Under the pieces are notes generated by a model that did not search any database, was not told where the DNA came from, and saw nothing but the letters and a program-made list of their open reading frames with translations. Position numbers and translations under genes: made by a program. Shown in pieces: positions 1-64,000 of a stretch of DNA of 64,000 nt (positions are counted from its first letter, which is position 1; every line of letters begins with the position of its first letter). Origin of the DNA: Amycolatopsis dendrobii (GTDB taxonomy: Bacteria; Actinomycetota; Actinomycetes; Mycobacteriales; Pseudonocardiaceae); the NCBI RefSeq assembly GCF_014145675.1, contig NZ_JACGZW010000002.1, forward strand, positions 682,001 to 746,000, in the 5' to 3' direction.

Positions 1-2588
1 TACGCACGCGAAGCGACCCGCCGGAAGATCAGCGTGGCTACGAGCAGGATCGGCAGCATGGCCAGCGCGTACACGGCCAGCGCGGCATCGGTGACCAGCA
101 GCGCGACCGTGATGCCCACCAACGTCAGCGCGCTGACGACCGCGGTGGCGAGGCCGGTTTGCAGGAACGTGGACAACGCGTCGACGTCCGTGGTCATCCG
201 GGTCATGATCTTCCCGGACAGTTCGCGCTCGTAGTAGTCCAGCCCGAGCCGTTGCAGGTGTGCGTAACTGCGCACGCGCAGCGAGTACAGCACCGTCTCG
301 CCGACGCGGGCGGTGAGCCGGGTTTGCCAGCGCACCACGAACCAGTCGGCCGCCACGACGAGCGCACCGATCCCGGCCAGCAGCCACACGACGCTCGCCA
401 CCCCGGGCAGGACACCGTGGTCGACGCCGCGCTGGTACAGCGCGGGCAGCGCGAGCGAGGCCAGTGCGTCGGCCGCGACCAGACCGATCACGCCGATGAG
501 CGGCCAGCGCACCGGACGCAGGATCCGGGACAGCTTGAAGCCGGGGTCCGGGGTCGTGACGTCCACATCGGACAGCCGGGGCCGGTCGGTGGCCGGAGGC
601 AGCCGGCGGACGCCTTCCAGCAGTTCCGGGGTCGGTGGCACGTCGGCGCCGCCGCTGCCCGCGAACCCGCTGCCGCCGCCTGGCATGCCGCCGCGGGACT
701 GCGCGGCCTCGGCGAGAGCGTCGACCTCGTCGCGTTCGTCCGTGGGCCACAGGACTGCCGTGGTGCCGTCCGCGCCCGGCTCGAGGTTGTCGCAGCGGTG
801 CGGTTTTTCGACGTCGTCGCCTGGACCCGCGACCAGTTCGCGGAACAGCGCGCACCGCGCCAGCAGTTCCTCCTCGGTGCCGACGTCGACGACTCGACCT
901 TGATCCAGCACCGCGATCCGGTCGGCCAGTTGCAGCGTTGACCGGCGGTGCGCGATGAGCAACGTGGTGCGTTCAGCGGTGACCGCGCGCAGCGTGTCGT
1001 GGATCGCGGCTTCGGTGACGGTGTCGATCGCCGACGTCGCGTCGTCCAGGATCAGCACGCGCGGGTCAGTGAGCAGAGCCCGGGCCAGCCCAAGCCGTTG
1101 CCGCTGCCCGCCGGACAGCGTGAGCCCGCGTTCGCCGACCTCGGTGGCGTATCCGTCCGGCAGCGCGCGGATGAACTCGTCCGCCTCCGCCGCGCGGGCG
1201 GCCGCGAAGACCTCCTCGTCGCTCGCGTCCGGGCGGCCGTACGCGATGTTGTCCCGCACCGAGGTGGAGAACAGGAACGCTTCCTCGAAGACCACGCCGA
1301 TCGCCTGGCGCAGGTCCTTCAACGGCACGTCGCGCACGTCCAGCCCGCCGACCCGCACCGAACCCGAGTGCACGTCGTAAAACCGGGGCAGCAGCATGGA
1401 AATCGTGGACTTGCCGGACCCCGCCGTGCCCACCAGTGCGAGCGTTTCGCCGGGGCGAGCTTCGAGAGTGAGCCCGTCGAGCACCGGATCGCTGCGGGTG
1501 TAGCCGAACTTCACGTCGTTCAGCTCGACGCCCAGCGTGCCGGGCGGCAGCGGCCGCGCGTCCGGGCTGTCGGTGACCTCCGGCTGCGCGTCGATCAGCT
1601 CGTACACCCGCTCCGCGCCGGCGCGCGTGAGCTGCGCCTGCACGACCAGCCCGGACAGGAACCGCGCCGGGCCGATCAACGCCGCGAGATAGGTGGCGAA
1701 CGCGAGGAACGTGCCGAGACTGATCTGCCCGTTCAACGCCAGCATGCCGCCGATCGCCAGCACCGCGACCTGACCCGCGGCAGGCAGTGCCGACGTGGTC
1801 GCTGTCGGCAACGCGGACAGCTTCGCCGCGCGCAACCGCTCCGCGAAAAGCTTCCGGGCCGTGCGCTCCAGCCGCGCGACCTCGCGCGCCTCCTGCCCGA
1901 ACCCCTTCACCACGCGCACGCCGGTGACGGTTTCCTCGACGTGCTGCGCGACATCCGCCGCGCGCTGCTGCGCCGACCAGGTCGCCGGGAACAACCGCCG
2001 CCTGCTCAACGCCACGACGATCCCGACCGCGGGCGCGACCACCAGCGCGATGAGCGTGAGCAGCGGCGACATCCACAGCATCGCGCCCAGCGACAGCACC
2101 GCGAAAATCACCGATCCGGCCGACAGCGGCACCTGCATCAGCAACCCGGTGACCAGTTGCAGATCCGAAATCGCGCGCGACACGACCTGCCCCGTGCGCA
2201 ACGCGTCCTGCTTCCCGCCGTCCAGCCGCGAGACCGCGCCGAACACCCGGTTGCGCAGATCGTGCTGCACGTCCAGCGCCAGCCGGCCGCCGACATACCG
2301 GCGCAGGAACGCCGACCCGAACGCGACGATCTGCAACGCCACCAGCCCCACCGCGAGTCCGGCCAGCTGCGACGTATGCCCGGCCACCGCGTCGTCCACC
2401 GCCGAGCGCACCAGCAACGGACTCGCCGCCTGCACCCCGACGCTCAGCACCGCCGCCGTCATCGCGAGCACGACAACGCCGCGATGCTCCCAGCAGGCAG
2501 CGGACAACCGGCGCACCCAGCCGACCGGTCGGGGCGCCGTCTCAGCAATCGGACGGTCTTGACGCGCAGGCGTCGCAGTGGTGGTCAC
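1..2588 (-). CDS. Tandem ABC exporter (TMD-NBD-TMD...), C-terminal part outside window
   Basis: About 862 codons of a fused ATP-driven exporter of the inner membrane are visible. The first transmembrane domain fills roughly residues 20-340. The first nucleotide-binding domain has Walker A GTAGSGKST near residue 386, signature LSGGQRQR near 489 and Walker B VLILDD near 509. A second transmembrane domain starts near residue 680 and runs off the window, so the second ATPase domain is not seen. The residue after Walker B is Asp instead of the usual catalytic Glu, as in the degenerate site of heterodimeric exporters such as TM287/288. I chose GTG at 2588: there is no clear ribosome site, but TAACCT at 2600-2595 would put a transcription start on this codon, which suggests a leaderless mRNA. 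The substrate is unknown; drugs, lipids or peptides are possible. Confidence 0.9.
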   Translation of the reverse strand, partial: MTTTATPARQDRPIAETAPRPVGWVRRLSAACWEHRGVVVLAMTAAVLSVGVQAASPLLVRSAVDDAVAGHTSQLAGLAVGLVALQIVAFGSAFLRRYVGGRLALDVQHDLRNRVFGAVSRLDGGKQDALRTGQVVSRAISDLQLVTGLLMQVPLSAGSVIFAVLSLGAMLWMSPLLTLIALVVAPAVGIVVALSRRRLFPATWSAQQRAADVAQHVEETVTGVRVVKGFGQEAREVARLERTARKLFAERLRAAKLSALPTATTSALPAAGQVAVLAIGGMLALNGQISLGTFLAFATYLAALIGPARFLSGLVVQAQLTRAGAERVYELIDAQPEVTDSPDARPLPPGTLGVELNDVKFGYTRSDPVLDGLTLEARPGETLALVGTAGSGKSTISMLLPRFYDVHSGSVRVGGLDVRDVPLKDLRQAIGVVFEEAFLFSTSVRDNIAYGRPDASDEEVFAAARAAEADEFIRALPDGYATEVGERGLTLSGGQRQRLGLARALLTDPRVLILDDATSAIDTVTEAAIHDTLRAVTAERTTLLIAHRRSTLQLADRIAVLDQGRVVDVGTEEELLARCALFRELVAGPGDDVEKPHRCDNLEPGADGTTAVLWPTDERDEVDALAEAAQSRGGMPGGGSGFAGSGGADVPPTPELLEGVRRLPPATDRPRLSDVDVTTPDPGFKLSRILRPVRWPLIGVIGLVAADALASLALPALYQRGVDHGVLPGVASVVWLLAGIGALVVAADWFVVRWQTRLTARVGETVLYSLRVRSYAHLQRLGLDYYERELSGKIMTRMTTDVDALSTFLQTGLATAVVSALTLVGITVALLVTDAALAVYALAMLPILLVATLIFRRVASRA

Positions 2589-2965
2589 ATCACAAGGTTA
2601 GGGAGCGGCACCGACAATTTATTCCCGAGCGAGCCGGCGGCCCGGACCAAACGGGCACAACCGGCGCTCCCGCGGGCAGAGGTGACGAACGGCACGCCAG
2701 CGGGTTCCGAAAGGCCCTGGAAGCCTCGTGGAGCAGGGAAACCCTGGTCCGGGCGGCAAAGGTGAAAGGTTGAACGTTCACCTGGTCACCGGGAAGAACC
2801 CCGGCGAAATCCACCCCCGAACGAGCGCTCCCGCCCAATGTTCTTTAAGCTAGTACCCGGCGACCCGCTCCCAGTGACCCCCAGGCTGGTTGAGCGGGTC
2901 GCCCCTTCTTCCCTTCCTCTGCTCGCGCCTGGCGGCGCTTCGCCCGGGAAGGGGCGTCGTATTAC

Positions 2966-2986
2966 CCGGGGGGCCGAGCCCCCCGG
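2966..2986. repeat. Short GC-rich hairpin (CCGGGGGGC / GCCCCCCGG)
   Basis: A perfect 9-bp inverted repeat with a CGA loop, followed by GGACCCCC. Similar G/C-tract hairpins are common between genes in actinomycetes. Its role here is unknown: it may be a terminator element or a scattered palindrome. Confidence 0.5.
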
Positions 2987-3043
2987 ACCCCCACGGTGCG
3001 TTCGGCGGCGGTTGGGTGGAACAAAAAGCGTTGGGACATAAGA

Positions 3044-3076
3044 AAAGCGGCGAGGGCTTTCGGCCCTCGCCGCTTT
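3044..3076 (-). terminator. Terminator of ald
   Basis: A perfect 14-bp stem (3044-3057 with 3063-3076) and a 5-base loop lie 12 bases beyond the ald stop codon. The stem ends in AAAG/CTTT, giving a short U-run on the minus-strand transcript. Confidence 0.8.
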
Positions 3077-3087
3077 GCCGTGGCTGG

Positions 3088-4203
3088 TTAGGCGAGGGCG
3101 GTTTCGACGGGGGTGTGGGGGAGGGAGTGGGCGGTGGCTACGGGGGCGTTCGTCAGGGCGCCGGAGTGGGTGTTCAGGCCCAGGGCCAGGGCGGGGTCTG
3201 CGGAGAGGGCGGCTTTCCAGCCCTTGTCTGCTAGCTGCACCGCGTAGGGGAGGGTGACGTTGGTCAGGCCGTAGGTGCTCGTGCGCGGGACTGCGCCCGG
3301 CATGTTGGCCACGCAGTAGAAGACCGAGTTGTGGACCGTGTAGGTCGGGTCGTCGTGCGTGGTCGGACGCGAGTCGGCGAAGCAGCCGCCCTGGTCGATG
3401 GCGATGTCCACGAGAACGCTGCCCGGCTTCATGCGGGAGACCAGGTCGTTGGAGACCAGCTTCGGGGCCTTCGCGCCGGGGACCAGGACCGCGCCGATGA
3501 CCATGTCCGCTTCCAGGACCGACTCTTCGACGGAGAGCCGGTTCGAGGTGACGGTGCGGATGCGGCCGCCGAAGTCGTTGTCGATCTGGCGGAGACGGTC
3601 GACGTTGGTGTCGAGGATTTCCACGTCGGAGCCGAGGCCCAGTGCGACGCGAGCGGCGTTGAGACCCGCCACGCCGCCGCCGATGACGACCACGCGCGCC
3701 GGGTGCACGCCGGGGATGCCGCCGGGCAGGACGCCGCGGCCGCCGCTCGGCTTCATCAGGGCGTAGGCGCCGACCTGCGGGGCCAGCCGGCCCGCGACCT
3801 CGGACATCGGGGCCAGCAGCGGCAGCGCGCCGTTCGGCTTCTGCACCGTCTCGTACGCGATCGCGGTGGTTCCCGCGGCCAGCAGCGCGTCGGTCAGCGG
3901 ACGGTCCGCGGCGATGTGCAGGTAGGTGAACAGCACCAGATCCTTGCGCAGGCGCGGGTACTCCTCGGCGATCGGCTCCTTCACCTTCAGCACGAGCTCG
4001 CCCTCGGCCCACGTCTCCTCCGCGGTGGCGAGCACCTTCGCGCCCGCGGCGACGTACTCCTCGTCCGTGATGGACGACCCGGTCCCGGCACCCGTCTCGA
4101 CGAAGACGTCGTGCCCGCGACCGACCAGTTCGTGCACGCCTGCCGGGGTCAACGCGACCCGGTACTCGTGCTTCTTGATCTCACGGGGAACGGCGATGCG
4201 CAC
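3088..4203 (-). CDS. ald: Alanine dehydrogenase
   Basis: NAD-dependent alanine dehydrogenase (L-alanine to pyruvate and ammonium, reversible), a cytosolic hexamer that links nitrogen assimilation to pyruvate and redox balance. The start is GTG at 4203, with GGAGG at 4214-4210 six bases upstream. This gives 371 residues, the length of the Mycobacterium tuberculosis enzyme. With this start the substrate and catalytic residues fall at Arg15, Lys75 and His96, exactly the mycobacterial numbering. The dinucleotide-binding motif GGGVAGLNAA lies near residue 175. An upstream ATG at 4248 would add 15 unconserved residues and has no ribosome site. The gene is monocistronic with its own terminator. No AldR-like regulator is adjacent. 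Confidence 0.96.
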   Translation of the reverse strand: MRIAVPREIKKHEYRVALTPAGVHELVGRGHDVFVETGAGTGSSITDEEYVAAGAKVLATAEETWAEGELVLKVKEPIAEEYPRLRKDLVLFTYLHIAADRPLTDALLAAGTTAIAYETVQKPNGALPLLAPMSEVAGRLAPQVGAYALMKPSGGRGVLPGGIPGVHPARVVVIGGGVAGLNAARVALGLGSDVEILDTNVDRLRQIDNDFGGRIRTVTSNRLSVEESVLEADMVIGAVLVPGAKAPKLVSNDLVSRMKPGSVLVDIAIDQGGCFADSRPTTHDDPTYTVHNSVFYCVANMPGAVPRTSTYGLTNVTLPYAVQLADKGWKAALSADPALALGLNTHSGALTNAPVATAHSLPHTPVETALA

Positions 4204-4329
4204 TGCTTGCCTCCTGGCGGCGGTTCTGTCGAAGGTGTTGCCACTCACGGTGATCTACCCGGACGGCGGTGTCATCATCCCGCCGCCACAGTCTTGCGCC
4301 GGGTCAGTAGTGCTGCCAGGACAACGCCC

Positions 4330-4358
4330 TTGACCTCGACCGCACTTGAGGTAGTTGG
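4330..4358 (+). promoter_or_regulatory. MerR/SoxR-type operator-promoter for the quinone oxidoreductase
   Basis: A 20-bp dyad (4333-4352) has arms ACCTCGA and TTGAGGT and begins inside a -35 box TTGACC (4330-4335). The -10 region lies near 4353-4360. A dyad in a long spacer is the hallmark of MerR-family activation, and ACCTC...GAGGT arms resemble SoxR-type sites. The regulator is not encoded nearby, so the assignment is inferred from form alone. Confidence 0.55.
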
Positions 4359-4393
4359 CTGGCACCCGGCGGAGACTTCGAGGAAGGGCTTAC

Positions 4394-5335
4394 ATGCGAG
4401 CGGTGTGGCTGCGGGAGTTCGGCGGGCCGGCGGTGCTGGAGGCGGGGGAGGCTCCGGATCCGGCTCCCGGGCCGGGACAGGTGCTGATCGAGGTGGCGTT
4501 CGCCAACGTCACCTTCGTGGAAACGCAGTTCCGGGCGACGGGGACGGGGCCGTTCGGCAGCACGCTTCCGATGGTGCCCGGCAACGGCGTCGGGGGTGTG
4601 ATCAGCCGCGCCGGGGAGGGCGTGGACCCGGCGCTGGTCGGGAAACGCGTGGTGACCTCGACCGGCGGCAGCGGCGGTTACGCGCAGCGCGTGGTCGTGG
4701 ACGCGGCGTTGGTGTTCCCGGTGCCGCACGCGCTGAGCCTCGACGCGGCCGTCGCATTGCTGGCCGACGGCCGCACCGCGACCGGGCTCGTGCACGCGAC
4801 CGCGGTCGCGCCGGGGGAAAGGGTGCTCGTCGAGGCGGCCGCCGGAGGGGTCGGCAGTCTCTTGGTGCAGCTGGCGAAGGCTGCGGGCGCGGAGGTCGTG
4901 GCTGCTGCGGGCGGGGCCGAAAAGCTTGCCCGTGCCCGGGAATTGGGCGCGGACTTGGCCGTTGATTACACCGATCCGGAGTGGACCGCGGAGGCCGGGG
5001 AGGTGGACGTGGTGTTCGACGGCGTGGGAGGCGCGGTCGGCACGGCGGCGTTCTCTCTGGTGCGGCCTGGCGGGCGGATGGCGATTTACGGTCTGGCAAG
5101 CGGTTCATGGACGGAAGTGTCCGAAGAGGACGCCGCGGCGCGTGGCGTGAAGCTGGTCCGGTCGATCGGCGACGCGGCGGCGATGCGCGGCTTCACCGAA
5201 TCGGCACTGGCGGCTGCTGCGGCTGGGCAGCTCACTCCGGTGATCGGGCAGCGGTTTCCGTTGGAGCGTGCGGCTGATGCGCACGCGGCGATCGAATCGC
5301 GCGGCACGATCGGGAAGACGCTGCTGGTCGCGTGA
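4394..5335 (+). CDS. Zinc-free medium-chain dehydrogenase, quinone oxidoreductase-like
   Basis: A 313-residue NADPH-dependent medium-chain oxidoreductase, probably cytosolic. It has the N-terminal GroES-like domain (MRAVWLREFGGPAVLE...) and a Rossmann domain with VEAAAGGVGSLLVQLAKAAG around residues 138-157. No catalytic zinc cysteine/histidine set is evident, as in the quinone oxidoreductase (QOR) branch. I chose ATG at 4394 because GAGGAAGG lies just upstream; an earlier frame start at 4355 would overlap the promoter. The dyad promoter upstream suggests induction by a redox-active or xenobiotic signal. It overlaps the next gene through GTGA, so the two are probably co-transcribed. The exact substrate (quinone, enone or aldehyde) cannot be told. 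Confidence 0.88.
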   Translation: MRAVWLREFGGPAVLEAGEAPDPAPGPGQVLIEVAFANVTFVETQFRATGTGPFGSTLPMVPGNGVGGVISRAGEGVDPALVGKRVVTSTGGSGGYAQRVVVDAALVFPVPHALSLDAAVALLADGRTATGLVHATAVAPGERVLVEAAAGGVGSLLVQLAKAAGAEVVAAAGGAEKLARARELGADLAVDYTDPEWTAEAGEVDVVFDGVGGAVGTAAFSLVRPGGRMAIYGLASGSWTEVSEEDAAARGVKLVRSIGDAAAMRGFTESALAAAAAGQLTPVIGQRFPLERAADAHAAIESRGTIGKTLLVA

Positions 5336-5784
5336 CCGATTTCGACGTCGACAGCTTCCTCGCGCAGCCGCTGACCGCACGGGTCGCCACCGCGGGTCCA
5401 ACCGTTCGGCCCACTTGGTACCTCTGGGAGGACGGGGCCTTTTGGATCCTCAGCGGCCCGTGGTCACGACTGCCCGACCGGGTGCGCACGGAGCCGCGGA
5501 TCGCGATGACTGTCGACGTTTGCGATCTCGCGACCGGCTTGGTGCGGCAGGTGATCGCGCGCGGGCAGGCCGCCGTCGAGCCGTTCGACGTGCCGCGCGG
5601 ACGGCGGAAGCTGGCGCGGTATCTGGGTCCGGACGAGTCCGGGTGGGATCCGCGGTTCCGCGCGTATCTGCTCGACGATCCGGCCGAGCGCGGCACGGTC
5701 TGGATCCGGATGGAGCCGGAATCTTTGCGCGCCAACGATCTCAGCTACCGCGTCAACTCCAGCGCAGTGCGATCAGCTGGGTGA
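5332..5784 (+). CDS. Pyridoxamine 5'-phosphate oxidase-fold (split-barrel flavin) protein
   Basis: A 150-residue protein that looks like the pyridoxamine-phosphate-oxidase/F420-dependent split-barrel superfamily. It starts with a short helix (FDVDSFLAQPLTARVAT), then the strand pattern GPTVRPTWYLWEDGAFWILSG and the conserved RVRTEPRIAMTVDV segment that usually contacts the flavin or F420 phosphate. The GTG start overlaps the stop of the upstream oxidoreductase (GTGA), which implies translational coupling and perhaps a shared redox role. Its 3' end overlaps the convergent PucR gene by 32 bases. The cofactor (FMN, F420 or heme) and substrate are unknown. Confidence 0.8.
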   Translation: MTDFDVDSFLAQPLTARVATAGPTVRPTWYLWEDGAFWILSGPWSRLPDRVRTEPRIAMTVDVCDLATGLVRQVIARGQAAVEPFDVPRGRRKLARYLGPDESGWDPRFRAYLLDDPAERGTVWIRMEPESLRANDLSYRVNSSAVRSAG

Positions 5785-7321
5785 GCAAAGCAAGCCGGAC
5801 ATCCGGATCGTCGAGGTTCAGCGGAACCAGCTCCAGCAGCCGTTTCATCCGGTACCGCAACGTGTTCGGGTGAATTCGCAGCCGTTCAGCGGCCGCGCGG
5901 GGGTCGCCCGGATGCCGGAGCCATTCGTAAAGAGTGTCGACGTACCCGGCATTGCTCGACTCGTCGTGTGCGCGCAGCACGCCGAGCGGGCCGAGTTCCG
6001 ACACCTGCGCCGCCGCTGCTCCGGCGGCGGCGCGGTGCAAAACCAGCGCCGTCCAAGCCTCGTCGTAAGCCACGACGCGGCCCTCGACCAGTCCGGCCCG
6101 CAGCAGTCCCAGCGCCTCGTCGGCCTGGGCTCGCGACGCGGCCAGCGCGGTCGGGTCGCCTGGCGCACCCGCGGCTGCGCGCGGTAGGCCGCCTCGGCGG
6201 GAAGCGGGTTGGGCGAGCAATGCCTCCCGCAGTTCCGGCCAGCCGCCCTCGCCGGGGCGGTCCGGTACCACCACGTACAGCAACCCACCCAGGTCAGCCG
6301 CGACTGGACGGCGTCCGAAACCCTGCGAAATCCGTTCCAGCAAAGCCAGCAGCAAGCCCTCGGCATCTCGGCTGTCGCCGCCGCTGACGTCCACGACGAC
6401 GACCCGGTGCGGCTCGTCGGACAGATCCAGTTCGGCGACCACCCGGCGCGGCGGGACCTGTCCTTCCAAAACCGCGCGCAGCAACTCGGCGGAAGCCCGG
6501 CGTTGTGCGTCCGTATGCGCGCGTCGTCGCAGCAGGTGCAGCGCGACCACTGGGGCCGCGTCCGCGAAAGCCGCCGCGCGTTCCTCGGAAACCGGACCGG
6601 GGACGACCGCCCACATCGAGCCAAGCAGTTCGCCGCCCATCCGGATCGGGACGATCAGCCGGGGCAGGGTGCCGTCGCGCTGGGCCGGGACGAAGATCGT
6701 CTGCCTGCCGCGGGAAAGCTCCCGGAACACGCCGCGCGAGCGGAACCGGGCCAGGACGTCGTCGGGGATGCGGCGGCCCATGATCGTCGCGACGCGCGCC
6801 GGGTCGGTGAGGTCCTGGCGCGCGGAATAGGCGAGGACGCGCGAGTTGGTGTCCTCGATCGTCACCGACGCGTCGACCACGGCGGCCACGGCGTCGGCGA
6901 GCCGGAAGAGGTCGCTGGAACCAGGGTCGCCGCCTTCTTCGAGTGCTTCGGATTCGTCGGCGAGCGCGTCCAGGACCGTGCGCAACAGCCAGACCAGCTG
7001 GGCCCAGGACGTCGCCGCGTGCACCTGGATCAACGCGATCCCCGCCGCCTTCGCCGCGCGCCGCACCGACTGTTTCGCCGCCAGCGGCGGTTTCAGCAGC
7101 ACCGCCGCCGCACCCCGTCCGGCGCTCACCCGGACGAGCGCGGCGGCGTCGGCCTGCTCGATCGTGGCGACGCCCAGCACCAGGTCACCGGCCGCGATGG
7201 CGGACTCCGCGCCCGGTTCGGCGATCACCACGTCGCCGACCGCGGGACAGCCTTCGGGCACGAGAAGCGCGTGGAGCAGCGTGGGACCGACCCGGTCCAC
7301 GACGCTGCGCACCGAAACCAC
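5753..7321 (-). CDS. PucR-family transcriptional regulator
   Basis: A 522-residue regulator of the PucR/CdaR type. The N-terminal half matches the purine-catabolism-regulator sensing domain, the middle has a GGDEF-like regulatory fold, and the C-terminus carries the PucR helix-turn-helix (AAERLRIHPNTLRYRMKRLL). Family members sense metabolites and usually activate nitrogen or carbon catabolic genes. I chose GTG at 7321 because GGAGG at 7331-7327 lies five bases upstream; the open frame extends to 7393 but has no ribosome site there. No obvious purine or proline genes are adjacent, so its target is unknown; the downstream-facing ald and oxidoreductase genes are only guesses. Confidence 0.88.
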   Translation of the reverse strand: MVSVRSVVDRVGPTLLHALLVPEGCPAVGDVVIAEPGAESAIAAGDLVLGVATIEQADAAALVRVSAGRGAAAVLLKPPLAAKQSVRRAAKAAGIALIQVHAATSWAQLVWLLRTVLDALADESEALEEGGDPGSSDLFRLADAVAAVVDASVTIEDTNSRVLAYSARQDLTDPARVATIMGRRIPDDVLARFRSRGVFRELSRGRQTIFVPAQRDGTLPRLIVPIRMGGELLGSMWAVVPGPVSEERAAAFADAAPVVALHLLRRRAHTDAQRRASAELLRAVLEGQVPPRRVVAELDLSDEPHRVVVVDVSGGDSRDAEGLLLALLERISQGFGRRPVAADLGGLLYVVVPDRPGEGGWPELREALLAQPASRRGGLPRAAAGAPGDPTALAASRAQADEALGLLRAGLVEGRVVAYDEAWTALVLHRAAAGAAAAQVSELGPLGVLRAHDESSNAGYVDTLYEWLRHPGDPRAAAERLRIHPNTLRYRMKRLLELVPLNLDDPDVRLALLTQLIALRWS

Positions 7322-7392
7322 AGCTACCTCCAGCGCTTCTGACGTTCTTGCTGGAACGGTAGAAGACTGCACCGGTTTCGCCACCCGCGGCA

Positions 7393-7881
7393 CTAGTTAG
7401 CGCGAAACACCTTCGGCCACGGCTTGAAGTACGACACCAGCGTCGCGCCCAGCAGCAACGTCAGCCCGACGCTCATCGCCCCAGTGCCCGACACCGCGCT
7501 CGCCCCGACAAGCTCACCGCGCGACGCCTGCTCGCCGTGCGCGACGAAAGACGGGACCACCAGGAGGTTGCCGCCGACGAAGAGGGCGAGCGTCGCCAGC
7601 AGTTTCCACAGCACCCAGTGGTAGCGCACCAGCTTCCACTTCGTGCCGAGGCCGAGCACGATCCCAGTGGCCAGGGCGAGCAGGCTGGCCGGGAAGTAGA
7701 GCGTCCCGGCCAGCACTCCGGCGATGACGTTCGCGCTGCGCGTGGTCACCGGATCGAGGCCGGCGATCGCGAGAACGCTGCAGATCAGCACCGCGATCTC
7801 GGCTCCGATCCAGCCGACCGACGTGACGACGTGGCCGAAGAGGAACCACTTCCGGGTCACCGGGCGCATTCTCCAGTCCAT
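7393..7881 (-). CDS. DUF2269-like integral membrane protein
   Basis: A small membrane protein, 162 residues from ATG 7881, with four predicted membrane helices (FLFGHVVTSVGWIGAEIAVLI, an IAGVLAGTLYFPASLLALA stretch, LLATLALFVGGNLLVV and a C-terminal VGLTLLLGATLVSYF). The pattern resembles the DUF2269 family of predicted integral membrane proteins of unknown function. The open frame continues to 7968, adding an Arg-rich, unconserved-looking N-terminus; neither start has a strong ribosome site, so the start is uncertain. The stop at 7393-7395 lies 72 bases upstream of the PucR start, on the same strand, so a two-gene transcript is possible. Confidence 0.72.
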   Translation of the reverse strand: MDWRMRPVTRKWFLFGHVVTSVGWIGAEIAVLICSVLAIAGLDPVTTRSANVIAGVLAGTLYFPASLLALATGIVLGLGTKWKLVRYHWVLWKLLATLALFVGGNLLVVPSFVAHGEQASRGELVGASAVSGTGAMSVGLTLLLGATLVSYFKPWPKVFRAN

Positions 7882-7961
7882 GCGGCTCAGCGTGCGCGGC
7901 ACAGCACTGTCGCGTCGTCCGTCAGCGCTCGGCACTTGTTCATACGTCCGGGTGCGTAGGA

Positions 7962-8020
7962 CTCTCATCTCGTGAGAGCGGTTGGGCGTTTCGTCCGGCC
8001 TGGTTAGCGTCGCGCCCAGC
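7962..8020 (+). promoter_or_regulatory. Structured 5' region upstream of metY
   Basis: Two potential hairpins precede metY: CTCTCA/TGAGAG (7962-7967 with 7973-7978) and an 8-bp stem GTTGGGCG/CGCCCAGC with one G-U pair (7981-7988 with 8013-8020). The ribosome site GGAGCGAG follows at 8041. I could not find the GGCAACC core of an S-box or a convincing SAM-II or SAM-IV pattern, so this is only a candidate leader or operator. Confidence 0.3.
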
Positions 8021-8051
8021 CGACCCGATCCCGACCGCTAGGAGCGAGCAG

Positions 8052-9359
8052 ATGCCGGAAGACACCACGAGCTGGTCCTTCGAGACCAAGCAGATCCACG
8101 CGGGGGCGGCGCCCGATCCGGCGACCGGCGCCCGCGCGACGCCGATCTACCAGACCACGTCGTACGTCTTCCGCGACACGCAGCACGGGGCGGATCTGTT
8201 CAGCCTCGCCGAGCCCGGCCACATCTACACGCGCATCAACAACCCGACCCAGGACGTCCTGGAGCAGCGCGTCGCCACTCTCGAAGGCGGCGTCGCCGGC
8301 CTCGCGTTCGCGTCCGGTTCGGCGGCGGTCACCGCGGCGATCCTGACCCTGGCCAACGCGGGCGACCACTTCGTCACCAGCCCCTCGCTGTACGGCGGCA
8401 CCTACAACCTCTTCCACTACACGCTGCCGAAGCTCGGCATCGAGGTCACCTTCATCGACGACCAGGACGACGCGGAGCAGTGGCGGGCCGCGGTCCGGCC
8501 GAACACCAAGCTGTTCTTCGCCGAGACGCTGGCCAACCCGAGCAGCGCCGTCCTCGACATCCGCAAGGTCGCCGACGTCGCGCACGAGGCCGGGGTCCCG
8601 CTGGTCGTGGACAACACCGTGCCCACGCCGTACCTCGTCCGCCCGATCGAGCACGGCGCCGACATCGTCGTGCACTCGGCGACGAAGTACCTCGGCGGCC
8701 ACGGCACGACGGTCGCCGGCGTGCTGGTCGACGGCGGCACGTTCGACTTCGGCAAGGACCCGTCCCGGTTCCCGGGCTTCAACGAGCCCGACCCGAGCTA
8801 CCACGGTCTCAAGTACTGGGAGGCGCTCGGCCCTGGCGCGTTCGCGGCCAAGGCGCGCGTGCAGATCCTGCGCGACACCGGCGCGGCGATCGCTCCGCTG
8901 AACAGCTTCCTCATCTTGCAGGGCATCGAGACGCTGTCGCTGCGCGTGGAGCGGCACTCCGCGAACGCGCAGGCGCTCGCGGAATGGCTGGAAGAGCGCG
9001 ACGAGGTCGAGAAGGTCTACTACGCGGGCCTGCCGTCGAGCCCGTACCACGCGGCGGCGCAGAAGTACCTGCCGCGCGGCGTCGGCGCGGTGCTGTCGTT
9101 CGAGCTGCGCGGCGGCGTCGAGGCGGGCCGGAAGTTCGTCGACGGCACCGAACTGCACAGCCAGCTGGTGAACCTCGGCGACGTGCGCAGCCTGATCGTG
9201 CACCCGGCTTCGACCACGCACAGCCAGCTCGGCCCCGAGGAACAGGTCGCCGCGGGCGTCACGCCGGGCCTCGTGCGGCTCGCCGTCGGACTGGAAGGAA
9301 TCGAGGACCTGAAGGCCGACCTCGAGGCGGGCTTCCGCGCCGCCAAGGCGGCACTGTGA
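8052..9359 (+). CDS. metY: O-acetylhomoserine sulfhydrylase
   Basis: A 435-residue PLP enzyme of the Cys/Met metabolism family that makes homocysteine from O-acetylhomoserine and sulfide (it may also use O-acetylserine). The opening [10 protein letters not shown], the [17 protein letters not shown] segment and the phosphate-binding FASGSAA motif are typical of MetY. The PLP Schiff-base lysine is Lys212 in [11 protein letters not shown]. The length fits MetY (about 430) rather than the shorter MetB/MetC (about 385). GGAGCGAG precedes ATG 8052. It overlaps metXA through GTGA, forming the standard two-gene operon in which MetXA supplies the substrate. Confidence 0.95.
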
Positions 9360-10483
9360 CGGATCCCGGCGCGAGTCTTCCGCCCGTCACCGGCGCGTGG
9401 CGGGCGGGCGACCCACCCGGCAGACGGCAGTGGTTCACCGGCCCCGGCGCACTCGCGCTGGAGGCCGGTGCCACCCTGCCCGGCTACACCCTCGCGTACG
9501 AAACGTGGGGAACGCTCAACTCCGACGGATCCAACGCGGTCCTCGTCGAGCACGCTCTCACCGGCGACAGCCATGTCGTCGGCCCCGCTGAACCCGGGCA
9601 TCCGAGTCCCGGATGGTGGGACGGACTGATCGGTCCCGGCAAGGCTTTCGACACCGGCGAACTGTTCGTCGTCGCCCCTAACGTGCTCGGTGGCTGTCAG
9701 GGGTCGACAGGCCCGTCCTCGCCCGCTCCGGACGGCAAGGCGTGGGGCAGCCGATTCCCGGCTTTGACCGTCCGTGATCAGGTCAATGCCGAAGCGGAGC
9801 TTTCGGACGCACTCGGCATCGAACGCTGGGCCGCCGTCGCAGGCGGCTCGATGGGCGGGATGCGCGCTCTCGAATGGGCGGTAAGTCAACCCGATCGGGT
9901 CGCCTCGGCGCTCGTTCTCGCCTCGACCGCGCGTGCGTCCGCCGAGCAAATCGCCTGGGCGGCCCCGCAACTGCACGCGATCCGAGGCGACCAGGCCTGG
10001 CACGGCGGCGACTACTACACCGCGGCCGAAGGCCCGCACCGCGGACTGGGCGTGGCCCGGCGGATCGCGCACGTCACCTATCGCTGCGAACCCGAACTGG
10101 AGACGCGTTTCGGGAACCGTCCGCAGCAGGACGAGGATCCGCTGGCCGGCGGCCGGTTCGCGGTCGAGTCCTATCTGGACCATCACGCGGACAAGCTCGC
10201 CCACCGGTTCGACGCGGGTTCCTACGTGGTGCTCACCGAATCGATGAACACCCACGACGTCGGCCGGGGCCGAGGCGGGGTAGCCGCTGCGCTGGGCCGG
10301 GTCACCGCGCGCACCGTGGTCGCCGCGGTGGACAGCGACCGGCTCTACCCGCCGTACCAATCACACGAGATCGCGGCGGGAGCCGGCGGCGAGGCCACGG
10401 TGCTGACTTCACCGTACGGCCACGATTCGTTCCTGATCGAGACCGAGCAGATCGCCGCGCTGGTCAAGACTCTGCTTGGCTGA
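9356..10483 (+). CDS. metXA: Homoserine O-acetyltransferase
   Basis: A 375-residue alpha/beta hydrolase-fold acyltransferase that acetylates homoserine with acetyl-CoA, the first committed step to methionine. The nucleophile is Ser165 in AGGSMGGMRALEW. The Asp of the triad lies in VDSDRLYPPYQ and the His in PYGHDSFLIE near the C-terminus. The family signature LVEHALTGDSH is near residue 60. GTG 9356 overlaps the metY stop, which implies coupled translation. A strong hairpin follows the stop. The sequence cannot exclude succinyl-CoA use, but the actinobacterial context and pairing with MetY favour acetyl-CoA. Confidence 0.95.
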   Translation: MTDPGASLPPVTGAWRAGDPPGRRQWFTGPGALALEAGATLPGYTLAYETWGTLNSDGSNAVLVEHALTGDSHVVGPAEPGHPSPGWWDGLIGPGKAFDTGELFVVAPNVLGGCQGSTGPSSPAPDGKAWGSRFPALTVRDQVNAEAELSDALGIERWAAVAGGSMGGMRALEWAVSQPDRVASALVLASTARASAEQIAWAAPQLHAIRGDQAWHGGDYYTAAEGPHRGLGVARRIAHVTYRCEPELETRFGNRPQQDEDPLAGGRFAVESYLDHHADKLAHRFDAGSYVVLTESMNTHDVGRGRGGVAAALGRVTARTVVAAVDSDRLYPPYQSHEIAAGAGGEATVLTSPYGHDSFLIETEQIAALVKTLLG

Positions 10484-10490
10484 GAACGCG

Positions 10491-10528
10491 GTGAAGGCCG
10501 CCTCGAGCCAACTCGAGGCGGCCTTCAC
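10491..10528. terminator. Bidirectional terminator between metXA and the lipase gene
   Basis: A perfect 17-bp inverted repeat (10491-10507 with 10512-10528) and a CCAA loop lie in the 61-base gap between convergent genes. It can serve both strands. Confidence 0.85.
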
Positions 10529-10544
10529 GCGTTTCTGCGAAACG

Positions 10545-11357
10545 TCAGCCGATCGCGGAGGTCAGCGGCGAGTAGTAGCCGCCCCGCTGCCCGGCCGCAG
10601 TCGGGTGGTACGACTCGTCCACCGGCCACGTCAAGCTGTGCAGGTAGTCGCTCGCCGACGAGCAGATGTTGTGCCCGACGAACGCCGACCGGACGTCCAC
10701 GAACTTCCCGCCCGCGGCGGAAACCCGGGACGAAATCACCGAAGCGAGCGTGTCCGCCCCGGAGTTGATCGCCGACCGCTTCGTGTCGCTCAGCCCGACA
10801 CTGCACGAACCCGGCACGGTGTAGAAGCGCGGGTAGGACAAAACGACCAGCGAAGCCCCGGGAGCCTTGCTCTTGGCCGCCGAGTACACCTTGTCCAGCA
10901 GCCCGGGCAGGGTGTTCTGGACGTAGGTCTTGGCGGTGTTGACCCGGTCCACGCAGGTCTGGTCGCTGCCGAGCGTGCACGTCTTGATCACGTCGGTGAA
11001 CCCGGCGTCGTTGCCGCCCACGGTGAGCGTGATCAAGGTGGCGTTGGACGGCATCGAGCCGATCTGGTTCAGCACGTCGCCGGTCTTCGCGCCCGAGCAG
11101 GCGAGGAAGGTGAAATTGGTGCCGGAGTGGGCGTTGGCCCACAGCTGGCCGTACGCGTTGGCACTGCGTTTGCAGCTGCCGGAATCACCGTAGCTCCCGG
11201 CGCCCACTCCGGAGGAGTAGGAGTCGCCGAGCGCGACGTAGTTTTGCGACGCAGCGCTCGCACCGGTGGCGAAGCCGAGCGAGGCAGCGAGAGCGACCCC
11301 CAGGGCCGCGCACATCCGAAGGATGCGTCGTGATGGTTGACGGGTGTTTGCAGCCAT
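10545..11357 (-). CDS. Secreted SGNH/GDSL-family lipase or esterase
   Basis: A 270-residue exported hydrolase. The N-terminus has a twin-arginine-like SRRILRM start, a hydrophobic core and an ASA cleavage site after about residue 35. The mature protein opens with NYVALGDSYSSGVG: Ser46 in GDSYSSG is the SGNH nucleophile. GGND (block III) and DESYHP with the C-terminal Asp/His complete the catalytic set. Six cysteines fit three disulfides, as in the Streptomyces coelicolor and S. rimosus extracellular lipases. The ribosome site GGAG precedes ATG 11357. It likely hydrolyses acyl esters outside the cell. A 14-bp palindrome sits upstream. Confidence 0.92.
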   Translation of the reverse strand: MAANTRQPSRRILRMCAALGVALAASLGFATGASAASQNYVALGDSYSSGVGAGSYGDSGSCKRSANAYGQLWANAHSGTNFTFLACSGAKTGDVLNQIGSMPSNATLITLTVGGNDAGFTDVIKTCTLGSDQTCVDRVNTAKTYVQNTLPGLLDKVYSAAKSKAPGASLVVLSYPRFYTVPGSCSVGLSDTKRSAINSGADTLASVISSRVSAAGGKFVDVRSAFVGHNICSSASDYLHSLTWPVDESYHPTAAGQRGGYYSPLTSAIG

Positions 11358-11386
11358 AGGTCACTCCTGTCGTGACAGCTTGACGC

Positions 11387-11400
11387 GGTAAAGCTTTACC
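11387..11400. promoter_or_regulatory. Palindrome GGTAAAGCTTTACC upstream of the lipase gene
   Basis: A perfect 14-bp palindrome 30 bases upstream of the lipase start, in its 5' region. Its position suits an operator. The regulator is unknown, and the divergent TetR gene appears to use a different motif. Confidence 0.4.
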
Positions 11401-11473
11401 AGGTGCAATCCCCACGAGACACCCCTGAAATCCGGGTGCGTCCACTTGGCTCAAGCAGGAAGTAGGACCGGAA

Positions 11474-11489
11474 GTTAGCGCTCGCTAAC
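11474..11489. promoter_or_regulatory. TetR operator, copy 1 (GTTAGCGCTCGCTAAC)
   Basis: A 16-bp site with arms GTTAGCG and CGCTAAC, lying over the -35 region of the TetR gene. Two closely related sites precede the carboxylase operon at 12784 and 12812. The shared motif suggests autoregulation and control of that operon by the same repressor. Confidence 0.65.
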
Positions 11490-11510
11490 CACGGGACCTA
11501 CTATGTGCGG

Positions 11511-12101
11511 ATGCCGGCGAATTCCCTCCCACTGGTGAACGGCGCGAAGCCGAACAGACGGGAACAGATCCTCTCCGCCGCCGCCGAGCTGTTCGCCCAC
11601 CACGGTTTCCACGGCGTCGGCATCGACGACATCGGCGCGGCCGTCGGCATCTCCGGTCCCGCGCTGTACCGGCATTTCCGCAGCAAGGACGCGATTCTCG
11701 GGGAAATGCTGAACTCGATCAGCCACTTCCTGCTCGAAGGCGGCACCGCGCGCGCCGCGGCGGGCGGCACGCCGGACGAGCTGCTGGCCGCGCTCGTGCG
11801 GTTCCACGTCGACTTCGCCCTCGACCATCCGGCGCTCATCACCGTGCAGGAGCGCAATCTCGCGAATCTCACCGACGGTGACCGGAAACAGGTGCGCGCG
11901 CTCCAGCGGCAGTACGTCGAGGTGTGGGTGCGGGCGATTCGCGAAGCTGTGCCCGGCCTCGGCGAACGCCAGGCGCGGTCGGCGGCACACGCCGTGTTCG
12001 GCCTGATCAACTCGACGCCCTACAACCGCCATCTCGGTGACGGAGCGCTCGCCGATCTGCTGTGCCGGCTCGCGCTGGGCGCCCTTTCCGCGGCGGGCTG
12101 A
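11511..12101 (+). CDS. TetR-family repressor of the branched-chain acyl-CoA operon (inferred)
   Basis: A 196-residue TetR/AcrR regulator. The N-terminal DNA-binding domain covers about residues 16-60 (REQILSAAAELFAHHGFHGVGIDDIGAAVGISGPALYRHFRSKD, shown here only as its outline); the rest is the helical ligand-binding domain. I chose ATG 11511: a -10 hexamer TACTAT at 11499-11504 places the transcription start on this codon, so the mRNA is probably leaderless; GTG 11505 is an alternative. The operator at 11474-11489 overlaps the promoter, and two similar sites control the carboxylase gene at 12844. By analogy with LiuR/AccR-type regulators it may respond to branched-chain or unsaturated acyl-CoAs; this is inference. 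Confidence 0.87.
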   Translation: MPANSLPLVNGAKPNRREQILSAAAELFAHHGFHGVGIDDIGAAVGISGPALYRHFRSKDAILGEMLNSISHFLLEGGTARAAAGGTPDELLAALVRFHVDFALDHPALITVQERNLANLTDGDRKQVRALQRQYVEVWVRAIREAVPGLGERQARSAAHAVFGLINSTPYNRHLGDGALADLLCRLALGALSAAG

Positions 12102-12153
12102 GCCCGCGATCCGGGGTATCCCGCCGACCGCCGGTCTGGTGTTTGATAGGCAC

Positions 12154-12651
12154 GTGACCGCGGACCGGAGCGAGGGCGAGCAGCGGCTCGTCGAGAAGGC
12201 ACAGCGCGCGCTCGTCGCCATCAGCCTTGGCGAGGACACGGAGGCGCTGGAAGAGGTCACGCCCTCGTCGCAGGAGCCGGGCGAACGCGACGAGGAAACC
12301 AAAGAGCTGATGCTGCTGCTCTTCGGCGAGTGCAGCGCCATGGTGTCCACCCTCGGTGACGGCGGCACCGCGCCGGTCAAGGTGCAGGTGTTCGACGAGG
12401 CGGGCGAAGAGGTTTCGATCGACCAGGCCGACCCGCCGGTCCGCACCGCCGTCCGCACGCTGCTCGCCGAGGTGCACGGCAACACCGCCGCCGCGCGCGA
12501 ACAGGTCGAGATCGCGTTGGCGAGCGCCGCGCCGAACGAGGTCGACAGCCTCTTGCTGCAGGCACTGCGCTGGACGATCCGGCTGTCGGTCGAATGCCTC
12601 GAACGAGATCTGCCGGTGGCCGGCTGGATCTCCGACGCCGTCGCGGGCTGA
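12154..12651 (+). CDS. Hypothetical acidic helical protein
   Basis: A 165-residue protein that I do not recognise. It starts at GTG 12154, 52 bases after the TetR stop, and is rich in Glu, Ala and Leu. It is predicted to be mostly helical, with no signal peptide, membrane segment or catalytic motif. A run ALVAISLGEDTEALEEV near residues 18-35 and a Leu/Ala-rich C-terminal half (LLAEVHGNTAAAREQVEIAL) suggest a small cytosolic bundle. Codon use matches the neighbours and the frame shows strong third-position G/C. It sits between the regulator and the carboxylase operon, and the operators lie downstream of it, so it may ride on the TetR transcript. Confidence 0.65.
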   Translation: MTADRSEGEQRLVEKAQRALVAISLGEDTEALEEVTPSSQEPGERDEETKELMLLLFGECSAMVSTLGDGGTAPVKVQVFDEAGEEVSIDQADPPVRTAVRTLLAEVHGNTAAAREQVEIALASAAPNEVDSLLLQALRWTIRLSVECLERDLPVAGWISDAVAG

Positions 12652-12677
12652 CTGTCTCGCCTCACCCGCCCGTGTCC

Positions 12678-12758
12678 GCCCCAATGTGGCATTGGGTGCA
12701 TCTGACGCACCCAATGTGGCGTTCGGTGCGTCGCATGCACCCAATGCCACATTGGGGC
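12678..12758. repeat. 24-bp perfect inverted repeat with an inner third copy
   Basis: The arms 12678-12701 and 12735-12758 are exact reverse complements over 24 bases and contain the palindromic unit CACCCAATGCCACATTGGGG-like sequence. The loop carries a diverged third unit (CCAATGTGGCGTTCGG) flanked by its own 7-bp stem GACGCAC/GTGCGTC (12704-12710 with 12726-12732). It resembles a scattered palindromic (REP-like) element. It lies directly after the hypothetical gene and could end that transcript. Confidence 0.8.
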
Positions 12759-12783
12759 GCTTCGCGTGGGACTGGACACGGCG

Positions 12784-12827
12784 GTTAACGAGCACTAACA
12801 TCTCCGGCGGAGTTAACGACCGCTAAC
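12784..12827. promoter_or_regulatory. Two TetR operators upstream of the carboxylase operon
   Basis: GTTAACGAGCACTAAC (12784-12799) and GTTAACGACCGCTAAC (12812-12827) share the consensus GTTARCGNNCRCTAAC with the site at 11474. Their centres are 28 bp apart and they end 16 bases before the ATG, so bound repressor would block the promoter. The regulator is most likely the TetR protein encoded at 11511. Confidence 0.65.
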
Positions 12828-12843
12828 GTCTCGACGGAGAGCC

Positions 12844-14457
12844 ATGGACACGCCGGTACTGCGCAGTTCCGCGGATCCGAACAGCGACACCTTCACCCGC
12901 AGCGTCACTTCGCACGGAGAATTGGTCGAGGATCTGCACAAGCGGCTCGCCGCCGCCCGGCTCGGCGGGCCGGAGAAGTCGCGCGCCCGCCATGTGGAAC
13001 GCGGCAAGCTGTTGCCGCGCGACCGGGTGGACACGCTGCTGGACCCGGGATCCCCGTTCCTGGAGCTTTCCCCGCTCGCGGCGACCGGGCTGTACGACGA
13101 CGAGGCCCCGTCCGCGGGCATCATCACCGGGATCGGGCGCGTGTCCGGCCGCGAATGCGTGATCGTCGCCAACGACGCCACGGTCAAGGGCGGCACCTAC
13201 TACCCGATGACGGTGAAGAAGCACCTGCGGGCGCAAGAAGTCGCACTGCACAACAACTTGCCGTGCATTTACCTGGTCGACTCGGGCGGCGCCTTCCTGC
13301 CGCGCCAGGACGAGGTCTTCCCGGACCGCGAGCACTTCGGCCGGATCTTCTACAACCAGGCCACCATGTCCGCGCGCGGCATTCCGCAGATCGCCGCGGT
13401 GCTCGGCTCGTGCACCGCGGGCGGCGCGTACGTCCCGGCGATGAGCGACGAAGCGGTCATCGTGCGCAATCAGGGCACCATTTTCCTCGGCGGCCCGCCG
13501 CTGGTGAAGGCCGCGACCGGCGAGGTCGTCACGGCCGAGGAGCTGGGCGGCGGCGACGTGCACGCGCGCCAGTCCGGCGTCACCGACCACCTCGCGGACG
13601 ACGACGCGCACGCGCTGCGCATCGTCCGCGACATCGTCTCGACGCTCGGCCCGCGCACGCCGCGGCCGTGGGACGTCAAGGCGATCGAGCCGCCCGCGGC
13701 GGACGAACGCGAGCTGTACGGCGTGGTGCCCACGGATTCGCGCACCCCGTACGACGTGCGCGAGGTCATCGCCCGCGTCGTCGACGGCAGCCGGTTCGCG
13801 GAGTTCAAAAAGGAATACGGCTCGACGCTGGTCACCGGATTCGCGCACATCCACGGCCATCCGGTCGGCATCATCGCGAACAACGGCGTGCTGTTCGCCG
13901 AGTCCGCGATGAAGGGCGCGCACTTCATCGAACTGTGCGACCGGCGTTCGATCCCGTTGGTGTTCCTGCAGAACATCACCGGCTTCATGGTCGGCCGTGC
14001 GTACGAGGCGGGCGGCATCGCCAAGCACGGCGCGAAAATGGTCACCGCGGTGGCCTGCGCGCGGGTGCCGAAGTTCACCGTGATCATCGGCGGCTCCTTC
14101 GGCGCGGGCAACTACTCCATGTGCGGTCGCGCGTATTCGCCGCGGTTCCTGTGGATGTGGCCGAACGCGCGGATTTCCGTGATGGGCGGCGAACAGGCGG
14201 CCTCGGTGCTGTCGACGGTGCGCCGCGACGCGATCGAGGGCCGCGGCGGCGAATGGTCCACAGAGGACGAAGAAACCTTCAAGGACCCGATCCGCGAACA
14301 GTACGAGGAACAGGGCAGCCCGTACTACTCCACCGCGCGGCTGTGGGACGACGGCGTGATCGACCCGGCGGACACCCGCACGGTGCTCGGGCTCGCGCTT
14401 TCGGCCGCGGCCAACGCTCCCTTGCCCGAGGTCAACTACGGCGTCTTCCGGATGTGA
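12844..14457 (+). CDS. Acyl-CoA carboxylase, carboxyltransferase (beta) subunit
   Basis: A 537-residue biotin-dependent carboxyltransferase, most like 3-methylcrotonoyl-CoA carboxylase beta (AccD1 of mycobacteria). It has two crotonase-fold halves. The N half has the oxyanion/acyl-CoA motif [16 protein letters not shown], and the C half has [20 protein letters not shown], which is typical of the methylcrotonoyl-CoA group. It transfers CO2 from carboxybiotin to the acyl-CoA. GGAG precedes ATG 12844. Six bases separate it from the biotin-carrying subunit, and an acyl-CoA dehydrogenase follows, the usual leucine-degradation order. Specificity for methylcrotonoyl- rather than geranoyl- or propionyl-CoA is inferred from this context. 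Confidence 0.92.
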
Positions 14458-14463
14458 TAGGGC

Positions 14464-16464
14464 ATGTTCGAGGGTTCTCTGTTCAACACTGTTCTGGTCG
14501 CCAACCGCGGGGAGATCGCGGTTCGCGTAATCCGGTCGCTGCGTGCGCTCGGGATTCGTTCGGTCGCGGTGTACAGCGACGCGGATGCCGACGCCCGGCA
14601 TGTCCGCGAGGCCGACACCGCGGTGCGCCTCGGCCCGGCCGAAGCGGCGAAGAGCTACCTGTCGATCCCGGCGATCGTCGCCGCGGCAAAGGAAACCGGC
14701 GCACAGGCGGTGCACCCGGGGTATGGCTTCCTCGCCGAGAACACCGCGTTCGCGCGGGCTTGCGCGGAGGCCGGGCTGGTGTTCATCGGCCCGCCGCCGG
14801 AAGCGATCGACAAGATGGGCGACAAGATCCGGGCGAAGGCCACGGTGTCCGCGGCCGGGGTCCCGGTCGTGCCCGGTGCGTCCGATGTGGACATTCCGGA
14901 GGGCGGGTTCGCCGAAGCCGCCGCGAAGGTCGGCTATCCGCTGCTGCTGAAGCCGTCCGCGGGCGGTGGCGGCAAGGGCATGCGCCTGGTGCACCAAGAG
15001 TCCGAGCTGGACGCTGCGGTCGAGTCCGCGCGCCGGGAAGCGAAGAGTTCGTTCGGCGACGACACGCTGCTGATGGAGCGGTTCGTCACCACGCCGCGGC
15101 ACATCGAGATCCAGGTGCTGGCCGACACCCACGGCACTGTGCTGCACCTCGGCGAACGCGAGTGCAGTCTGCAGCGGCGGCACCAGAAGATCATCGAGGA
15201 AGCGCCGTCGGTGCTGCTGGACGAGGCGACCCGGGCGAAAATGGGCGCGGCGGCCGCGGAAGCCGCGCGGTCGGTCGGCTACGTCGGCGCGGGCACGGTC
15301 GAGTTCATCATGTCCGCGCACAATCCGGACGAGTTCTTCTTCATGGAGATGAACACCCGGCTGCAGGTCGAGCACCCGGTCACGGAAATGGTGACCGGCC
15401 TCGACCTGGTGTCCTGGCAGGTGCGGGTGGCGGCAGGGGAGCCACTCGGACTGACGCAGGAGGACGTGCGCCTCGACGGGCACGCGGTCGAAGCCCGCGT
15501 CTACGCCGAGGATCCGGCGCGCGGGTTCATCCCGACCGGCGGCACGGTGCTGGCCGTGCACGAGCCCTCCGGCGACGGCGTACGGGTGGACTCGTGGATG
15601 TCGGTCGGCGCGGTGGTCGGCTCGAACTACGACCCGATGCTGGCGAAGGTCATCGCGCACGGCCCGGACCGCGCGTCGGCGCTGCAGAAACTGGACCGCG
15701 CGCTGGCCGACACCGCGCTGCTCGGCCTCGGCACGAACATCGACTTCCTGCGCGGCCTGCTCGCCGACGAGGACGTCCGCGCCGGAAAGCTGGACACCGA
15801 ACTGGTCGACCGGCGACTGTCCGAATTGATCTCCTCGGAAGTACCGGCCGGGTTCTTCGTCGCCGCGGCCATGGACCGGCTGATCTCGCTGCAGCCGACC
15901 GGCACGGTCGTGGACCCGTGGGACATCCCGAGCGGATGGCGGCTCAGCGGTCCCGGCGGCATCACTTTCCGTTTGCGGACTGGGGAAAACCAGGCCGTGG
16001 TGCGGGTCGAGGGCACGCCGTCGGACGCTTCGGTGCAGGTGGACGACGCCGAGCCGGTTCGCGTTTCCGCCCGTCGCGAGGGCGACCTGCTTGAGGTGCG
16101 CCGGGCGAACGGCGTGGAGCGGTACCGCTGCGCGGACGGTCCACAACGGACAGTGTGGCTCGCCCGCGAAGGCAAGTCGTTCGCGTTCGCCGACCAGGAA
16201 TTCACGTTGTCCTCGCGCGGCGAGGCGGCGGGCGCCGGTCCGGTGAAGAGCCCGATGCCGGGAACGGTGCTGGTGGTGAAGGCCGCCGAAGGCGACGTGG
16301 TGAGCGCGGGGACGCCGCTGCTGGTCGTCGAGGCGATGAAGATGGAGCACACCGTGACCGCGCCGATCGACGGTGTGGTGACTGAGCTTTCGGTGCGGGT
16401 CGGCCAGCAGGTCGCGCTCGACGAGACGCTGGCCGTGGTGAGCGCGGCGGAGGAGAAGCAGTGA
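14464..16464 (+). CDS. Acyl-CoA carboxylase alpha subunit (biotin carboxylase + BCCP)
   Basis: A 666-residue fused biotin carboxylase and biotin carrier, AccA1-like. The N-terminus LVANRGEIAVRVIRS is the biotin carboxylase start. The ATP-grasp glycine loop KPSAGGGGKGM lies near residue 160, and the catalytic EMNTRLQVEHPVTEM segment near 297. The C-terminal biotinyl domain carries VEAMKMEH with Lys626 as the biotin site. It carboxylates biotin with bicarbonate and ATP for the partner beta subunit just upstream. It overlaps the acyl-CoA dehydrogenase by GTGA. The ribosome site is weak (GATAGGGC), so translation may depend on the upstream gene. Confidence 0.94.
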   Translation: MFEGSLFNTVLVANRGEIAVRVIRSLRALGIRSVAVYSDADADARHVREADTAVRLGPAEAAKSYLSIPAIVAAAKETGAQAVHPGYGFLAENTAFARACAEAGLVFIGPPPEAIDKMGDKIRAKATVSAAGVPVVPGASDVDIPEGGFAEAAAKVGYPLLLKPSAGGGGKGMRLVHQESELDAAVESARREAKSSFGDDTLLMERFVTTPRHIEIQVLADTHGTVLHLGERECSLQRRHQKIIEEAPSVLLDEATRAKMGAAAAEAARSVGYVGAGTVEFIMSAHNPDEFFFMEMNTRLQVEHPVTEMVTGLDLVSWQVRVAAGEPLGLTQEDVRLDGHAVEARVYAEDPARGFIPTGGTVLAVHEPSGDGVRVDSWMSVGAVVGSNYDPMLAKVIAHGPDRASALQKLDRALADTALLGLGTNIDFLRGLLADEDVRAGKLDTELVDRRLSELISSEVPAGFFVAAAMDRLISLQPTGTVVDPWDIPSGWRLSGPGGITFRLRTGENQAVVRVEGTPSDASVQVDDAEPVRVSARREGDLLEVRRANGVERYRCADGPQRTVWLAREGKSFAFADQEFTLSSRGEAAGAGPVKSPMPGTVLVVKAAEGDVVSAGTPLLVVEAMKMEHTVTAPIDGVVTELSVRVGQQVALDETLAVVSAAEEKQ

Positions 16465-17618
16465 TCGACTTCCGGCTGGACGACGAGTACGAGGCGCTTC
16501 GCAAGACGGTCGAGGACTTCGCGCAGGCGGAGGTCGCCCCGGTCATCGGCCCGCTGTACGAGAAGGAAGAATTCCCGTACGAGCTGGTCGCCAAGATGGG
16601 CGAGATGGGCCTGTTCGGCCTGCCGTTCCCGGAGGAATTCGGCGGCATGGGCGGGGATTACTTCGCGCTGTGCCTCGCGCTGGAGGAGCTGGCGCGGGTC
16701 GATTCCTCGGTCGCGATCACGCTGGAGGCCGGGGTTTCGCTCGGCGCGATGCCCATTTACCGCTTCGGCACCCAGGAGCAGAAGGAAACCTGGCTGCCGA
16801 TGCTGACCACGGCCGAGGCGCTCGGCGGGTTCGGCCTCACCGAACCCGGCGGCGGCTCCGACGCCGGGGCCACCCGCACGCGCGCCCGGCTCGACGGCGA
16901 CGAGTGGGTCATCAACGGCAGCAAGGCGTTCATCACCAACTCCGGCACCGACATCACGAAGCTGGTCACCGTCACCGCGGTCACCGACGTGATGGAGAAC
17001 GGCCGCAAGGAGATCTCGGCGATCATCGTCCCGTCCGGCACGCCGGGCTTCGCGGTGGCCCCGAAGTACTCGAAGGTCGGCTGGAACTGCTCGGACACCC
17101 ACGAACTGTCCTTTTCCGACGTCCGGGTGCCCGCCGAGAACCTGGTCGGCAAGCGGGGCCGCGGCTACGCGCAGTTCCTGTCCATTTTGGACGAGGGCCG
17201 GGTGGCGATCGCCGCGCTGAGCGTGGGGCTCGCGCAGGGCTGCGTGGACGAATGCCTGAAGTACGCGAAGGACCGCGTTGCGTTCGGCCACCGGATCGGC
17301 GAGTACCAGGCGATCCAGTTCAAGATCGCGGACATGGAGGTCCGCGCGCACACCGCGCGGCTGGCGTATTACCAGGCGGCGTCGAAGATGCTGCGCGGCG
17401 AACCGTTCAAGAAGGAAGCGTCGATCGCGAAACTGGTCGCGTCGAACGCGGCGATGGACAACGCCCGTGACGCGACGCAGATCTTCGGCGGATACGGCTT
17501 CATGAACGAATTCCCGGTCAGCCGCTTCTACCGCGACGCGAAGATCCTCGAGATCGGCGAGGGCACCAGCGAGGTCCAGAAGATGCTGATCGCGCGTCAC
17601 CTCGGGGTCGGCGCCTGA
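16461..17618 (+). CDS. Acyl-CoA dehydrogenase (FadE19-like, branched or short chain)
   Basis: A 385-residue FAD flavoenzyme that oxidises acyl-CoA to enoyl-CoA. The flavin motifs FGLTEPGGGSDAGATRT and FITNSGTD are present. The end of the protein reads GEGTSEVQKMLIARHLG: the Glu of EGT sits at the general-base position used by short- and medium-chain enzymes, whereas human isovaleryl-CoA dehydrogenase has Ala there. Context (carboxylase subunits upstream, coupled by GTGA) suggests isovaleryl-CoA, but a 2-methyl-branched substrate is also possible. The middle Gln/Gly-rich QIFGGYGFMNEFPVSRFYRD is family-typical. A hairpin follows the stop codon. Confidence 0.92.
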   Translation: MIDFRLDDEYEALRKTVEDFAQAEVAPVIGPLYEKEEFPYELVAKMGEMGLFGLPFPEEFGGMGGDYFALCLALEELARVDSSVAITLEAGVSLGAMPIYRFGTQEQKETWLPMLTTAEALGGFGLTEPGGGSDAGATRTRARLDGDEWVINGSKAFITNSGTDITKLVTVTAVTDVMENGRKEISAIIVPSGTPGFAVAPKYSKVGWNCSDTHELSFSDVRVPAENLVGKRGRGYAQFLSILDEGRVAIAALSVGLAQGCVDECLKYAKDRVAFGHRIGEYQAIQFKIADMEVRAHTARLAYYQAASKMLRGEPFKKEASIAKLVASNAAMDNARDATQIFGGYGFMNEFPVSRFYRDAKILEIGEGTSEVQKMLIARHLGVGA

Positions 17619-17622
17619 GACC

Positions 17623-17663
17623 CAGCGCCGCCGGGGCGTCCGGGCGGAGTTCCGGCGGCGCTG
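17623..17663 (+). terminator. Likely terminator of the carboxylase operon
   Basis: A 12-bp perfect stem CAGCGCCGCCGG/CCGGCGGCGCTG (17623-17634 with 17652-17663) begins five bases after the stop codon. There is no U-run, as is common in actinomycetes. Confidence 0.6.
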
Positions 17664-17688
17664 CTTCACCTGTCCCTATGGTGGGGAT

Positions 17689-18198
17689 ATGGAGTTCACT
17701 ATCCGGCCTGGGGCCGCCGGAGACGCAGACGTTCTGCTGGGGTTTTTCGACGACGCCGTCGCATGGCTGGTCGCGCGCGGCAGCGCGGGCCAATGGGGCA
17801 CGCAGCCGTGGAGCACGAACCCGAAACGCGTCGAACGCGTGCGCGAGTTCGTGGCCGAGCCCGGGTTCCGGATGGCGGAGATCGACGGAAAACCCGCCGG
17901 CGCGCTGATCCTCGGGCAGCCCATGCCCTACACCCCGCAGGTCGACGAGCCCGAACTGTACGTGCGGCTGCTGATCACCTCGCGCCAGTTCACCGGGCAC
18001 CGGGTCGGCTCGCGGCTGTTGCGGCACTCGATGGACGAGGCGAAACGGCGCGGGATCGACCTCGTGCGCGTCGACTGCTGGGCGGGTGGCGACGGCGATC
18101 TGCCCCGCTACTACGAGAGCCAGGGCTTCAAGCCGACCGAGCAGTTCACCGTCGACGGCTGGCTCGGCCAGGTTCTTGAGCAACGGGTTGGGGGATAG
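17689..18198 (+). CDS. GNAT-family N-acetyltransferase
   Basis: A 169-residue acetyl-CoA-dependent transferase. It starts EFTIRPGAAGDADVLLGFF, has the strand EIDGKPAGALILG and the acetyl-CoA loop RQFTGHRVGSRLL near residue 100, and ends with the typical YYESQGFKPTEQFTV. The substrate is unknown; amines, aminoglycosides or protein N-termini are all possible. It lies after the terminator of the carboxylase operon and is probably transcribed alone. GGTGGGGAT just before ATG 17689 may act as the ribosome site. Confidence 0.85.
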   Translation: MEFTIRPGAAGDADVLLGFFDDAVAWLVARGSAGQWGTQPWSTNPKRVERVREFVAEPGFRMAEIDGKPAGALILGQPMPYTPQVDEPELYVRLLITSRQFTGHRVGSRLLRHSMDEAKRRGIDLVRVDCWAGGDGDLPRYYESQGFKPTEQFTVDGWLGQVLEQRVGG

Positions 18199-18223
18199 CG
18201 GCGCGGAGTGATCCGGAGGACGA

Positions 18224-18242
18224 TATTGGCTAAGTGTCAATA
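18224..18242. promoter_or_regulatory. Possible operator upstream of the SDR gene
   Basis: A 19-bp dyad TATTGGC-N5-GTCAATA with one mismatch lies 17 bases before the SDR start. Its position fits a repressor site. No regulator gene is adjacent, so the assignment is weak. Confidence 0.35.
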
Positions 18243-18258
18243 GACCGAGGAGTCCGCC

Positions 18259-19122
18259 ATGGCCAGGCAGTCGCTCTCCGGGAAGGTCGTTGTCGTCACG
18301 GGCGGCGCGCAGGGCATCGGGGCGGCCACCGCCGCCGCGCTGCACCGGCGCGGCTCCCGGCTCGTGCTCGGCGATCTCGACCGGGTCCGCGCCGAGAAAA
18401 CCGCTGGTGAGCTGGGCCCGGACGTGGTCGCGTCGCCGCTGGACGTCACCGACACGGCCGCCTTCACCGCGTTCCTTGACGACGTCGAACGCACCATCGG
18501 GCCGATCGACGTGCTGATCAACAACGCCGGGATCATGCCGCTTTCGCCGCTGGACGAGGAGGACGACACGGCTACGCGGCGGCTGCTGGAGATCAACGTC
18601 CACGCGGTCGTGCACGGCACGCGCGAGGCGGTCAAACGGATGAAGCCGCGCGGCCGCGGGCACATCGTGAACGTGGCGTCGATGGCCGGAAAGTCCGGAT
18701 TCTCCGGGGCGGCCACGTACTGCGCTACGAAACACGCGGTGGTCGGGTTGTCCGAGGCAGTGCGGCTGGAGCTGCGCGGCACGGGTGTCGAGGTGTCGTG
18801 CGTGATGCCCGCGGTGGTGCGCACCGAACTCGCGTCGGGCCTTGGCGAGGCGCGGTTCATCAAGTCGGTGGGGCCCGGCGACGTCGCGGCGGCGATCGTC
18901 GGCGCGCTGGAGCGGCCGAAGTTCGATGTCTTCGTCCCGAAATCGCTCGATCTGACCGGCCGGATCACCCGGCTGTTCCCGCGCGCGTTCGGCGAATGGC
19001 TGGTGCGCGCGCTCGGCGGCGACCAGCTGCTGGCGTCGGCGGCCCATTCGCCCGAGCGCGCCGAGTACGAGGGCCGCGCCGCCCGGAGCGCGCCGTCCAT
19101 CCCGCCTGGTGGGAGCGTCTGA
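18259..19122 (+). CDS. Short-chain dehydrogenase/reductase
   Basis: A 287-residue classical SDR. It has the cofactor motif VTGGAQGIG near residue 15, NNAG near 92, the catalytic Ser in NVASMAGKSGF and the Tyr/Lys pair in YCATKHA near 155. Asp in GDLDR after the second strand favours NAD over NADP. The C-terminal extension after residue 220 (FVPKSLDLTGRITRLFPRAFGEWLVRAL) is hydrophobic and amphipathic, as in SDRs that act on lipids at the membrane. GAGGAG precedes the ATG. It runs towards a PHA-synthase-like hydrolase 103 bases downstream, and the two may act in the same lipid pathway. Confidence 0.88.
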   Translation: MARQSLSGKVVVVTGGAQGIGAATAAALHRRGSRLVLGDLDRVRAEKTAGELGPDVVASPLDVTDTAAFTAFLDDVERTIGPIDVLINNAGIMPLSPLDEEDDTATRRLLEINVHAVVHGTREAVKRMKPRGRGHIVNVASMAGKSGFSGAATYCATKHAVVGLSEAVRLELRGTGVEVSCVMPAVVRTELASGLGEARFIKSVGPGDVAAAIVGALERPKFDVFVPKSLDLTGRITRLFPRAFGEWLVRALGGDQLLASAAHSPERAEYEGRAARSAPSIPPGGSV

Positions 19123-19225
19123 GGCGGACGTGCGCTTGCCAGGTGCTTGCGGGAGTGGCGTGTTGATGCCGCGCCCGCACGCACGGCAAGATGCCCGGCA
19201 GACGACGAGTTCCAGGAGGCGCTGA

Positions 19226-20284
19226 ATGGTTTCCCCACCGGCCCGGTTGGCTGCCGCGGCGGCCAATGTCGTGGGCAAGGTTTTCCAGGGTGGGGTCGCC
19301 GATCTGCGGCCGATGCCGAGGGTGCTGATCGACCAGGGGCCCAACCGGTCGGTGTACCGGATGACGCACGGCGCGGCCACGACGTCGGGCCCGCCGGTGC
19401 TGCTGGTTCCGCCGCTGGCCGCGCCCGCGCTGTGCTTCGACCTGCGCCGCGGCTGCAGTCTCATCGAGCACCTGGTCGAGGGCGGGCGGCCGACCTACCT
19501 CGTGGACTACGGCATGGTCGCCTTCTCCGACCGCCGCCTCGGCATCGAGCACTGGATCGACGAGGTGCTGCCGAGGGCGATCCGGAAGGTCAGCGAGGAC
19601 GCCGGCGGACAGGGCGTGCACCTGGTGTCGTGGTCGCTCGGCGGGATCTTCTCGATGCTGGTCAGCGCGGACCAGCCGGACCTTCCGATCGACTCGATCA
19701 CTGCGGTCGGCTCGCCGGTCGATTTCACCGCGATCCCGATCGTCGCGCCGTTCCGCCCGCTCGTGGACCTGACCGGCGGGCATCTGCTCACCCCGGTGTA
19801 CCGGGTGTTCGGCGGCGCACCGTCCTATTTGGTCACCCGGGTGTTCCGCGCCACCGGGATCTCCAAGGAAATCACGAAACCGCTGGCGATCCTGAAAAAC
19901 CTCGACGATCGCGACTATCTCGCGCAGATCGAGGCCGTGGACCACTTCATGGGCAACATGTACGCCTACCCCGGGCGGACGTTCGGCCAGCTGTACCACC
20001 GCCTGTTCCGCACCAACGACCTCGCCGAGGGCACCGTCGACCTGAACGGCCGCAAGATCGGCCTGTCCGATGTCAAGGTGCCGATGCTCGTCGTGGCGGG
20101 CGAGAACGACACCATCGCGCCGCGCGCGTCGGTGGAACGCGTGGTGCAGTTGCTGGAAAACGCGCCGGAGGTCCGGTTCCGCACCGCGCCCGGCGGGCAC
20201 CTCGGCGTGCTCACCGGACGCCGGGCCCGAGGCACGACCTGGCGGTACCTGGACGAGTTCCTGGACGATCGGTCAGCCGGCTGA
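19226..20284 (+). CDS. PHA-synthase-like alpha/beta hydrolase with a Ser lipase box
   Basis: A 352-residue alpha/beta hydrolase that resembles class I/III poly(hydroxyalkanoate) synthases over its whole length (VLLVPPLAAPALCFDLRRG, YLVDYGMVAFSDR, GENDTIAP, GGHLGVLTG). True synthases use Cys in a GxCxG box; here the box reads SWSLGG with Ser137 as nucleophile. The Asp is in GENDTIAP and the His in GGHLG near the C-terminus. It may therefore act as a hydrolase or acyltransferase rather than a polymerase. AGGAGG lies eight bases before ATG 19226. No phaA, phaB or phasin gene is nearby. It overlaps the convergent membrane protein by 12 bases. Confidence 0.82.
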   Translation: MVSPPARLAAAAANVVGKVFQGGVADLRPMPRVLIDQGPNRSVYRMTHGAATTSGPPVLLVPPLAAPALCFDLRRGCSLIEHLVEGGRPTYLVDYGMVAFSDRRLGIEHWIDEVLPRAIRKVSEDAGGQGVHLVSWSLGGIFSMLVSADQPDLPIDSITAVGSPVDFTAIPIVAPFRPLVDLTGGHLLTPVYRVFGGAPSYLVTRVFRATGISKEITKPLAILKNLDDRDYLAQIEAVDHFMGNMYAYPGRTFGQLYHRLFRTNDLAEGTVDLNGRKIGLSDVKVPMLVVAGENDTIAPRASVERVVQLLENAPEVRFRTAPGGHLGVLTGRRARGTTWRYLDEFLDDRSAG

Positions 20285-20668
20285 CGGCTGCTGCGGGAAG
20301 AACCACGTCCGCACGTCGCGGGTGAGCAGCGCACGCAGCGCGAGCCCGGCGAAGATCAGCGGCAGAATGCCGGGCAGGCCTTTGCTGAGCAGCGTGACCA
20401 GGCTGTTCAGCACCAGCAGGCTTTCGATGACCGCGGCGGTCACGTAAGCCCATTGCCGGCGCTTGGGCAATACGACCGCGCACACCGCGAGCGCGATCGC
20501 GGTCGCGTAGGTGATCGCGATGTAGAGCTGGGTGAGGCTGATCAGCTCGACCAGCGAGACGCCGGCCATCCCGGCCAGCAGCAGCGGGCCGATCGCGCTC
20601 AGCGCTACCTGGATCCACATGAAGATGCGGGCCTGTTTGAGGTCGGCCGGCGCCACCGGAGCGGTCAT
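20273..20668 (-). CDS. Small four-helix membrane protein
   Basis: A 131-residue membrane protein, start ATG 20668, with helices near residues 14-35, 44-62, 70-95 and 100-115. A basic Arg-rich loop (LPKRRQW) and C-terminal DVRTWFFPQQPSAG look cytosolic. It is not recognised beyond a generic actinobacterial membrane protein. The frame stays open upstream to 21673, but that part lies under the convergent oxidoreductase gene on the other strand and is not a gene. It overlaps the PHA-synthase-like gene tail to tail. Function unknown. Confidence 0.7.
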   Translation of the reverse strand: MTAPVAPADLKQARIFMWIQVALSAIGPLLLAGMAGVSLVELISLTQLYIAITYATAIALAVCAVVLPKRRQWAYVTAAVIESLLVLNSLVTLLSKGLPGILPLIFAGLALRALLTRDVRTWFFPQQPSAG

Positions 20669-20776
20669 GCCGGGCAGATTAGGGCATTTCCGCGGCTTTC
20701 CGGGCGAATTGCGCGCGGCGGAGATCAATCCGATATCCGCGCGAAGTCGGTGAAAAACCGGCGGTACGGTGAACCG

Positions 20777-21724
20777 GTGATCGCTGCATACGTGACGTCG
20801 CCCGGCGACAGTTCCGAGATCAAGGTCGGTCAGCTCCCGGACCCCGAGCCGGGGCCGCGCGAAGTGCTGGTGAAAGTGTCCGCGGTGACGGTGAACCACG
20901 TGGACACCTTCATCCGTTCCGGGGCTTATCCCACGGCCCTTTCGTATCCGTTCGTCATCGGCCGGGATCTGGTGGGAACTGTTGTCTCCTCGCCAGCAGA
21001 CCGCTTCGCGCCCGGTGACCGCGTGTGGTGCAACAGCCTCGGCCACGACGGCCGGCAAGGTTCCTTCTCCGAGTACTGTGCGGTGCCCGAGGAGCGGCTT
21101 TATCGCTTGCCGGACGGGGTTTCCGACGACGCCGTTGCCGTTCTGCACACCGCCGCCACCGCGTATCTGGGCCTCTTCGAACACGCCGGCGCCGGGTACG
21201 GCGAAACGATCGCGGTGTTCGGCGCGGCAGGCGGCGTCGGCAGCGCCGTCGTCCAACTTGCTTCGACCGCAGGCCTGCGCGTCGTCGCGACCGCCCGCGC
21301 CGAGGACGCGGAATGGTGCCGGGAATGCGGTGCCGACGAGGTTTTCGACTACGCCGATCCCGACCTCTACCGCAAACTCCCCGTGGTGGATCTGTTGTGG
21401 GACAACGCCGGTCGCCACGATCTGCTCTCGGCGGTGCCGCTGCTGTCCCGCGGCGGCCGGATCATCGCGATGGCCGGAATGGACTCGAAACCGACGCTGC
21501 CGATCGGCGAGCTGTACACGCGCGACGCGAGCATCCGCGGGTTCGCCATCAGCAACGCCGGTGTCACCGCTCTGGGCTCCGCTGCCCGCGTCGTCAACCG
21601 GGGTCTGTCCACCGGAATCCTCCGGCCCCGGATCGGCACTCGCCTGCCCCTGGCCGCGGCTGCCGAAGCACACCGGTTGCAGGAGTCAGGGCAGGCGCGA
21701 GGCCGGATTGTGCTGGAGGTTTAA
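20777..21724 (+). CDS. Quinone oxidoreductase-like medium-chain dehydrogenase
   Basis: A 315-residue MDR-family NADPH oxidoreductase. It has the GroES-like domain (VIAAYVTSPGDSSEIKVG, then HVDTFIRSGAYPTALSYPFVIGRD) and the cofactor loop VFGAAGGVGSAVVQLAS near residue 150. No zinc ligands are apparent. I chose GTG 20777; the open frame starts earlier, at 20453, but that part is covered by the opposite-strand membrane gene. No strong ribosome site is present, so it may be leaderless. It overlaps the convergent peptidase by four bases. The substrate is unknown; enones and quinones are typical. Confidence 0.85.
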   Translation: MIAAYVTSPGDSSEIKVGQLPDPEPGPREVLVKVSAVTVNHVDTFIRSGAYPTALSYPFVIGRDLVGTVVSSPADRFAPGDRVWCNSLGHDGRQGSFSEYCAVPEERLYRLPDGVSDDAVAVLHTAATAYLGLFEHAGAGYGETIAVFGAAGGVGSAVVQLASTAGLRVVATARAEDAEWCRECGADEVFDYADPDLYRKLPVVDLLWDNAGRHDLLSAVPLLSRGGRIIAMAGMDSKPTLPIGELYTRDASIRGFAISNAGVTALGSAARVVNRGLSTGILRPRIGTRLPLAAAAEAHRLQESGQARGRIVLEV

Positions 21725-23163
21725 GCCGCGCAGAAAACGTCCGCCGCGGGCCGCTTTCCGGTGGCGAGGAATTCGTTCACCGCGTTGTTCCCGCACTTGT
21801 TGGCCGCGAATACGTAAGCCCCGTGCCCGCCTTGGTCGACGGTCACCATCCGCGCCCGGTCACCGAACGCCGCGCGCAGCTTGCGTGCGTTGGCCAGCGG
21901 CGTGCCCGGGTCGCGCGTGTTCTGCACCATCAGCACATTCGACGGCCCGCGGCCGGTGATCCGCACCTTCTGCTCGACCGGCGCGGCCCAGTAAGCACAC
22001 GCCGCGATGTTCGCCTCGCCGGCTCCGATCAGCGGATACCGGACGCGGTCGAGCGCCACGTTCACCTGATAGGCCCCGATCGATTTCGGCCAGCTCGAAT
22101 CGCCGCAGATCACCGCGAACCGCGAAGCGAACGTGTTCTCGCTCGCCGCCGGTCCGTCCTGGGCCGGTTCCTTGCCCTGATCCAGGTCGTGCATCATCGC
22201 GGCCAGCTTCTTGAACTGAAAATCGCTGTAGGTCAAGGAAAACGCCGCCCCGCGCAGGAGCCCGCCGGTGATCCCGGCGACCGGATGCCGGTCCAGCCGC
22301 CCGACCAGGTCGTAAAACTTCGCCGTCGCCTGTGCCGGCGTGCTGCCGAGACCGTACTGCGGATTCGCCGCCGCGTACTTCGCGAAATCCGGGAAGCGAT
22401 CCTCGATGCCGCGGCCGAACCCGTGCATCGCGTCGATGTCGTAGCCGCCTGGCCCGAGGTTGCTGTCGAGCACGATCCGGTCGCTGCGCTGGGGATACAT
22501 CGTGGTGTACACCGCGCCGAGGTAAGTTCCGTAGGACGCGCCCACGTACGAGATCTTCTGCTCGCCTAACGCTTCGCGGATCCGGTCCATGTCGCGCGCA
22601 GCGTTCGCCGTCGTGGTGTACGGCAGCATCCACCCGGTTTTGGCGTCAGCGCACTGTTTCGCCTCTGCCTTCGCGACTGCCGCCTGCTTCACCACGTCTC
22701 GCGGACCGTTGGCATACGGCAGATTCCCGATCGCCATCTGCTCCGGTGTGAGGTCGCAGGTCACCGGCGAACTGTGCCCGACCCCGCGCGGATCGAAGCC
22801 GATGAGGTCGTAGCTTTCGAGCACGTCCTTCGGCATCGGCGACGGAATCCCGGGCACTTGAAGCGACAGCACACTCGGGTACCCCAGCCCCTCGCCACCC
22901 GGTCCGCCCGGGTTGAGCAGCAGCACCCCGCGCCGCTTCTCGGGATTCTTGCTGGGCAGCCGGGAAATCGCGAGATCTATCGTGCGGTCGTTCGGGTCCT
23001 GGTAATTCAGCGGCACTTTGAGCGTCGCGCATTCCAGTCCCGGGCCCGGATTCGCGTCGGCCGGACATGCTTCCCACTTGATCGCGGTAGCCGCTGACGC
23101 CGCCGGTACCACCGCTGTCGCCACACTCGCGGCGACAGCGGCGACCAAGAGAATTTTCCGCAT
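21721..23163 (-). CDS. Secreted tripeptidyl aminopeptidase-like hydrolase (S33 family)
   Basis: A 480-residue exported alpha/beta hydrolase like the mycelium-associated tripeptidyl aminopeptidases SlpD/SlpE of Streptomyces. The signal peptide RKILLVAAVAASVATAVVPAASA is cleaved near residue 24. The oxyanion motif LLLNPGGPGGEG is near residue 82. The nucleophile is Ser210 in VGASYGTYLG. The Asp is in the NTRDPGTPL segment and the His in DQGGHGAYVF, near the C-terminus, which also holds the conserved Cys pair (NKCGNN and the final FCAA). It probably trims tripeptides or esters from substrates outside the cell. It has no signal for cell-wall anchoring. Confidence 0.9.
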   Translation of the reverse strand: MRKILLVAAVAASVATAVVPAASAATAIKWEACPADANPGPGLECATLKVPLNYQDPNDRTIDLAISRLPSKNPEKRRGVLLLNPGGPGGEGLGYPSVLSLQVPGIPSPMPKDVLESYDLIGFDPRGVGHSSPVTCDLTPEQMAIGNLPYANGPRDVVKQAAVAKAEAKQCADAKTGWMLPYTTTANAARDMDRIREALGEQKISYVGASYGTYLGAVYTTMYPQRSDRIVLDSNLGPGGYDIDAMHGFGRGIEDRFPDFAKYAAANPQYGLGSTPAQATAKFYDLVGRLDRHPVAGITGGLLRGAAFSLTYSDFQFKKLAAMMHDLDQGKEPAQDGPAASENTFASRFAVICGDSSWPKSIGAYQVNVALDRVRYPLIGAGEANIAACAYWAAPVEQKVRITGRGPSNVLMVQNTRDPGTPLANARKLRAAFGDRARMVTVDQGGHGAYVFAANKCGNNAVNEFLATGKRPAADVFCAA

Positions 23164-23272
23164 CAGGTCCCCTTTCCTTGCCTTGATTCCATCGGGACCC
23201 GTGTTCAGCGGCCAGTGCCGTCACGTCATAGCTCCGTCGTGACATTCCTGCCTGCGAAACCATGACGCGGCG

Positions 23273-24202
23273 TCACTTGACTGTCAGGACGACCTTGCCC
23301 TGAAGGTGGCCGCCGTCAAGCAGCCGATGCGCGTCGGCGATGCGCTCGAACGGGAACGTCTCCTGCACGTGGACCCGAAGCTTGCCCTGCTCGACGAGAT
23401 CGACCAGCCCGCGCAACCCGACCGGATCCGGATCGACCGCGATGCCGCTGAACCGCATCCCAGCCGCCTCGAACTTGTCGATGAGCGCGGTGTCGTCCTC
23501 CGCGACCGCCGTCACCAAATGCCCGCCAGCGCGGAGAACTCCAAGCGAGCGCTCGACTGTGTCGCCGCCAAGAGTGTCGAGCACAACGTCGATATCGCGG
23601 ACCACCTCAGCGAAATCGACCCGCGTGTAGTCGATGACTTCGTCGGCGCCGAGCCCCTCGACGAACTCCCGCTTGCTCTCGCTGGCTGTCGTAATCACGT
23701 GCGCGCCAAGGGCTTTCGCGATCTGGATCGCGACATGCCCGACCCCGCCGCCACCGCCGTGGACCAGCACGCGATCGCCCGCCGTCACGCCGCCGAGGTC
23801 GACCAGCCCCTGCCACGCCGTCAGCCCGACGACCGGCAACGCCGCGGCCTCGACGTGTGAGAGCTCCTTCGGCTTCCTGACGAGATGCAAGGCCGGAGCA
23901 GCTACCACCTCGGCGTACGCATTCGCCGCACGGGGAAACAACGGCATCCCGAACACTTCGTCGCCAGGCCGGAACCGCCAGGTCAACGCCACTTCGACCA
24001 CGCCGCTGACGTCCCAGCCAAGCACGAACGGCGGCTGGCCGAGCAAGGGAAACTCGCCGTCGCGCAGCCGTGCCTCCAACGGATTGAGCCCGATCGCGTT
24101 GACGCGCACGAGGACTTCGGTCGGCAATACCCGGGGCTCGGGCGCGTCCGCGATCGTGAGGACTTCGGGGCCGCCGAGCTTCTGCTGGGTGATGACTCGC
24201 AT
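23273..24202 (-). CDS. NADP-dependent quinone oxidoreductase-like protein
   Basis: A 309-residue MDR-family enzyme (VITQQKLGGPEVLTIADAPEPR start, cofactor loop VHGGGGGVGHVAIQIAKALG near residue 150). It lacks the zinc ligands of alcohol dehydrogenases. It faces an HxlR regulator across a 75-base gap that contains a double GGTACC site, a standard arrangement in which the regulator controls the oxidoreductase. It probably reduces quinones or reactive carbonyls. ATG 24202 is preceded by CCAGAAACCAGGAGAG on the minus strand, which contains GGAGAG as the ribosome site. Confidence 0.88.
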   Translation of the reverse strand: MRVITQQKLGGPEVLTIADAPEPRVLPTEVLVRVNAIGLNPLEARLRDGEFPLLGQPPFVLGWDVSGVVEVALTWRFRPGDEVFGMPLFPRAANAYAEVVAAPALHLVRKPKELSHVEAAALPVVGLTAWQGLVDLGGVTAGDRVLVHGGGGGVGHVAIQIAKALGAHVITTASESKREFVEGLGADEVIDYTRVDFAEVVRDIDVVLDTLGGDTVERSLGVLRAGGHLVTAVAEDDTALIDKFEAAGMRFSGIAVDPDPVGLRGLVDLVEQGKLRVHVQETFPFERIADAHRLLDGGHLQGKVVLTVK

Positions 24203-24251
24203 GACTCTCCTGGTTTCTGGAGGGGGATGAAAACCAGGCTAGGATTCCGAT

Positions 24252-24269
24252 AGGTACCAGCAGGTACCT
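24252..24269. promoter_or_regulatory. HxlR-type operator AGGTACC-AGC-AGGTACC
   Basis: Two GGTACC palindromes (24253-24258 and 24263-24268) lie in the gap between the divergent oxidoreductase and HxlR genes. Paired GGTACC-like half-sites next to HxlR genes are a known arrangement. The site ends nine bases before the HxlR start codon, which suggests autoregulation. Confidence 0.65.
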
Positions 24270-24277
24270 TGGACTCC

Positions 24278-24646
24278 ATGAGCGGTTCCCGCGGCGTCTT
24301 CCTCGCCGATTGCCCGGCGCGACTGGCCGTCGACTTGATCGCCGACAAGTGGACCGTGGTCGTGCTCGCGGGCCTCAGCGAAGGCCCGGTCCGCCACGGC
24401 GATCTGGTCGAGCTCATCGGCGGCATCTCCCGGAAGATGCTCACCCAGACGCTGCGACGGCTTGAAGCGCACGGGCTCGTTCGCCGCCAGGCGTACGCGG
24501 AGGCCCCGCCGCGGGTCGAGTACGAACTGACCCCGCTGGGCGCGACGCTGATCGAGCCGATCCACACCCTGACGGAGTGGGCGCGCGCGAATGGAGACGC
24601 GGTTCTGGACGCGATCGACGCCGGTTCGGTTACGCGGAAAAAGTGA
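24278..24646 (+). CDS. HxlR-family transcriptional regulator
   Basis: A 122-residue winged-helix regulator (CPARLAVDLIADKWTVVVLAGL, then ISRKMLTQTLRRLEAHGLVRRQ). The Cys in DCPARL near residue 13 is the position that senses electrophiles or redox in several HxlR proteins such as HypR and QorR. The wing PPRVEYELTPLG is clear. I chose ATG 24278; TTG 24269 upstream would overlap the operator. It is divergent from a quinone oxidoreductase, so it probably senses quinones or aldehydes and controls both genes. Confidence 0.88.
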   Translation: MSGSRGVFLADCPARLAVDLIADKWTVVVLAGLSEGPVRHGDLVELIGGISRKMLTQTLRRLEAHGLVRRQAYAEAPPRVEYELTPLGATLIEPIHTLTEWARANGDAVLDAIDAGSVTRKK

Positions 24647-24855
24647 GCCGCGGCCTCGAAAATATCCAGATTCACTGAGATCTACCGCGGTTTCCTGCGC
24701 AAAATACCGACCATGCTGCGCTTTTGGTAATCAGGGTGCTACTGGCCGTGGTCACGGTTCGGATTCGGAACGGCGACGGCGGACGACAGAGCGCAACAGT
24801 GCCCTGCCTCCGAGCGACCCGTAGGTCACCCCCGCCCGATCGAACGGGAAACACG

Positions 24856-25584
24856 ATGACCGGTCCAGAAGATCGCGAAACCGCCGAGGCGCACAAGGCC
24901 GACCGCCGCCACCGCCGGTTGGAACAGGAGTTCGTCGAAGCCGGACTTGACAGCTCGTCGCTCGAGACGCAGTCCGTCGAAGAGCTGCACGCGTCATTGG
25001 ACCGCCTCGACGCGGTAATCGCCGAGCAGCGGAAGAAACTCGCGCTGAACAAGGAGGCGCTGGCAGCGGAGGGAACGCTCAAAGGACGCTCGGACGTTCA
25101 GCGCAAGGTGAATGCCAGTCGCAGCGCGCTGAAGATTTCCCTGGAGCGGCGTGAGCAGGTCCTCGAGCTGATCAACGGATTGACCGTAGGACAGGAGATC
25201 GACAAGCTCAGAAACGCGGTGTCTGGAGTCGACGACGCCGGGACCAAGGAGAAATTCCACCAGCTGCTCGGCGAGTTCGAAAGCAAGACCGAAGAGATCG
25301 ACGGGGAGCTGAAGGAAACCAGCCGCAAGATCGCGGAGGTCAAGGCCGCGGCACTGGCCGCCGAGATCGACAAGTACGAGCGCAAAGCCAAGGTCTGGCA
25401 GAACTTCCTGGCCAAGGAATCCGTCGCGACCTACGTCGGTGCGGCGATCCTGCTGGTCATGTCGCTCTCCGTGGTGGCCGCGATGTTCGCGCACGTGGAG
25501 ATCAACCAGGTGCTCTCCAGTGCTTTCCTGCTGGTACTGGGGTACTTCTTCGGGCAATCGACCGGAAAAAAGCAACTGGAATAA
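24856..25584 (+). CDS. Coiled-coil protein with two C-terminal membrane helices, unknown function
   Basis: A 242-residue protein that I do not recognise. Residues 10-190 are almost wholly charged helix with heptad-like Leu/Ile/Val spacing (long coiled coil with a break near residue 100, NGLTVGQEIDKLRNAVSG). Residues 191-212 (ATYVGAAILLVMSLSVVAAM) and 219-235 (VLSSAFLLVLGYFFGQ) look like membrane helices, ending in a short basic tail. A tail-anchored coiled coil facing the cytosol is likely. ATG 24856 has only a weak ribosome site (GGGAAA); earlier in-frame starts at 24724 add unconserved residues. It stands alone with a strong terminator. Confidence 0.72.
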   Translation: MTGPEDRETAEAHKADRRHRRLEQEFVEAGLDSSSLETQSVEELHASLDRLDAVIAEQRKKLALNKEALAAEGTLKGRSDVQRKVNASRSALKISLERREQVLELINGLTVGQEIDKLRNAVSGVDDAGTKEKFHQLLGEFESKTEEIDGELKETSRKIAEVKAAALAAEIDKYERKAKVWQNFLAKESVATYVGAAILLVMSLSVVAAMFAHVEINQVLSSAFLLVLGYFFGQSTGKKQLE

Positions 25585-25586
25585 CA

Positions 25587-25627
25587 AGGCCGCTCGGCCC
25601 GCTCCACAGAAGCGGGCCGAGCGGCCT
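25587..25627. terminator. Strong bidirectional terminator
   Basis: A perfect 17-bp stem (25587-25603 with 25611-25627) and a 7-base loop lie in the gap between the convergent coiled-coil gene and the acyl-CoA dehydrogenase gene. It can serve both. Confidence 0.85.
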
Positions 25628-25630
25628 CGA

Positions 25631-26842
25631 TCACTTCAGCTCAGCCGAGGACTTCCCCAGCACCCGCCGAGCCACGATGAGCTGCTGGATCTGCTGCGTC
25701 CCCTCGAAGATGTCCAAGATCTTGGCATCCCGGGACCACTTCTCCAGCAGCGATTCCTCTGTGTACCCGTACGATCCAGCCAGCTCGACGCACTTCAGCG
25801 TCACATCGACCACCGTCCGACCAGCCTTCGCCTTGGCCATCGAAGCCTGCAGCGAGTTCGGCTGACGGTTGTCCGCCATCCACGCCGACTCCAGCGTCAG
25901 CAGATACGCGGCTTCGTAATCCGCCTCCAGCTGCAGGAAAGTCGCGGCTGCGGCGTGCTGGGTCAAAGCCGGGCGGTCGTAGTCGATGACGACGCCGGCT
26001 TCGGTCAGGATGCGGCGGGTTTCGTCGAGTGCCGCGCGGGCGACACCGATCGCCATCGCGGCCACCAGCGGGCGGGTGTTGTCGAAGGTCTGCATGACCC
26101 CGGCGAAACCCTTGGCCGTGTCGATTTCCGGCGTGCCCAAGAGGTTTTCGCGCGGAACGCGGCAGTTCTCGAAGCGCAGCACGGCGGTGTCGGACGCGCG
26201 GATGCCCAGTTTGTGTTCCACGCGCACGACCTCGAAGCCGGGCGTGCCCTTCTCCACCACGAACGACTTGATCGCGGCGCGGCCCTTCGTGCGGTCGAGC
26301 GTCGCCCAGACCACGACGGCGTCGGCGCGCTGGCCGGACGTCACGAAGATCTTTTCGCCGTTCAGGATGTAATCGTCGCCGTCCTCGGTAGCCGTCGTGG
26401 TGATGGCGGCCGAGTCCGAACCGCAGCCGGGTTCGGTGATCGCCATCGCGGCCCACAGGCCCTTGAACCGCTCGAGCTGCTCGTCGGTCGCCACGGAGCC
26501 GATCGCCGCGTTGCCGAGGCCCTGGCGCGGCATCGAAAGCAGCAGGCCGACGTCGCCCCAGCACATTTCGATCGTGCCGAGCACCACGTTCAGGTTGGCA
26601 CCGTTGCGGTTTCCCTTGGGGCCGTCGTCCTTTTCGGACCGGCGGACGCCGGCCGCGCCCGCGCCGCCCTCGCCGGAGGAGTTCAGGCCGTCCAGCAGTG
26701 CGGCGAACATGTCCAATTCGGACGGATAGGTGTGCTCGGCGCGGTCGTACTTGCGCGAGATCGGCCGGAACACCTCGGCCGCGGCCTGGTACGCCTGGTT
26801 GATCAGCGCGCCGGCCTTCTTCGGAGCTTCCAGGTTGATCAT
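25631..26842 (-). CDS. Acyl-CoA dehydrogenase (fadE-type)
   Basis: A 403-residue FAD enzyme of fatty acid or acyl-CoA oxidation. It has the flavin-binding AITEPGCGSDSAAITT near residue 150, KIFVTSGQRA, and the C-terminal DIFEGTQQIQQLIVARRVLG with the Glu general base in FEGT. The ATG at 26842 has AAAGG upstream. It lies 28 bases downstream of a second acyl-CoA dehydrogenase gene on the same strand, and both probably come from the promoter with the TACTCACGAGTA operator. Pairs of divergent FadE proteins often form heteromers in mycobacterial lipid catabolism; whether that applies here is inference. Confidence 0.92.
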   Translation of the reverse strand: MINLEAPKKAGALINQAYQAAAEVFRPISRKYDRAEHTYPSELDMFAALLDGLNSSGEGGAGAAGVRRSEKDDGPKGNRNGANLNVVLGTIEMCWGDVGLLLSMPRQGLGNAAIGSVATDEQLERFKGLWAAMAITEPGCGSDSAAITTTATEDGDDYILNGEKIFVTSGQRADAVVVWATLDRTKGRAAIKSFVVEKGTPGFEVVRVEHKLGIRASDTAVLRFENCRVPRENLLGTPEIDTAKGFAGVMQTFDNTRPLVAAMAIGVARAALDETRRILTEAGVVIDYDRPALTQHAAAATFLQLEADYEAAYLLTLESAWMADNRQPNSLQASMAKAKAGRTVVDVTLKCVELAGSYGYTEESLLEKWSRDAKILDIFEGTQQIQQLIVARRVLGKSSAELK

Positions 26843-26870
26843 GAGTTGCCTTTCGGAGCAAGAAAAAGGA

Positions 26871-28193
26871 TCAGAGGAGGACGGCGCCTTCCATCACGCC
26901 GATCGCCCGCAGGTCGCGGTACCAGCGCTCCACCGGATGCTCCTTCACGAACCCGTGCCCGCCCAGCAGTTGCACGCCGGCGTTGCCGATCTGCATGCCC
27001 TTGTCCGTCGCGAGCTTGCGGGCGAGCGCCGCTTCCCGCGCGTATTCCTTGCCCTGTTCGGCCCGTGCAGCCGCGCGCAGCGTGACCAGGCGCAGGCCCT
27101 CCAGCTCGATCGCGATGTCCGCCACCGAGAACGCGACCGCCTGCCGGTGGCTGATCGGCTCGCCGAACGCGGTGCGCTCGTTCACGTAAGGCACCACGTA
27201 GTCCAGCACGGCCTTGCCGACGCCGGCGGCGAGCGCCGCCCAGCCGAGCCGGGAAAGCCGGACCACCTCGGTGAAAACGTCCGCCTTGCCTCCGCCGAGC
27301 AGTGCGCCCGCGGGCAGCGAAACCTTCTCCAGGTGCAGTTTCCCGGTGGCCGCGCCGCGCAGGCCCATCGCGGGTTCGGACTCGATCGTCACGCCCGCGT
27401 TGGACGATTCGACCAGGAACAGTGCCGGTCCGCGACCTTCCAGATCGGCCGAGACGATGAACAGCTCGGCCTCCGCCGCACGCGGGACGAGCGACTTCAC
27501 GCCGTCGAGCTGGTAGCCCTTCGGGGTGCGCTTCGCCTTGGTGGCGGGCTTGAACGGGTCGAACAACGGCGTCCGCTCCAGCAGCGCGAGCGCCGCGGCG
27601 GGCACCTGCTCGCCGGTGAACGCGGGCACGTAATCGGCCTGCTGCTGCTCGTCGCCCCACGCGACCAGCGCGGTGCTCACCGCGGACGGGGCCAGCACGG
27701 CCACCGCCAGCCCGAGGTCGCCGTGCGCGAGCGCCTCCGCGACCAGCGCGTTCGTCACGACCGAACGCTCAGTGCCCGCGCCGCCCAGCTCTTCCGGAAT
27801 CCCGACGAGGCTGACGCCCAGTTCGGCCGCGCGGCTCAGCAGGCCTTCCGGGGCGGCAAGCTTCTCGTCGGCGTCCGCGGCGGCCGGGCGCAACTGTTCG
27901 GCGGCGAACTCGCTGACCGTCTCGACGATGAGCTTCTGGTCCTCGTCCGGCGTCAGGTCGAACAGCCCGCGGTCGTCCGGCTTCGCCAGCCGCGCCGGTT
28001 TGCCCAGCCGCTGGACCGAGGTGAACGACCTGGTCGCCGCCCCCGCGGCGCGGAACCCGCTGCGGGTCCCCGTCTTGACCAGGTTCTGCACCGGCCCGCG
28101 CAGCCCGACCCGGTCGATCGCCTTGCTCCCGGCCAACCGGGTGAGCGCGGCCAGGCCGAGGCCCATCGCGTCTCGTTTCCTTGGCGCAGCCAT
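26871..28193 (-). CDS. Acyl-CoA dehydrogenase paralogue with N-terminal extension
   Basis: A 440-residue member of the acyl-CoA dehydrogenase superfamily. An extra N-terminal stretch of about 60 residues precedes the dehydrogenase fold (FDLTPDEDQKLIVETVSEFA). The usual flavin loop TEP-GGSD is replaced by a degenerate segment (ALLERTPLFDPFKPATKAK), while the C-terminus keeps LLGGHGFVKEHPVERWYRD and MEGA in place of YEGT. The weak flavin motif suggests a structural partner or an altered substrate; the pair encoded with the gene at 25631 may form one heteromeric enzyme. GAGGGAG precedes ATG 28193. Family assignment is good; activity is not certain. Confidence 0.87.
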   Translation of the reverse strand: MAAPRKRDAMGLGLAALTRLAGSKAIDRVGLRGPVQNLVKTGTRSGFRAAGAATRSFTSVQRLGKPARLAKPDDRGLFDLTPDEDQKLIVETVSEFAAEQLRPAAADADEKLAAPEGLLSRAAELGVSLVGIPEELGGAGTERSVVTNALVAEALAHGDLGLAVAVLAPSAVSTALVAWGDEQQQADYVPAFTGEQVPAAALALLERTPLFDPFKPATKAKRTPKGYQLDGVKSLVPRAAEAELFIVSADLEGRGPALFLVESSNAGVTIESEPAMGLRGAATGKLHLEKVSLPAGALLGGGKADVFTEVVRLSRLGWAALAAGVGKAVLDYVVPYVNERTAFGEPISHRQAVAFSVADIAIELEGLRLVTLRAAARAEQGKEYAREAALARKLATDKGMQIGNAGVQLLGGHGFVKEHPVERWYRDLRAIGVMEGAVLL

Positions 28194-28212
28194 GCAGCAT
28201 CTCCCTCGCGTT

Positions 28213-28230
28213 ACCTACTCACGAGTAGGT
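28213..28230. promoter_or_regulatory. Palindrome ACCTACTCACGAGTAGGT upstream of the acyl-CoA dehydrogenase operon
   Basis: Perfect 8-bp arms ACCTACTC and GAGTAGGT with a 2-base centre lie 20 bases upstream of the operon start. The form fits a TetR-type operator, as used by many actinobacterial lipid regulators. The regulator is not adjacent; the tandem TetR at 30807 is a candidate only by position. Confidence 0.6.
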
Positions 28231-28267
28231 TAGCGTGGCGCTGCGGAATCCGCCAGTGCGGCCCGGC

Positions 28268-29545
28268 TCACTCGGCGACCGGCCGTCGCGCCAGCGATGT
28301 GCGTTCGAACGCGATGAGCAGCAGGACCGCGGCCGTGACGATCAGCAGCAGCAAGGCCGCGGGCACGTGACCGAGGAGCGGGGTGAGGGCGAGCAGCAGC
28401 GCCGCGAGCACGAGCCGTTGCCGGTTCCAGCTGCCGAGGTTGCGCCGCCGCAGCGAGCTGAGCGCGACCAGGTACAGCGCGAGCCCGCCGGTCAGCGCCC
28501 ACAACGCGACGCCGTGCAACGCGTCCGCTGGACTGGTGTGCAGGGTCAGGAATGTCTTCTTCAAGCCGAGCGCGACGAGCACGATGCCGGCGATGAGCGG
28601 CAGGTGCAGATAGGTGTAGGAGTCGGTGGCGATCTTGGTCCGCGAGAGGCCTTCGGCGCGGGCCAGCCTGCGTTCGGCGACGTGCGCGACCAGATCGAAG
28701 TACGTCCACCACATCCCGGCGGCGAGTGCGATCCCGCAGATCGCCGACCCCGCGACGAGCCAGGTGATCGGCACGTGCCCGATCCCGATGCCGATCGCCA
28801 CGACCGATTCGCCCAGCGCGATGATCACGATCAGCCCGAATCGCTCGGCGAAGTGCGCCGGCGAATGCAGCCGCCAGCCCGCCGGACCGGACAAATAGAC
28901 GTTGAGGTAGTCCACCGCCAGCGCGACCACCCACAGCGCGGGCTGCCACGCTCCGCCCACGAAGGCGGCGACCGTCAGCAAAGCCAGGCTCGGGAGCAGA
29001 CCGCGCAGCATCTTCAGCAGGACCAGGCGCAATTCGGCGTCGTGCCGCGCGGCCCCGACGTAGGCGACGATGTGCAGCAGCCGCACGACGCCGTAACAGG
29101 CGACGAACAGCAACGGCCCGTCGAGCCCGCCCGGTTCGTTGGCGAGCGCCTGCGGCACCGCGAGCGCGACGAGGAACATCACCGCCATCGCGCCGAACAT
29201 CGCCAGCCGGGCGATGCCGTGGTCGACATGGATGGTCGTGCCGAGCCACGCGTAACTGCACCAGCACCACCACAGCACCATCAGCACCAGCAGTCCCTCG
29301 CCGACGCCGAGGAGGCTCAGATGTCCGGCCATCAGTTCGGTCGTCTGCGTGATGGCGTAGACGAAGACCAGGTCGAAGAAAAGCTCAAGGGTCGTGACGC
29401 GGTGGTCTTCGTCCGCGCGAACCAGATGCAACCGTCTCGTGGGCACGGCAGATGCTGACACGAATGGGCGATCGATCGGCGCGGTTTCGCTGACAGCGTG
29501 CGACGACCTCGCGAGGTTCTCTTCTCTCTGAAGTTGTGACTTCAC
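28268..29545 (-). CDS. ltrA: LtrA (low temperature requirement A) family membrane protein
   Basis: An integral membrane protein of up to 425 residues with about ten to twelve helices. It carries the family opening VTTLELFFDLVFVYAITQTTELM near residue 50 and the charged HFAERFGLIVIIALGESVVAIG segment with conserved His and Glu. LtrA is named from Listeria growth in the cold; its biochemical role is unknown. The longest start, GTG 29545, lies next to a strong palindrome and lacks a good ribosome site; GTG codons nearer VPTRRLHLVRADEDH are possible, so the start is open. It is transcribed away from the tandem TetR gene side of the gap. Confidence 0.87.
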   Translation of the reverse strand: MKSQLQREENLARSSHAVSETAPIDRPFVSASAVPTRRLHLVRADEDHRVTTLELFFDLVFVYAITQTTELMAGHLSLLGVGEGLLVLMVLWWCWCSYAWLGTTIHVDHGIARLAMFGAMAVMFLVALAVPQALANEPGGLDGPLLFVACYGVVRLLHIVAYVGAARHDAELRLVLLKMLRGLLPSLALLTVAAFVGGAWQPALWVVALAVDYLNVYLSGPAGWRLHSPAHFAERFGLIVIIALGESVVAIGIGIGHVPITWLVAGSAICGIALAAGMWWTYFDLVAHVAERRLARAEGLSRTKIATDSYTYLHLPLIAGIVLVALGLKKTFLTLHTSPADALHGVALWALTGGLALYLVALSSLRRRNLGSWNRQRLVLAALLLALTPLLGHVPAALLLLIVTAAVLLLIAFERTSLARRPVAE

Positions 29546-29553
29546 CTATGAAG

Positions 29554-29571
29554 TACTTCACTAGTGAAGTA
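29554..29571. promoter_or_regulatory. Palindrome TACTTCACTAGTGAAGTA upstream of ltrA
   Basis: A perfect 18-bp palindrome sits directly upstream of the ltrA reading frame. A second, imperfect copy (ACTTCACCTATGAAGT, 29539-29554) abuts it and overlaps the presumed ltrA start. Two tandem sites suggest cooperative repression. The regulator is unknown. Confidence 0.55.
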
Positions 29572-29625
29572 ACCAGGCAAAACAGAAGACCACTTTCGAA
29601 GTCCGCGTGGCCTCCGGGCCTGCGC

Positions 29626-30807
29626 TCAGCCGAGCCCGAGAACGGCGTGCAGCACCGTCGTCAGTTCGGTCTGCAAATGCGGCCTGCTCTTGATCCGGCC
29701 GGTCCGGCTGAGATCGTTCGCGATGGTCAGCGCGGCATGCACGCGGATCTTCGCCTCGCGGGCCGGAAGTTCCGGAAACACCGCGCACAGCAAGGAAACC
29801 CACTGGTCGACGTAGTCCCGCTGGACGCGGCGCAGATCGGCCTTGTCGCGTTCGGGCATGGTCGCGCGATCCGCGGTGAAGGACACCAGCAGTTCCGGCG
29901 TGCGCAGCAATACATGCACGTACGACGCGGCGAGCTTGCCCAGTGCGGACCGTTCGTCCGGGGCCCGCAACGCCTGCTCGGCGGCCAGTGCGAGCCGGTC
30001 GGCGGCGCGGTGTCCGATCGCGACCATCAATGCGGCCTTGCTGGGGAAGTGCCGGTACACGCTGGGCCCGGCGATGCCCGCCGCCGCGCCGATGTCTTCC
30101 ATGCTCACCGTGTGGAAGCCGCGTTCGGCGAAGAGCCCGGTCGCGGCGGTCAGCACCTGCTCGCGACGGGACGGCGTGCCAAGGCTGCTCGCGACCGGCG
30201 GCGCGGGCTCGTCCGGGACCGGCAGTGAGACGTTGAGCACCGTCTGCGCCAGTTCGACCAGCAGCGGCACGAAGCGTTTGCGTGCCACCGACGTGTGGTG
30301 CACCGCGACGCTCCCGAACACCGAGAGCGCGGCCCAGCACAGCAGTTCGGCCTCGTCCGCGGACAGCTCCGGACGCAGTGTGAGCAGCGCTTTCGTCCAC
30401 GCGTCGAGCACCGCGCCGGACCGGCGGCGGATCTCCCGGCGCTGCTCGCGCGGCAGATGCGGACCTTCCCAGCGCCACAGCGCGGCGATCTCCCTGCGCT
30501 CGACCGCCTGTGTCGCGAGGCCGGTGAGCAGGGCTTCCAGCTGGGAAAGCGGCGGCGCGGAATCGGCGAGCGCGGCCGCGGTGGCCGTCTCCATGTCGTC
30601 GATCCCGGCGAGCACGACGTAGGCGAGGATCGCCTGCTTGTCGGCGAAATGCCGGTACAGCGCGGGTCCGGTGACGCCCGCCGAAGCGGCGATGTCATTG
30701 ATCCCGACGCCGTGGAACCCCCGCGCGCGAAACAGCTCGGCCGCGACGGCAGCGAGCTGGGCCTTGCGGTCGCGAGGTCGCGTGCCGCGGGCGGGAGACG
30801 TACTCAT
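29626..30807 (-). CDS. Tandem TetR regulator (Mce3R-like)
   Basis: A 393-residue protein with two complete TetR units in one chain. The first has its helix-turn-helix in about residues 17-60 (GFHGVGINDIAASAGVTGPAL), the second in about 215-260 (GFHTVSMEDIGAAAGIAGPSV). Each is followed by a helical ligand domain. This double architecture is known from mycobacterial Mce3R (about 400 residues), which controls lipid-transport and beta-oxidation-like genes. Here it is divergent from fadA-fadB, so it probably controls fatty acid degradation and itself. ATG 30807 has no clear ribosome site and may be leaderless. Ligand unknown; an acyl-CoA or steroid-like lipid is plausible. Confidence 0.9.
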   Translation of the reverse strand: MSTSPARGTRPRDRKAQLAAVAAELFRARGFHGVGINDIAASAGVTGPALYRHFADKQAILAYVVLAGIDDMETATAAALADSAPPLSQLEALLTGLATQAVERREIAALWRWEGPHLPREQRREIRRRSGAVLDAWTKALLTLRPELSADEAELLCWAALSVFGSVAVHHTSVARKRFVPLLVELAQTVLNVSLPVPDEPAPPVASSLGTPSRREQVLTAATGLFAERGFHTVSMEDIGAAAGIAGPSVYRHFPSKAALMVAIGHRAADRLALAAEQALRAPDERSALGKLAASYVHVLLRTPELLVSFTADRATMPERDKADLRRVQRDYVDQWVSLLCAVFPELPAREAKIRVHAALTIANDLSRTGRIKSRPHLQTELTTVLHAVLGLG

Positions 30808-30848
30808 GGTGAACTGACCATAGCGCTAATCGAAACTACGGCAACCCA

Positions 30849-30892
30849 TTGACACCATGGGGTTCATCGGGCTTATGTTAATGGCCATTAGC
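30849..30892 (+). promoter_or_regulatory. fadA promoter with operator TAATGGCCATTA
   Basis: A -35 TTGACA (30849-30854) and a -10 TATGTT (30874-30879, spacer 19) are followed at once by the perfect 12-bp palindrome TAATGGCCATTA (30879-30890). The wider match GTTAATGGCCATTAGC spans 30877-30892. It lies between the divergent tandem TetR gene and fadA, which is the likely regulatory pair. Confidence 0.55.
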
Positions 30893-30966
30893 ACCTACTG
30901 GCCGGTATAGTCGGCGGCGAGATACACCGCAGTGTCCAACCACGCCGCTTCGCGGAGGAGTGTTCA

Positions 30967-32178
30967 GTGAGTAGCGAGGCCTACATCTACGAGGCGTTGC
31001 GCACGCCCCGGGGCAAGAACAAGGGCGGTGCCCTGCACGGCACCAAGCCGGTCGACCTGGTGGTCGGCCTCATCCAGGAGCTGAAGGTCCGCCACCCGAA
31101 CCTCGATCCGCAGGCGATCGACGACATCGTGCTCGGCGTCGTGTCCCCGGTGGGCGAGCAGGGCGCGGACATCGCGCGCACCGCCGCGCTCGTCGCGGGC
31201 CTGCCGCAGACGGTCGCGGGCGTGCAGCTCAACCGGTTCTGCGCGTCCGGGCTCGAGGCCACGAACGTCGCGGCGCAGAAGGTCCGCTCCGGCTGGGACC
31301 AGCTGGTCATCGCGGGCGGTGTCGAGTCGATGTCGCGCGTGCCGATGGGTTCCGACGGCGGCGCGCTGTTCATGGACCCGGCCACCGCCTACGACCACTA
31401 CATCGCCCCGCAGGGCATCGGCGCGGACCTGATCGCGACGATGGAGGGCTTCTCCCGCGAGGACGTCGACGCCTTCGCGGTCCGCTCGCAGGAGAAGGCC
31501 GAGGCGGCCTGGTCCGGCGGCTACTTCGCGAAGTCCGTGGTGCCGGTGAAGGACATGAACGGCGTCACGATCCTCGACCACGACGAGCACCGCCGTCCGG
31601 GGTCCACTGTGGAGGGTCTGGCGAAGCTCAAGCCCGCCTTCACCACGATCGGCGAGATGGGCGGCTTCGACGCCGTCGCGCTCCAGAAGTACCACCAGGT
31701 CGAGAAGATCGACCACGTGCACACCGGCGGCAACTCGTCCGGCATCGTCGACGGGTCGGCCATCGTGCTGGTCGGTTCCGAGCAGGCGGGCAAGACCTTC
31801 GGCCTCACGCCGCGGGCGCGCATCGTCGCCACCGCCTCGATCGGCTCCGAGCCCACGATCATGCTGACCGGTCCGACCCCGGCCACCGAGAAGGTGCTGA
31901 AGACCGCGGGCCTGACCCCGGACGACATCGACCTGTGGGAGCTCAACGAGGCGTTCGCCTCCGTCGTGCTCAAGTGGCAGAAGGACCTGAACCTTCCGGA
32001 CGAGAAGATCAACGTCAACGGCGGCGCGATCGCCATGGGCCACCCGCTCGGCGCCACCGGCGCGATGCTGGTCGGCACGGTGGTCGACGAGCTGGAGCGC
32101 CGCGAGGCGCGCCGGGCGCTGGTGACCCTGTGCATCGGCGGCGGCATGGGTGTGGCGACCATCATCGAGCGGGTGTGA
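30967..32178 (+). CDS. fadA: Acetyl-CoA acyltransferase (thiolase)
   Basis: A 403-residue thiolase that cleaves 3-ketoacyl-CoA with CoA in the last step of beta-oxidation. The nucleophile is Cys92 in [10 protein letters not shown]. The catalytic His is in [15 protein letters not shown] and the second Cys in [11 protein letters not shown] near the C-terminus. GTG 30967 has GGAGGAG six bases upstream. It lies eight bases before fadB, the standard FadAB complex order in actinobacteria. The promoter has an operator facing the tandem TetR gene. Confidence 0.95.
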
Positions 32179-32186
32179 GGACCGAG

Positions 32187-34358
32187 ATGACCGAGAGCAA
32201 AACCATCCGTTGGGACAAGGATTCCGACGGCATCGTCACGCTGACCCTGGACGACCCGGACCAGTCGGCCAACACGATGAACCAGGCCTTCCGCGAGTCG
32301 CTCGCCGCGACCGTGGACCGGCTCGAGGCGGAGAAGGACGACATCGCCGGTGTCGTGCTCACCTCGGCGAAGAAGACCTTCTTCGCCGGCGGCGACCTGC
32401 GCGACCTGATCCAGGCGCAGCCGGAGCACGCGGCCGAGATCACCGCGTCCAGCACCGCGATGAAGGGCCAGATGCGCCGGCTCGAGCAGCTCGGCAAGCC
32501 GGTCGTCGCGGCCATCAACGGCGCGGCGCTCGGCGGCGGCCTCGAACTCGCGCTCGCGACGCACCACCGGATCGCGGCCGACGTCAAGGGCAGCCAGATC
32601 GGCCTGCCCGAGGTCACCCTCGGCCTGCTGCCCGGCGGTGGCGGCGTGGTCCGCACCGTGCGGCTGCTCGGCATCCAGAGCGCGCTGCTGAACGTCCTGC
32701 TGCAGGGCCAGCGGATGAAGCCGCGCAAGGCGCTGGAGATCGGCCTGGTGCACGAGGTCGTGGACACCGTCGACGAGCTGGTGCCCGCCGCGAAGGCGTG
32801 GATCAAGGCCAACCCCGATGCCGGCGTGCAGCCGTGGGACGTCAAGGGATACAAGATCCCGGGCGGCACCCCGTCGAACCCGAGCTTCGCGGCGAACCTG
32901 CCCGCGTTCCCGGCGAACCTGCGCAAGCAGCTCAAGGGCGCGCCGATGCCCGCGCCGCGCGCGATCCTCGCCGCCGCGATCGAAGGTTCGCAGGTCGACT
33001 TCGACACCGCGATCACGGTCGAGACGCGCTACTTCGTGAGCCTGGCCACCGGGCAGGTCTCGAAGAACATGACCAAGGCGTTCTTCTTCGACCTGCAGAC
33101 GATCAACTCCGGCGGTTCGCGTCCGGACGGGTTCGAGAAGTTCACCGCCAAGAAGGTCGGCGTGCTCGGCGCCGGGATGATGGGCGCCGCGATCGCCTAC
33201 GTGTCCGCGAAGGCGGGCATCGACGTGGTCCTCAAGGACGTCTCGCAGGAGGCGGCCGACAAGGGCAAGGGCTACGCGGTCAAGCTCGAGGAGAAGGCGC
33301 TCTCGCGCGGCAAGACCACGCAGGAGAAGTCGGACGCGCTGCTGGCGCGGATCAAGCCGACCGCCGACCCGGCCGACTTCGCGGGCGTCGACTTCGTCAT
33401 CGAGGCCGTGTTCGAGAGCGTCGAGCTGAAACACAAGGTGTTCGGCGAGATCGAGAGCATCGTCAACGCGGACGCGGTGCTGGGTTCCAACACCTCGACG
33501 CTGCCGATCACCACCCTCGCCGAGGGCGTGCAGCGCACCGAGGACTTCATCGGGATCCACTTCTTCTCGCCGGTGGACAAGATGCCGCTGGTCGAGATCA
33601 TCTGCGGCGAGAAGACGTCGCCCGCCACGCTGGCGAAGGTCTTCGACTACACGCTGCAGATCCGCAAGACCCCGATCGTCGTCAACGACAGCCGCGGCTT
33701 CTTCACCTCGCGGGTCATCGGCACCTTCATCAACGAGGCGGTCGCCGCGCTGGGCGAGGGCGTCGAACCGGCGTCGATCGAGCAGGCGGGTTCGCAGGCC
33801 GGCTACCCGGCCCCGCCGCTGCAGCTGATGGACGAGCTGACCCTGACGCTGCCGCGCAAGATCCGCGCGGAAACCCGCGCCGCGATCGAGGCCGCTGGCG
33901 GCACCTGGAACGCGCACGCGTCCGAGGCCGTCATCGACACGATGCTCGACAAGTACGACCGCAAGGGCCGCAGCAGCGGGGCCGGCTTCTACGAGTACGA
34001 CGAGAACGGCAAGCGCACCGGTCTGTGGCCGGGTCTGCGCGAGGCGTTCAACTCGGGTTCGGCGGACGTGCCGTTCGAGGACCTCAAGGAGCGCATGCTC
34101 TTCGCCGAGGCGCTGGAAACGGTGAAGTGCTTCGACGAGGGTGTCCTGACCTCGGTCGCGGACGCCAACATCGGGTCCATCTTCGGCATCGGCTACCCGG
34201 CCTGGACCGGTGGCGTGATCCAGTACATCAACCAGTACCAGGGCGGCTTGCAGGGCTTCGTGGACCGGGCCCGCGAGCTGGCGGCGCGGTACGGCAGCCA
34301 CTTCGAGCCGCCGCAGTCGCTGGTGGAGAAGGCCGCCAAGGGCGAGATCTACGAATAA
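32187..34358 (+). CDS. fadB: FadB: enoyl-CoA hydratase/3-hydroxyacyl-CoA dehydrogenase
   Basis: A 723-residue multifunctional beta-oxidation protein. Residues 1-200 are the crotonase-fold hydratase, with INGAALGGGLELALATH and GLPEVTLGLLPGGGG carrying the catalytic Glu. From about 325 the dehydrogenase begins with KVGVLGAGMMGAAIAYVSAKAG (NAD loop), then IHFFSPVDKMPLVEII with the catalytic His. It forms a complex with FadA encoded just upstream. ATG 32187 has GAGG seven bases ahead. A rho-independent hairpin with a T-run follows the stop. The double-bond isomerase activity of such proteins is possible but cannot be read from this sequence. Confidence 0.95.
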   Translation: MTESKTIRWDKDSDGIVTLTLDDPDQSANTMNQAFRESLAATVDRLEAEKDDIAGVVLTSAKKTFFAGGDLRDLIQAQPEHAAEITASSTAMKGQMRRLEQLGKPVVAAINGAALGGGLELALATHHRIAADVKGSQIGLPEVTLGLLPGGGGVVRTVRLLGIQSALLNVLLQGQRMKPRKALEIGLVHEVVDTVDELVPAAKAWIKANPDAGVQPWDVKGYKIPGGTPSNPSFAANLPAFPANLRKQLKGAPMPAPRAILAAAIEGSQVDFDTAITVETRYFVSLATGQVSKNMTKAFFFDLQTINSGGSRPDGFEKFTAKKVGVLGAGMMGAAIAYVSAKAGIDVVLKDVSQEAADKGKGYAVKLEEKALSRGKTTQEKSDALLARIKPTADPADFAGVDFVIEAVFESVELKHKVFGEIESIVNADAVLGSNTSTLPITTLAEGVQRTEDFIGIHFFSPVDKMPLVEIICGEKTSPATLAKVFDYTLQIRKTPIVVNDSRGFFTSRVIGTFINEAVAALGEGVEPASIEQAGSQAGYPAPPLQLMDELTLTLPRKIRAETRAAIEAAGGTWNAHASEAVIDTMLDKYDRKGRSSGAGFYEYDENGKRTGLWPGLREAFNSGSADVPFEDLKERMLFAEALETVKCFDEGVLTSVADANIGSIFGIGYPAWTGGVIQYINQYQGGLQGFVDRARELAARYGSHFEPPQSLVEKAAKGEIYE

Positions 34359-34371
34359 AGATCTTGTGACG

Positions 34372-34409
34372 ACGGGGCCGCTTCGGGGATTCTCCCGGGG
34401 CGGCCCCGT
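34372..34409 (+). terminator. Terminator of fadAB
   Basis: Ten-bp arms ACGGGGCCGC and GCGGCCCCGT with an inner CGGGGA/TCCCGG pairing are followed by TTTTTCGC. It starts 13 bases after the fadB stop. Confidence 0.85.
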
Positions 34410-34426
34410 TTTTCGCGGAGGTGACG

Positions 34427-34876
34427 ATGCCGGAAGAGCAACTGCCGTTCCTGGACGAACACCGGGTCGTCGTCCACGCCGACGCCGAGACCGCCTGGCG
34501 TGCGGTCAACCAGGTCATCGAACGTGTCTCCGGCCGCTTGGCCACCGGCTACGCCTGGGCCGTCGGCGCCGACGACTGGAAGGCGACCGGCTCCCGTCCG
34601 CTCGCCGAGGGGGCGACCGTCCCCGGGTTCCGGGTCGCCGCCGCCGAACCGCCCAGGCTGCTCGCGCTGGCCGGACGGCACCGGTTTTCCGAGTATCGCC
34701 TTACTTTCCGGCTTGAACCCGAGGCTCGAGGACAGACCCTGATCCTCGCTGAGAGCCGAGCGCGGTTTCCCGGGGTGCTCGGGTCCGGCTACCGCTTGCT
34801 CGTCATCGGGAGCGGCGGGCACGTCCTCGGCATGCGGAGGATGCTGGGAACGATTAAGCGCCTCGCGAACAGTTAA
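34427..34876 (+). CDS. SRPBCC/START-like small protein
   Basis: A 149-residue protein whose pattern (EHRVVVHADAETAWRAVNQVIE, GFRVAAAEPPRLLALAGRHRF, YRLTFRLEPE) fits the SRPBCC helix-grip fold that binds lipids or polyketides. I chose ATG 34427 because GGAGG (34417-34421) lies five bases upstream; GTG 34421 overlaps that site. It stands alone between the fadAB terminator and the large membrane protein, with an AT-rich stretch after it. Ligand and role are unknown. Confidence 0.7.
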   Translation: MPEEQLPFLDEHRVVVHADAETAWRAVNQVIERVSGRLATGYAWAVGADDWKATGSRPLAEGATVPGFRVAAAEPPRLLALAGRHRFSEYRLTFRLEPEARGQTLILAESRARFPGVLGSGYRLLVIGSGGHVLGMRRMLGTIKRLANS

Positions 34877-35085
34877 TTCCCTATTTATTGCGGACTTATT
34901 CTACGTTTTTCGTAGCAGTGGTGAATTGATCGCCGCGGGGGTAGCTGAGCGCAACCGCGCGTCCAGCGAACGGCTGAACCCCGGCCACCCGAACGGCCGC
35001 ACGCGGTCCGGAACAAATCGAATAACCCTTGCCATGTCGGCATAAATCCGGGACCCCTCCCGGCCGCCGCATGGGATACTTCGGC

Positions 35086-37887
35086 ATGGACCAGACGGTG
35101 GCCGTCGCGGGGGAGCAGCTCGCGTTCGCTGGTGCGGATCGGCTCGTCAAGCTGATCGGGGCGCTTTATCAGCGGCCCCGCGTCGGCGACCGGCCGCGGG
35201 AATTGCGGGACGACGGAGAATGGCGTCCCGGTTATCACCGAGAACGTGCCGAGCGGCGCGGGCTCCCGATGGTGTGCCTCGTAGGAGAGGCGCGCGAGGG
35301 GGTGCTCGAAGAGCTGGGTTCGCGGTTGCAGAACGCGAAACCGGCGGGCACCGTGCGTTCCGTTTATTTCTCGCTTGCCGACCGGCCGGACGTCGACACG
35401 CCGGGCAAAGCGACCGAGGCGAGCGTCGAGGTGGTGCGCGATCTTCTGTGGCGCGTCCGCAACACCCTCGTCCGCAGCGGCCGCACGCGCGAAAGCCGGT
35501 TGCGGTTCCGGCTGTTCACGTTGGTCGACCAGCTCATGGCGAAGCAGTTTCCGGACGACGACACCGATCCCGAACGCACGTTGCTGCGCGAGTTGCAGGA
35601 GAACGGCCTGCTGATCCGGTTCCGCTCGGCTATCGAGAGCGTCAGCCGCGAACTGGTGCCGCAGCATCCGACCTGGCGGTTTCCGTTGCTGCTGCTGCGC
35701 TGGCTGACGATCGGCACCTTCCGGATCGCTGTCACCGGGCGCGTCCCCGGGCTGTCCGGACGGTATCGCTGGTTCCTGCGCCAGCCGCATCTCGCCCCGG
35801 AGATGTCGGGCAGCTTCGTTCGCTTCGCGATGCGGCTCACCGACGGCGAATGGCAGAAGGAATCGCCTCAGTACGTCGCTCGGCTGCTGGTCAACGCGTT
35901 CCTGGAGGACCTGCGGCGCGAGTACCGGCTGCGGCCGTGGCAGTTCTGGCGGCGTCGCCGGATGACGTATCCGGTGCTGCTGCTCGACGAGGTCGGCCCG
36001 GCCAACGGCGGTTACCGGCTGCTGGAGCTGATCAACGAAGTCCGCAACCAGGTCGGACTCTTCGACCCACTGCTCGTGGTCAGCGCGAGCCAGGCGCCGC
36101 CGCCGGATGCCGCGCCGAGCGAGGACCGGCCGAAGTACCACGCCGCCGACGCCGCCGACGCGTACCGGGTGTGGCAGAACCGGCTCGGCGCGGACCGCCG
36201 CGCCCGCCGCCCCACCGCGTGGTACCTGCCGATCGGGCTCGACGCACCGCAGACCGAGACCGAAAAAACCGAGGTGCGCAAGCGAATGCTGGCCCTCGGC
36301 GAGCATTACGACCTGTCCGGCGGACGCGGACGGGCGGCGTGGTGGACGACGCGCTGGGTGCGGGCCGGGGTGCCCGCGGTCGTGCTCGCGCTGGTCGCCG
36401 GGTTCGCCGTCGTGCGCTATCAGTCCTTTCTGGACAGTCACTGCGGCACGTCGAGCGAGTGGCTGACCCGGGTGGACGACCAGTGCGTCGGGGTGTCCGA
36501 CGGCACCTTCACGCTGTTCTCCCCGGTCGACAAGGAGGGGACGATCCAGCAGGTCGAGGCGGTGATCGCGGACCAGAACCGGCGGGCAGAGGAACTGCAC
36601 CAGCAGCATCCGGAACGGCCGTACATCACGCTGGTCGACCTGGAGGCGCTGACGTCGTCGAACGACACCGCCGAAGGGCTCACCGCGGAACGGGAATCGC
36701 TGGAGGGGTTCGCGGTCGCGCAGTCGCGGCAACTCGACGCGACCGCCGCGGCCGAACCGATCGTGCGCATGCTGATCGCCAACGGAGGCAGGGGAATGCT
36801 CCAGGGCGCTGCGGTCGCGAGGACGCTGCTGGAAATGGCGAAACAGGACCCCAGCATCGTCGGCGTGGTCGGACTCGACATGAGCAGCCGCCCGACCTCC
36901 GACACGATCCGCGCGCTGGCCGACGCGGGCATTCCGGTGGTCGCCGCGACGCTCACCGCCGATCAGCTCGCGGACCAGAACCCGATCTACTACCAGGTCG
37001 CGCCCCAGAACCGCCGGGAAGCCGCGGTGGCCGCGGCGTTCGCCGCCCAGCGCCCCGGCCCCCGGTCGCTCCGCGTCTACTACCCCGACGACGACACCGA
37101 TTACTACAGCACGAACCTCCGCGACGATGTGCTGACCTCGTTCAAACACGCGGGTTTCACCGTCGAGGCACGCGCGTTCGAACCGAACAGCGGAGACGCG
37201 AAGGCCCCGTCCGGCAACCGGACTGTCGGCAAGGCCGGGGCAGCCGGACGGGACATCTGCTCCTACGACGGCTTCGCGTTCTTCGCCGGCCGGGGCGTCC
37301 CGGACTTCGGCGAATTCCTCGCCGGAGCCGCGCAATGCGGCAGCAAAGCGACGATCATCGGCGACGACGACGTCTCCCGTTACGTCGCGAATTCCGTTTC
37401 GCGGGAAGGCAATCGCGCGTTGTCCTACTACTATCTCGCGCTAGCGAGCGCCCCGGCGACGCCCGCGAAAGGCCTCGCGCGGGACTTCTACACCACGCTC
37501 AACGCCAAGTTCGCCTTCGAGCACACGGAAAAAGGCCGATCGTTCGACGGTCACGCCGCGCTGTCCTACGACGCCGCATTGGTGATGATCACCGCGACCG
37601 CGTACCTGCGCGAGACGTCAACGAACATCCCGGTAACGCCCGGCGCGGTATGGCGCGAGATCGCCGCGATTCACACCTCGCGGCCGGACGCCAACCAGAC
37701 CAACAAATACATCGAAGGAGTCAGCGGAACCATCGACTACGGCGGAGACATCGGCAGGCACGTCCCGCAGGACAAACCCCTCGCGGTACTGCGCGTCCAA
37801 GGCGGCGAGGTCGACCCGGAACTGCAGGGCTTCTGCGGCAAGGCGGTCTTCCGGGCGCCGGATCCGTGGTGTCCCGCGGACGGCTGA
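35086..37887 (+). CDS. One-pass membrane receptor: NTPase-like domain + type I substrate-binding domain
   Basis: A 933-residue protein with two unlike halves. Residues 1-425 look cytosolic: an NTPase-like core with a Walker B-like VLLLDEV (297-303) and a following FDPLLVVSAS strand, but no recognisable Walker A. A membrane helix spans about 429-448 (VPAVVLALVAGFAVV). Residues 450-933 resemble the type I periplasmic-binding fold of Leu/Ile/Val-binding proteins (VVGLDMSSRPTSDTIRALAD, GIPVVAATLTADQLAD) and hold six Cys, enough for three disulfides, outside the cell. Similar fused proteins occur in actinomycetes, labelled as substrate-binding proteins, with no proven function. Starts at 35029, 35071 and 35086 are possible; I chose 35086 as the least padded. 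Confidence 0.78.
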   Translation: MDQTVAVAGEQLAFAGADRLVKLIGALYQRPRVGDRPRELRDDGEWRPGYHRERAERRGLPMVCLVGEAREGVLEELGSRLQNAKPAGTVRSVYFSLADRPDVDTPGKATEASVEVVRDLLWRVRNTLVRSGRTRESRLRFRLFTLVDQLMAKQFPDDDTDPERTLLRELQENGLLIRFRSAIESVSRELVPQHPTWRFPLLLLRWLTIGTFRIAVTGRVPGLSGRYRWFLRQPHLAPEMSGSFVRFAMRLTDGEWQKESPQYVARLLVNAFLEDLRREYRLRPWQFWRRRRMTYPVLLLDEVGPANGGYRLLELINEVRNQVGLFDPLLVVSASQAPPPDAAPSEDRPKYHAADAADAYRVWQNRLGADRRARRPTAWYLPIGLDAPQTETEKTEVRKRMLALGEHYDLSGGRGRAAWWTTRWVRAGVPAVVLALVAGFAVVRYQSFLDSHCGTSSEWLTRVDDQCVGVSDGTFTLFSPVDKEGTIQQVEAVIADQNRRAEELHQQHPERPYITLVDLEALTSSNDTAEGLTAERESLEGFAVAQSRQLDATAAAEPIVRMLIANGGRGMLQGAAVARTLLEMAKQDPSIVGVVGLDMSSRPTSDTIRALADAGIPVVAATLTADQLADQNPIYYQVAPQNRREAAVAAAFAAQRPGPRSLRVYYPDDDTDYYSTNLRDDVLTSFKHAGFTVEARAFEPNSGDAKAPSGNRTVGKAGAAGRDICSYDGFAFFAGRGVPDFGEFLAGAAQCGSKATIIGDDDVSRYVANSVSREGNRALSYYYLALASAPATPAKGLARDFYTTLNAKFAFEHTEKGRSFDGHAALSYDAALVMITATAYLRETSTNIPVTPGAVWREIAAIHTSRPDANQTNKYIEGVSGTIDYGGDIGRHVPQDKPLAVLRVQGGEVDPELQGFCGKAVFRAPDPWCPADG

Positions 37888-37888
37888 A

Positions 37889-37916
37889 CCGCGGGCGGTC
37901 GGCCAAATGCCCGCGG
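37889..37916 (+). terminator. Probable terminator after the receptor gene
   Basis: An 8-bp stem CCGCGGGC/GCCCGCGG lies one base past the stop codon, followed by GGTTTTCC. It is a modest hairpin with a short T-run. Confidence 0.45.
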
Positions 37917-38054
37917 CGGTTTTCCGCGGGCCGGCGTAGCCGTTTTGTCTCGCCGCGTTCAGGCGATGCCCTGCGGGTGCGCAGGCGGCCGCTGTAACAG
38001 TTTTCCGCGGCTTCTCGACCTCTCCGATTACCTGGATCGTGAGGGAGGTTCCGC

Positions 38055-38603
38055 ATGTGGCGAAAACTGGGGATGGCTCTGGCCGCGGGTGTTCTGGTCG
38101 CCGGGTGCGGAGCGGCAACCGCGCCGGCGGAAGACCCGGCTTCGGTCGTGCCGAGCGACTACTCGCCGTCGACCACGTACAGCGAGCCGGACACGTACTC
38201 CGAAACCTCGACGACGTCGGTCACGTCGCCGGAGACCACGCAGCAGCAGTTCGCGCCGCCCACGACCGCGGCGAAACCCAAGGCCGCGCCGAAAACCCCG
38301 GCCGCGCCGGAGATCCAGGCGCCCACGTTCGACGTGCCGACGTTCGAGGTACCCACATTCCAGGTGCCCGATCAGGCCGCTCCGCCGTACCAGGCTGCGC
38401 CTTCGGCACAGCCAACGACCCCGGATCCCGTGCCCGCCGACTGCGGCCCCGGCTACTACCGCAACTCCTCGGGAACCTGCGTCCACAATCCGTCTTCGAA
38501 CCCTTCGGGAGCGACCGCGCTCTGCAACGACGGCACCTACAGCTACAGCCAGCACCGTTCCGGCACCTGCTCCGGCCACGGCGGCGTCAAACAGTGGCTC
38601 TGA
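38055..38603 (+). CDS. Lipoprotein with DUF3761-like C-terminal domain
   Basis: A 182-residue exported lipoprotein. The signal peptide ends in the lipobox LVAGC (Cys18). A Ser/Thr/Pro/Glu-rich linker with the repeats FDVPTFEVPTFQVP near residues 95-110 follows. The last 50 residues (CGPGYYRNSSGTCVHNP and CSGHGGVKQWL) match the DUF3761 pattern of small Cys-rich, zinc-finger-like domains seen at the C-terminus of secreted actinobacterial proteins. GAGGGAG precedes ATG 38055. Function is unknown; a surface or periplasmic protein facing the outside is likely. Confidence 0.85.
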   Translation: MWRKLGMALAAGVLVAGCGAATAPAEDPASVVPSDYSPSTTYSEPDTYSETSTTSVTSPETTQQQFAPPTTAAKPKAAPKTPAAPEIQAPTFDVPTFEVPTFQVPDQAAPPYQAAPSAQPTTPDPVPADCGPGYYRNSSGTCVHNPSSNPSGATALCNDGTYSYSQHRSGTCSGHGGVKQWL

Positions 38604-38722
38604 CCCAACCCGGCATTGGGCCAAACGGACCATCCCGGTAAGTCGGATCGATCACGAACCGCCCGTTCCTCCCGTCCCGACCGGTAGCGTGCGAATCCGG
38701 TACGGCATACGGGACGGGGGAC

Positions 38723-40129
38723 GTGGTGGCGCGGGCGGGTTCGGGGCCGATCATCGTGGTGCTCGCGTCGTGCGGGCTGGTCGCTTCGTTCATGCAGACG
38801 CTGGTCATCCCGTTGATCCCGGCGTTCCCGAGACTGCTCGACACCACGCCGACGGACGCGTCGTGGGTCATCACCGTCACGCTGCTGGCCGCTGCGGTGT
38901 GCACGCCGGTCGCCGGGCGGCTCGGCGATCTCTACGGCAAGCGTCGCGTGTTGCTGGTGAGCCTGGCGGTGCTGATCGCCGGGTCCGTGGTCTCTGCGCT
39001 CACCAGTTCGCTCGCGCTGATGATCGTCGGCCGCGGGTTGCAGGGCTGCGCGATGGGCGTCATTCCGCTCGGCATCAGCATCATGCGCGACGAACTGCCG
39101 CCGGAACGCGTGAGCGGCGCGATTTCGCTGATGAGCGCGACGCTCGGCGTCGGCGGTGCGATCGGGTTGCCGGTCGCGGCGATCGTGGCCGAGCACGCGG
39201 ACTGGCACGTTCTGTTCTGGGGCGCGGCCGGGCTCGGACTCGGGTGTGCACTGCTGATCCTGCGGTTCGTGCCGGAATCGCCGGTCCGCACGCCCGCGCC
39301 GTTCGATTTCCTCGGCACGCTCGGGTTGATCGTCGGCCTCACCAGCCTGTTGCTGCCGATCGTGAAGGGCGGCGAGTGGGGCTGGGGCAGTCCGGCGACG
39401 CTCGGGTTCGCCGCGACGGCCGCGGTCGTTCTCGCGGCGTGGGGCTGGTATCAGCTGCGTCGTCGCGACCCGCTGGTCGATCTGCGCGTTTCGGCGCGGC
39501 GGCCGGTGTTGTTCACGAACCTCGCGTCGGTCCTCGTCGGCTTCGCGATGTACGCGATGTCGTTGTCGTTCCCGCAGTTGCTGCAGGCGCCTTCGGCCAC
39601 CGGCTACGGTCTCGGGCTCAGCATGGTGGAAGCCGGGCTGTGCCTCGCGCCGAACGGCCTGGTCATGATGGCGCTGTCCCCGGTCTCCGCGCGGCTGACC
39701 AACCGCTACGGCGCGCGTGTCACGCTCATGACCGGCGCGATCGTGATCGCGGTCGGCTACGTCTTCGCGATTTTCCTGATGGCCAACGCGGTCGAGCTGA
39801 TCATCGCGTCGGTGATCATCGGGGCTGGCGTCGGAATCGCTTACGCCGCTATGCCAGCGCTGATCATGAGCGCGGTGCCGGTCACCGAAACCGCGTCGGC
39901 GAACGGGCTGAACTCGCTCATGCGGTCCGTCGGCACCTCGACGTCCAGTGCCGTGATGGCCACGATGCTCGCCCACCTGACAATCACCGTCGGCTCGTTC
40001 ACCGTGCCCTCGCTCGCGGGTTTCCGCGCCACGTTCGCGGTCGCCGCGGTGGCGGCGGCGGCCGGGCTGGCGTTGACCGCGGTGGTGCCGCGGTTCCGTC
40101 CCGCCAGCCCGGAACTCGCCCGCGTCTAG
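38723..40129 (+). CDS. MFS drug exporter (DHA2/EmrB-like)
   Basis: A 468-residue major facilitator of the proton-driven drug exporter type. It has the motif GRLGDLYGKRRVLL between helices 2 and 3 and IVGRGLQGCAMGVIPLGISIMRDE near residue 100. About fourteen helices are predicted, as in the DHA2 group. GTG 38723 is preceded by GGGGGA. It shares the 3' end with the convergent TPP enzyme gene, overlapping by four bases. Substrate unknown; antibiotics or dyes are typical of the group. Confidence 0.88.
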   Translation: MVARAGSGPIIVVLASCGLVASFMQTLVIPLIPAFPRLLDTTPTDASWVITVTLLAAAVCTPVAGRLGDLYGKRRVLLVSLAVLIAGSVVSALTSSLALMIVGRGLQGCAMGVIPLGISIMRDELPPERVSGAISLMSATLGVGGAIGLPVAAIVAEHADWHVLFWGAAGLGLGCALLILRFVPESPVRTPAPFDFLGTLGLIVGLTSLLLPIVKGGEWGWGSPATLGFAATAAVVLAAWGWYQLRRRDPLVDLRVSARRPVLFTNLASVLVGFAMYAMSLSFPQLLQAPSATGYGLGLSMVEAGLCLAPNGLVMMALSPVSARLTNRYGARVTLMTGAIVIAVGYVFAIFLMANAVELIIASVIIGAGVGIAYAAMPALIMSAVPVTETASANGLNSLMRSVGTSTSSAVMATMLAHLTITVGSFTVPSLAGFRATFAVAAVAAAAGLALTAVVPRFRPASPELARV

Positions 40130-41697
40130 AGCAGCGGCGGAACGGCCGCGTCGATCAGGTGCGGCCCCGGTTCGGCGATCGCGCGCCGGAACTGTTCGGC
40201 CAGTTCTTCCGCGGTCGTCGCCCGGGTCGCCGGGACGCCCATGCCCTCGGCGATCTTCACGAAGTCCAGGTCCGGACGGCCGATGTCCAGCAGGTCCTTC
40301 GCGCGCGGCCCGTCTCCGGCCGCGCCGACCCGCTGCAGTTCCATCCGGAGGATCGCGTACGCGTTGTTGTTGAGCACCACTGTGGTGACGTCGAGGTTCT
40401 CGCGCGCTTGCGTCCACAGCGCGGAGATCGTGTACATCGCGCTGCCGTCGGATTCGAGGTTGACCACGGGCCGCTGCGGAGCCGCGATCGCCGCGCCGAC
40501 GGCCACCGGCATGCCGTAGCCGATCGCGCCGCCGGTCAGGGTCAGCACGTCGTGCCGCGGCGCGCCCGCGGTCGCGGCGGGGAGCATGAGCCCGGACGTG
40601 TTCGCCTCGTCCACGATGATCGCGTTCTCCGGCAGCAGCGCGCCGATGACGTCGACCCAGTTCTGCGGGGTGAGCGGACCGGCGGGCAGTGCCGGCCGCC
40701 CGGCCTCCTGCAAGACCGGCTCGGTGTCCGCGGCCACCAGCGCGGCGACCGCTTCCAGCGCGGCGGAGACGTCCTGGCCCGCCGTGGCGAGGACGTGGAC
40801 GTCGGCGCCTTCCGGGGTCAGCTCGCTCGGCATGCCGGGGTAGGCGAAGAACGACACCGGCGCCCTCGTGCCCGCGACGATCAGGTGCTTGATCCCGTCC
40901 AGCTGGTATTTGACGTGCTCGGCGAGATAACCCAGCCGTTCGATGGCGGGCAGCCCGGCGCCGCGCTCCAGCCGCGCAGGGAACGTTTCGGCGAACGCCT
41001 TCACCCCGGTCGCGGCCGCGATCCGGCTGGTCGCGCGCAAACCCGCTTCGCGGCAAGCGGATCCGCCGATCAGCAACGCCACCGGCTCGCCGCCGCGCAG
41101 CAGGTCCGCGATCTTCTGCACGGTCGTCGAATCGACCGTCTGCGGCACGCGCGGCGGAATCGGCTCGCACGTTTCGCCGCCCTCGCCCCACGACGCGTCG
41201 GCGGGAAGGATCAGGGTCGCGACCCGGCCCGGTGCGTCCTGTGCCGCCGCGACCGCCGCCGCGGCGTCCGCGCCGACATCCTTCGTGTGCCCGGACCGGC
41301 GCACCCAGCCTTCGAGCGAGCCCGCGATGGCGTCGATGTCCGACTCCAGCGGAGCGTCGTACTGCTTGTGATACGTGGCGTGGTCGCCGATCACGTTGAC
41401 CACCGGCGTGTGCGCGCGCCGCGCGTTGTGCAGGTTCGCCAGGCCGTTCCCGAGCCCGGGGCCGAGGTGCAGCAGCGTCGCGGCGGGCTTGCCCGCGACC
41501 CGCGCGTACCCGTCCGCGGCACCGGTCACGACGCCCTCGAACAGCGCGAGCACGCCGCGCATCTCCGGCACCGAATCGAGCGCGGCGACGAAATGCATTT
41601 CCGACGTGCCGGGGTTGGAGAAGCACACGTCGACCCCGCTGTCGACGAGCGTGCGGATGAGGGACTGGGCGCCGTTGAGCGTGCTCACTGTGCTCAC
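40126..41697 (-). CDS. Thiamine-diphosphate enzyme (IlvX-like)
   Basis: A 523-residue ThDP enzyme of the acetolactate-synthase/benzoylformate-decarboxylase superfamily. The catalytic Glu is in FEGVVTGAADGYAR near residue 54. The cofactor metal motif reads ESDGSAMYTISALWTQ with NNNAYAI, closer to IlvX than to anabolic IlvB (which has GDG). No small regulatory subunit gene is nearby, which argues against branched-chain amino acid biosynthesis. It overlaps the upstream FAD-oxidase gene by four bases (ATGA), so the two act together, perhaps to make or remove a 2-keto or 2-hydroxy acid. Substrate unknown. Confidence 0.85.
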   Translation of the reverse strand: MSTVSTLNGAQSLIRTLVDSGVDVCFSNPGTSEMHFVAALDSVPEMRGVLALFEGVVTGAADGYARVAGKPAATLLHLGPGLGNGLANLHNARRAHTPVVNVIGDHATYHKQYDAPLESDIDAIAGSLEGWVRRSGHTKDVGADAAAAVAAAQDAPGRVATLILPADASWGEGGETCEPIPPRVPQTVDSTTVQKIADLLRGGEPVALLIGGSACREAGLRATSRIAAATGVKAFAETFPARLERGAGLPAIERLGYLAEHVKYQLDGIKHLIVAGTRAPVSFFAYPGMPSELTPEGADVHVLATAGQDVSAALEAVAALVAADTEPVLQEAGRPALPAGPLTPQNWVDVIGALLPENAIIVDEANTSGLMLPAATAGAPRHDVLTLTGGAIGYGMPVAVGAAIAAPQRPVVNLESDGSAMYTISALWTQARENLDVTTVVLNNNAYAILRMELQRVGAAGDGPRAKDLLDIGRPDLDFVKIAEGMGVPATRATTAEELAEQFRRAIAEPGPHLIDAAVPPLL

Positions 41698-43079
41698 TTT
41701 CCGGTTTGCGCGAACAGAACGCCGGGGTTCAGGATCCCGGCCGGGTCGAAGCTTTCCTTGACCCGGCGCAGCAGATCGAGCTTCGCCGGGTCCTCGAGTT
41801 TGGCGTAGTACTTCGTCTTGGTGCGGCCGAGTCCGTGCTCGCCGGAGATCGCGCCGCCCAATTCATAGGCGTAACCGAAGATGTCGGTCAGCAGTTGCGA
41901 GCGCGTGTCCGGGTCCTTGCAGAAGATCGCCAGGTGGACGTTGCCGTCGCCGGCGTGCCCGCAGCCGATCGCGCCGCCGCCGGTGGCCATCGCCAGCTCG
42001 CGGGCCTTGTCCAGGAACCGCGGCATCGCGGTCCGCGGCACCACCACGTCGATCACGTCGTCCGCGCCCGCGGCTTTGGCGTTCCAGAAGGCTTTTTCGC
42101 GGGCTTCGATGAGCTTGCGCGCGGCACCGCCTTCGAGCACGTACGCATCGGCAGCGCCGAGTTCGACCAGCAGTTCGCCGAGCGCTTCGACGTCCTCGCC
42201 GAGCCGGTCGGCCACCCGGTTTTCCAGCGCCACGGCCAGATACGCCTGGGTCCGGTCGCGGATTTCCGCCGGAACGCCCAGTTCGAGCTTGTCGTTGTAG
42301 ACCATCGCGGCCATCGTCATGTTGTCGATGTACTCGAGGATCTGCGGGGCGAGACCGCTCGCGGCGATCTTCGGCACGGCCGCCATGACCTGGGCGAAAT
42401 CGTCGAACGGGGCGAGCACCGTCGCGCCGTGCGGCAGCCGCGGCTGCAGTTTCACGATCACCTCGGTCACCAGCGCGAGCGTGCCCTCCGAGCCGATGAT
42501 CAGCTGGGTGAGGTCGTAGCCGCTGGAGATCTTCGACATCCGGCCGCCGACGCGGATGATCTCGCCGGTCGCGAGCACCGCCTGGAGGCCGGAGACGTTG
42601 CCGCGGGTGATGCCGTAGCGGATCGCGCGCATGCCGCCGGCGTTGGTGCCGACGGTGCCGCCGACGCTCGCGCTCAGTTCGCCGGGATAAACGGGGTAGG
42701 TGAGGCCGTGTTCGGCGGTCTTCGCGTCGAGTTCGGCCAGCGTGACGCCCGGCTGGACGACGGCGACGTGGTTGCCGGTGTCGATCTCGAGCACCGAGTT
42801 CATCCGCTCGAACGAGACGACCAGCCCGCCTTCGACCGGACGCGCCGCGGCGGACAGCCCGCTGCCGGACCCGCGCGCGGTCACCGGGATGCCCTCGGCG
42901 GCGGCGATCTTCAGCAGCTCGGAGACCTCTTCGGCAGTGGCAGGCTTCGCGACGTACGCCGGTTTCTGGCCTGGCGTGCTGAGCGCCTCGTCGTGCGCGT
43001 AGTCGTCGGAGATCGCGTCACCGGTCAGCAGGTTCCCCGCTCCGACGGCCCCTGCCAGCTGTGTTGCGATCTCGCTCAT
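41694..43079 (-). CDS. FAD-binding oxidase (GlcD/D-lactate dehydrogenase-like)
   Basis: A 461-residue FAD-linked oxidase of the glycolate oxidase GlcD family. The PCMH FAD domain has TARGSGSGLSAAARPVEGG and GGTVGTNAGGMRAIRYG; the C-terminal domain has GAIGCGHAGDGNVHLAIF and GAISGEHGLGRTKTKYY with the metal or substrate histidines. It oxidises a 2-hydroxy acid (D-lactate, glycolate or 2-hydroxyglutarate are typical). It is cotranscribed with the ThDP enzyme gene, with a four-base overlap. GAGGGAG precedes ATG 43079. The lack of glcE or glcF genes suggests a stand-alone enzyme. Confidence 0.9.
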   Translation of the reverse strand: MSEIATQLAGAVGAGNLLTGDAISDDYAHDEALSTPGQKPAYVAKPATAEEVSELLKIAAAEGIPVTARGSGSGLSAAARPVEGGLVVSFERMNSVLEIDTGNHVAVVQPGVTLAELDAKTAEHGLTYPVYPGELSASVGGTVGTNAGGMRAIRYGITRGNVSGLQAVLATGEIIRVGGRMSKISSGYDLTQLIIGSEGTLALVTEVIVKLQPRLPHGATVLAPFDDFAQVMAAVPKIAASGLAPQILEYIDNMTMAAMVYNDKLELGVPAEIRDRTQAYLAVALENRVADRLGEDVEALGELLVELGAADAYVLEGGAARKLIEAREKAFWNAKAAGADDVIDVVVPRTAMPRFLDKARELAMATGGGAIGCGHAGDGNVHLAIFCKDPDTRSQLLTDIFGYAYELGGAISGEHGLGRTKTKYYAKLEDPAKLDLLRRVKESFDPAGILNPGVLFAQTGK

Positions 43080-43183
43080 GCCACTCCCTCGTGCGCGCGC
43101 GTACGTCGTGGCCGAAGCCTAGCCGTTCTGCCGCCGGACTGGCCATGAATAAGTTTCACGTTAGCGCACGCGGGCACGAAAAA

Positions 43184-43204
43184 GGCCACGCCGCGCGCGT
43201 GGCC
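43184..43204 (-). terminator. Terminator downstream of the small peptide gene
   Basis: An 8-bp perfect stem GGCCACGC/GCGTGGCC (43184-43191 with 43197-43204), followed on the minus strand by TTTTTCG. It is read from the peptide gene towards glcD-like DNA and is a textbook rho-independent site. Confidence 0.75.
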
Positions 43205-43225
43205 AGGAAGGGGGGAGAACCCAAG

Positions 43226-43259
43226 CAGGGACCGGCCCGCGCCAACAGGCCGGCCCCTG
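43226..43259 (-). terminator. Second hairpin after the peptide gene
   Basis: An 11-bp stem with one mismatch (CAGGG-A-CCGGCC paired with GGCCGG-C-CCCTG) starts 20 bases past the peptide stop codon. It may stabilise or terminate the small transcript together with the next hairpin. Confidence 0.5.
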
Positions 43260-43278
43260 GGTTAATCCTCGGTGCCGG

Positions 43279-43371
43279 TCAGACGAGCCAGCCGAGCACG
43301 TGCGCCAGGTGCGCGAGCAGACCCGAGATCAGGTCGTGGCCGTGGTGCACGTGCTGGGTGAACATCTGCAT
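43279..43371 (-). CDS. 30-residue histidine-rich peptide
   Basis: A very small open frame encoding MQMFTQHVHHGHDLISGLLA plus HLAHVLGWLV. Seven of 30 residues are His. The C-terminal half forms an amphipathic or membrane-active helix (DLISGLLAHLAHVLGWLV). It has a full set of signals of its own: AAGGAG (43384-43379) seven bases before ATG 43371, a TTGACA box at 43457-43452, and two hairpins after the stop, one with a U-run. This makes real expression likely. It has no leader-core processing motif and no maturation genes nearby. I do not recognise the family; a metal-binding, regulatory or membrane-active peptide is possible. Confidence 0.6.
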   Translation of the reverse strand: MQMFTQHVHHGHDLISGLLAHLAHVLGWLV

Positions 43372-43956
43372 TGAGGGGCTCCTTGTTCGGATTGTTCTTC
43401 CTTGGTGCTCTCGCGAGGAGCCATCGCAGATTTCCACCGGCGCTGCCGCGGTGTCAAAACGCGGTTTTCCCTGTGCTGGCAAGGGATCGGCGGCCGAAGA
43501 ATCTTCCCATGTTAAACATGTAAGGCTTTCGGGTTTGTCGCCGGGGGTGCATTGTGGACTCTTCGCCACGGTTCGTAGCGAACCCCGGCTCCGATCACCC
43601 TGGGTAGCAGACGCGCACTGCGGCAACCGGGCGGCGCGGCCCCTCGAAACGGTGAATGCGAAGCCACGATTGGTGAGTTGCCGAGGTTCACACCGCTGGG
43701 TGATCAACAGGGCTGAATCCCTTGTCCGGCGGCGAATATCGGGTCCAGATCATGATCGCGGAGGGTCAACCCGGATTCACTCTGGAGGAACATTTTGGCC
43801 CGATGGGGGTTTCCCTGCAGCGGGTGCGGAGTCGGCGGTGCGCGAGAGTTCTGCCCTGCCGGTGGCCCGTCTCGGCGGCCGGGGGTCGTGAGTGTTCGTG
43901 ACGGTTCTAACCGGCATGAACACTCACGACCCCACCTGCGCGATGCCGTCTGACTG
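43372..43956. other. Non-coding region upstream of the peptide gene and DUF3830 gene
   Basis: This 585-base stretch has lower G/C and no convincing gene. It holds the peptide ribosome site and TTGACA, a 13-bp palindrome CATGTT-A-AACATG (43508-43520) that may be an operator for the peptide gene, and the long hairpin at 43882-43933. Short open frames across it lack protein-like features. Confidence 0.6.
43882..43933. repeat. Hairpin GGGGTCGTGAGTGTTC with inner stem
   Basis: A 16-bp perfect stem (43882-43897 with 43918-43933) and a 20-base loop that folds again (CGGTT/AACCG) lie just before the DUF3830 stop codon. It may be a terminator for that gene or a dispersed palindromic repeat. Confidence 0.65.
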
Positions 43957-44457
43957 TCAGTCCGCCCGCGCGAACGACAGCGTCTCGCCCTCTACGCCGC
44001 GCAGCCACAGATCCTGCGCGGCCGCTGCCATCTCGGACAGGCCTTCCTCGATCGTCGCGAACACGTTGCCGGGCACCCAGCCCGCGTCGCCGTTGATCAG
44101 CAGGTTGTTGCGTCCGTAGAAAATTGCGAGATCCGTGGCACCCTGGTCGCTGTGCGCCTCGCTGCCTTCGTCGTAGCCGTACGCCGGATTGCCGATTTCC
44201 CACGCCTCGAATCCGAAGTAGACGACATCGCCCGGAATCGGGGTGATGGTCGGATTCTCGCGCCCCGGCTTAGGCTCCGCGAAGGGCGGCACGAGCGTGT
44301 AAACCTCGTTGCGCGCGTACTTCGCGTGATAGGCCGAACCGCTCTGCGGCAGCGCGTCCCACACCGCCTTGCAGGTGCGCGGTGCTTCGTCGTCGAGCAG
44401 CCGGGCGCGACAGGTGACGCCGCGCTTGTCGAGGCTGATGGTGATGTAGCGCGCCAT
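43957..44457 (-). CDS. DUF3830 (cyclophilin-like fold) protein
   Basis: A 166-residue protein of the DUF3830 type (ARYITISLDKRGVTCRARLL, ARNEVYTLVPPFAEP, GDVVYFGFEAWEIG, LAIFYGRNNLLINGDAGWVPGNVFATI). The family is predicted to have a cyclophilin-like beta barrel and is often encoded with racemases, hydantoinases and amidases, as here. Its biochemical role is unknown; an enzyme of the racemase or isomerase type is possible. It starts three bases after the aminotransferase gene on the same strand. Upstream of that operon lies an ATTGTTGACAAT operator shared with the rest of the cluster. Confidence 0.8.
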   Translation of the reverse strand: MARYITISLDKRGVTCRARLLDDEAPRTCKAVWDALPQSGSAYHAKYARNEVYTLVPPFAEPKPGRENPTITPIPGDVVYFGFEAWEIGNPAYGYDEGSEAHSDQGATDLAIFYGRNNLLINGDAGWVPGNVFATIEEGLSEMAAAAQDLWLRGVEGETLSFARAD

Positions 44458-44460
44458 GCC

Positions 44461-45717
44461 TCAGCTCCCCGTGACCGACGTGACGACCTCGCCCCAGATG
44501 CGCAGGGCGTCGTCGACCTGTTCCGCGTTGACGACCAGCGGCGGCACCATGCGCACGACGTTCGAGTACGCACCACAGGTGAGCAGCAGCAGTCCGCTCT
44601 TCGCGGCTGCCTGCTGCGCGGCCTGCGCGGTGGCCGTGTCCGGTTCGCCGTCCGCGGTAGTGAACTCGGTGCCCACGAGGAGCCCGAGACCGCGTACGTC
44701 GCCGATAGCCGGCGTCTTGTCCGCGATGACGCGCGCGCCCTCGAGAAGCTGACGGCCACGCTCCGCGGCGTTCTCGACCAAGCCTTCGTCCTGGATGACG
44801 TCGAGCGTCGCGATCGCCGCCGCGCACGACACCGCGTTGCCGCCGTACGTGCCGCCTTGCGAACCCGGGTACGCCTTCGCCATCAGCTCTTCCGAAGCGG
44901 CGATGCCCGACAGCGGGAAGCCGCTCGCGAGGCCCTTCGCGATCAGCACGACGTCCGGGTGGACGTCGAAGTGGTCGTGGCCCCAGAACTTGCCGGTGCG
45001 GCCGAACCCGGCCTGCACCTCGTCGAGCACCAGCAGGATGCCGTGCCGGTCGGCGCGCTCGCGCAGCCCGGCCATGAACTCGGTGTTGGCCGGGACGTAG
45101 CCGCCCTCGCCGAGCACCGGCTCGATGAAGAACGCGGCCGTCTCGTTCGGCGCGGAGACGGTCTGGAAGAGATAGTCCAGCTCGCGCAAGGCGAACTTCG
45201 TCGCCGTCTCCTCGTCCCAGCCGTAGTGGTAGGCGTAGGGGAACGGCGCGACGTGCACGCCGGACATCAGCGGCGAGATGCCCGCACTGAACCGCGTGCC
45301 CGAGGTGGTCATGGACGCCGCGGCGACCGTGCGGCCGTGGAAACCGCCCTGGAACACGATGACGTTCGGCCGCTTCGTCGCCTGCCGGGCCAGCCGCAGC
45401 GCGGCCTCGACGGCCTCGCTGCCGGAGTTCGCGTAGAAGAGCGAATCGAGCCCGGACGGCAGCACCTCGCCGAGCTTGCGGGTCAGTTCGAGCAGCGGCT
45501 GGTGCATCACCGTCGTGTACTGGCCGTGCACGAGCTTGCCGATCTGCTCGCGCGCGGCTTCGACGACGCGCGGGTGACAGTGCCCGGTGCTGGTCACCCC
45601 GATGCCCGCGGTGAAGTCGAGGTGACGTTTCCCGTCCACGTCGTAGAGGTAAACCCCTTCACCGTGGTCGACGACGACGGGCGTTGCCTGCTTGAGCAGC
45701 GGGGAAAGCTGGGCCAT
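44461..45717 (-). CDS. Class III aminotransferase (GABA-transaminase-like)
   Basis: A 418-residue PLP aminotransferase, subgroup III, which moves an omega-amino group to a keto acid. FYANSGSEAVEAALRLAR is the early PLP-phosphate motif. LVLDEVQAGFGRTGKFW carries the PLP Asp, and IAKGLASGFPLSG has the Schiff-base Lys near residue 263. AGGAGGG lies six bases before ATG 45717. Divergent from a semialdehyde dehydrogenase gene, it fits a GABA- or beta-alanine-type pathway: amine to semialdehyde, then oxidation. The operator ATTGTTGACAAT lies between the two. Confidence 0.9.
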   Translation of the reverse strand: MAQLSPLLKQATPVVVDHGEGVYLYDVDGKRHLDFTAGIGVTSTGHCHPRVVEAAREQIGKLVHGQYTTVMHQPLLELTRKLGEVLPSGLDSLFYANSGSEAVEAALRLARQATKRPNVIVFQGGFHGRTVAAASMTTSGTRFSAGISPLMSGVHVAPFPYAYHYGWDEETATKFALRELDYLFQTVSAPNETAAFFIEPVLGEGGYVPANTEFMAGLRERADRHGILLVLDEVQAGFGRTGKFWGHDHFDVHPDVVLIAKGLASGFPLSGIAASEELMAKAYPGSQGGTYGGNAVSCAAAIATLDVIQDEGLVENAAERGRQLLEGARVIADKTPAIGDVRGLGLLVGTEFTTADGEPDTATAQAAQQAAAKSGLLLLTCGAYSNVVRMVPPLVVNAEQVDDALRIWGEVVTSVTGS

Positions 45718-45754
45718 GCGGCGCCCTCCTGGGTGCGGGTGGAGACGGTTGTCG

Positions 45755-45766
45755 ATTGTTGACAAT
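45755..45766. promoter_or_regulatory. GntR operator copy A, ATTGTTGACAAT
   Basis: A 12-bp near-palindrome in the 93-base gap between the divergent aminotransferase and semialdehyde dehydrogenase genes. Matching copies lie at 51190 and 52018. TTGT-N2-ACAA fits FadR/FCD-type GntR operators. It should control both operons. Confidence 0.7.
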
Positions 45767-45810
45767 ATCCATAGCATGAGTTCGGGACAACAGGAACAGG
45801 AGCGAGCTGG

Positions 45811-47274
45811 ATGAGCGGGATCACCGAGAACGGCGTCGTGGACGCGGTCGGCAAGGAACTCTTCATCGGCGGCAAGTGGGTCGCCGCGCGCAGCGGGAAG
45901 ACCTTCGACGTGCAGGACCCCTCCACCGGCGAGGTGCTGTGCCAGGTCGCGGACGCCGCACCGGAAGACGGTCTCGCCGCGCTCGACGCGGCGGTCGCGG
46001 CGCAAGCCGACTGGGCCGCGGTCGCCCCTCGGGAGCGCGGCGAGATCCTGCGCCGCGCGTACGACAAGCTCATCGAGCGCCGCGACGAGCTGGCCCTGCT
46101 GATGACCCTGGAGATGGGCAAGCCACTGGCCGAGGCCGCCGGGGAAATCACTTACGCCGCCGAGTTCTTCCGCTGGTTCGCCGAGGAGGCGGTGCGGATC
46201 GACGGCGGCTACGCGGTGGCCCCGAACGGTTCGGGCCGGTTCCTGATCGCGCGCCAGCCGGTCGGTCCGACGCTGCTCATCACGCCGTGGAACTTCCCGA
46301 TGGCGATGGGCACGCGCAAGATCGGCCCGGCCGTCGCCGCGGGCTGCACGATGGTGATCAAGCCCGCCGCGCAGACGCCGCTGTCGATGCTCGCGCTCAC
46401 CCAGATCCTCGCCGACGCCGGACTGCCCGAAGGCGTGCTGAACGTCGTCACCACCAAGGACGCCGGCGGCGTGATGGAGCCGCTGATCCGCGACGGCCGC
46501 GCGCGCAAGCTGTCCTTCACCGGTTCGACCGGGGTCGGGCGCAAGCTGCTGGAGCAGTGCGCGGAGAAGGTGCTGCGCACGTCGATGGAACTGGGCGGCA
46601 ACGCGCCGTTCGTCGTGTTCGACGACGCGGACCTGGACGCCGCGGTCGAGGGCGCGATGCAGGCCAAGATGCGCAACATCGGCGAGGCGTGCACCGCGGC
46701 CAACCGGTTCTACGTGCAGCGCGGCGTCGCCGAGGAGTTCTCCCGCCGGCTCACCGAGCGGATGCAGGCGCTGCCGATGGGCCGCGGCACCGACGAAGGC
46801 GTCGTGGTCGGCCCGCTCATCGACGAGGCCGCGGTGAAGAAGGTGACCGAACTGGTCAAGGACGCCACGGACAAGGGCGCGCGGGTGCTCACCGGCGGCT
46901 CGCGGGTCGACGGTCCGGGGCACTTCTACCCGGCGACCGTGCTCACCGACGTGCCGGTGGACGCCCGGCTGGCCAGCGAGGAAATCTTCGGCCCGGTCGC
47001 GCCGATCACGCCGTTCGACACCGAGGACGAGGCGGTCGAGAAGGCCAACGACACCGAATTCGGCCTGGTGTCCTACCTGTTCACCAGCGACCTGAAGCGC
47101 GCGCTGCGCGTGTCGGAACGCTTGGAGGCCGGGATGATCGGCCTCAACCAGGGCATCGTGTCCAACCCGGCGGCCCCGTTCGGCGGCGTCAAGCAGTCCG
47201 GTCTCGGCCGCGAGGGCGGCACGGTCGGCATCGACGAGTTCCTGGAGACCAAGTACATCGCGGTGAGCCTGTGA
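45811..47274 (+). CDS. gabD: Succinate-semialdehyde-type aldehyde dehydrogenase
   Basis: A 487-residue NAD(P)-dependent aldehyde dehydrogenase of the succinate-semialdehyde group. The catalytic Glu260 is in SMELGGNAPFVVFDD and the nucleophile Cys294 in GEACTAANRF. TPWNFPMAMGTRKIGPA and FTGSTGVGRKLL are the cofactor-binding segments. It oxidises the semialdehyde that the divergent aminotransferase would make. The gene overlaps the next gene by GTGA. Malonate or methylmalonate semialdehyde cannot be excluded as substrate. Confidence 0.9.
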   Translation: MSGITENGVVDAVGKELFIGGKWVAARSGKTFDVQDPSTGEVLCQVADAAPEDGLAALDAAVAAQADWAAVAPRERGEILRRAYDKLIERRDELALLMTLEMGKPLAEAAGEITYAAEFFRWFAEEAVRIDGGYAVAPNGSGRFLIARQPVGPTLLITPWNFPMAMGTRKIGPAVAAGCTMVIKPAAQTPLSMLALTQILADAGLPEGVLNVVTTKDAGGVMEPLIRDGRARKLSFTGSTGVGRKLLEQCAEKVLRTSMELGGNAPFVVFDDADLDAAVEGAMQAKMRNIGEACTAANRFYVQRGVAEEFSRRLTERMQALPMGRGTDEGVVVGPLIDEAAVKKVTELVKDATDKGARVLTGGSRVDGPGHFYPATVLTDVPVDARLASEEIFGPVAPITPFDTEDEAVEKANDTEFGLVSYLFTSDLKRALRVSERLEAGMIGLNQGIVSNPAAPFGGVKQSGLGREGGTVGIDEFLETKYIAVSL

Positions 47275-48326
47275 CACACCGGATTGCCAGCATCCCGGGC
47301 GACGGGATCGGGGTCGACGTCACGATCGAGGCGCGCCGGGTCCTCGACGCGGCCGCGGACAAGTACGGATTCTCCTTGGAGTGGACCGAATTCGACTGGA
47401 GCTGCGAGCGGTACGCGAAGACCGGCGCGATGATGCCGGAGGACGGGGTCGAGCAGCTGTCGGGTTTCGACGGCATCCTGCTCGGCGCCGTCGGCTTCCC
47501 CGGCGTCGCGGACCACGTTTCGCTGTGGGGCCTGCTGATCCCGTTGCGGCGGGCGTTCCAGCAGTACGTCAACCTGCGTCCGGTCCGGCTGCTGCCGGGG
47601 ACGTCCTCGGTGCTGGCCGGGCGGAAGGCCGACGAGCTGGAAATGGTGATCGTCCGGGAGAACTCCGAGGGCGAGTACTCGGCGATCGGCGGACGGCACA
47701 ACGCCGGGCGGCCGGACGAGTTCGTGCTGCAGGAATCGGTGTTCACCCGGGTCGGGGTGGAACGGATCATCCGGTACGCCTTCGAACTCGCGCGCACGCG
47801 GTCTCAGCACGTCACCTCGGCGACGAAGTCCAACGGGCTGATCCACTCGATGCCTTACTGGGACGAGATTTTCGCCGAGGTCGCGGCGCGGTACCCGGAC
47901 GTCCGCGCGGAACAGTGCCATGTGGACGCGCTCGCCGCGCGGATGGTGCAGGCTCCGGACCGGCTCGACGTGGTGGTGGCGTCGAACCTGTTCGGCGACA
48001 TCCTGAGCGATCTCGCGGCCGCGATCACCGGCGGACTGGGCATGGCCCCGTCCGGAAACATCAACCCATCAGGTGAGTTTCCGTCGATGTTCGAGGCGGT
48101 CCACGGCAGTGCTCCGGACATCGCCGGACAGGGCATCGCGAACCCGGTCGCGCAGATCCTCGCCGCGGCGATGCTGCTCGATCACCTCGGGGAAACCGTT
48201 GCCGCACAAGCGATCCGCGCTTCGGTCGACGAGGTGCTGACCGCGGGCGAAACGCTCACCCCCGACCTCGGCGGAACCGCTACCACAACCGCGCTCGGCA
48301 CCGCGGTGGCCGCTTCGCTCCGCTGA
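47271..48326 (+). CDS. Tartrate/D-malate dehydrogenase (isopropylmalate dehydrogenase family)
   Basis: A 351-residue NAD-dependent beta-decarboxylating dehydrogenase. It has the isocitrate/isopropylmalate fold markers IPGDGIGVDVT, VIVRENSEGEYS, the substrate Lys in TSATKSNGL and GSAPDIAGQGIANPVAQILAA with the metal Asp residues (SNLFGDILSDLAAA). The NLRPVRLLPG segment fits the tartrate/D-malate group. It converts a 2-hydroxydiacid such as D-malate to pyruvate and CO2. GTG 47271 overlaps the gabD stop. It is the second gene of the operon behind operator A. Specificity is inferred. Confidence 0.87.
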   Translation: MTHRIASIPGDGIGVDVTIEARRVLDAAADKYGFSLEWTEFDWSCERYAKTGAMMPEDGVEQLSGFDGILLGAVGFPGVADHVSLWGLLIPLRRAFQQYVNLRPVRLLPGTSSVLAGRKADELEMVIVRENSEGEYSAIGGRHNAGRPDEFVLQESVFTRVGVERIIRYAFELARTRSQHVTSATKSNGLIHSMPYWDEIFAEVAARYPDVRAEQCHVDALAARMVQAPDRLDVVVASNLFGDILSDLAAAITGGLGMAPSGNINPSGEFPSMFEAVHGSAPDIAGQGIANPVAQILAAAMLLDHLGETVAAQAIRASVDEVLTAGETLTPDLGGTATTTALGTAVAASLR

Positions 48327-48396
48327 TTTTTCGTCGGTGCCGCGCGGTTGACTCTTCCCTGACCCGCCGACGGGTCCCCGAGGGGAGGAGGCGCCG

Positions 48397-48864
48397 ATGT
48401 GCCAGAGGTGCGAGGAACCGGGAAGACCGGAGGAGCAGTACCTGATCGAGGTGCTCGACGAGATCAGGGAGAACGGCTGGTGCGTCCAGGGCGTGCTGGG
48501 AACGGGTTCCCGGCCGCCCTGGGCGTACACCGCGGGCCTGACCGTGCAGGGCCTGCCCGAGCTGGTCGTCACCGGATTGCTGCCGCACCAGGCGGTGCGG
48601 CTGCTCAGCGCCGCGGCCGAAGAGTCGCTGCACACCGGTCCGCCGGTGCCCGGGGAACAGTGGCTGCTGCCCCGGTTGCCCCGGCTGGAAATCGTCCAGC
48701 TCAGCGATCCCGCGGCGCACCTGGACATCGCGGTGTGCTGCTATGGCACGGGAATCGAAGCCAGGCAGCTGGTCTACGCCGACTCCGCGGGCTGGTTCCC
48801 GTGGTCTCCGCAATACAACTCCGGCCGCGGCGGGCAGCCCGTGCTGGGGGTGCGGCATGGCTGA
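48397..48864 (+). CDS. DUF4262 domain protein
   Basis: A 155-residue protein that matches the DUF4262 pattern: ENGWCVQGVLGTGSRPPWAYTAGLTVQGLPELVVTGLLP is its core. The opening CQRCEEPGR has a Cys pair that could bind metal or be redox-active. The function of the family is unknown. ATG 48397 has GAGGAGG just upstream. It lies 70 bases after the dehydrogenase operon and before a GNAT gene; it is probably not part of the catabolic pathway. Confidence 0.8.
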   Translation: MCQRCEEPGRPEEQYLIEVLDEIRENGWCVQGVLGTGSRPPWAYTAGLTVQGLPELVVTGLLPHQAVRLLSAAAEESLHTGPPVPGEQWLLPRLPRLEIVQLSDPAAHLDIAVCCYGTGIEARQLVYADSAGWFPWSPQYNSGRGGQPVLGVRHG

Positions 48865-48917
48865 GTTTTTCCTGCTGTGCCAGGGTTTTCTTCGCTGGTG
48901 GCCGGTAAGGTCGAAGC

Positions 48918-49412
48918 ATGCCCGAACTTCTGGCCCCCACTGTCCGCCTGCACCGCCCGTGGCTGGCAGCGCATCGCGAATGGGGACCGGGCTTGCACGA
49001 GGACGGGTTCGGCCTGTCCGCGTCGGACCAGGTCGATTCTCCGGCTGGCTTCGCCGCCTGGGTCGCTTCCTTGCCGGGAGCCCACGCCGTCTGCCGCTGG
49101 CTGGTCGAGGACGGACAGGTACTCGGCGGAATCGCTCTGCGCACTGGGCCGGCCGAATATGTCGAATGGGCCGGACACCTAGGCTTCGGCATCCGCCCCT
49201 CGGCGCGCGGCCGGGGTCTCGCTTCCTGGGCGTTGCGACAGATGCTGCCCGAGGCCCGGCGTCTGGAGTTGCCTCGCGTGCTCTTGGTGTGCGCGGCCGA
49301 GAACCTGGCGTCCGCCAGGACGATCGAACGCGCGGGCGGCGTGCTGGAGGAGGTCCGCCAGACTGGCCACGGGCCGGTGCGGCGGTACTGGATCACGCTC
49401 GAAGTGCTCTGA
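48918..49412 (+). CDS. GNAT-family N-acetyltransferase (RimJ-like)
   Basis: A 164-residue acetyltransferase. The acetyl-CoA loop is RPSARGRGLASWALRQML near residue 94, and CAAENLASARTIERAGGVLEE is the typical RimJ/RimL C-terminal segment. It may acetylate a protein N-terminus or a small amine. It is transcribed with or after the DUF4262 gene (53-base gap). Substrate unknown. Confidence 0.85.
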   Translation: MPELLAPTVRLHRPWLAAHREWGPGLHEDGFGLSASDQVDSPAGFAAWVASLPGAHAVCRWLVEDGQVLGGIALRTGPAEYVEWAGHLGFGIRPSARGRGLASWALRQMLPEARRLELPRVLLVCAAENLASARTIERAGGVLEEVRQTGHGPVRRYWITLEVL

Positions 49413-49753
49413 GGCGCACCTGCTGTTCGCCATCGCGGAGCGGTGGGGGCCCGGCCTTGAGCTATCGAGACCTCGACGAGAACTCAGCCGTTCCGCTGCT
49501 GCTGCTCGCGTTGGCTTGCGGCACTTTCGGTTTCGTGGCGGTGCACCGGTTCGCCCATGAGGAACGGGCCATCGCGCGGTTCGATACCACGGGGATAAGG
49601 ATCCAAGCCGGGTGCGGAGACACCCGAGCCGCCCCAGGCCAAGCGCGGATTGCGGATGCCCATGCGGTACTCGGGCAGTGCGGCGTGATTTCCGGCGGTG
49701 CGCTCTGTGCGGTGCGAGGGTCAAGCGGCAGCCGCCCGAAAATCCCGCCTGCC
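49413..49753. other. Gap with a possible gene remnant
   Basis: A 341-base stretch without a convincing gene. A plus-strand frame near 49455-49560 reads like a short membrane segment (YRDLDENSAVPLLLLALACG then FGFVAVHRFAHEE) but loses protein character soon after. It may be the remains of a small membrane gene. No terminator hairpin stands out. Confidence 0.35.
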
Positions 49754-50440
49754 TCACTCCCCGGCCGCGACTCCGTCCTTCAAACTCCGCCCCGGAAGCA
49801 ACCGGCTGATCGCGTCCTCCATGTGCGCGTCCAGCAAGTGCAGCGCCGTTTCCTCGTCACCCGACCGAAGGGCTTCAATGATCCTTGTGTGCTCCTCCAG
49901 CCGGTCCTCCACGCCCTGATACGTGCTCTGCAGCAGCGTCAGGCACATCCGCGTCTCGATCAGCAGCGTCCGGGCCATGCGCACCAGGCGTTTGCTGCCG
50001 GACGCATTGATCAGCGCTTCGTGGAACCGCAGATCGGCCTCCGACAACGCGGCCGGATCGTCCGCCGCGGCAGCCATGTCGGCCACGTTCTGTTCGAGCG
50101 TCGTCGCCACCGCCTCGCGGTCTCCGCGGAACGCGCACAGCAGGGCGGCCCGTTCGACCGCCGAGCGGGCGAGGTAGATGTCGAAGACATCCGCCGGTTC
50201 GAGGTCGATCACGAACAGGCCGCGGTGGCGTTCGCTGCGCAGCAAACCCTCGGACACGAGGTGCTGCATCGCCTCGCGCAGCGGGCCGCGCGAGACCTGG
50301 AAGCGGGCGGCGAGGTCGGTTTCGCCGAGCTGGGTGCCCGGCGGCAGCGCGCCGGTCATGATCGCGTCGCGCAACTGGCGCGCGATCACGGCGGCGGTCG
50401 ATTCGCGGCTGACCGGTTCTATGTCAGGGAGTGCGACCAC
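49754..50440 (-). CDS. GntR-family (FCD) regulator of the catabolic cluster
   Basis: A 228-residue FadR-subfamily GntR protein. Residues 10-80 are the winged helix (AVIARQLRDAIMTGALPPG, ETDLAARFQVSRGPLREAMQHL). Residues 90-215 are the FCD ligand domain with metal ligands in DLRFHEALI and EEHTRIIEAL...DAHMED. It starts three bases after the isomerase gene at 50444, at the end of an operon. It most likely binds ATTGT(T/C)GACAAT, which occurs at 45755, 51190 and 52018 within this cluster. The inducer is probably a carboxylate intermediate of the pathway. Confidence 0.9.
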   Translation of the reverse strand: MVALPDIEPVSRESTAAVIARQLRDAIMTGALPPGTQLGETDLAARFQVSRGPLREAMQHLVSEGLLRSERHRGLFVIDLEPADVFDIYLARSAVERAALLCAFRGDREAVATTLEQNVADMAAAADDPAALSEADLRFHEALINASGSKRLVRMARTLLIETRMCLTLLQSTYQGVEDRLEEHTRIIEALRSGDEETALHLLDAHMEDAISRLLPGRSLKDGVAAGE

Positions 50441-50443
50441 GGG

Positions 50444-51169
50444 TCAGCCCCTCGTCCGGAACAACGCGCCCAGCGAGCGCACCAGCCGGGTCGACCCGGT
50501 CAGGCGCAGGCCTTCCCACACGGTCACCTGGTTGGCGGTCAGCACCGGCTTGCCGAGCTTCGCTTCGATGTCGGTGATCTCGCCGAGCGTGCGCATCGCG
50601 GTGTCGGGCACCAGAACCGCGTCGGCGTCGGGATGGTCGTGGCTTACCGCGAGGTCCACCACGGCCTCGGGGGCGAGCTGGCCTACCTCGGCGGCGGTGT
50701 CGATGTCGGCGCTCGACATCGAGACCACCTCGACGCCGCCCGCGGCGAGGAAGTCCACGAACAGCCGCGCGACGTCGTCGGGGTAGCTCGCGGCCACCGC
50801 GACTCGTTGCACGCCAAGGGCTTTCGCCGCGTGCACGAAGGCGAACGACGTGCTCGAAGCCGGGACCCCGGCGACCGCGGCGAGCTGGTCGACCTGGGTG
50901 CGCGCGCCGTCCCAGCCGTACACGAAGCTGCCGGACGTGCACGCCCACACCACCGCTTCCGGCTGGTGTTTCGCGAGCAGCCGGGCGCCTTCGGCGAGGC
51001 GGGCTTCGCTGCCGAGGTCGAGCAGTTCCGGCACGGCGTGCAGGTCGGTGCCGTAGATGTGCGCGACCGGCAGGCTGATGTCGCCGTCGGAGCCGCCGAG
51101 AAGCTGTTCCGCGAGCGGGTAGTCGTCCTCGGCCGCGTGGTCGGGGTAGATGAAGCCGATCGTGGTCAC
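50444..51169 (-). CDS. Maleate isomerase/Asp-Glu racemase-family enzyme, second Cys missing
   Basis: A 241-residue member of the maleate cis-trans isomerase/arylmalonate decarboxylase group. The first catalytic Cys is present (Cys77 in WACTSGSFVYG). The position of the second Cys is Asp189 (LVPDTAMRT), whereas maleate isomerases use two Cys. Such one-Cys members may be decarboxylases or have lost isomerase activity. It is followed after three bases by the GntR gene. The operator ATTGTCGACAAT lies 21 bases upstream of the start. A paralogue with both Cys is encoded just upstream. Confidence 0.82.
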   Translation of the reverse strand: MTTIGFIYPDHAAEDDYPLAEQLLGGSDGDISLPVAHIYGTDLHAVPELLDLGSEARLAEGARLLAKHQPEAVVWACTSGSFVYGWDGARTQVDQLAAVAGVPASSTSFAFVHAAKALGVQRVAVAASYPDDVARLFVDFLAAGGVEVVSMSSADIDTAAEVGQLAPEAVVDLAVSHDHPDADAVLVPDTAMRTLGEITDIEAKLGKPVLTANQVTVWEGLRLTGSTRLVRSLGALFRTRG

Positions 51170-51189
51170 GAAACCTCCGGGATGCGCAA

Positions 51190-51201
51190 ATTGTCGACAA
51201 T
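51190..51201. promoter_or_regulatory. GntR operator copy B, ATTGTCGACAAT
   Basis: A perfect 12-bp palindrome in the 46-base gap between the two isomerase-family genes, so it can control the second isomerase and the GntR gene. It is identical to copies A and C except for one base. Confidence 0.75.
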
Positions 51202-51215
51202 ATTAGCGGGACGGG

Positions 51216-51956
51216 TCAAGACACCTCCCGCAGCCACTGGCCGGGTCCCACGATGGGCAGCTGCATCCGGCGCAGGCAGGCCCACATCGTCAGCTGGTTG
51301 GCGGTCAGCACGGGTTTGCCGAGCGCCTTTTCCAGCGGTTCGATCAGATCGAACGTGGGGAGGTTGGTGCAGCTGACGAAGATCGCCTCGGCGTCGCGGT
51401 GGTCCGCGGCCAGGATGCGCTCGGCGATGGTGCGGTAGCTGACCTTCCAGATGCCGCCGCCCAGTCCGAGATGGTCGCTCGACACCGTGGTCACGCCGAC
51501 CTCTCCGAGGAAATCGTGGAGTTTGCCGGTGAGGTCGGCGTCGTAGGGCGTGAGCACCGAGACCCGGTGCAGGTCGAGCTGGTGCAGCACCTCGACGAGG
51601 GCTCCGGAGGTGGTGACCGCGTCCGGCGCGCCCGCGTCGCAGATCGCCTTGGTGAGGGAGCGTTCGTAGTCGATGCCGTTCACGAAGCTGCCCGAGGTGC
51701 ACAGGTACGCGACCACCTCCGGCTCCACGTGCAGCACGTCGCGCGTGGCCGTGGCGAGGTGCCTGCTGTCGCTCACCAGCTGTGCCATCTCCATGCTCAC
51801 CGGAACCGGTTCGTAGGGGGTGCGGGCGAGATGCAGCGACACCTCCATCGGCACCCAGCGCCACAGTTCGCGCTCGAGCGCGAGGTCGAACGGCGCGATC
51901 ACGCCGATGCCGCGCTGGGCGAGCGGGCCCTCGAACGCGAGGAAGTCCAGATCCAA
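51216..51956 (-). CDS. Maleate isomerase/Asp-Glu racemase-family enzyme, both Cys present
   Basis: A 246-residue enzyme of the maleate isomerase/Asp-Glu racemase superfamily. Both catalytic Cys are in place: Cys86 in AYLCTSGSFVNG and Cys196 in FVSCTNLPTFD. The length and motifs fit maleate cis-trans isomerase (maleate to fumarate) or a related racemase. Its paralogue at 50444 lacks the second Cys. It is transcribed from the gap that holds operator C, divergent from the hydroxyacid dehydrogenase and amidase genes. An amidase upstream of such an isomerase recalls maleamate to maleate to fumarate in nicotinate degradation. Confidence 0.84.
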   Translation of the reverse strand: MDLDFLAFEGPLAQRGIGVIAPFDLALERELWRWVPMEVSLHLARTPYEPVPVSMEMAQLVSDSRHLATATRDVLHVEPEVVAYLCTSGSFVNGIDYERSLTKAICDAGAPDAVTTSGALVEVLHQLDLHRVSVLTPYDADLTGKLHDFLGEVGVTTVSSDHLGLGGGIWKVSYRTIAERILAADHRDAEAIFVSCTNLPTFDLIEPLEKALGKPVLTANQLTMWACLRRMQLPIVGPGQWLREVS

Positions 51957-52017
51957 GGTTCAGCCTCCGGAATACGCTGTGCCGATGCCCGTCCGGTGCT
52001 CCGGGGGTGGTCCTCGG

Positions 52018-52029
52018 ATTGTTGACAAT
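52018..52029. promoter_or_regulatory. GntR operator copy C, ATTGTTGACAAT
   Basis: A 12-bp site in the 92-base gap between the divergent isomerase gene (51956) and the D-2-hydroxyacid dehydrogenase gene (52049). Together with copies A and B it defines the cluster-wide operator. Confidence 0.7.
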
Positions 52030-52048
52030 CATACGAGCCACTTTTACC

Positions 52049-53065
52049 GTGTCAATCGTGATCGCCCCGGAAAACCCCGTACTGGCAGTGCTCTGCGGGG
52101 CAGACCATCCACCGGACATGGCCGCTATCGAAGACGCGGCGGTAGTTCGTTACACCGATGAGCGCGGCCTCGCCGATGCGCTGGCCGGTGCCGACGCGCT
52201 CTTCGTCTACGATTTCCTGTCCGGAGCCGTCCCCGGCGCCTGGCATGCCGCGGACCGGTTGAAGTGGCTGCACATCGCGAGCGCCGGCGTCGACCCGGTC
52301 CTGTTCCCGGGGCTGCGCGAGAGCGACGTCGTGCTCACGAACTCGCGCGGGGTGTTCGACGACGCCATCGCCGAGTACGTGCTCGGCGTCGTGCTGTCGT
52401 TCGCCAAGGACTTCGCGCGCTCGCTCGACCTGCAGCGCGCCGGCACGTGGAAGCACCGCGAGACCGAGCGGATCGCCGGGCGGGAGGTGCTGGTGGTGGG
52501 CACCGGCCCGATCGGCAGGGCCATCGCGCGGATGCTGCGCGCGGCCGGGATGCGTGTGTCCGGGGCGGGACGGCGGGCAAGGGTCGGGGACCCGGACTTC
52601 GGCGTCGTGCACGAATCCGCCGCGCTGACGCGGTATCTGCCCGAGTTCGACTACGTCGTCGCGGTCGCGCCGCTCACCGACCAGACCAAGGGCATGTTCG
52701 ACGCCGCCGCGTTCGCCGCGATGAAACCGTCCGCGCGGTTCGTCAACGTGGGCCGCGGCGAACTGGTGGTCACCTCCGATCTGATCGCGGCGCTGCAGGC
52801 GGGGGAACTCGCCGGCGCCGCGCTCGACGTCTTCGAAACCGAGCCGCTGCCCGCCGAGAGTCCACTGTGGACCATGCCGGACGTCCTGCTGTCCCCGCAC
52901 ATGTCGGGCGATTTCATCGGCTGGCGGCGGACGCTGGTCGAGGTGTTCGCGGGGAACTTCCGGCGCTGGCTCGCCGGGGAACCGCTGTGGAACGTCGTGG
53001 ACAAACGGCTCGGCTACGTGCCGTCCGAATCGCAGGGAGGCGCCGGATGGGCGACCGGGAATTGA
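52049..53065 (+). CDS. D-2-hydroxyacid dehydrogenase
   Basis: A 338-residue NAD(P)-dependent D-2-hydroxyacid dehydrogenase. The Rossmann loop is VVGTGPIGRAIARML near residue 155. The catalytic Arg is in NVGRGELVVTSDL, the Glu in DVFETEPLPAESPLW and the His in LLSPHMSGD. It interconverts a 2-keto acid and a D-2-hydroxy acid. GTG 52049 (also GTG 52058) has no ribosome site and may be leaderless. The 3' end overlaps the amidase gene by 19 bases, so the two are coupled. It sits behind operator C. Confidence 0.88.
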   Translation: MSIVIAPENPVLAVLCGADHPPDMAAIEDAAVVRYTDERGLADALAGADALFVYDFLSGAVPGAWHAADRLKWLHIASAGVDPVLFPGLRESDVVLTNSRGVFDDAIAEYVLGVVLSFAKDFARSLDLQRAGTWKHRETERIAGREVLVVGTGPIGRAIARMLRAAGMRVSGAGRRARVGDPDFGVVHESAALTRYLPEFDYVVAVAPLTDQTKGMFDAAAFAAMKPSARFVNVGRGELVVTSDLIAALQAGELAGAALDVFETEPLPAESPLWTMPDVLLSPHMSGDFIGWRRTLVEVFAGNFRRWLAGEPLWNVVDKRLGYVPSESQGGAGWATGN

Positions 53066-54429
53066 CCGCCAGCGAACTCGTCGCCGCCTACGCCACCGGG
53101 GAACTGTCGCCGGTCGAGGCGACGAAGAGCGCCCTGCAGAACATCGAGGACCGCGACGGCGAGGTCAATGCCTACTGCCTCGTCGACGCCGAACGCGCGC
53201 TCGAACAGGCGAAAGCGGCCGAGGCGCGCTGGCGCGACGGGAATCCGATCGGCGCGCTCGACGGTGTCCCGGCGTCGATCAAGGACATCTTCCTCACCCA
53301 GGGCTGGCCGACGCTGCGCGGTTCCACGAGCATCCCGGCCGACCAGCCGTGGGAGGTCGACAGCCCGGTGATGGCGCGGATGCGCGAGGCGGGCCTGGTC
53401 GTGCTGGGCAAGACGACCACGCCGGAGATCGCGTGGAAGGGCGTCACCGACAGCGCGCTCGCGGGCATCACGCGCAATCCGGTGAACCCGCGGATGACGG
53501 CGGGCGGGTCCAGCGGCGGCAGCGCGGCCGCGGTCGCGGCGGCGATGGGCGAGCTGTCCGTCGGCACCGACGGCGGCGGCTCGATCCGGATTCCCGCGTC
53601 GTTCTGCGGAATCGTCGGCATGAAGCCGACCCACGGCCGGGTCCCGCTGTTCCCGGCGAGCCCGTTCGGCCCGCTCGCGCACGCCGGGCCGATGGCGCGC
53701 AGCGTGGACGACACGGCGTTGCTGCTGGACGTCCTCGCGCTCCCGGACCACCGCGACCCGACCGGGCTCGCGCCGCCGATCAGCGCGTACCGCGAGGCCG
53801 TGCGGCGCGACGTGCGCGGGCTGATCGCCGCGTACTCGCCGGCGCTCGGTTTCGCCGACGTGGACCCGGAAGTCGCGGCGATCGTCCAGTCGGCGGTGCA
53901 GTCCCTCGCCGACGCCGGACTGCAGGTGGAGCAGGCCGACCCCGGATTCGCCGATCCGAAGGACGCCTTCGACGTGCTGTGGTCGGCAGGCGCGGCGAAG
54001 TCGCTCGAAGCGTTCCCGCCGGGCAGCGAGTCGCGGATCGATCCGGGCCTGCGCCGCGTGTGGGAACAGGGCCGCACCTATTCGGCGGGCGATTATCTCG
54101 ACGCCACCGCGGAACGCGCCGCGCTCGGCATCCTGATGGGCGAGTTCCACACCCGCTACGACGTGCTGCTCACGCCGACCGTCCCGATCCCGCCGTTCGA
54201 GGCAGGCCATGACGTGCCGCCGGGCAGCGGGATGACCGAATGGCCGGAGTGGACGCCGTTCACCTACCCGTTCAACATGACGCAGCAGCCCGCGATCAGC
54301 GTCCCGGCCGGACGCACCGAATCGGGCCTCCCGGTCGGCCTGCAGATCGTCGGCCCGCGGCATTCGGACGACCTGGTGCTGGCGGTGGCGAAGCTGCTGG
54401 AGGAGGTCCGGCCCTGGGCCGCTCCGTGA
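53047..54429 (+). CDS. Amidase (amidase-signature family)
   Basis: A 460-residue amidase-signature hydrolase. The catalytic triad is complete: Lys79 in SIKDIF, Ser155 (cis) in GGSSGGSAAAV and the nucleophile Ser179 in GTDGGGSIRIPAS. It would hydrolyse an amide to the acid and ammonium, cytosolic. GGGAGG (53034-53039) precedes ATG 53047, which lies within the end of the dehydrogenase gene. The context with maleate-isomerase-like enzymes suggests a dicarboxylic monoamide such as maleamate, but the substrate cannot be read from the sequence. Confidence 0.9.
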   Translation: MGDRELTASELVAAYATGELSPVEATKSALQNIEDRDGEVNAYCLVDAERALEQAKAAEARWRDGNPIGALDGVPASIKDIFLTQGWPTLRGSTSIPADQPWEVDSPVMARMREAGLVVLGKTTTPEIAWKGVTDSALAGITRNPVNPRMTAGGSSGGSAAAVAAAMGELSVGTDGGGSIRIPASFCGIVGMKPTHGRVPLFPASPFGPLAHAGPMARSVDDTALLLDVLALPDHRDPTGLAPPISAYREAVRRDVRGLIAAYSPALGFADVDPEVAAIVQSAVQSLADAGLQVEQADPGFADPKDAFDVLWSAGAAKSLEAFPPGSESRIDPGLRRVWEQGRTYSAGDYLDATAERAALGILMGEFHTRYDVLLTPTVPIPPFEAGHDVPPGSGMTEWPEWTPFTYPFNMTQQPAISVPAGRTESGLPVGLQIVGPRHSDDLVLAVAKLLEEVRPWAAP

Positions 54430-54490
54430 CGTTCGCCCGGGAGACTCTCGGCACGTTTCCGGGGCGGCTGGCTGTGGCAGGCTGTCGCGT

Positions 54491-54976
54491 ATGACCGAGT
54501 TCACCGCGCCCATCGACGACCGCTGGTTCGAGGACTACCCCGAGGGATCGGTGTACGAGTTCGGCGACACGACCGTCACCGAGGCGGAGATCATCGAGTT
54601 CGCCGGGAAGTACGACCCGCAGAGCTTCCACGTCGACCCGGTGGCGGCGAAGGAGGGCCCGTTCGGCGGGCTGATCGCGAGCGGCTGGCACACGTCGAGC
54701 CTGATGATGCGGATGTTCGCCGACCACTACCTGTCGTCGGTAGCGAGCCTCGGCAGCCCCGGCGTCGACGAGCTGCGCTGGCCGCGCCCGGTGCGGCCGG
54801 GGGACCGGCTGCGGATGCGGGCGACCGTCACCGAGGCGCGGCTGTCGAAGTCGAAGCCCGATCGCGGCCTCGTGCGCACCCGGATGGAACTGTTCAACGG
54901 CGACGACGAGCTGGTGTTCAGCGCGAGCGCGGTCAACTTCCTGTCGGTGCGGCCGGTGCCGACGGCCGGTTCGTGA
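54491..54976 (+). CDS. MaoC-family (hot-dog) dehydratase
   Basis: A 161-residue R-specific enoyl-CoA hydratase-like protein with a single hot-dog fold. The hydratase motif KYDPQSFHVDP holds the catalytic Asp and His, and GGLIASGWHTSSLMMRMFAD is the following helix. It would hydrate an enoyl-CoA to an (R)-3-hydroxyacyl-CoA or dehydrate it. GTCGCGT just before ATG 54491 gives no strong ribosome site. It starts 61 bases after the amidase and may be read from the same mRNA; no cluster operator is adjacent. The 3' end overlaps the convergent MFS gene by 44 bases. Confidence 0.87.
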   Translation: MTEFTAPIDDRWFEDYPEGSVYEFGDTTVTEAEIIEFAGKYDPQSFHVDPVAAKEGPFGGLIASGWHTSSLMMRMFADHYLSSVASLGSPGVDELRWPRPVRPGDRLRMRATVTEARLSKSKPDRGLVRTRMELFNGDDELVFSASAVNFLSVRPVPTAGS

Positions 54977-56162
54977 GCTGCCGGATCTCGCGGCTGCACA
55001 GGGCGAGCCCGGTCGAAACGAGGACCAGCACCCCGCACGCGACGAGCACCGGCTCGCGGCCGAAGTGCTGCACGAGGGGTCCCGCCGCGATCTGCCCGAG
55101 CGGCATCGCGGCGAGCGAACCCACCATGTCGTAGGAGTACACGCGGGCGAGCCGGTCGGGCGGGATGTGTTCCTGCAGCGAAACGTCCCACGCGACGCTG
55201 AACTGCTCCATCGCGAGTCCGGCCGCCAGCATCGCGATCAGCAGCGGGACGAGCGACGGCCACCAGCCGAGCGTCAGCACCGGCAGCGCGTCCATCGTCA
55301 CCAGGGCCACCCCGATGAACAGGGCGTGCCGCGGCTGCCAATGCGCGGCGACGATCCCGCCGAGGAACGCGCCCGCGGTCTGCACCGCCAGCACCAGGCC
55401 CCAGCCGGACCGTCCGAAGGTCTCGTCCGCGACGACTGGCCCGATGACCGAGAGCGCGCCGAACCCGGCGGCGTTGACGACGCCGAACTGCGCGACCACC
55501 GCCCACACCCAGGTGCGGGACCGGAACTCGTGCCACCCGTCGATCAGGTCGGCGATCGGCCTGCTGCCCGATGCCCGTTCGGTCCGCGGCAACCGGACCG
55601 CGTGATAGGCGAGCGCGGCGGCGAAGAACAGCAGCGCGTTCAGCGCCAGCGCCCAGCCGGATCCGGTCGCCGCCACCGCGACCCCGGCGACTCCGGCCCC
55701 GGCGATGCGGCCGCCGTTGATCAGCAACCGCAGCAGCGCGTTCGACGGCGCGAGCAGTTCCCTCGGCACGGTCTGCGGAGTGATCGCCCCCGCGGCGGGC
55801 AGCGACATCGCCGAGACCGCCCCGTTGACCACGCCCAGCGCGACGAGGAACGGGATCGAGGAGAATCCACAAAGGACACTCGCGGCGATGAGCGCCTGGC
55901 TGAGCCCGGCCGCGATCTCGGTGCCCTGGAGGATCACCGCGCGCGGCAGCCGGTCCGCGAGGACCCCGCCGAAAAGCAGCAGCAGGACATTCGCCAGCGA
56001 CCGGGCCCCGACGACCAGCCCGAGATCCACCGCCGACCCGGTGCGGTCGAGCACCGCGAACGCGAGCGCGACCGGAGCGACCGAATTGCCGAAGGTGCCG
56101 AGCGTCCGCCCGACGGCGAGGGCACGGAAACTGCGGTGCCGCAACGGCTCCAGGAGGCTCAC
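54933..56162 (-). CDS. MFS transporter (DHA3-like)
   Basis: A 409-residue permease with about twelve helices, close to the macrolide-efflux-type MFS (SLLEPLRHRSFRALAVGRTLGTFGNSVAP start; LADRLPRAVILQGTEIAAGLSQALI). The Arg/Asp loop motif between helices 2 and 3 is present. GGGAGG lies before GTG 56162. It is convergent with the MaoC gene and divergent from the broken aldo/keto reductase gene. Substrate unknown; drug or metabolite export is typical. Confidence 0.86.
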   Translation of the reverse strand: MSLLEPLRHRSFRALAVGRTLGTFGNSVAPVALAFAVLDRTGSAVDLGLVVGARSLANVLLLLFGGVLADRLPRAVILQGTEIAAGLSQALIAASVLCGFSSIPFLVALGVVNGAVSAMSLPAAGAITPQTVPRELLAPSNALLRLLINGGRIAGAGVAGVAVAATGSGWALALNALLFFAAALAYHAVRLPRTERASGSRPIADLIDGWHEFRSRTWVWAVVAQFGVVNAAGFGALSVIGPVVADETFGRSGWGLVLAVQTAGAFLGGIVAAHWQPRHALFIGVALVTMDALPVLTLGWWPSLVPLLIAMLAAGLAMEQFSVAWDVSLQEHIPPDRLARVYSYDMVGSLAAMPLGQIAAGPLVQHFGREPVLVACGVLVLVSTGLALCSREIRQLTNRPSAPAAPTGS

Positions 56163-56247
56163 CGGCCGAGCCTCCCGCGGTTGTCAACCGAATAATCAGC
56201 AGCTGAGAGCACTCGCCGCGGCCAGGCGGCGGTGCTGTGCTCGACGC

Positions 56248-57189
56248 ATGCGGACGACGACTCTTGGCCGCAGCGGCCTCGAAGTTTCCCGGATCGCCTT
56301 CGGCACCGGCGGGTTCGGCGGGCAGTGGGGCAGCTTCGACGAGGACACCGCGATCGCGGCGATCCGGAGAGCGCACGAACTCGGCATCACCCTCTTCGAC
56401 ACCGCCCGCGCCTACGGCACCGCCGAAACTCTCCTGGGCAAGGCGTTGTGCAGCGAGTTGGACCACCGGCGCGACAGCGTCGTCATCGCGACAAGGGGCG
56501 GGACTCATCCCGGTTCCACGCGCATCCGCGATTCGCGTCGAGAATGGCTCACACAAGGGGTGGACGACAGCCTGCGCGCGCTCGGCGTCGACCATCTCGA
56601 CCTCTAACAGATCCATTGGCCCGATCCGCGGACGCCGGCGGCCGAGGTCGCCGGAACGCTGCAGGAGCTCGTGAACGCGGGCAAGATCCGCCACGCCGGA
56701 GTCTCGAACTACGACTCCGTGCAGCTCAGCGCGGTGAACGAGGCAGTGGAAACCGTACCGGTGCTCCTACCACCTCTTCCGCCGCGGCGCGGAAGCCGAT
56801 CCGCTCCCGTACGCCCGCGCCCGCAACCTCGGCGTGCTCGCCTTCAGCGCGCTCGGCAGCGGTCTGCTCACCGGATCGCTGACCGCCGAGACGGTCTTCG
56901 ATCCGGCGGACTGGCGGTCGCGGGCGTCCGCTTTCCGAGGAGAGTCCTTGCGGCACAACCTGAAGATCGTCGACCGGCTCGCCGCGTTCGCCGCGGAGCG
57001 AGGCGCGGCCGTGAGCCGGCTGGTGATCGCGTGGACGCTGGCGAAGGCCGACGTCGCCCTCGTCGGCGCCCGCCGCCCGGCCAGCATCGAGAAGAGCGCG
57101 ACCGGCCTTCAGCTCACCTCGCTGAGATCGACCGGATCGTCGCTCCAGCCGTGCCCGTCGGCGGGGCCAGCCCGGAAGGCATCGACTGA
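56248..57189 (+). pseudogene. Aldo/keto reductase, inactivated by a nonsense codon and two frameshifts
   Basis: The start is intact (RTTTLGRSGLEVSRIAFGTG, then FDTARAYGTAETLLGKAL with the catalytic Tyr region), but the tyrosine codon of the usual DLYQIHWP motif reads TAA at 56605-56607. The frame continues with QIHWPDPRTPAAEVAGTLQE and IRHAGVSNYDSV. Near 56760-56775 homology jumps one frame (YHLFRRGAEADPLPYARARN, LGVLAFSALGSGLLTG) and near 57095-57120 it jumps back (AEIDRIVAPAVPVGGASPEG) to the stop at 57189. Three lesions in about 940 bases make a functional product unlikely. Sequencing error could mimic one of them, hardly all three. Confidence 0.85.
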
Positions 57190-57194
57190 CCCGG

Positions 57195-58562
57195 CTACCC
57201 CCGGGTCGCGAACTCCAGCTCGGCAAGCGCCGTGTCGAGATGCGTCAGGATCCGCTGCAGGTGCGGGACGCTGCGCCTGCATCCGGTGACGCCGAAGTCG
57301 AGATTGTCCCCGTTGCTGGTCAGCGTGATGTTCAGGGCTTGCCCGTCGAGCAGCACCGACGCCGGGTAGATGCCGTCGAGCGCCGCGCCGTTCCAGTACA
57401 TCTGCTTGCGCGGGCCGGGCACGTTCGAGATCACCAGGTTGAACGGCGGCCGCGTGTTGCCGACGACGCCGGGGATCGGCGACGCGCCAAGCTGGGCCAC
57501 GTTGATCCCGGACAGCAGCAGCGTCTGCAGCGGCGAGAGCTGCGAGAACAGCTTCTTGCCGTTCGACATCGACTCCGAGATCGCGGCCAGCCGCTGCGCC
57601 GGGTCGGTCAGGTCGGTGGCCAGGTTGCACAGCAGCGCGCCGATGTTGTTGCCGGTCGCGTCCCCGGAGTCGCGGCGGCGCAGGGACACCGGGACCATCG
57701 CGACCAGCGGCGCGTCCGGCAGCGCGCTCTGTTCGATCAGGTAGTCGCGCAGCGCGCCGGAGCACATCGCGAGCACGACGTCGTTGCGGGACACGCCCGC
57801 GGCGGTGGCGACCTCGCGCACCCGGTCGAGCGGCCAGGACTGCGCGGCGAACCGGCGCGCGCCGCCGATCGGCACGTTCAGCATCGTCTTCGGCGCCTGC
57901 ATCGGCAGCGTGAGCCGGTGCTCGCGGAACGCCTCGCGCGCCACCTTCGCCGCGGCCGGCGCGATCCCCGCGACCTGTTCGAGCGTCTTGCCCACCAGCG
58001 CGAACGGCGACGCCGAGGCCTTGCCGTTGTGGTGCGCGGCTGGCTTCTCGCGCGAACCCCACGGCGGCGGGCAGTCCAGGTCGTAGGGGTCGTCGGACAG
58101 CGTGCCCTGCAGATGCCGCAGCGCCGAAACGCCGTCCATCAGCGCGTGGTGGATCTTCGAATACACCGCGAACCGGCCGTCGCGCAGTCCTTCGATGAGG
58201 TGCGTTTCCCACAGCGGCCGGTGCCGGTCGAGCAGCGTGCTGTGCCAGCGCGAGGTGAGTTCGAGCAGTTCGCGGATCCGGCCCGGCTGCGGCAGCGCGG
58301 AATGCCGGAAGTGGTAGTCGAGCTCCAGATCGGTGTCGCGCGACCAGCGCACGTGCCCGACGGTGTTCACCGGACGGCTCGGCCGCATCCGGAACACGCC
58401 GCGCATGTTGTCCGATTCGAGCAGGGACCGGCGGAGATCGCGCAGATAGTCCTCGCCCGCGCCGTCGGGTTTGCGGAACAGCTGGAGCCCGCCGACGTGC
58501 ATCGGGTGCTCGCGGGTCTCGACCATCAGGAACATCGAGTCGGTCACCGGCATCAACGGCAT
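57195..58562 (-). CDS. Wax ester synthase/diacylglycerol acyltransferase (WS/DGAT)
   Basis: A 455-residue membrane-associated acyltransferase that makes triacylglycerol or wax esters from acyl-CoA. The catalytic HHxxxDG motif is HHALMDGV (His138, His139, Asp143). VVGNTRPPFNLVISNVPGP is the second conserved block and PLMPVTDSMFLMVETREHPMH the typical start. ATG 58562 has GGAAAGGGG upstream; an open frame to 58667 adds an unlikely extension. It is probably monocistronic and is divergent from the TPP decarboxylase gene. Confidence 0.92.
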   Translation of the reverse strand: MPLMPVTDSMFLMVETREHPMHVGGLQLFRKPDGAGEDYLRDLRRSLLESDNMRGVFRMRPSRPVNTVGHVRWSRDTDLELDYHFRHSALPQPGRIRELLELTSRWHSTLLDRHRPLWETHLIEGLRDGRFAVYSKIHHALMDGVSALRHLQGTLSDDPYDLDCPPPWGSREKPAAHHNGKASASPFALVGKTLEQVAGIAPAAAKVAREAFREHRLTLPMQAPKTMLNVPIGGARRFAAQSWPLDRVREVATAAGVSRNDVVLAMCSGALRDYLIEQSALPDAPLVAMVPVSLRRRDSGDATGNNIGALLCNLATDLTDPAQRLAAISESMSNGKKLFSQLSPLQTLLLSGINVAQLGASPIPGVVGNTRPPFNLVISNVPGPRKQMYWNGAALDGIYPASVLLDGQALNITLTSNGDNLDFGVTGCRRSVPHLQRILTHLDTALAELEFATRG

Positions 58563-58745
58563 CGCGCCACCCCTTTCCGCCGCGCCGGGTACCTCGGCGT
58601 CCCCGGCACCCGGAGTGTACGCACGAAAAAGGCGGTGCCTCAGATCTCGCGGCCAGGTGGGGGACAACCGGGCCGCGCGGCGATGACAAACCCTGTCCGG
58701 TGACGTGTCTGCAGCTGCTTACGCGAGGCGGATACCATCGCTGGC

Positions 58746-60389
58746 GTGGCAGGACGGACTGGAGCTCAGCAGCTGGGGGACGCGCTCACGGCTCTCGGGA
58801 CCGAGGTGGTGTTCGGCCTGCCGGGAGTCCACAATCTGCCGCTGTGGGAGGCGTTGGCGGACACCGGGATCCGGCTCGTCAACGTCCGGCACGAACAGAC
58901 CGCGGGGTATGCCGCCGACGGTTATGCGCGCAGGACGGGAAAACTCGGCGTCGCGCTCGTGACCACCGGCCCCGGAGCGGCGAACACGCTCGGTGCGGTC
59001 GGCGAAGCGATGGCATCCGCGGCCCCGGTGCTCGTGATCGCCACCGACATTCCGTCGACGCTGCGCCGTCCGGGTGTCGTGCGCGGTGTGCTGCACGAAA
59101 CCTCGGACCAGCAGGCGATGTTCGCACCGGTGACGAAGGCCGGGTTCACGGTGCACCGCGCGGACCAGATCGCCGCGACGTTGCACCGTGCCGCCCGGCT
59201 CGCGCTGATGCCGCAAAGCGGCCCGGTGTATTTGGGTATTCCGACCGATTTCCTCCGCGAGACCACGCCGCCGCGCGAACCGCCCGCGCCGCCCGCCGAA
59301 CGCGTGCTCGACCTGCCCGATCTGCCTCGCGCGTCCGAGCTGCTGGCGTCCGCGCGCCGTCCGCTGATCTGGGCGGGCGGCGGCGCATTGCGCTCCGAGG
59401 CTGGGGAAGCGATCGGGCATCTCGCCGAAAGGCTGGCCGCGCCGGTGCTCACCACCTTCGGCGCCCGCGGTCTGCTTCCGCCCGAACATCCTTGTCTGGC
59501 CCCGAATCCGGTGCACGCGCCGGAGGTCGGGCAGCTGTGGGACGAGGCCGACGTGGTGCTCGGCATCGGCACCGACTTCGACGGCCTGATGACGCAGAAC
59601 TGGCAGATGCCCGCGCCGCCGAAGCTGATCGCGATCAACGTCGATGCCGGGGACGCGGCCAAGAACTACCGGCCGGACGTCACCCTGGTCGGCGACGCCC
59701 GCCGCGTCGTCGAATCCCTGCACCCGGAAACGCGGCCCGGCCTGGACGAACTCACCGCGCGGCTGGCCGGCATCGGCCGCCGGGTGCGCAGGCGCATCCG
59801 CGACGAGGAACCGCAGGCCGCCGACTTTCTGTCCACTTTGGAGGAAGTGCTCCCCGCCGACGGGACGATCGTCGCGGACATGTGCGTCGCCGGGTACTGG
59901 ATCGGCGGCTTCCACCGGGTCCGCGCGCCGCGGCGGCTGGCGTACCCGATGGGCTGGGGCACGCTCGGCTACGGCTTCCCGGCGTCGCTCGGCGCGGGCG
60001 CGGCGGCCGAGGCGGCGGGCGGCGGCCGCGTCCTGTGCGTCACCGGCGACGGCGGTTTCCTTTACGCGGTAGGGGATCTGGCGACGCTCGCCGAGGAACA
60101 GCTGCCGGTGACGGTCGTGGTCGTCGACGACGGCGGCTACGGCATGCTGCGCTTCGACCAGGACCAGGAAGGCCTGCCGCACCGCGGAGTCGACTGGGAC
60201 AGCCCGGATTTCGTCGGACTGGCCCGTTCGTTCGGCGTGCACGCGGACCGGGTGTCCGGCTTCGGCCGGGCGTTTCGCCGTCTGCTGAGCGAATTCGTCG
60301 AATCGGACGAGCCGAACGTGCTGGTAGTGCGCGCGAAGCTCAAGCCGCCGCTGAACACTTCGCCGCGGTGGTACCGGAAACCGCGCTGA
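58746..60389 (+). CDS. Thiamine-diphosphate-dependent decarboxylase/synthase
   Basis: A 547-residue ThDP enzyme of the acetolactate synthase superfamily. The catalytic Glu is in NVRHEQTAGYAADGYAR near residue 50 and the cofactor motif is TGDGGFLYAVGDLATLAEEQL with DDGGYGMLRFDQ. It resembles keto-acid decarboxylases or benzoylformate decarboxylase-like proteins; no small ALS subunit is nearby. GTG 58746 has no ribosome site but TACCAT at 58733-58738 may be its -10 hexamer, so a leaderless start is likely. Substrate unknown; an alpha-keto acid is expected. Confidence 0.87.
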   Translation: MAGRTGAQQLGDALTALGTEVVFGLPGVHNLPLWEALADTGIRLVNVRHEQTAGYAADGYARRTGKLGVALVTTGPGAANTLGAVGEAMASAAPVLVIATDIPSTLRRPGVVRGVLHETSDQQAMFAPVTKAGFTVHRADQIAATLHRAARLALMPQSGPVYLGIPTDFLRETTPPREPPAPPAERVLDLPDLPRASELLASARRPLIWAGGGALRSEAGEAIGHLAERLAAPVLTTFGARGLLPPEHPCLAPNPVHAPEVGQLWDEADVVLGIGTDFDGLMTQNWQMPAPPKLIAINVDAGDAAKNYRPDVTLVGDARRVVESLHPETRPGLDELTARLAGIGRRVRRRIRDEEPQAADFLSTLEEVLPADGTIVADMCVAGYWIGGFHRVRAPRRLAYPMGWGTLGYGFPASLGAGAAAEAAGGGRVLCVTGDGGFLYAVGDLATLAEEQLPVTVVVVDDGGYGMLRFDQDQEGLPHRGVDWDSPDFVGLARSFGVHADRVSGFGRAFRRLLSEFVESDEPNVLVVRAKLKPPLNTSPRWYRKPR

Positions 60390-60390
60390 G

Positions 60391-60837
60391 CTATCCGCCG
60401 TCCCGAAGCGAACTGGCCATGCTTCGCAGGATCCGGAACGCGTCCGACTGCTCGGCCTCGGTCAGCCCGGACAGCATCCTGACCTCGACGGCCCGGACCG
60501 CGGCGCTCGCCTTCTCCAGGCTCCGCCGTCCGCGCGGCGTGAGCCGGGTGGGGAGGGCCTTCCCGACGGGCGCTTCCGCGGGCCTGGTCACGTAGCCGTC
60601 CCGCTCCAGGGCCTGGAGCAGCACGTTCATCGACTGCCGGGTCACGAACGTCCCCCGCGCGAGTTCGGAGTTCGACAGGCCGGGCCGCTGCGCCAGCAGT
60701 TCGAGACACGAGTAGTGCGTCACCGTCATCCCGAGCGGGCGCAGCACCTCCTCCATGGCCGCCCGCAGCGCGCTCGACGTCTCTTTCAGCAGGTAGCCCA
60801 ACGACTTGTCCAGGTCGACACCACCGTCTTGACTCAT
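60391..60837 (-). CDS. MarR-family regulator
   Basis: A 148-residue winged-helix regulator. Its DNA-binding part spans residues 45-100 (LAQRPGLSNSELARGTFVTRQSMNVLLQALERDGYVTR). Helices at both ends form the dimer. It is divergent from the VOC gene across a 63-base gap with two TGTCAGG palindromes, one overlapping its own start codon, so autoregulation is likely. The 3' end abuts the TPP enzyme gene (one-base gap, convergent). Confidence 0.88.
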   Translation of the reverse strand: MSQDGGVDLDKSLGYLLKETSSALRAAMEEVLRPLGMTVTHYSCLELLAQRPGLSNSELARGTFVTRQSMNVLLQALERDGYVTRPAEAPVGKALPTRLTPRGRRSLEKASAAVRAVEVRMLSGLTEAEQSDAFRILRSMASSLRDGG

Positions 60838-60880
60838 GTCAGGATTCTGACATACAGTGGCTCGTGTCAGGAACCTGACA
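60837..60880. promoter_or_regulatory. Paired MarR operators TGTCAGG-N2-CCTGACA
   Basis: TGTCAGGATTCTGACA (60837-60852) and TGTCAGGAACCTGACA (60865-60880) lie in the gap between the divergent MarR and VOC genes; the first includes the MarR start. Two nearly identical 16-bp palindromes are typical of MarR-controlled gaps. Confidence 0.7.
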
Positions 60881-60900
60881 CGAAGAGAAGGAGCAGTACC

Positions 60901-61269
60901 GTGCCCGCCATCGGCCCCGATTTCCTCTCGCTCCAGGCGCGTGACCTGGATGCTTCCCAGGCGTTCTACGAGCGCTACCTCGGTCTCGTCCGCTCGCCTG
61001 CCGGGCCGCCGCACGCCGTCGTCTTCGAGACGAAGCCGATCGCGTTCGCCCTCCGCGAGGTCGTTCCCGGCACCGATCTCGCCTCCGTCGCCCAGCCCGG
61101 CATCGGCGCCGCGATCTGGCTGCTCGCCACCGACGTCCAGGCCGTTCACGACGCGCTCGTCGCCGACGGGCACCGGATCGTCTCCGCGCCGATCGACGGT
61201 CCCTTCGGCCGCACGTTCACCTTCGCCGACCCCGACGGCTACCACGTCACCCTCCACGACCGTGGCTGA
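60901..61269 (+). CDS. VOC (glyoxalase/bleomycin-resistance) family protein
   Basis: A 122-residue vicinal-oxygen-chelate protein. It has the two beta-alpha-beta-beta-beta units (FLSLQARDLDASQAFYERYLGL, GIGAAIWLLATDVQAVHDALV) and ends with DPDGYHVTLHD. GTG 60901 is preceded by GAAGGAGCAG. The metal ligands usual in glyoxalases (His, Glu) are partly visible. It may bind or detoxify an electrophile or antibiotic. It is the first gene of a run with an NAD(P)-binding protein and an EVE protein under MarR control; overlap with the next gene is eight bases. Confidence 0.86.
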   Translation: MPAIGPDFLSLQARDLDASQAFYERYLGLVRSPAGPPHAVVFETKPIAFALREVVPGTDLASVAQPGIGAAIWLLATDVQAVHDALVADGHRIVSAPIDGPFGRTFTFADPDGYHVTLHDRG

Positions 61270-62113
61270 GGCGAGCACCCTCGTTTTCGGGGCTACCGGG
61301 GCACTCGGCCAGCACGTCCTGGACGCGCTGGCCGTGCGGGGCATGAGTCCCGAGACGATCACCGCGGCCGGGCGGAACCCGGCGCGCCTCGCGGAACTCG
61401 CGTCCGCCGGGTTCCGTGCCGCGACCGTCGACCTGTCGGACGCGGCTGGCGTCGCGGAGCTGGTCAGGCGGCATTCGGACATCGTGCTGATCTCCGGACG
61501 CGACGAGAATCGCCTTGCCCAGCACGAATCGGTCATCGAAGCCGCGAAGAACGCCCGGCACGTCTACTACACCAGCGGAGTCCGCGCCGACGACGACCGG
61601 TTCGAGATCAACGCCGACCACCGGGCGACCGAGAAGGCCCTTGCCGCTTCCGGCGTGCCGTACACGATCCTGCGGAACACCTGGTACATCGAGAACTATG
61701 TCCAGTCGCTGGCCGGCCCCCGCTTCACCGGAGTTCTCGCCGCGGCGACCGGTGACGCTGTTGTCGCGGCGGCGAGCCGGAAAGACCTGGCCGAGGCGCT
61801 GGCCGTCGTGGTCGCCACCGATGGGCACGACAACGTCACGTACAGCCTTTCCGGCGACACGGACTTCACCTACGCCGACATTGCCGAAGCGATGTCGGTT
61901 GTGCTGGAGCGGGAAGTCGCCTATCGGCCGGTCGCTCCCGAGGAATTGCGGGCGCTGCTCGGCAAAACGGGAATGGACGAGGAACTGGTGAGTTTCCTGG
62001 TCAGTCTCGACGAAACCATCGCCGCCGGGGTTTTCGCGCGGGTCGGCGACGATCTGTCCCGGCTCCTCGGCAGGCCGACGACTGGCCTCGTCGAAGGGCT
62101 GACCGCAAAGTGA
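61262..62113 (+). CDS. NAD(P)-binding atypical SDR (NmrA/QOR2-like)
   Basis: A 283-residue NAD(P)-binding protein with the TLVFGATGALGQHVLDAL nucleotide loop and a long C-terminal substrate domain (YSLSGDTDFTYADIAEAMS), as in NmrA-like and QOR2-type quinone reductases. It lacks the catalytic YxxxK of classical SDRs. It overlaps the VOC stop and the EVE start, so the three genes are coupled. Together with MarR control this suggests a response to quinones or other electrophiles. Confidence 0.85.
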   Translation: MAEASTLVFGATGALGQHVLDALAVRGMSPETITAAGRNPARLAELASAGFRAATVDLSDAAGVAELVRRHSDIVLISGRDENRLAQHESVIEAAKNARHVYYTSGVRADDDRFEINADHRATEKALAASGVPYTILRNTWYIENYVQSLAGPRFTGVLAAATGDAVVAAASRKDLAEALAVVVATDGHDNVTYSLSGDTDFTYADIAEAMSVVLEREVAYRPVAPEELRALLGKTGMDEELVSFLVSLDETIAAGVFARVGDDLSRLLGRPTTGLVEGLTAK

Positions 62114-62538
62114 GCCCTTCTGGCCAGCGATTCTGGATCAACACCGTGAGCCTGGACCACGTGGAAGCCGCCATCGAGGGCGGCTTCACCCAGGCTGATC
62201 ACGGTGCGGGCAAACGGCTTCGCCGGCCGCGTCCCGGCGACGAGATGATTTTCTACTCGCCGCGTACGAGTTTGCAGGGCGGCTCGCCCGTCCGGCAGTT
62301 CACCGCGTGGGCCACCATCACCGGCGAAAAACCGTACCAGGCCTACGTCAGCGACGACTTCCAGCCGTGGCGGCTCGCGGCTTCCTTCCACGCTTGCCAG
62401 CGAGTGGACGCGAAGCCGCTGGTCGGTCAGTTGTCGTTTGTCACCGACCCCGCGCATTGGGGTTTGCCGTTTCGCCGCGGCCTGTTTCCCGTGCCACAGC
62501 AGGATTTCGCGACGATCCTCGCGCGCATGACCGCGTGA
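62110..62538 (+). CDS. EVE-domain protein
   Basis: A 142-residue EVE (PUA-like) protein: FWINTVSLDHVEAAIEGGFTQ, KRLRRPRPGDEMIFYSPRT and GLPFRRGLFPVPQQDF are the family core. EVE domains bind modified bases in nucleic acids in other proteins; this single-domain form is common in actinomycetes. GTG 62110 overlaps the upstream gene by four bases, so it is co-translated with the MarR-controlled run. The role in that operon is not known. Confidence 0.88.
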   Translation: MSPSGQRFWINTVSLDHVEAAIEGGFTQADHGAGKRLRRPRPGDEMIFYSPRTSLQGGSPVRQFTAWATITGEKPYQAYVSDDFQPWRLAASFHACQRVDAKPLVGQLSFVTDPAHWGLPFRRGLFPVPQQDFATILARMTA

Positions 62539-62540
62539 GG

Positions 62541-63218
62541 TCAGCTGTGGTGCGCGTCCGCCTCCCAGCTGAGGAACGCGTCCAGCGTCGCTGACCGGTG
62601 TGCCCGCGCGCAGTGCTCGATCCATTCGGCTCCGGAACCGGAGCGGATCAGGTCCAGCAACTGGTCGTGTTCGGCGACCGAGGCGAGCGCGCGGGCGGGC
62701 ACGAACGAGAAGGTCGAATCGCGGATCGTGGCGAGCTGGGCCCAGCCCTTCTTGACCAGGTCGACCAGGCTCGGATTGGGGCAGCGGGTGTAGAGCACCT
62801 CGTGGAACTCGTGGTTGAGCCGGGTGAATTCGACCGGTTCGAGCTGGTCGAGACCGGCGCGCATCCGGTCGTTGAGCTCGCCAGCCTCGGCGAGGTCGTC
62901 GGCCGTCAAATGCGGCGCGGCGAGCGCGGTCGCCGCGCTTTCCACGATCGCGAGCATCTGCATCGTGTGCTCGTAGCCGACCGGGTCGATCGCCGCGACG
63001 GTCGCGCCGACGTTGCGCTCGAAGTGCACCAGTCCCTCGGCTTGCAGCAGCCGCACCGCTTCCCGCACCGGGACCGTGCTCACGTCGAATTCCTTGGCCA
63101 GCGAACCCAGGACGAGCCGGTGCCCTGCCGGGTATTCGCCCGCGGTGATCCGGGACTTCAGCACTTGGTACGTGTGCTGGCTCTTGCTGAGCCCCGCCTG
63201 TTCGTGCGTTGTGGACAT
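62541..63218 (-). CDS. GntR-family (FCD) regulator
   Basis: A 225-residue FadR-subfamily regulator. The winged helix (TYQVLKSRITAGEYPAG, LAKEFDVSTVPVREAVRLLQAEGL) is followed by the FCD domain with metal ligands (RLNHEFHEVLY, VAEHDQLLDLI, EHCARAHRSATLDAFL). It is divergent from an MHS-family transporter across a 248-base gap with two copies of AAT(A/T)ATATAC(C/G)ATCTG. It likely controls uptake of a carboxylic acid. It is not the regulator of the 44-54 kb cluster, whose operators differ. Confidence 0.88.
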   Translation of the reverse strand: MSTTHEQAGLSKSQHTYQVLKSRITAGEYPAGHRLVLGSLAKEFDVSTVPVREAVRLLQAEGLVHFERNVGATVAAIDPVGYEHTMQMLAIVESAATALAAPHLTADDLAEAGELNDRMRAGLDQLEPVEFTRLNHEFHEVLYTRCPNPSLVDLVKKGWAQLATIRDSTFSFVPARALASVAEHDQLLDLIRSGSGAEWIEHCARAHRSATLDAFLSWEADAHHS

Positions 63219-63290
63219 CCCTCGCCTCCCCTTCGCAACCCGCCGGGGCGGGGTGTCCAGGCAACCGTAACCGGTCCGTTCGCCGTGCTA

Positions 63291-63428
63291 AATAATATAC
63301 CATCTGCCCGCTGCGGCCGCTGGCCGGAATCCGCAGGTACGCGGCCAGTTCCGACCAATGTAGACAAAAGGCCTGCTCAGTTACCTGATTGAGGCTTGTG
63401 AGGATCGTGACTAATTATATACGATCTG
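63291..63428. promoter_or_regulatory. Repeated GntR operator (AT-N2-TATA-N2-AT) between GntR and the transporter
   Basis: AATAATATACCATCTG (63291-63306) and AATTATATACGATCTG (63413-63428) match at 14 of 16 positions and share the symmetric core AT-N2-TATA-N2-AT. They lie 72 and 38 bases before the two divergent starts, one site per promoter. The AT-rich sites stand out in this G/C-rich DNA. Confidence 0.65.
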
Positions 63429-63466
63429 ACGCGGCCTGAAGCACCGTCAGCAGCAGGGGAGGCGCG

Positions 63467-64000
63467 ATGACGCGCACGTCCGGGATCAGCAGAGAGCACC
63501 GCCGGGTCGTACTGGCGGCGATGGTCGGCACGACTATCGAATGGTTCGACTTCTTCATCTACGCGATCTGCGCCGGATTGGTGTTCGCGACGCAGTATTT
63601 CGCGGTGCTCGGCAAGGACGCGCTGATCGTGTCGTTCGCGACGGTCGGCATCAGCTTCTTCTTCCGCCCGGTCGGCGCGATCATCGCCGGACATCTCGGC
63701 GACCGGCTCGGCAGGCGCGCGATGCTGATCCTCACCCTGCTGCTGATGGGGATCTCGACGGTGCTGATCGGCCTGGTGCCGAACACCGCGTCGATCGGGG
63801 TGTGGGCACCGATCATCCTGGTGCTGCTGCGCATCGTGCAGGGGCTTTCCGCGGGCGGCGAATGGGGCGGCGCGGCACTGCTCGCGGTCGAACACGCGCC
63901 CGCGCAGCGGCGCGGGCTGTACGGCGCGTTCCCGCAGATCGGCGTGCCGATCGGCTTGCTGCTGGCCAACGGCGTCCTCGCGCTGGTCACCGCGCTGACC
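63467..64000 (+). CDS. MHS-family (metabolite:H+ symporter) transporter, C-terminal part outside window
   Basis: The first 178 codons of a proton-coupled major facilitator of the sugar/MHS group. ATG 63467 has GGGGAGG five bases upstream. Helix 1 has the MHS marker VGTTIEWFDFFIYA. The loop RPVGAIIAGHLGDRLGRR is the family motif between helices 2 and 3, and QGLSAGGEWGGAALLAVEHAP is a marker of the group. These transporters take up citrate, ketoglutarate, proline betaine or aromatic acids. Divergent from a GntR gene, it is probably induced by its substrate. Confidence 0.9.
   Translation, partial: MTRTSGISREHRRVVLAAMVGTTIEWFDFFIYAICAGLVFATQYFAVLGKDALIVSFATVGISFFFRPVGAIIAGHLGDRLGRRAMLILTLLLMGISTVLIGLVPNTASIGVWAPIILVLLRIVQGLSAGGEWGGAALLAVEHAPAQRRGLYGAFPQIGVPIGLLLANGVLALVTALT

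Follow-up and report, generated by a model that had tools for sequence, protein, structure and literature searches.

Genes of the cluster

The window, that is, the whole stretch of 64,000 nucleotides of Amycolatopsis dendrobii DNA that was analysed, contains a set of nine genes at positions 43957-54429. Scans with Pfam and NCBIfam profiles detected every gene named in the original prediction, in the region given there. The minus strand encodes a DUF3830 protein of the long form with a cyclophilin-like fold (43957..44457; PF12903, 222 bits, gathering cut-off 26 bits) and a class-III aminotransferase, AT3 (44461..45717; PF00202). On the plus strand lie ALDH, which is succinate-semialdehyde-dehydrogenase-like (45811..47274; PF00171; TIGR01780 574.6 bits, below the cut-off of 646), and TDH, a decarboxylating dehydrogenase of the tartrate/malate type (47271..48326; TIGR02089 509.1 bits, above the cut-off of 470.4), whose GTG start overlaps the ALDH stop. 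As predicted, a GntR/FCD regulator is encoded inside the group (49754..50440, minus strand; PF00392 and PF07729). Beside it, on the minus strand, are two proteins of the EutA/AMDase type (PF17645), namely RacA (50444..51169), with Cys77 and Asp189, and RacB (51216..51956), with two conserved cysteines and a TTG start preceded by GGAGG. The plus strand then carries a D-2-hydroxyacid dehydrogenase, HADH (52049..53065; GTG start; PF02826; NF041369 217 bits, below the cut-off of 400), and AMD, an amidase of the PRK06169 equivalog (53047..54429; NF004815 767.7 bits, above the cut-off of 506). A DUF4262 gene and a GNAT-like ORF, absent from the earlier list, lie between TDH and GntR.

One module of the cluster consists of the amidase, the 2-hydroxyacid dehydrogenase, both EutA/AMDase-like proteins and GntR, and the other of the aminotransferase, the aldehyde dehydrogenase, the tartrate/malate dehydrogenase and the DUF3830 protein. 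Both modules together form one co-conserved unit. Related loci (L037-L116) were the best 80 of 511 confirmed relatives, therefore counts based on them lean towards close relatives. Genes in the fetched DNA were called mechanically, and a gene was counted as present at 45% identity or more. GntR was found in 79/80 of these loci and TDH in 52/80. The enzyme set is, as had been claimed, unlike nicotinate, GABA or tartrate clusters; it is one co-conserved, GntR-associated set with a common palindrome.

A palindrome conserved in the promoter gaps

Three 12-bp palindromes, likely operators to which no strand is assigned, were located in the promoter gaps where they had been reported: ATTGTTGACAAT in the divergent gap between AT3 and ALDH (45755..45766), ATTGTCGACAAT upstream of RacA (51190..51201) and ATTGTTGACAAT in the divergent gap between RacB and HADH (52018..52029). 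All three copies were exact and lay approximately 20-60 bp from the start codons they face. The whole genome of 9,690,793 bases contained 4 exact ATTGTYGACAAT sites, 3 of them in the promoter gaps of the cluster. When one mismatch was allowed, we obtained 9 forward and 10 reverse strand-hits, while the pattern read backwards gave 0 and 1. In the 64-kb window, with up to two mismatches, we counted 6 strand-hits (the three sites); the mean for shuffled sequences was 1.81, and 6/100 shuffles reached 6. This excess is only mild, and conservation of the palindrome across loci carries more weight.

The fourth exact site in the genome adjoins integrase-like and XRE-type ORFs. Inspected by eye, neither this site nor the six one-mismatch sites elsewhere in the genome had an obvious pathway or ectoine gene beside it. 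We dropped the idea of further regulon members in this genome, as the neighbours of these seven extra sites included no obvious pathway gene.

Conservation was scored as at most one mismatch at 10 fixed positions. Among loci L037-L116 the palindrome was kept in the AT3/ALDH gap of 59/59 loci and in the HADH/Rac gap of 79/79 loci where the gap was measurable (RacA stood in for RacB in five Prauserella loci without RacB). At RacB/RacA it was kept in 49/80 comparisons, 5/80 loci having no RacB. Across the gaps (95,244 bp) exact ATTGTNNACAAT was counted 176 times, compared with 6 times in the remaining 1,459,804 bp of these loci. It was absent from 25 loci (440,447 bp in total) which lack the cluster's own genes and do hold short DUF3830 or ehu genes.

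Comparison of the cluster proteins with known families

The DUF3830 protein was 63% identical to the solved structure 3KOP; the structure of this family, released in 2009, was labelled as an uncharacterised protein. Its fold resembles one domain of the Pictet-Spenglerases KslB/McbB, and among the matches listed nothing outside its own family matched the DUF3830 model better. Identity to KslB/McbB is only 16-20%, and the likeness is one of fold, with shared function not implied. H44, R49, N50, E51, R116, N117 and N118 are invariant residues of DUF3830. In the sample of 296 Actinomycetota genomes described below, the long form tracks RacA, which was present in 14 of the 15 genomes having it. Short forms sit in clusters of the uricase/allantoinase type. 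An allantoin pathway was rejected because the long form tracks RacA and no purine genes were noticed nearby. The search with DUF3830 against plasmids was without match, and by name no paper on DUF3830 was found among open-licence PMC papers.

RacA and RacB score 114.5 and 104.6 bits, respectively, with the EutA model TIGR02990 (cut-off 318), which indicates a family relationship only. Both catalytic-type cysteines were present in 94/94 distinct RacB sequences. In RacA the first cysteine is kept and Asp occupies the second position in 93/104 sequences; only 2/104 sequences, the Mesorhizobium homologs, had both cysteines. The two proteins are not equivalent to each other. They had been described as two maleate-isomerase-like enzymes, and among solved structures RacB does match a putative maleate isomerase best (2XEC, 61 bits), but Pfam and NCBIfam place both with the EutA/arylmalonate-decarboxylase type.

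AT3 reached no NCBIfam cut-off among the 25 matches listed. It was 43% identical to a gabT-labelled plasmid protein and 30% identical to the aminotransferase of the Leisingera eut cluster, and scored 306 bits with the solved PuuE; it is nearer to GABA-type aminotransferases than to the canonical eut-cluster enzyme. ALDH was 50% identical to the succinate-semialdehyde dehydrogenase of the canonical Leisingera eut cluster, and AMD shared 49% identity with its counterpart in a rhizobial EutD/Ehu cluster. A GABA shunt was also considered and rejected: AT3 and ALDH fit it, the remaining genes do not.

Association with ectoine uptake genes

We analysed a phylum sample of 296 Actinomycetota genomes, including the genome studied here, of which 19 had RacA. 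In 10/19 RacA genomes the ectoine importer EhuABCD was located in or beside the cluster (8 of genus g8, which we guess to be Streptomyces, and G067 and G285). The EhuA, EhuB and EhuD proteins scanned were over the NCBIfam cut-offs. Two cluster EhuBs matched S. meliloti EhuB (2Q88) with 224 and 193 bits, the next solved proteins giving 65 and 79. At pocket positions set by residue spacing from PMC6915088, both kept Glu, three aromatics and Arg. EhuB over the cut-off was present anywhere in the genome in 14/19 RacA genomes, compared with 9/277 others.

In G067 the genes ehuB, an EutD-like gene (TIGR02993 416 bits, cut-off 613), HADH, DUF3830, AT3, RacA and RacB have exact palindromes immediately upstream. 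Exact palindromes in other genomes adjoin BCCT and M24 genes. EutD at E<=1e-45 was found in only 2/19 RacA genomes. Both the GntR gene and the palindrome were missing from the g8 clusters. Five g8 genomes with RacA and Ehu lacked DUF3830 altogether, and the 18-20 kb fetched from them showed neither RacB nor AMD. In locus L142 GntR was present and the exact palindrome was not found. Four RacA genomes had ehuB away from the cluster (G109, G133, G294 and G343; loci L239, L240, L242 and L245), and no exact palindrome occurred in 17-19.5 kb round it.

Outside this phylum sample, two Mesorhizobium plasmids carry EhuBACD, EutD (606 bits in one of them), M20, an EutA-like protein, a 2-hydroxyacid dehydrogenase and a PRK06169 amidase. 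On Arthrobacter plasmids related AT3/ALDH/TDH sets, also with the palindrome, are located near other amino-acid ABC transporters.

Association with hydroxyectoine synthesis

The gene ectD serves synthesis of the stress protectant hydroxyectoine. Within the family, EctD was present in 105/106 genomes with RacA, compared with 27/94 genomes without it. Since co-occurrence tests leave shared ancestry in, we also give counts by genus: 30 genera had both, 0 RacA only, 9 EctD only and 7 neither (p = 2e-4). RacA is thus near-completely nested within the ectD-bearing genomes of the family. In the 296 Actinomycetota genomes EctD was found in 14/19 RacA genomes and in 8/277 others; the RacA genomes G067, G124, G157, G222 and G329 had no ectD over the cut-off.

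The A. dendrobii genome has ectD (427 bits), adjoining ectA/B/C-like ORFs. The best scores in this genome were 66.5 bits for EutD (TIGR02993, cut-off 613), 102 bits for DoeA_2 (NF038259, cut-off 575) and 90.6 bits for EhuB (cut-off 190.9). No EutE/DoeB deacetylase, EutB or EutC was found among the scanned proteins of the cluster. The pair of an aminotransferase and a succinate-semialdehyde-dehydrogenase-like enzyme, known from canonical eut/doe clusters, is present as AT3 and ALDH. A hidden EutD was rejected, as the best M24 proteins reached at most 102 bits. Judged from ORF starts, one of these M24 genes adjoins an AsnC-like ORF and another an EF-P-like ORF. Since this genome has ectD and no EutD or EhuB over curated cut-offs, ring opening would need another enzyme, and DUF3830, which is similar in fold to Pictet-Spenglerases, is a candidate.

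Proposed pathway and its alternatives

The original prediction could not name the pathway. While the gene set is indeed unlike nicotinate, GABA or tartrate clusters, the links to EhuABCD, EutD-like enzymes and ectD make the pathway probably nameable. We consider it probable that the cluster is a GntR-controlled regulon for breakdown of ectoine/5-hydroxyectoine, in which deacetylation by the amidase would be followed by conversion of the remaining hydroxy-diamino acid to central metabolites by the aminotransferase and the dehydrogenases, without EutD. The genome links point to a class of compound and not to reactions. Against this reading count the lack of EutD, DoeA_2 and EhuB over curated cut-offs in the A. 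dendrobii genome, the small number of RacA genomes with EutD, the clusters and separate ehuB genes without an exact palindrome, the scores of RacA and RacB below the EutA cut-off, the GABA-type affinity of AT3, the five RacA genomes without ectD over the cut-off, the g8 genomes without RacB, AMD and DUF3830, and the other near-palindromes of A. dendrobii with no obvious ectoine gene beside them.

The steps are given in what we think is their most likely order. GntR is predicted to bind the three palindromes and would repress the genes as long as no inducer derived from ectoine is present. Opening of the cyclic amidine ring would follow, in A. dendrobii perhaps by DUF3830, and AMD would take acetate off (hydroxy-)N-acetyl-diaminobutyrate. 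Through AT3 and ALDH the 4-amino end would then become an aldehyde and next an acid, yielding (3-hydroxy)aspartate. RacB, plus RacA in an unspecified role, may set the configuration at a carbon adjacent to a carboxylate, and HADH and TDH would oxidise the hydroxylated C4 acid, the TDH step losing CO2. As A. dendrobii carries ectABCD-like genes, the hydroxyectoine turned over by its cluster is likely its own; where relatives have Ehu, BCCT or ProP-like importers, scavenging is the likely use. A further-reaching proposal, which we regard as doubtful, is that hydroxyectoine-making Actinobacteria have a second, EutD-independent breakdown in which DUF3830 is a new ring-opener of cyclic amidines and RacA, a cysteine-poor paralogue of EutA, catalyses a reaction unlike that of known racemases. 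Ring opening by DUF3830 would in that proposal be the reverse of the imine/ring chemistry of Pictet-Spenglerases.

It is unlikely that the cluster salvages by-products of ectoine biosynthesis (for instance (hydroxy-)N-acetyl-diaminobutyrate or diaminobutyrate) and not ectoine itself. Such salvage fits the near-constant ectD of the family and a genome without EutD and EhuB; the amidase, aminotransferase and aldehyde dehydrogenase would be enough for N-acetyl-diaminobutyrate, therefore a ring-opening step would not be needed. However, it leaves unexplained the EhuABCD, BCCT and EutD-like genes of the same clusters, some of them under the same palindrome. We think it improbable that Ehu-like, BCCT or ProP-like carriers supply the cluster with a different small zwitterion as substrate, such as a hydroxylated GABA or some other N-acyl amino acid, with the link to ectD being ecological. 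AT3 and ALDH are GABA/SSADH-like and the Arthrobacter sets lie by other amino-acid transporters, but EhuB resembles the ectoine-binding structure, the palindrome occurs at an EutD-like gene and RacA is almost completely nested in ectD genomes. The maleamate/maleate or related amide pathway suggested originally is very unlikely: an amidase and proteins of the maleate isomerase superfamily are present, RacB having both cysteines and its match to 2XEC, but both proteins are nearest to EutA in NCBIfam and to the arylmalonate decarboxylase family in Pfam, no nicotinate or maleate genes recurred in the neighbourhoods inspected by eye, and no specific support was found for maleamate, maleate or D-malate as substrates.

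Ectoine/5-hydroxyectoine breakdown, the reading we prefer, can be compared with the canonical clusters (ehuABCD/uehABC-eutABCDE-asnC-ssd-atf, and the doe genes). Common to both are an EutA-type protein, a class-III aminotransferase, an SSADH-like dehydrogenase and one dedicated regulator, and relatives of the window cluster also have the Ehu importer and, in a few, an EutD-like hydrolase. Unlike the canonical clusters, the window cluster has no EutD, EutB, EutC or importer, and in addition has the amidase, the D-2-hydroxyacid dehydrogenase, TDH, DUF3830 and a second EutA-type protein. Its regulator is of the FCD-type GntR class, whereas the canonical EnuR is of the MocR type. The clusters of Mesorhizobium AR02 and AR07 (L248 and L255) have, like the window, an EutA-like protein, a 2-hydroxyacid dehydrogenase and a PRK06169 amidase in a row, which is interrupted in AR02 by a LysR gene. 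They differ in having EutD and EhuBACD and one EutA-like protein with both cysteines, and in the stretches fetched there was no match to DUF3830, AT3 or ALDH.

According to a 2018 review, a survey based on EutD placed ectoine consumers in Proteobacteria alone, although Actinobacteria form one of the dominant groups with ectoine synthases (PMC5924519, section 8.2). In a 2026 study, ectoine catabolism in Gram-positive bacteria is called putative and was sought via EutD and EutB (PMC13188858). The putative clusters described in that study are likewise from Actinomycetota and Bacillota, with varied importers including BCCT and EhuABCD. A search of the kind described there would miss the window cluster, because it goes via EutD and EutB. 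Among open-licence PMC papers no paper was found on ectoine with Amycolatopsis and ectoine degradation.

In summary, a cluster without EutD would be invisible to EutD-based searches, and the EutD-free route would likely dispense with the ring-opening enzyme of the routes described so far. Our reading proposes substrates for the DUF3830 family, for a PRK06169 amidase and for the EutA-like pair, the role of EutA-like proteins in classical clusters being only proposed. If it is true, a turnover system would be widespread among hydroxyectoine producers such as Amycolatopsis, and what becomes of hydroxyectoine there could be tested directly.

Genes and palindromes of the cluster

The nine genes and three palindromes were found in the window where the original prediction had placed them. 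About 38 bp separate the first palindrome (45755-45766) from the start of AT3 (class-III aminotransferase), and 45 bp separate it from that of ALDH. The second (51190-51201) precedes RacA by about 21 bp. The third (52018-52029) is about 20 bp away from where HADH (D-2-hydroxyacid dehydrogenase) begins and 62 bp away from where RacB begins. With two mismatches allowed, the palindrome count in the window alone was unremarkable; what stands out is how few copies the whole genome holds and how well they are conserved. Exact ATTGTYGACAAT occurs only four times in the 9.69-Mb genome. The fourth (G000:C12:165963; position 4964 of locus L265) lies by an XRE-type ORF adjoining an integrase-like ORF, and is therefore possibly in an integrated element.

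A DUF4262 gene (48397-48864) and a GNAT-like acetyltransferase ORF (48918-49412) lie between TDH and GntR; an ORF family represented by a DUF4262-like protein occurs in 16 of the clustered loci. By eye, a ThDP-type enzyme ORF and an FAD-linked glycolate/lactate-oxidase-like ORF overlap next to the cluster (40126-43079, minus strand), and the oxidase-like family was seen again in 22 loci. We also noted by eye a possible 30-residue peptide ORF (MQMFTQHVHHGHD...) downstream of the cluster (43279-43371, minus strand), preceded by AAGGAG.

Conservation in relatives

The RacA genome scan gave the named loci used for our counts, the best 80 of 511 relatives. They come from Amycolatopsis, Prauserella, Saccharomonospora, Nocardia, Rhodococcus, Hoyosella, Glycomyces and others. 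RacA was present in 80 loci, HADH and GntR in 79 each, RacB in 75, AMD (the amidase) in 74, AT3 in 65, ALDH in 62, DUF3830 in 61 and TDH in 52. All nine genes occurred together in 41/80. AT3, ALDH and DUF3830 were all missing from the fetched DNA in 13/80 loci, some stretches being short, and TDH was still present in two of these 13. The relative place and orientation of the two modules vary (Nocardia, Allokutzneria); despite this rearrangement, the palindrome is kept in both divergent gaps (59/59 and 79/79 among the best 80 of 511 relatives). RacA was found in 60/60 genomes of the sampled genus. RacB and AMD were not seen in five Prauserella loci (L078, L082, L085, L095, L105; species salsuginis, alba, aidingensis, halophila and isguenensis), which keep HADH, RacA and GntR.

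Co-occurrence with ectoine genes

Among 296 Actinomycetota genomes, RacA was called at E<=1e-45 in 19. The ectoine hydroxylase EctD was over the cut-off in 14/19 of these vs 8/277 others, EhuB in 14/19 vs 9/277, long DUF3830 (E<1e-50) in 14/19 vs 1/277, and EutD (E<=1e-45) in 2/19 vs 5/277. Counted by genus, 6 had both RacA and EctD, 4 RacA only, 5 EctD only and 184 neither (p = 1e-6). The five RacA genomes without ectD over the cut-off (G067, G124, G157, G222, G329) all hold an Ehu, BCCT or ProP-like gene in the cluster.

In the family to which the window belongs, 200 genomes were counted, with EctD and RacA each at E<=1e-60. EctD was found in 105/106 RacA genomes vs 27/94 others, the sole exception (G390) being a 730-contig assembly; by genus, 30 had both, 0 RacA only, 9 EctD only and 7 neither (p = 2e-4). 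In the window's genome, ectD scored 427 bits and adjoins ectA-, ectB- and ectC-like ORFs, these three read from ORF starts.

Importers and probable regulon

More distant actinobacterial clusters keep the core in part and have importers added. Of the 19 RacA genomes in the phylum sample, 10 have EhuABCD within the cluster or next to it (G067, G285 and eight from one genus, g8); in four more (G109, G133, G294, G343) EhuB over the cut-off lies elsewhere in the genome. The scanned EhuB, EhuA and EhuD proteins exceed NCBIfam cut-offs. G124, G222 and G329 have BCCT genes in their clusters; G157 has an M24 hydrolase and a ProP-like gene in its own. No other solved protein came near S. meliloti EhuB 2Q88 as a match to the EhuBs of loci L139 and L136; PMC5924519 describes this structure as ectoine-binding. 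Pocket residues of a Paenibacillus EhuB are listed in PMC6915088, and in our own mapping their spacing fits E22, F25, Y61, F81 and R86 of 2Q88 (printed numbering). The aligned positions, mapped by residue spacing, read E/Y/Y/F/R in L139 and E/F/F/Y/R in L136. Genome G264 (L215, L238) holds long DUF3830, AT3, ehu genes and a RacB-like gene beside the best-scoring EhuB (293 bits); RacA at E<=1e-45 was not found in its short contigs.

The palindrome probably marks one regulon, in part of the tree only. In G067, it lies just upstream of RacA (9216), RacB (10937) and ehuB (14653) at L139, and recurs at 8223 in the stretch that separates GntR from the ProP-like gene. At a second locus of this genome (L214), the genes that it immediately precedes are HADH (3574), an EutD-like gene (4656; TIGR02993 416 bits vs cut-off 613, next family 212), DUF3830 (9150) and AT3 (9254). 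It also occurs between the aligned parts of GDH-like and BCCT genes (L141, L150) and between M24 and GDH-like genes (L143). There were zero copies in 440,447 bp from 25 loci in which the cluster's own genes are absent. Among them are the separate ehu regions of G109, G133, G294 and G343, where ehu is therefore not under the palindrome. The g8 clusters showed neither palindrome nor GntR gene and have an IclR-like gene instead; L142 has GntR, and the exact palindrome was not found there.

Proteobacterial clusters and possible mechanism

Two Mesorhizobium plasmids carry, in order, EhuBACD, an EutD-like M24 protein (606 bits vs cut-off 613 in AR07), an M20 amidohydrolase, an EutA-like protein (200 bits vs cut-off 318), a D-2-hydroxyacid dehydrogenase (32% to HADH) and a PRK06169 amidase (48-49% to AMD; AR07 copy 708 bits vs cut-off 506). 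Therefore, the trio of EutA-like protein, dehydrogenase and amidase known from the window has its place, in another phylum, next to an ectoine operon of near-canonical make-up. A Sinorhizobium plasmid groups EhuA, EhuB and EhuD with diaminobutyrate transaminase, aldehyde dehydrogenase and a RacB homolog (39%). On a Bradyrhizobium guangxiense plasmid (L252), an Ehu-linked cluster includes an EutA-type protein, DUF1989, an aminotransferase and a 5-oxoprolinase subunit.

Handling of the hydroxyl group by EutABC in Proteobacteria is put forward as a proposal in PMC5924519 and PMC13188858. Since the window cluster has no EutB or EutC and does have HADH, TDH and a second EutA-type protein, we infer that the hydroxylated C4 acid takes a different route. 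Asp/Glu-racemase-type enzymes work at positions adjacent to a carboxylate, so action on (3-hydroxy)aspartate or a precursor would fit better than action on the ring's hydroxyl carbon. RacB kept both cysteines in 94/94 distinct sequences. The RacA pairs at 77/189 (n = 104) were Cys/Asp 93, Ser/Asp 6, Ser/Gly 2, Cys/Gly 1 and Cys/Cys 2, the last from Mesorhizobium homologs. Nine actinobacterial RacAs depart from Cys77/Asp189 (L124, L125, L128-L134), eight without either cysteine. Given these residues, RacA of actinobacteria is probably no ordinary two-cysteine racemase.

Short DUF3830 proteins were met repeatedly in clusters of purine/allantoin type (L202, L205, L206, L208-L211, L213, L216), with uricase, HIU hydrolase, allantoinase-like and M20 genes as neighbours (Pfam-checked in L206, elsewhere by eye); L212 has three copies in a different setting. 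In ureide breakdown, the short form may account for a late step that is otherwise missing.

In summary, we conclude with moderate to good confidence that the cluster works like an ectoine catabolic operon. It is outside the canonical eut/doe class, as EutD and an Ehu importer were not found over the cut-offs in the window's genome, nor an EutA-level score, EutB or EutC in its cluster. The ectoine reading yields a testable claim on an enzyme family of unknown function.
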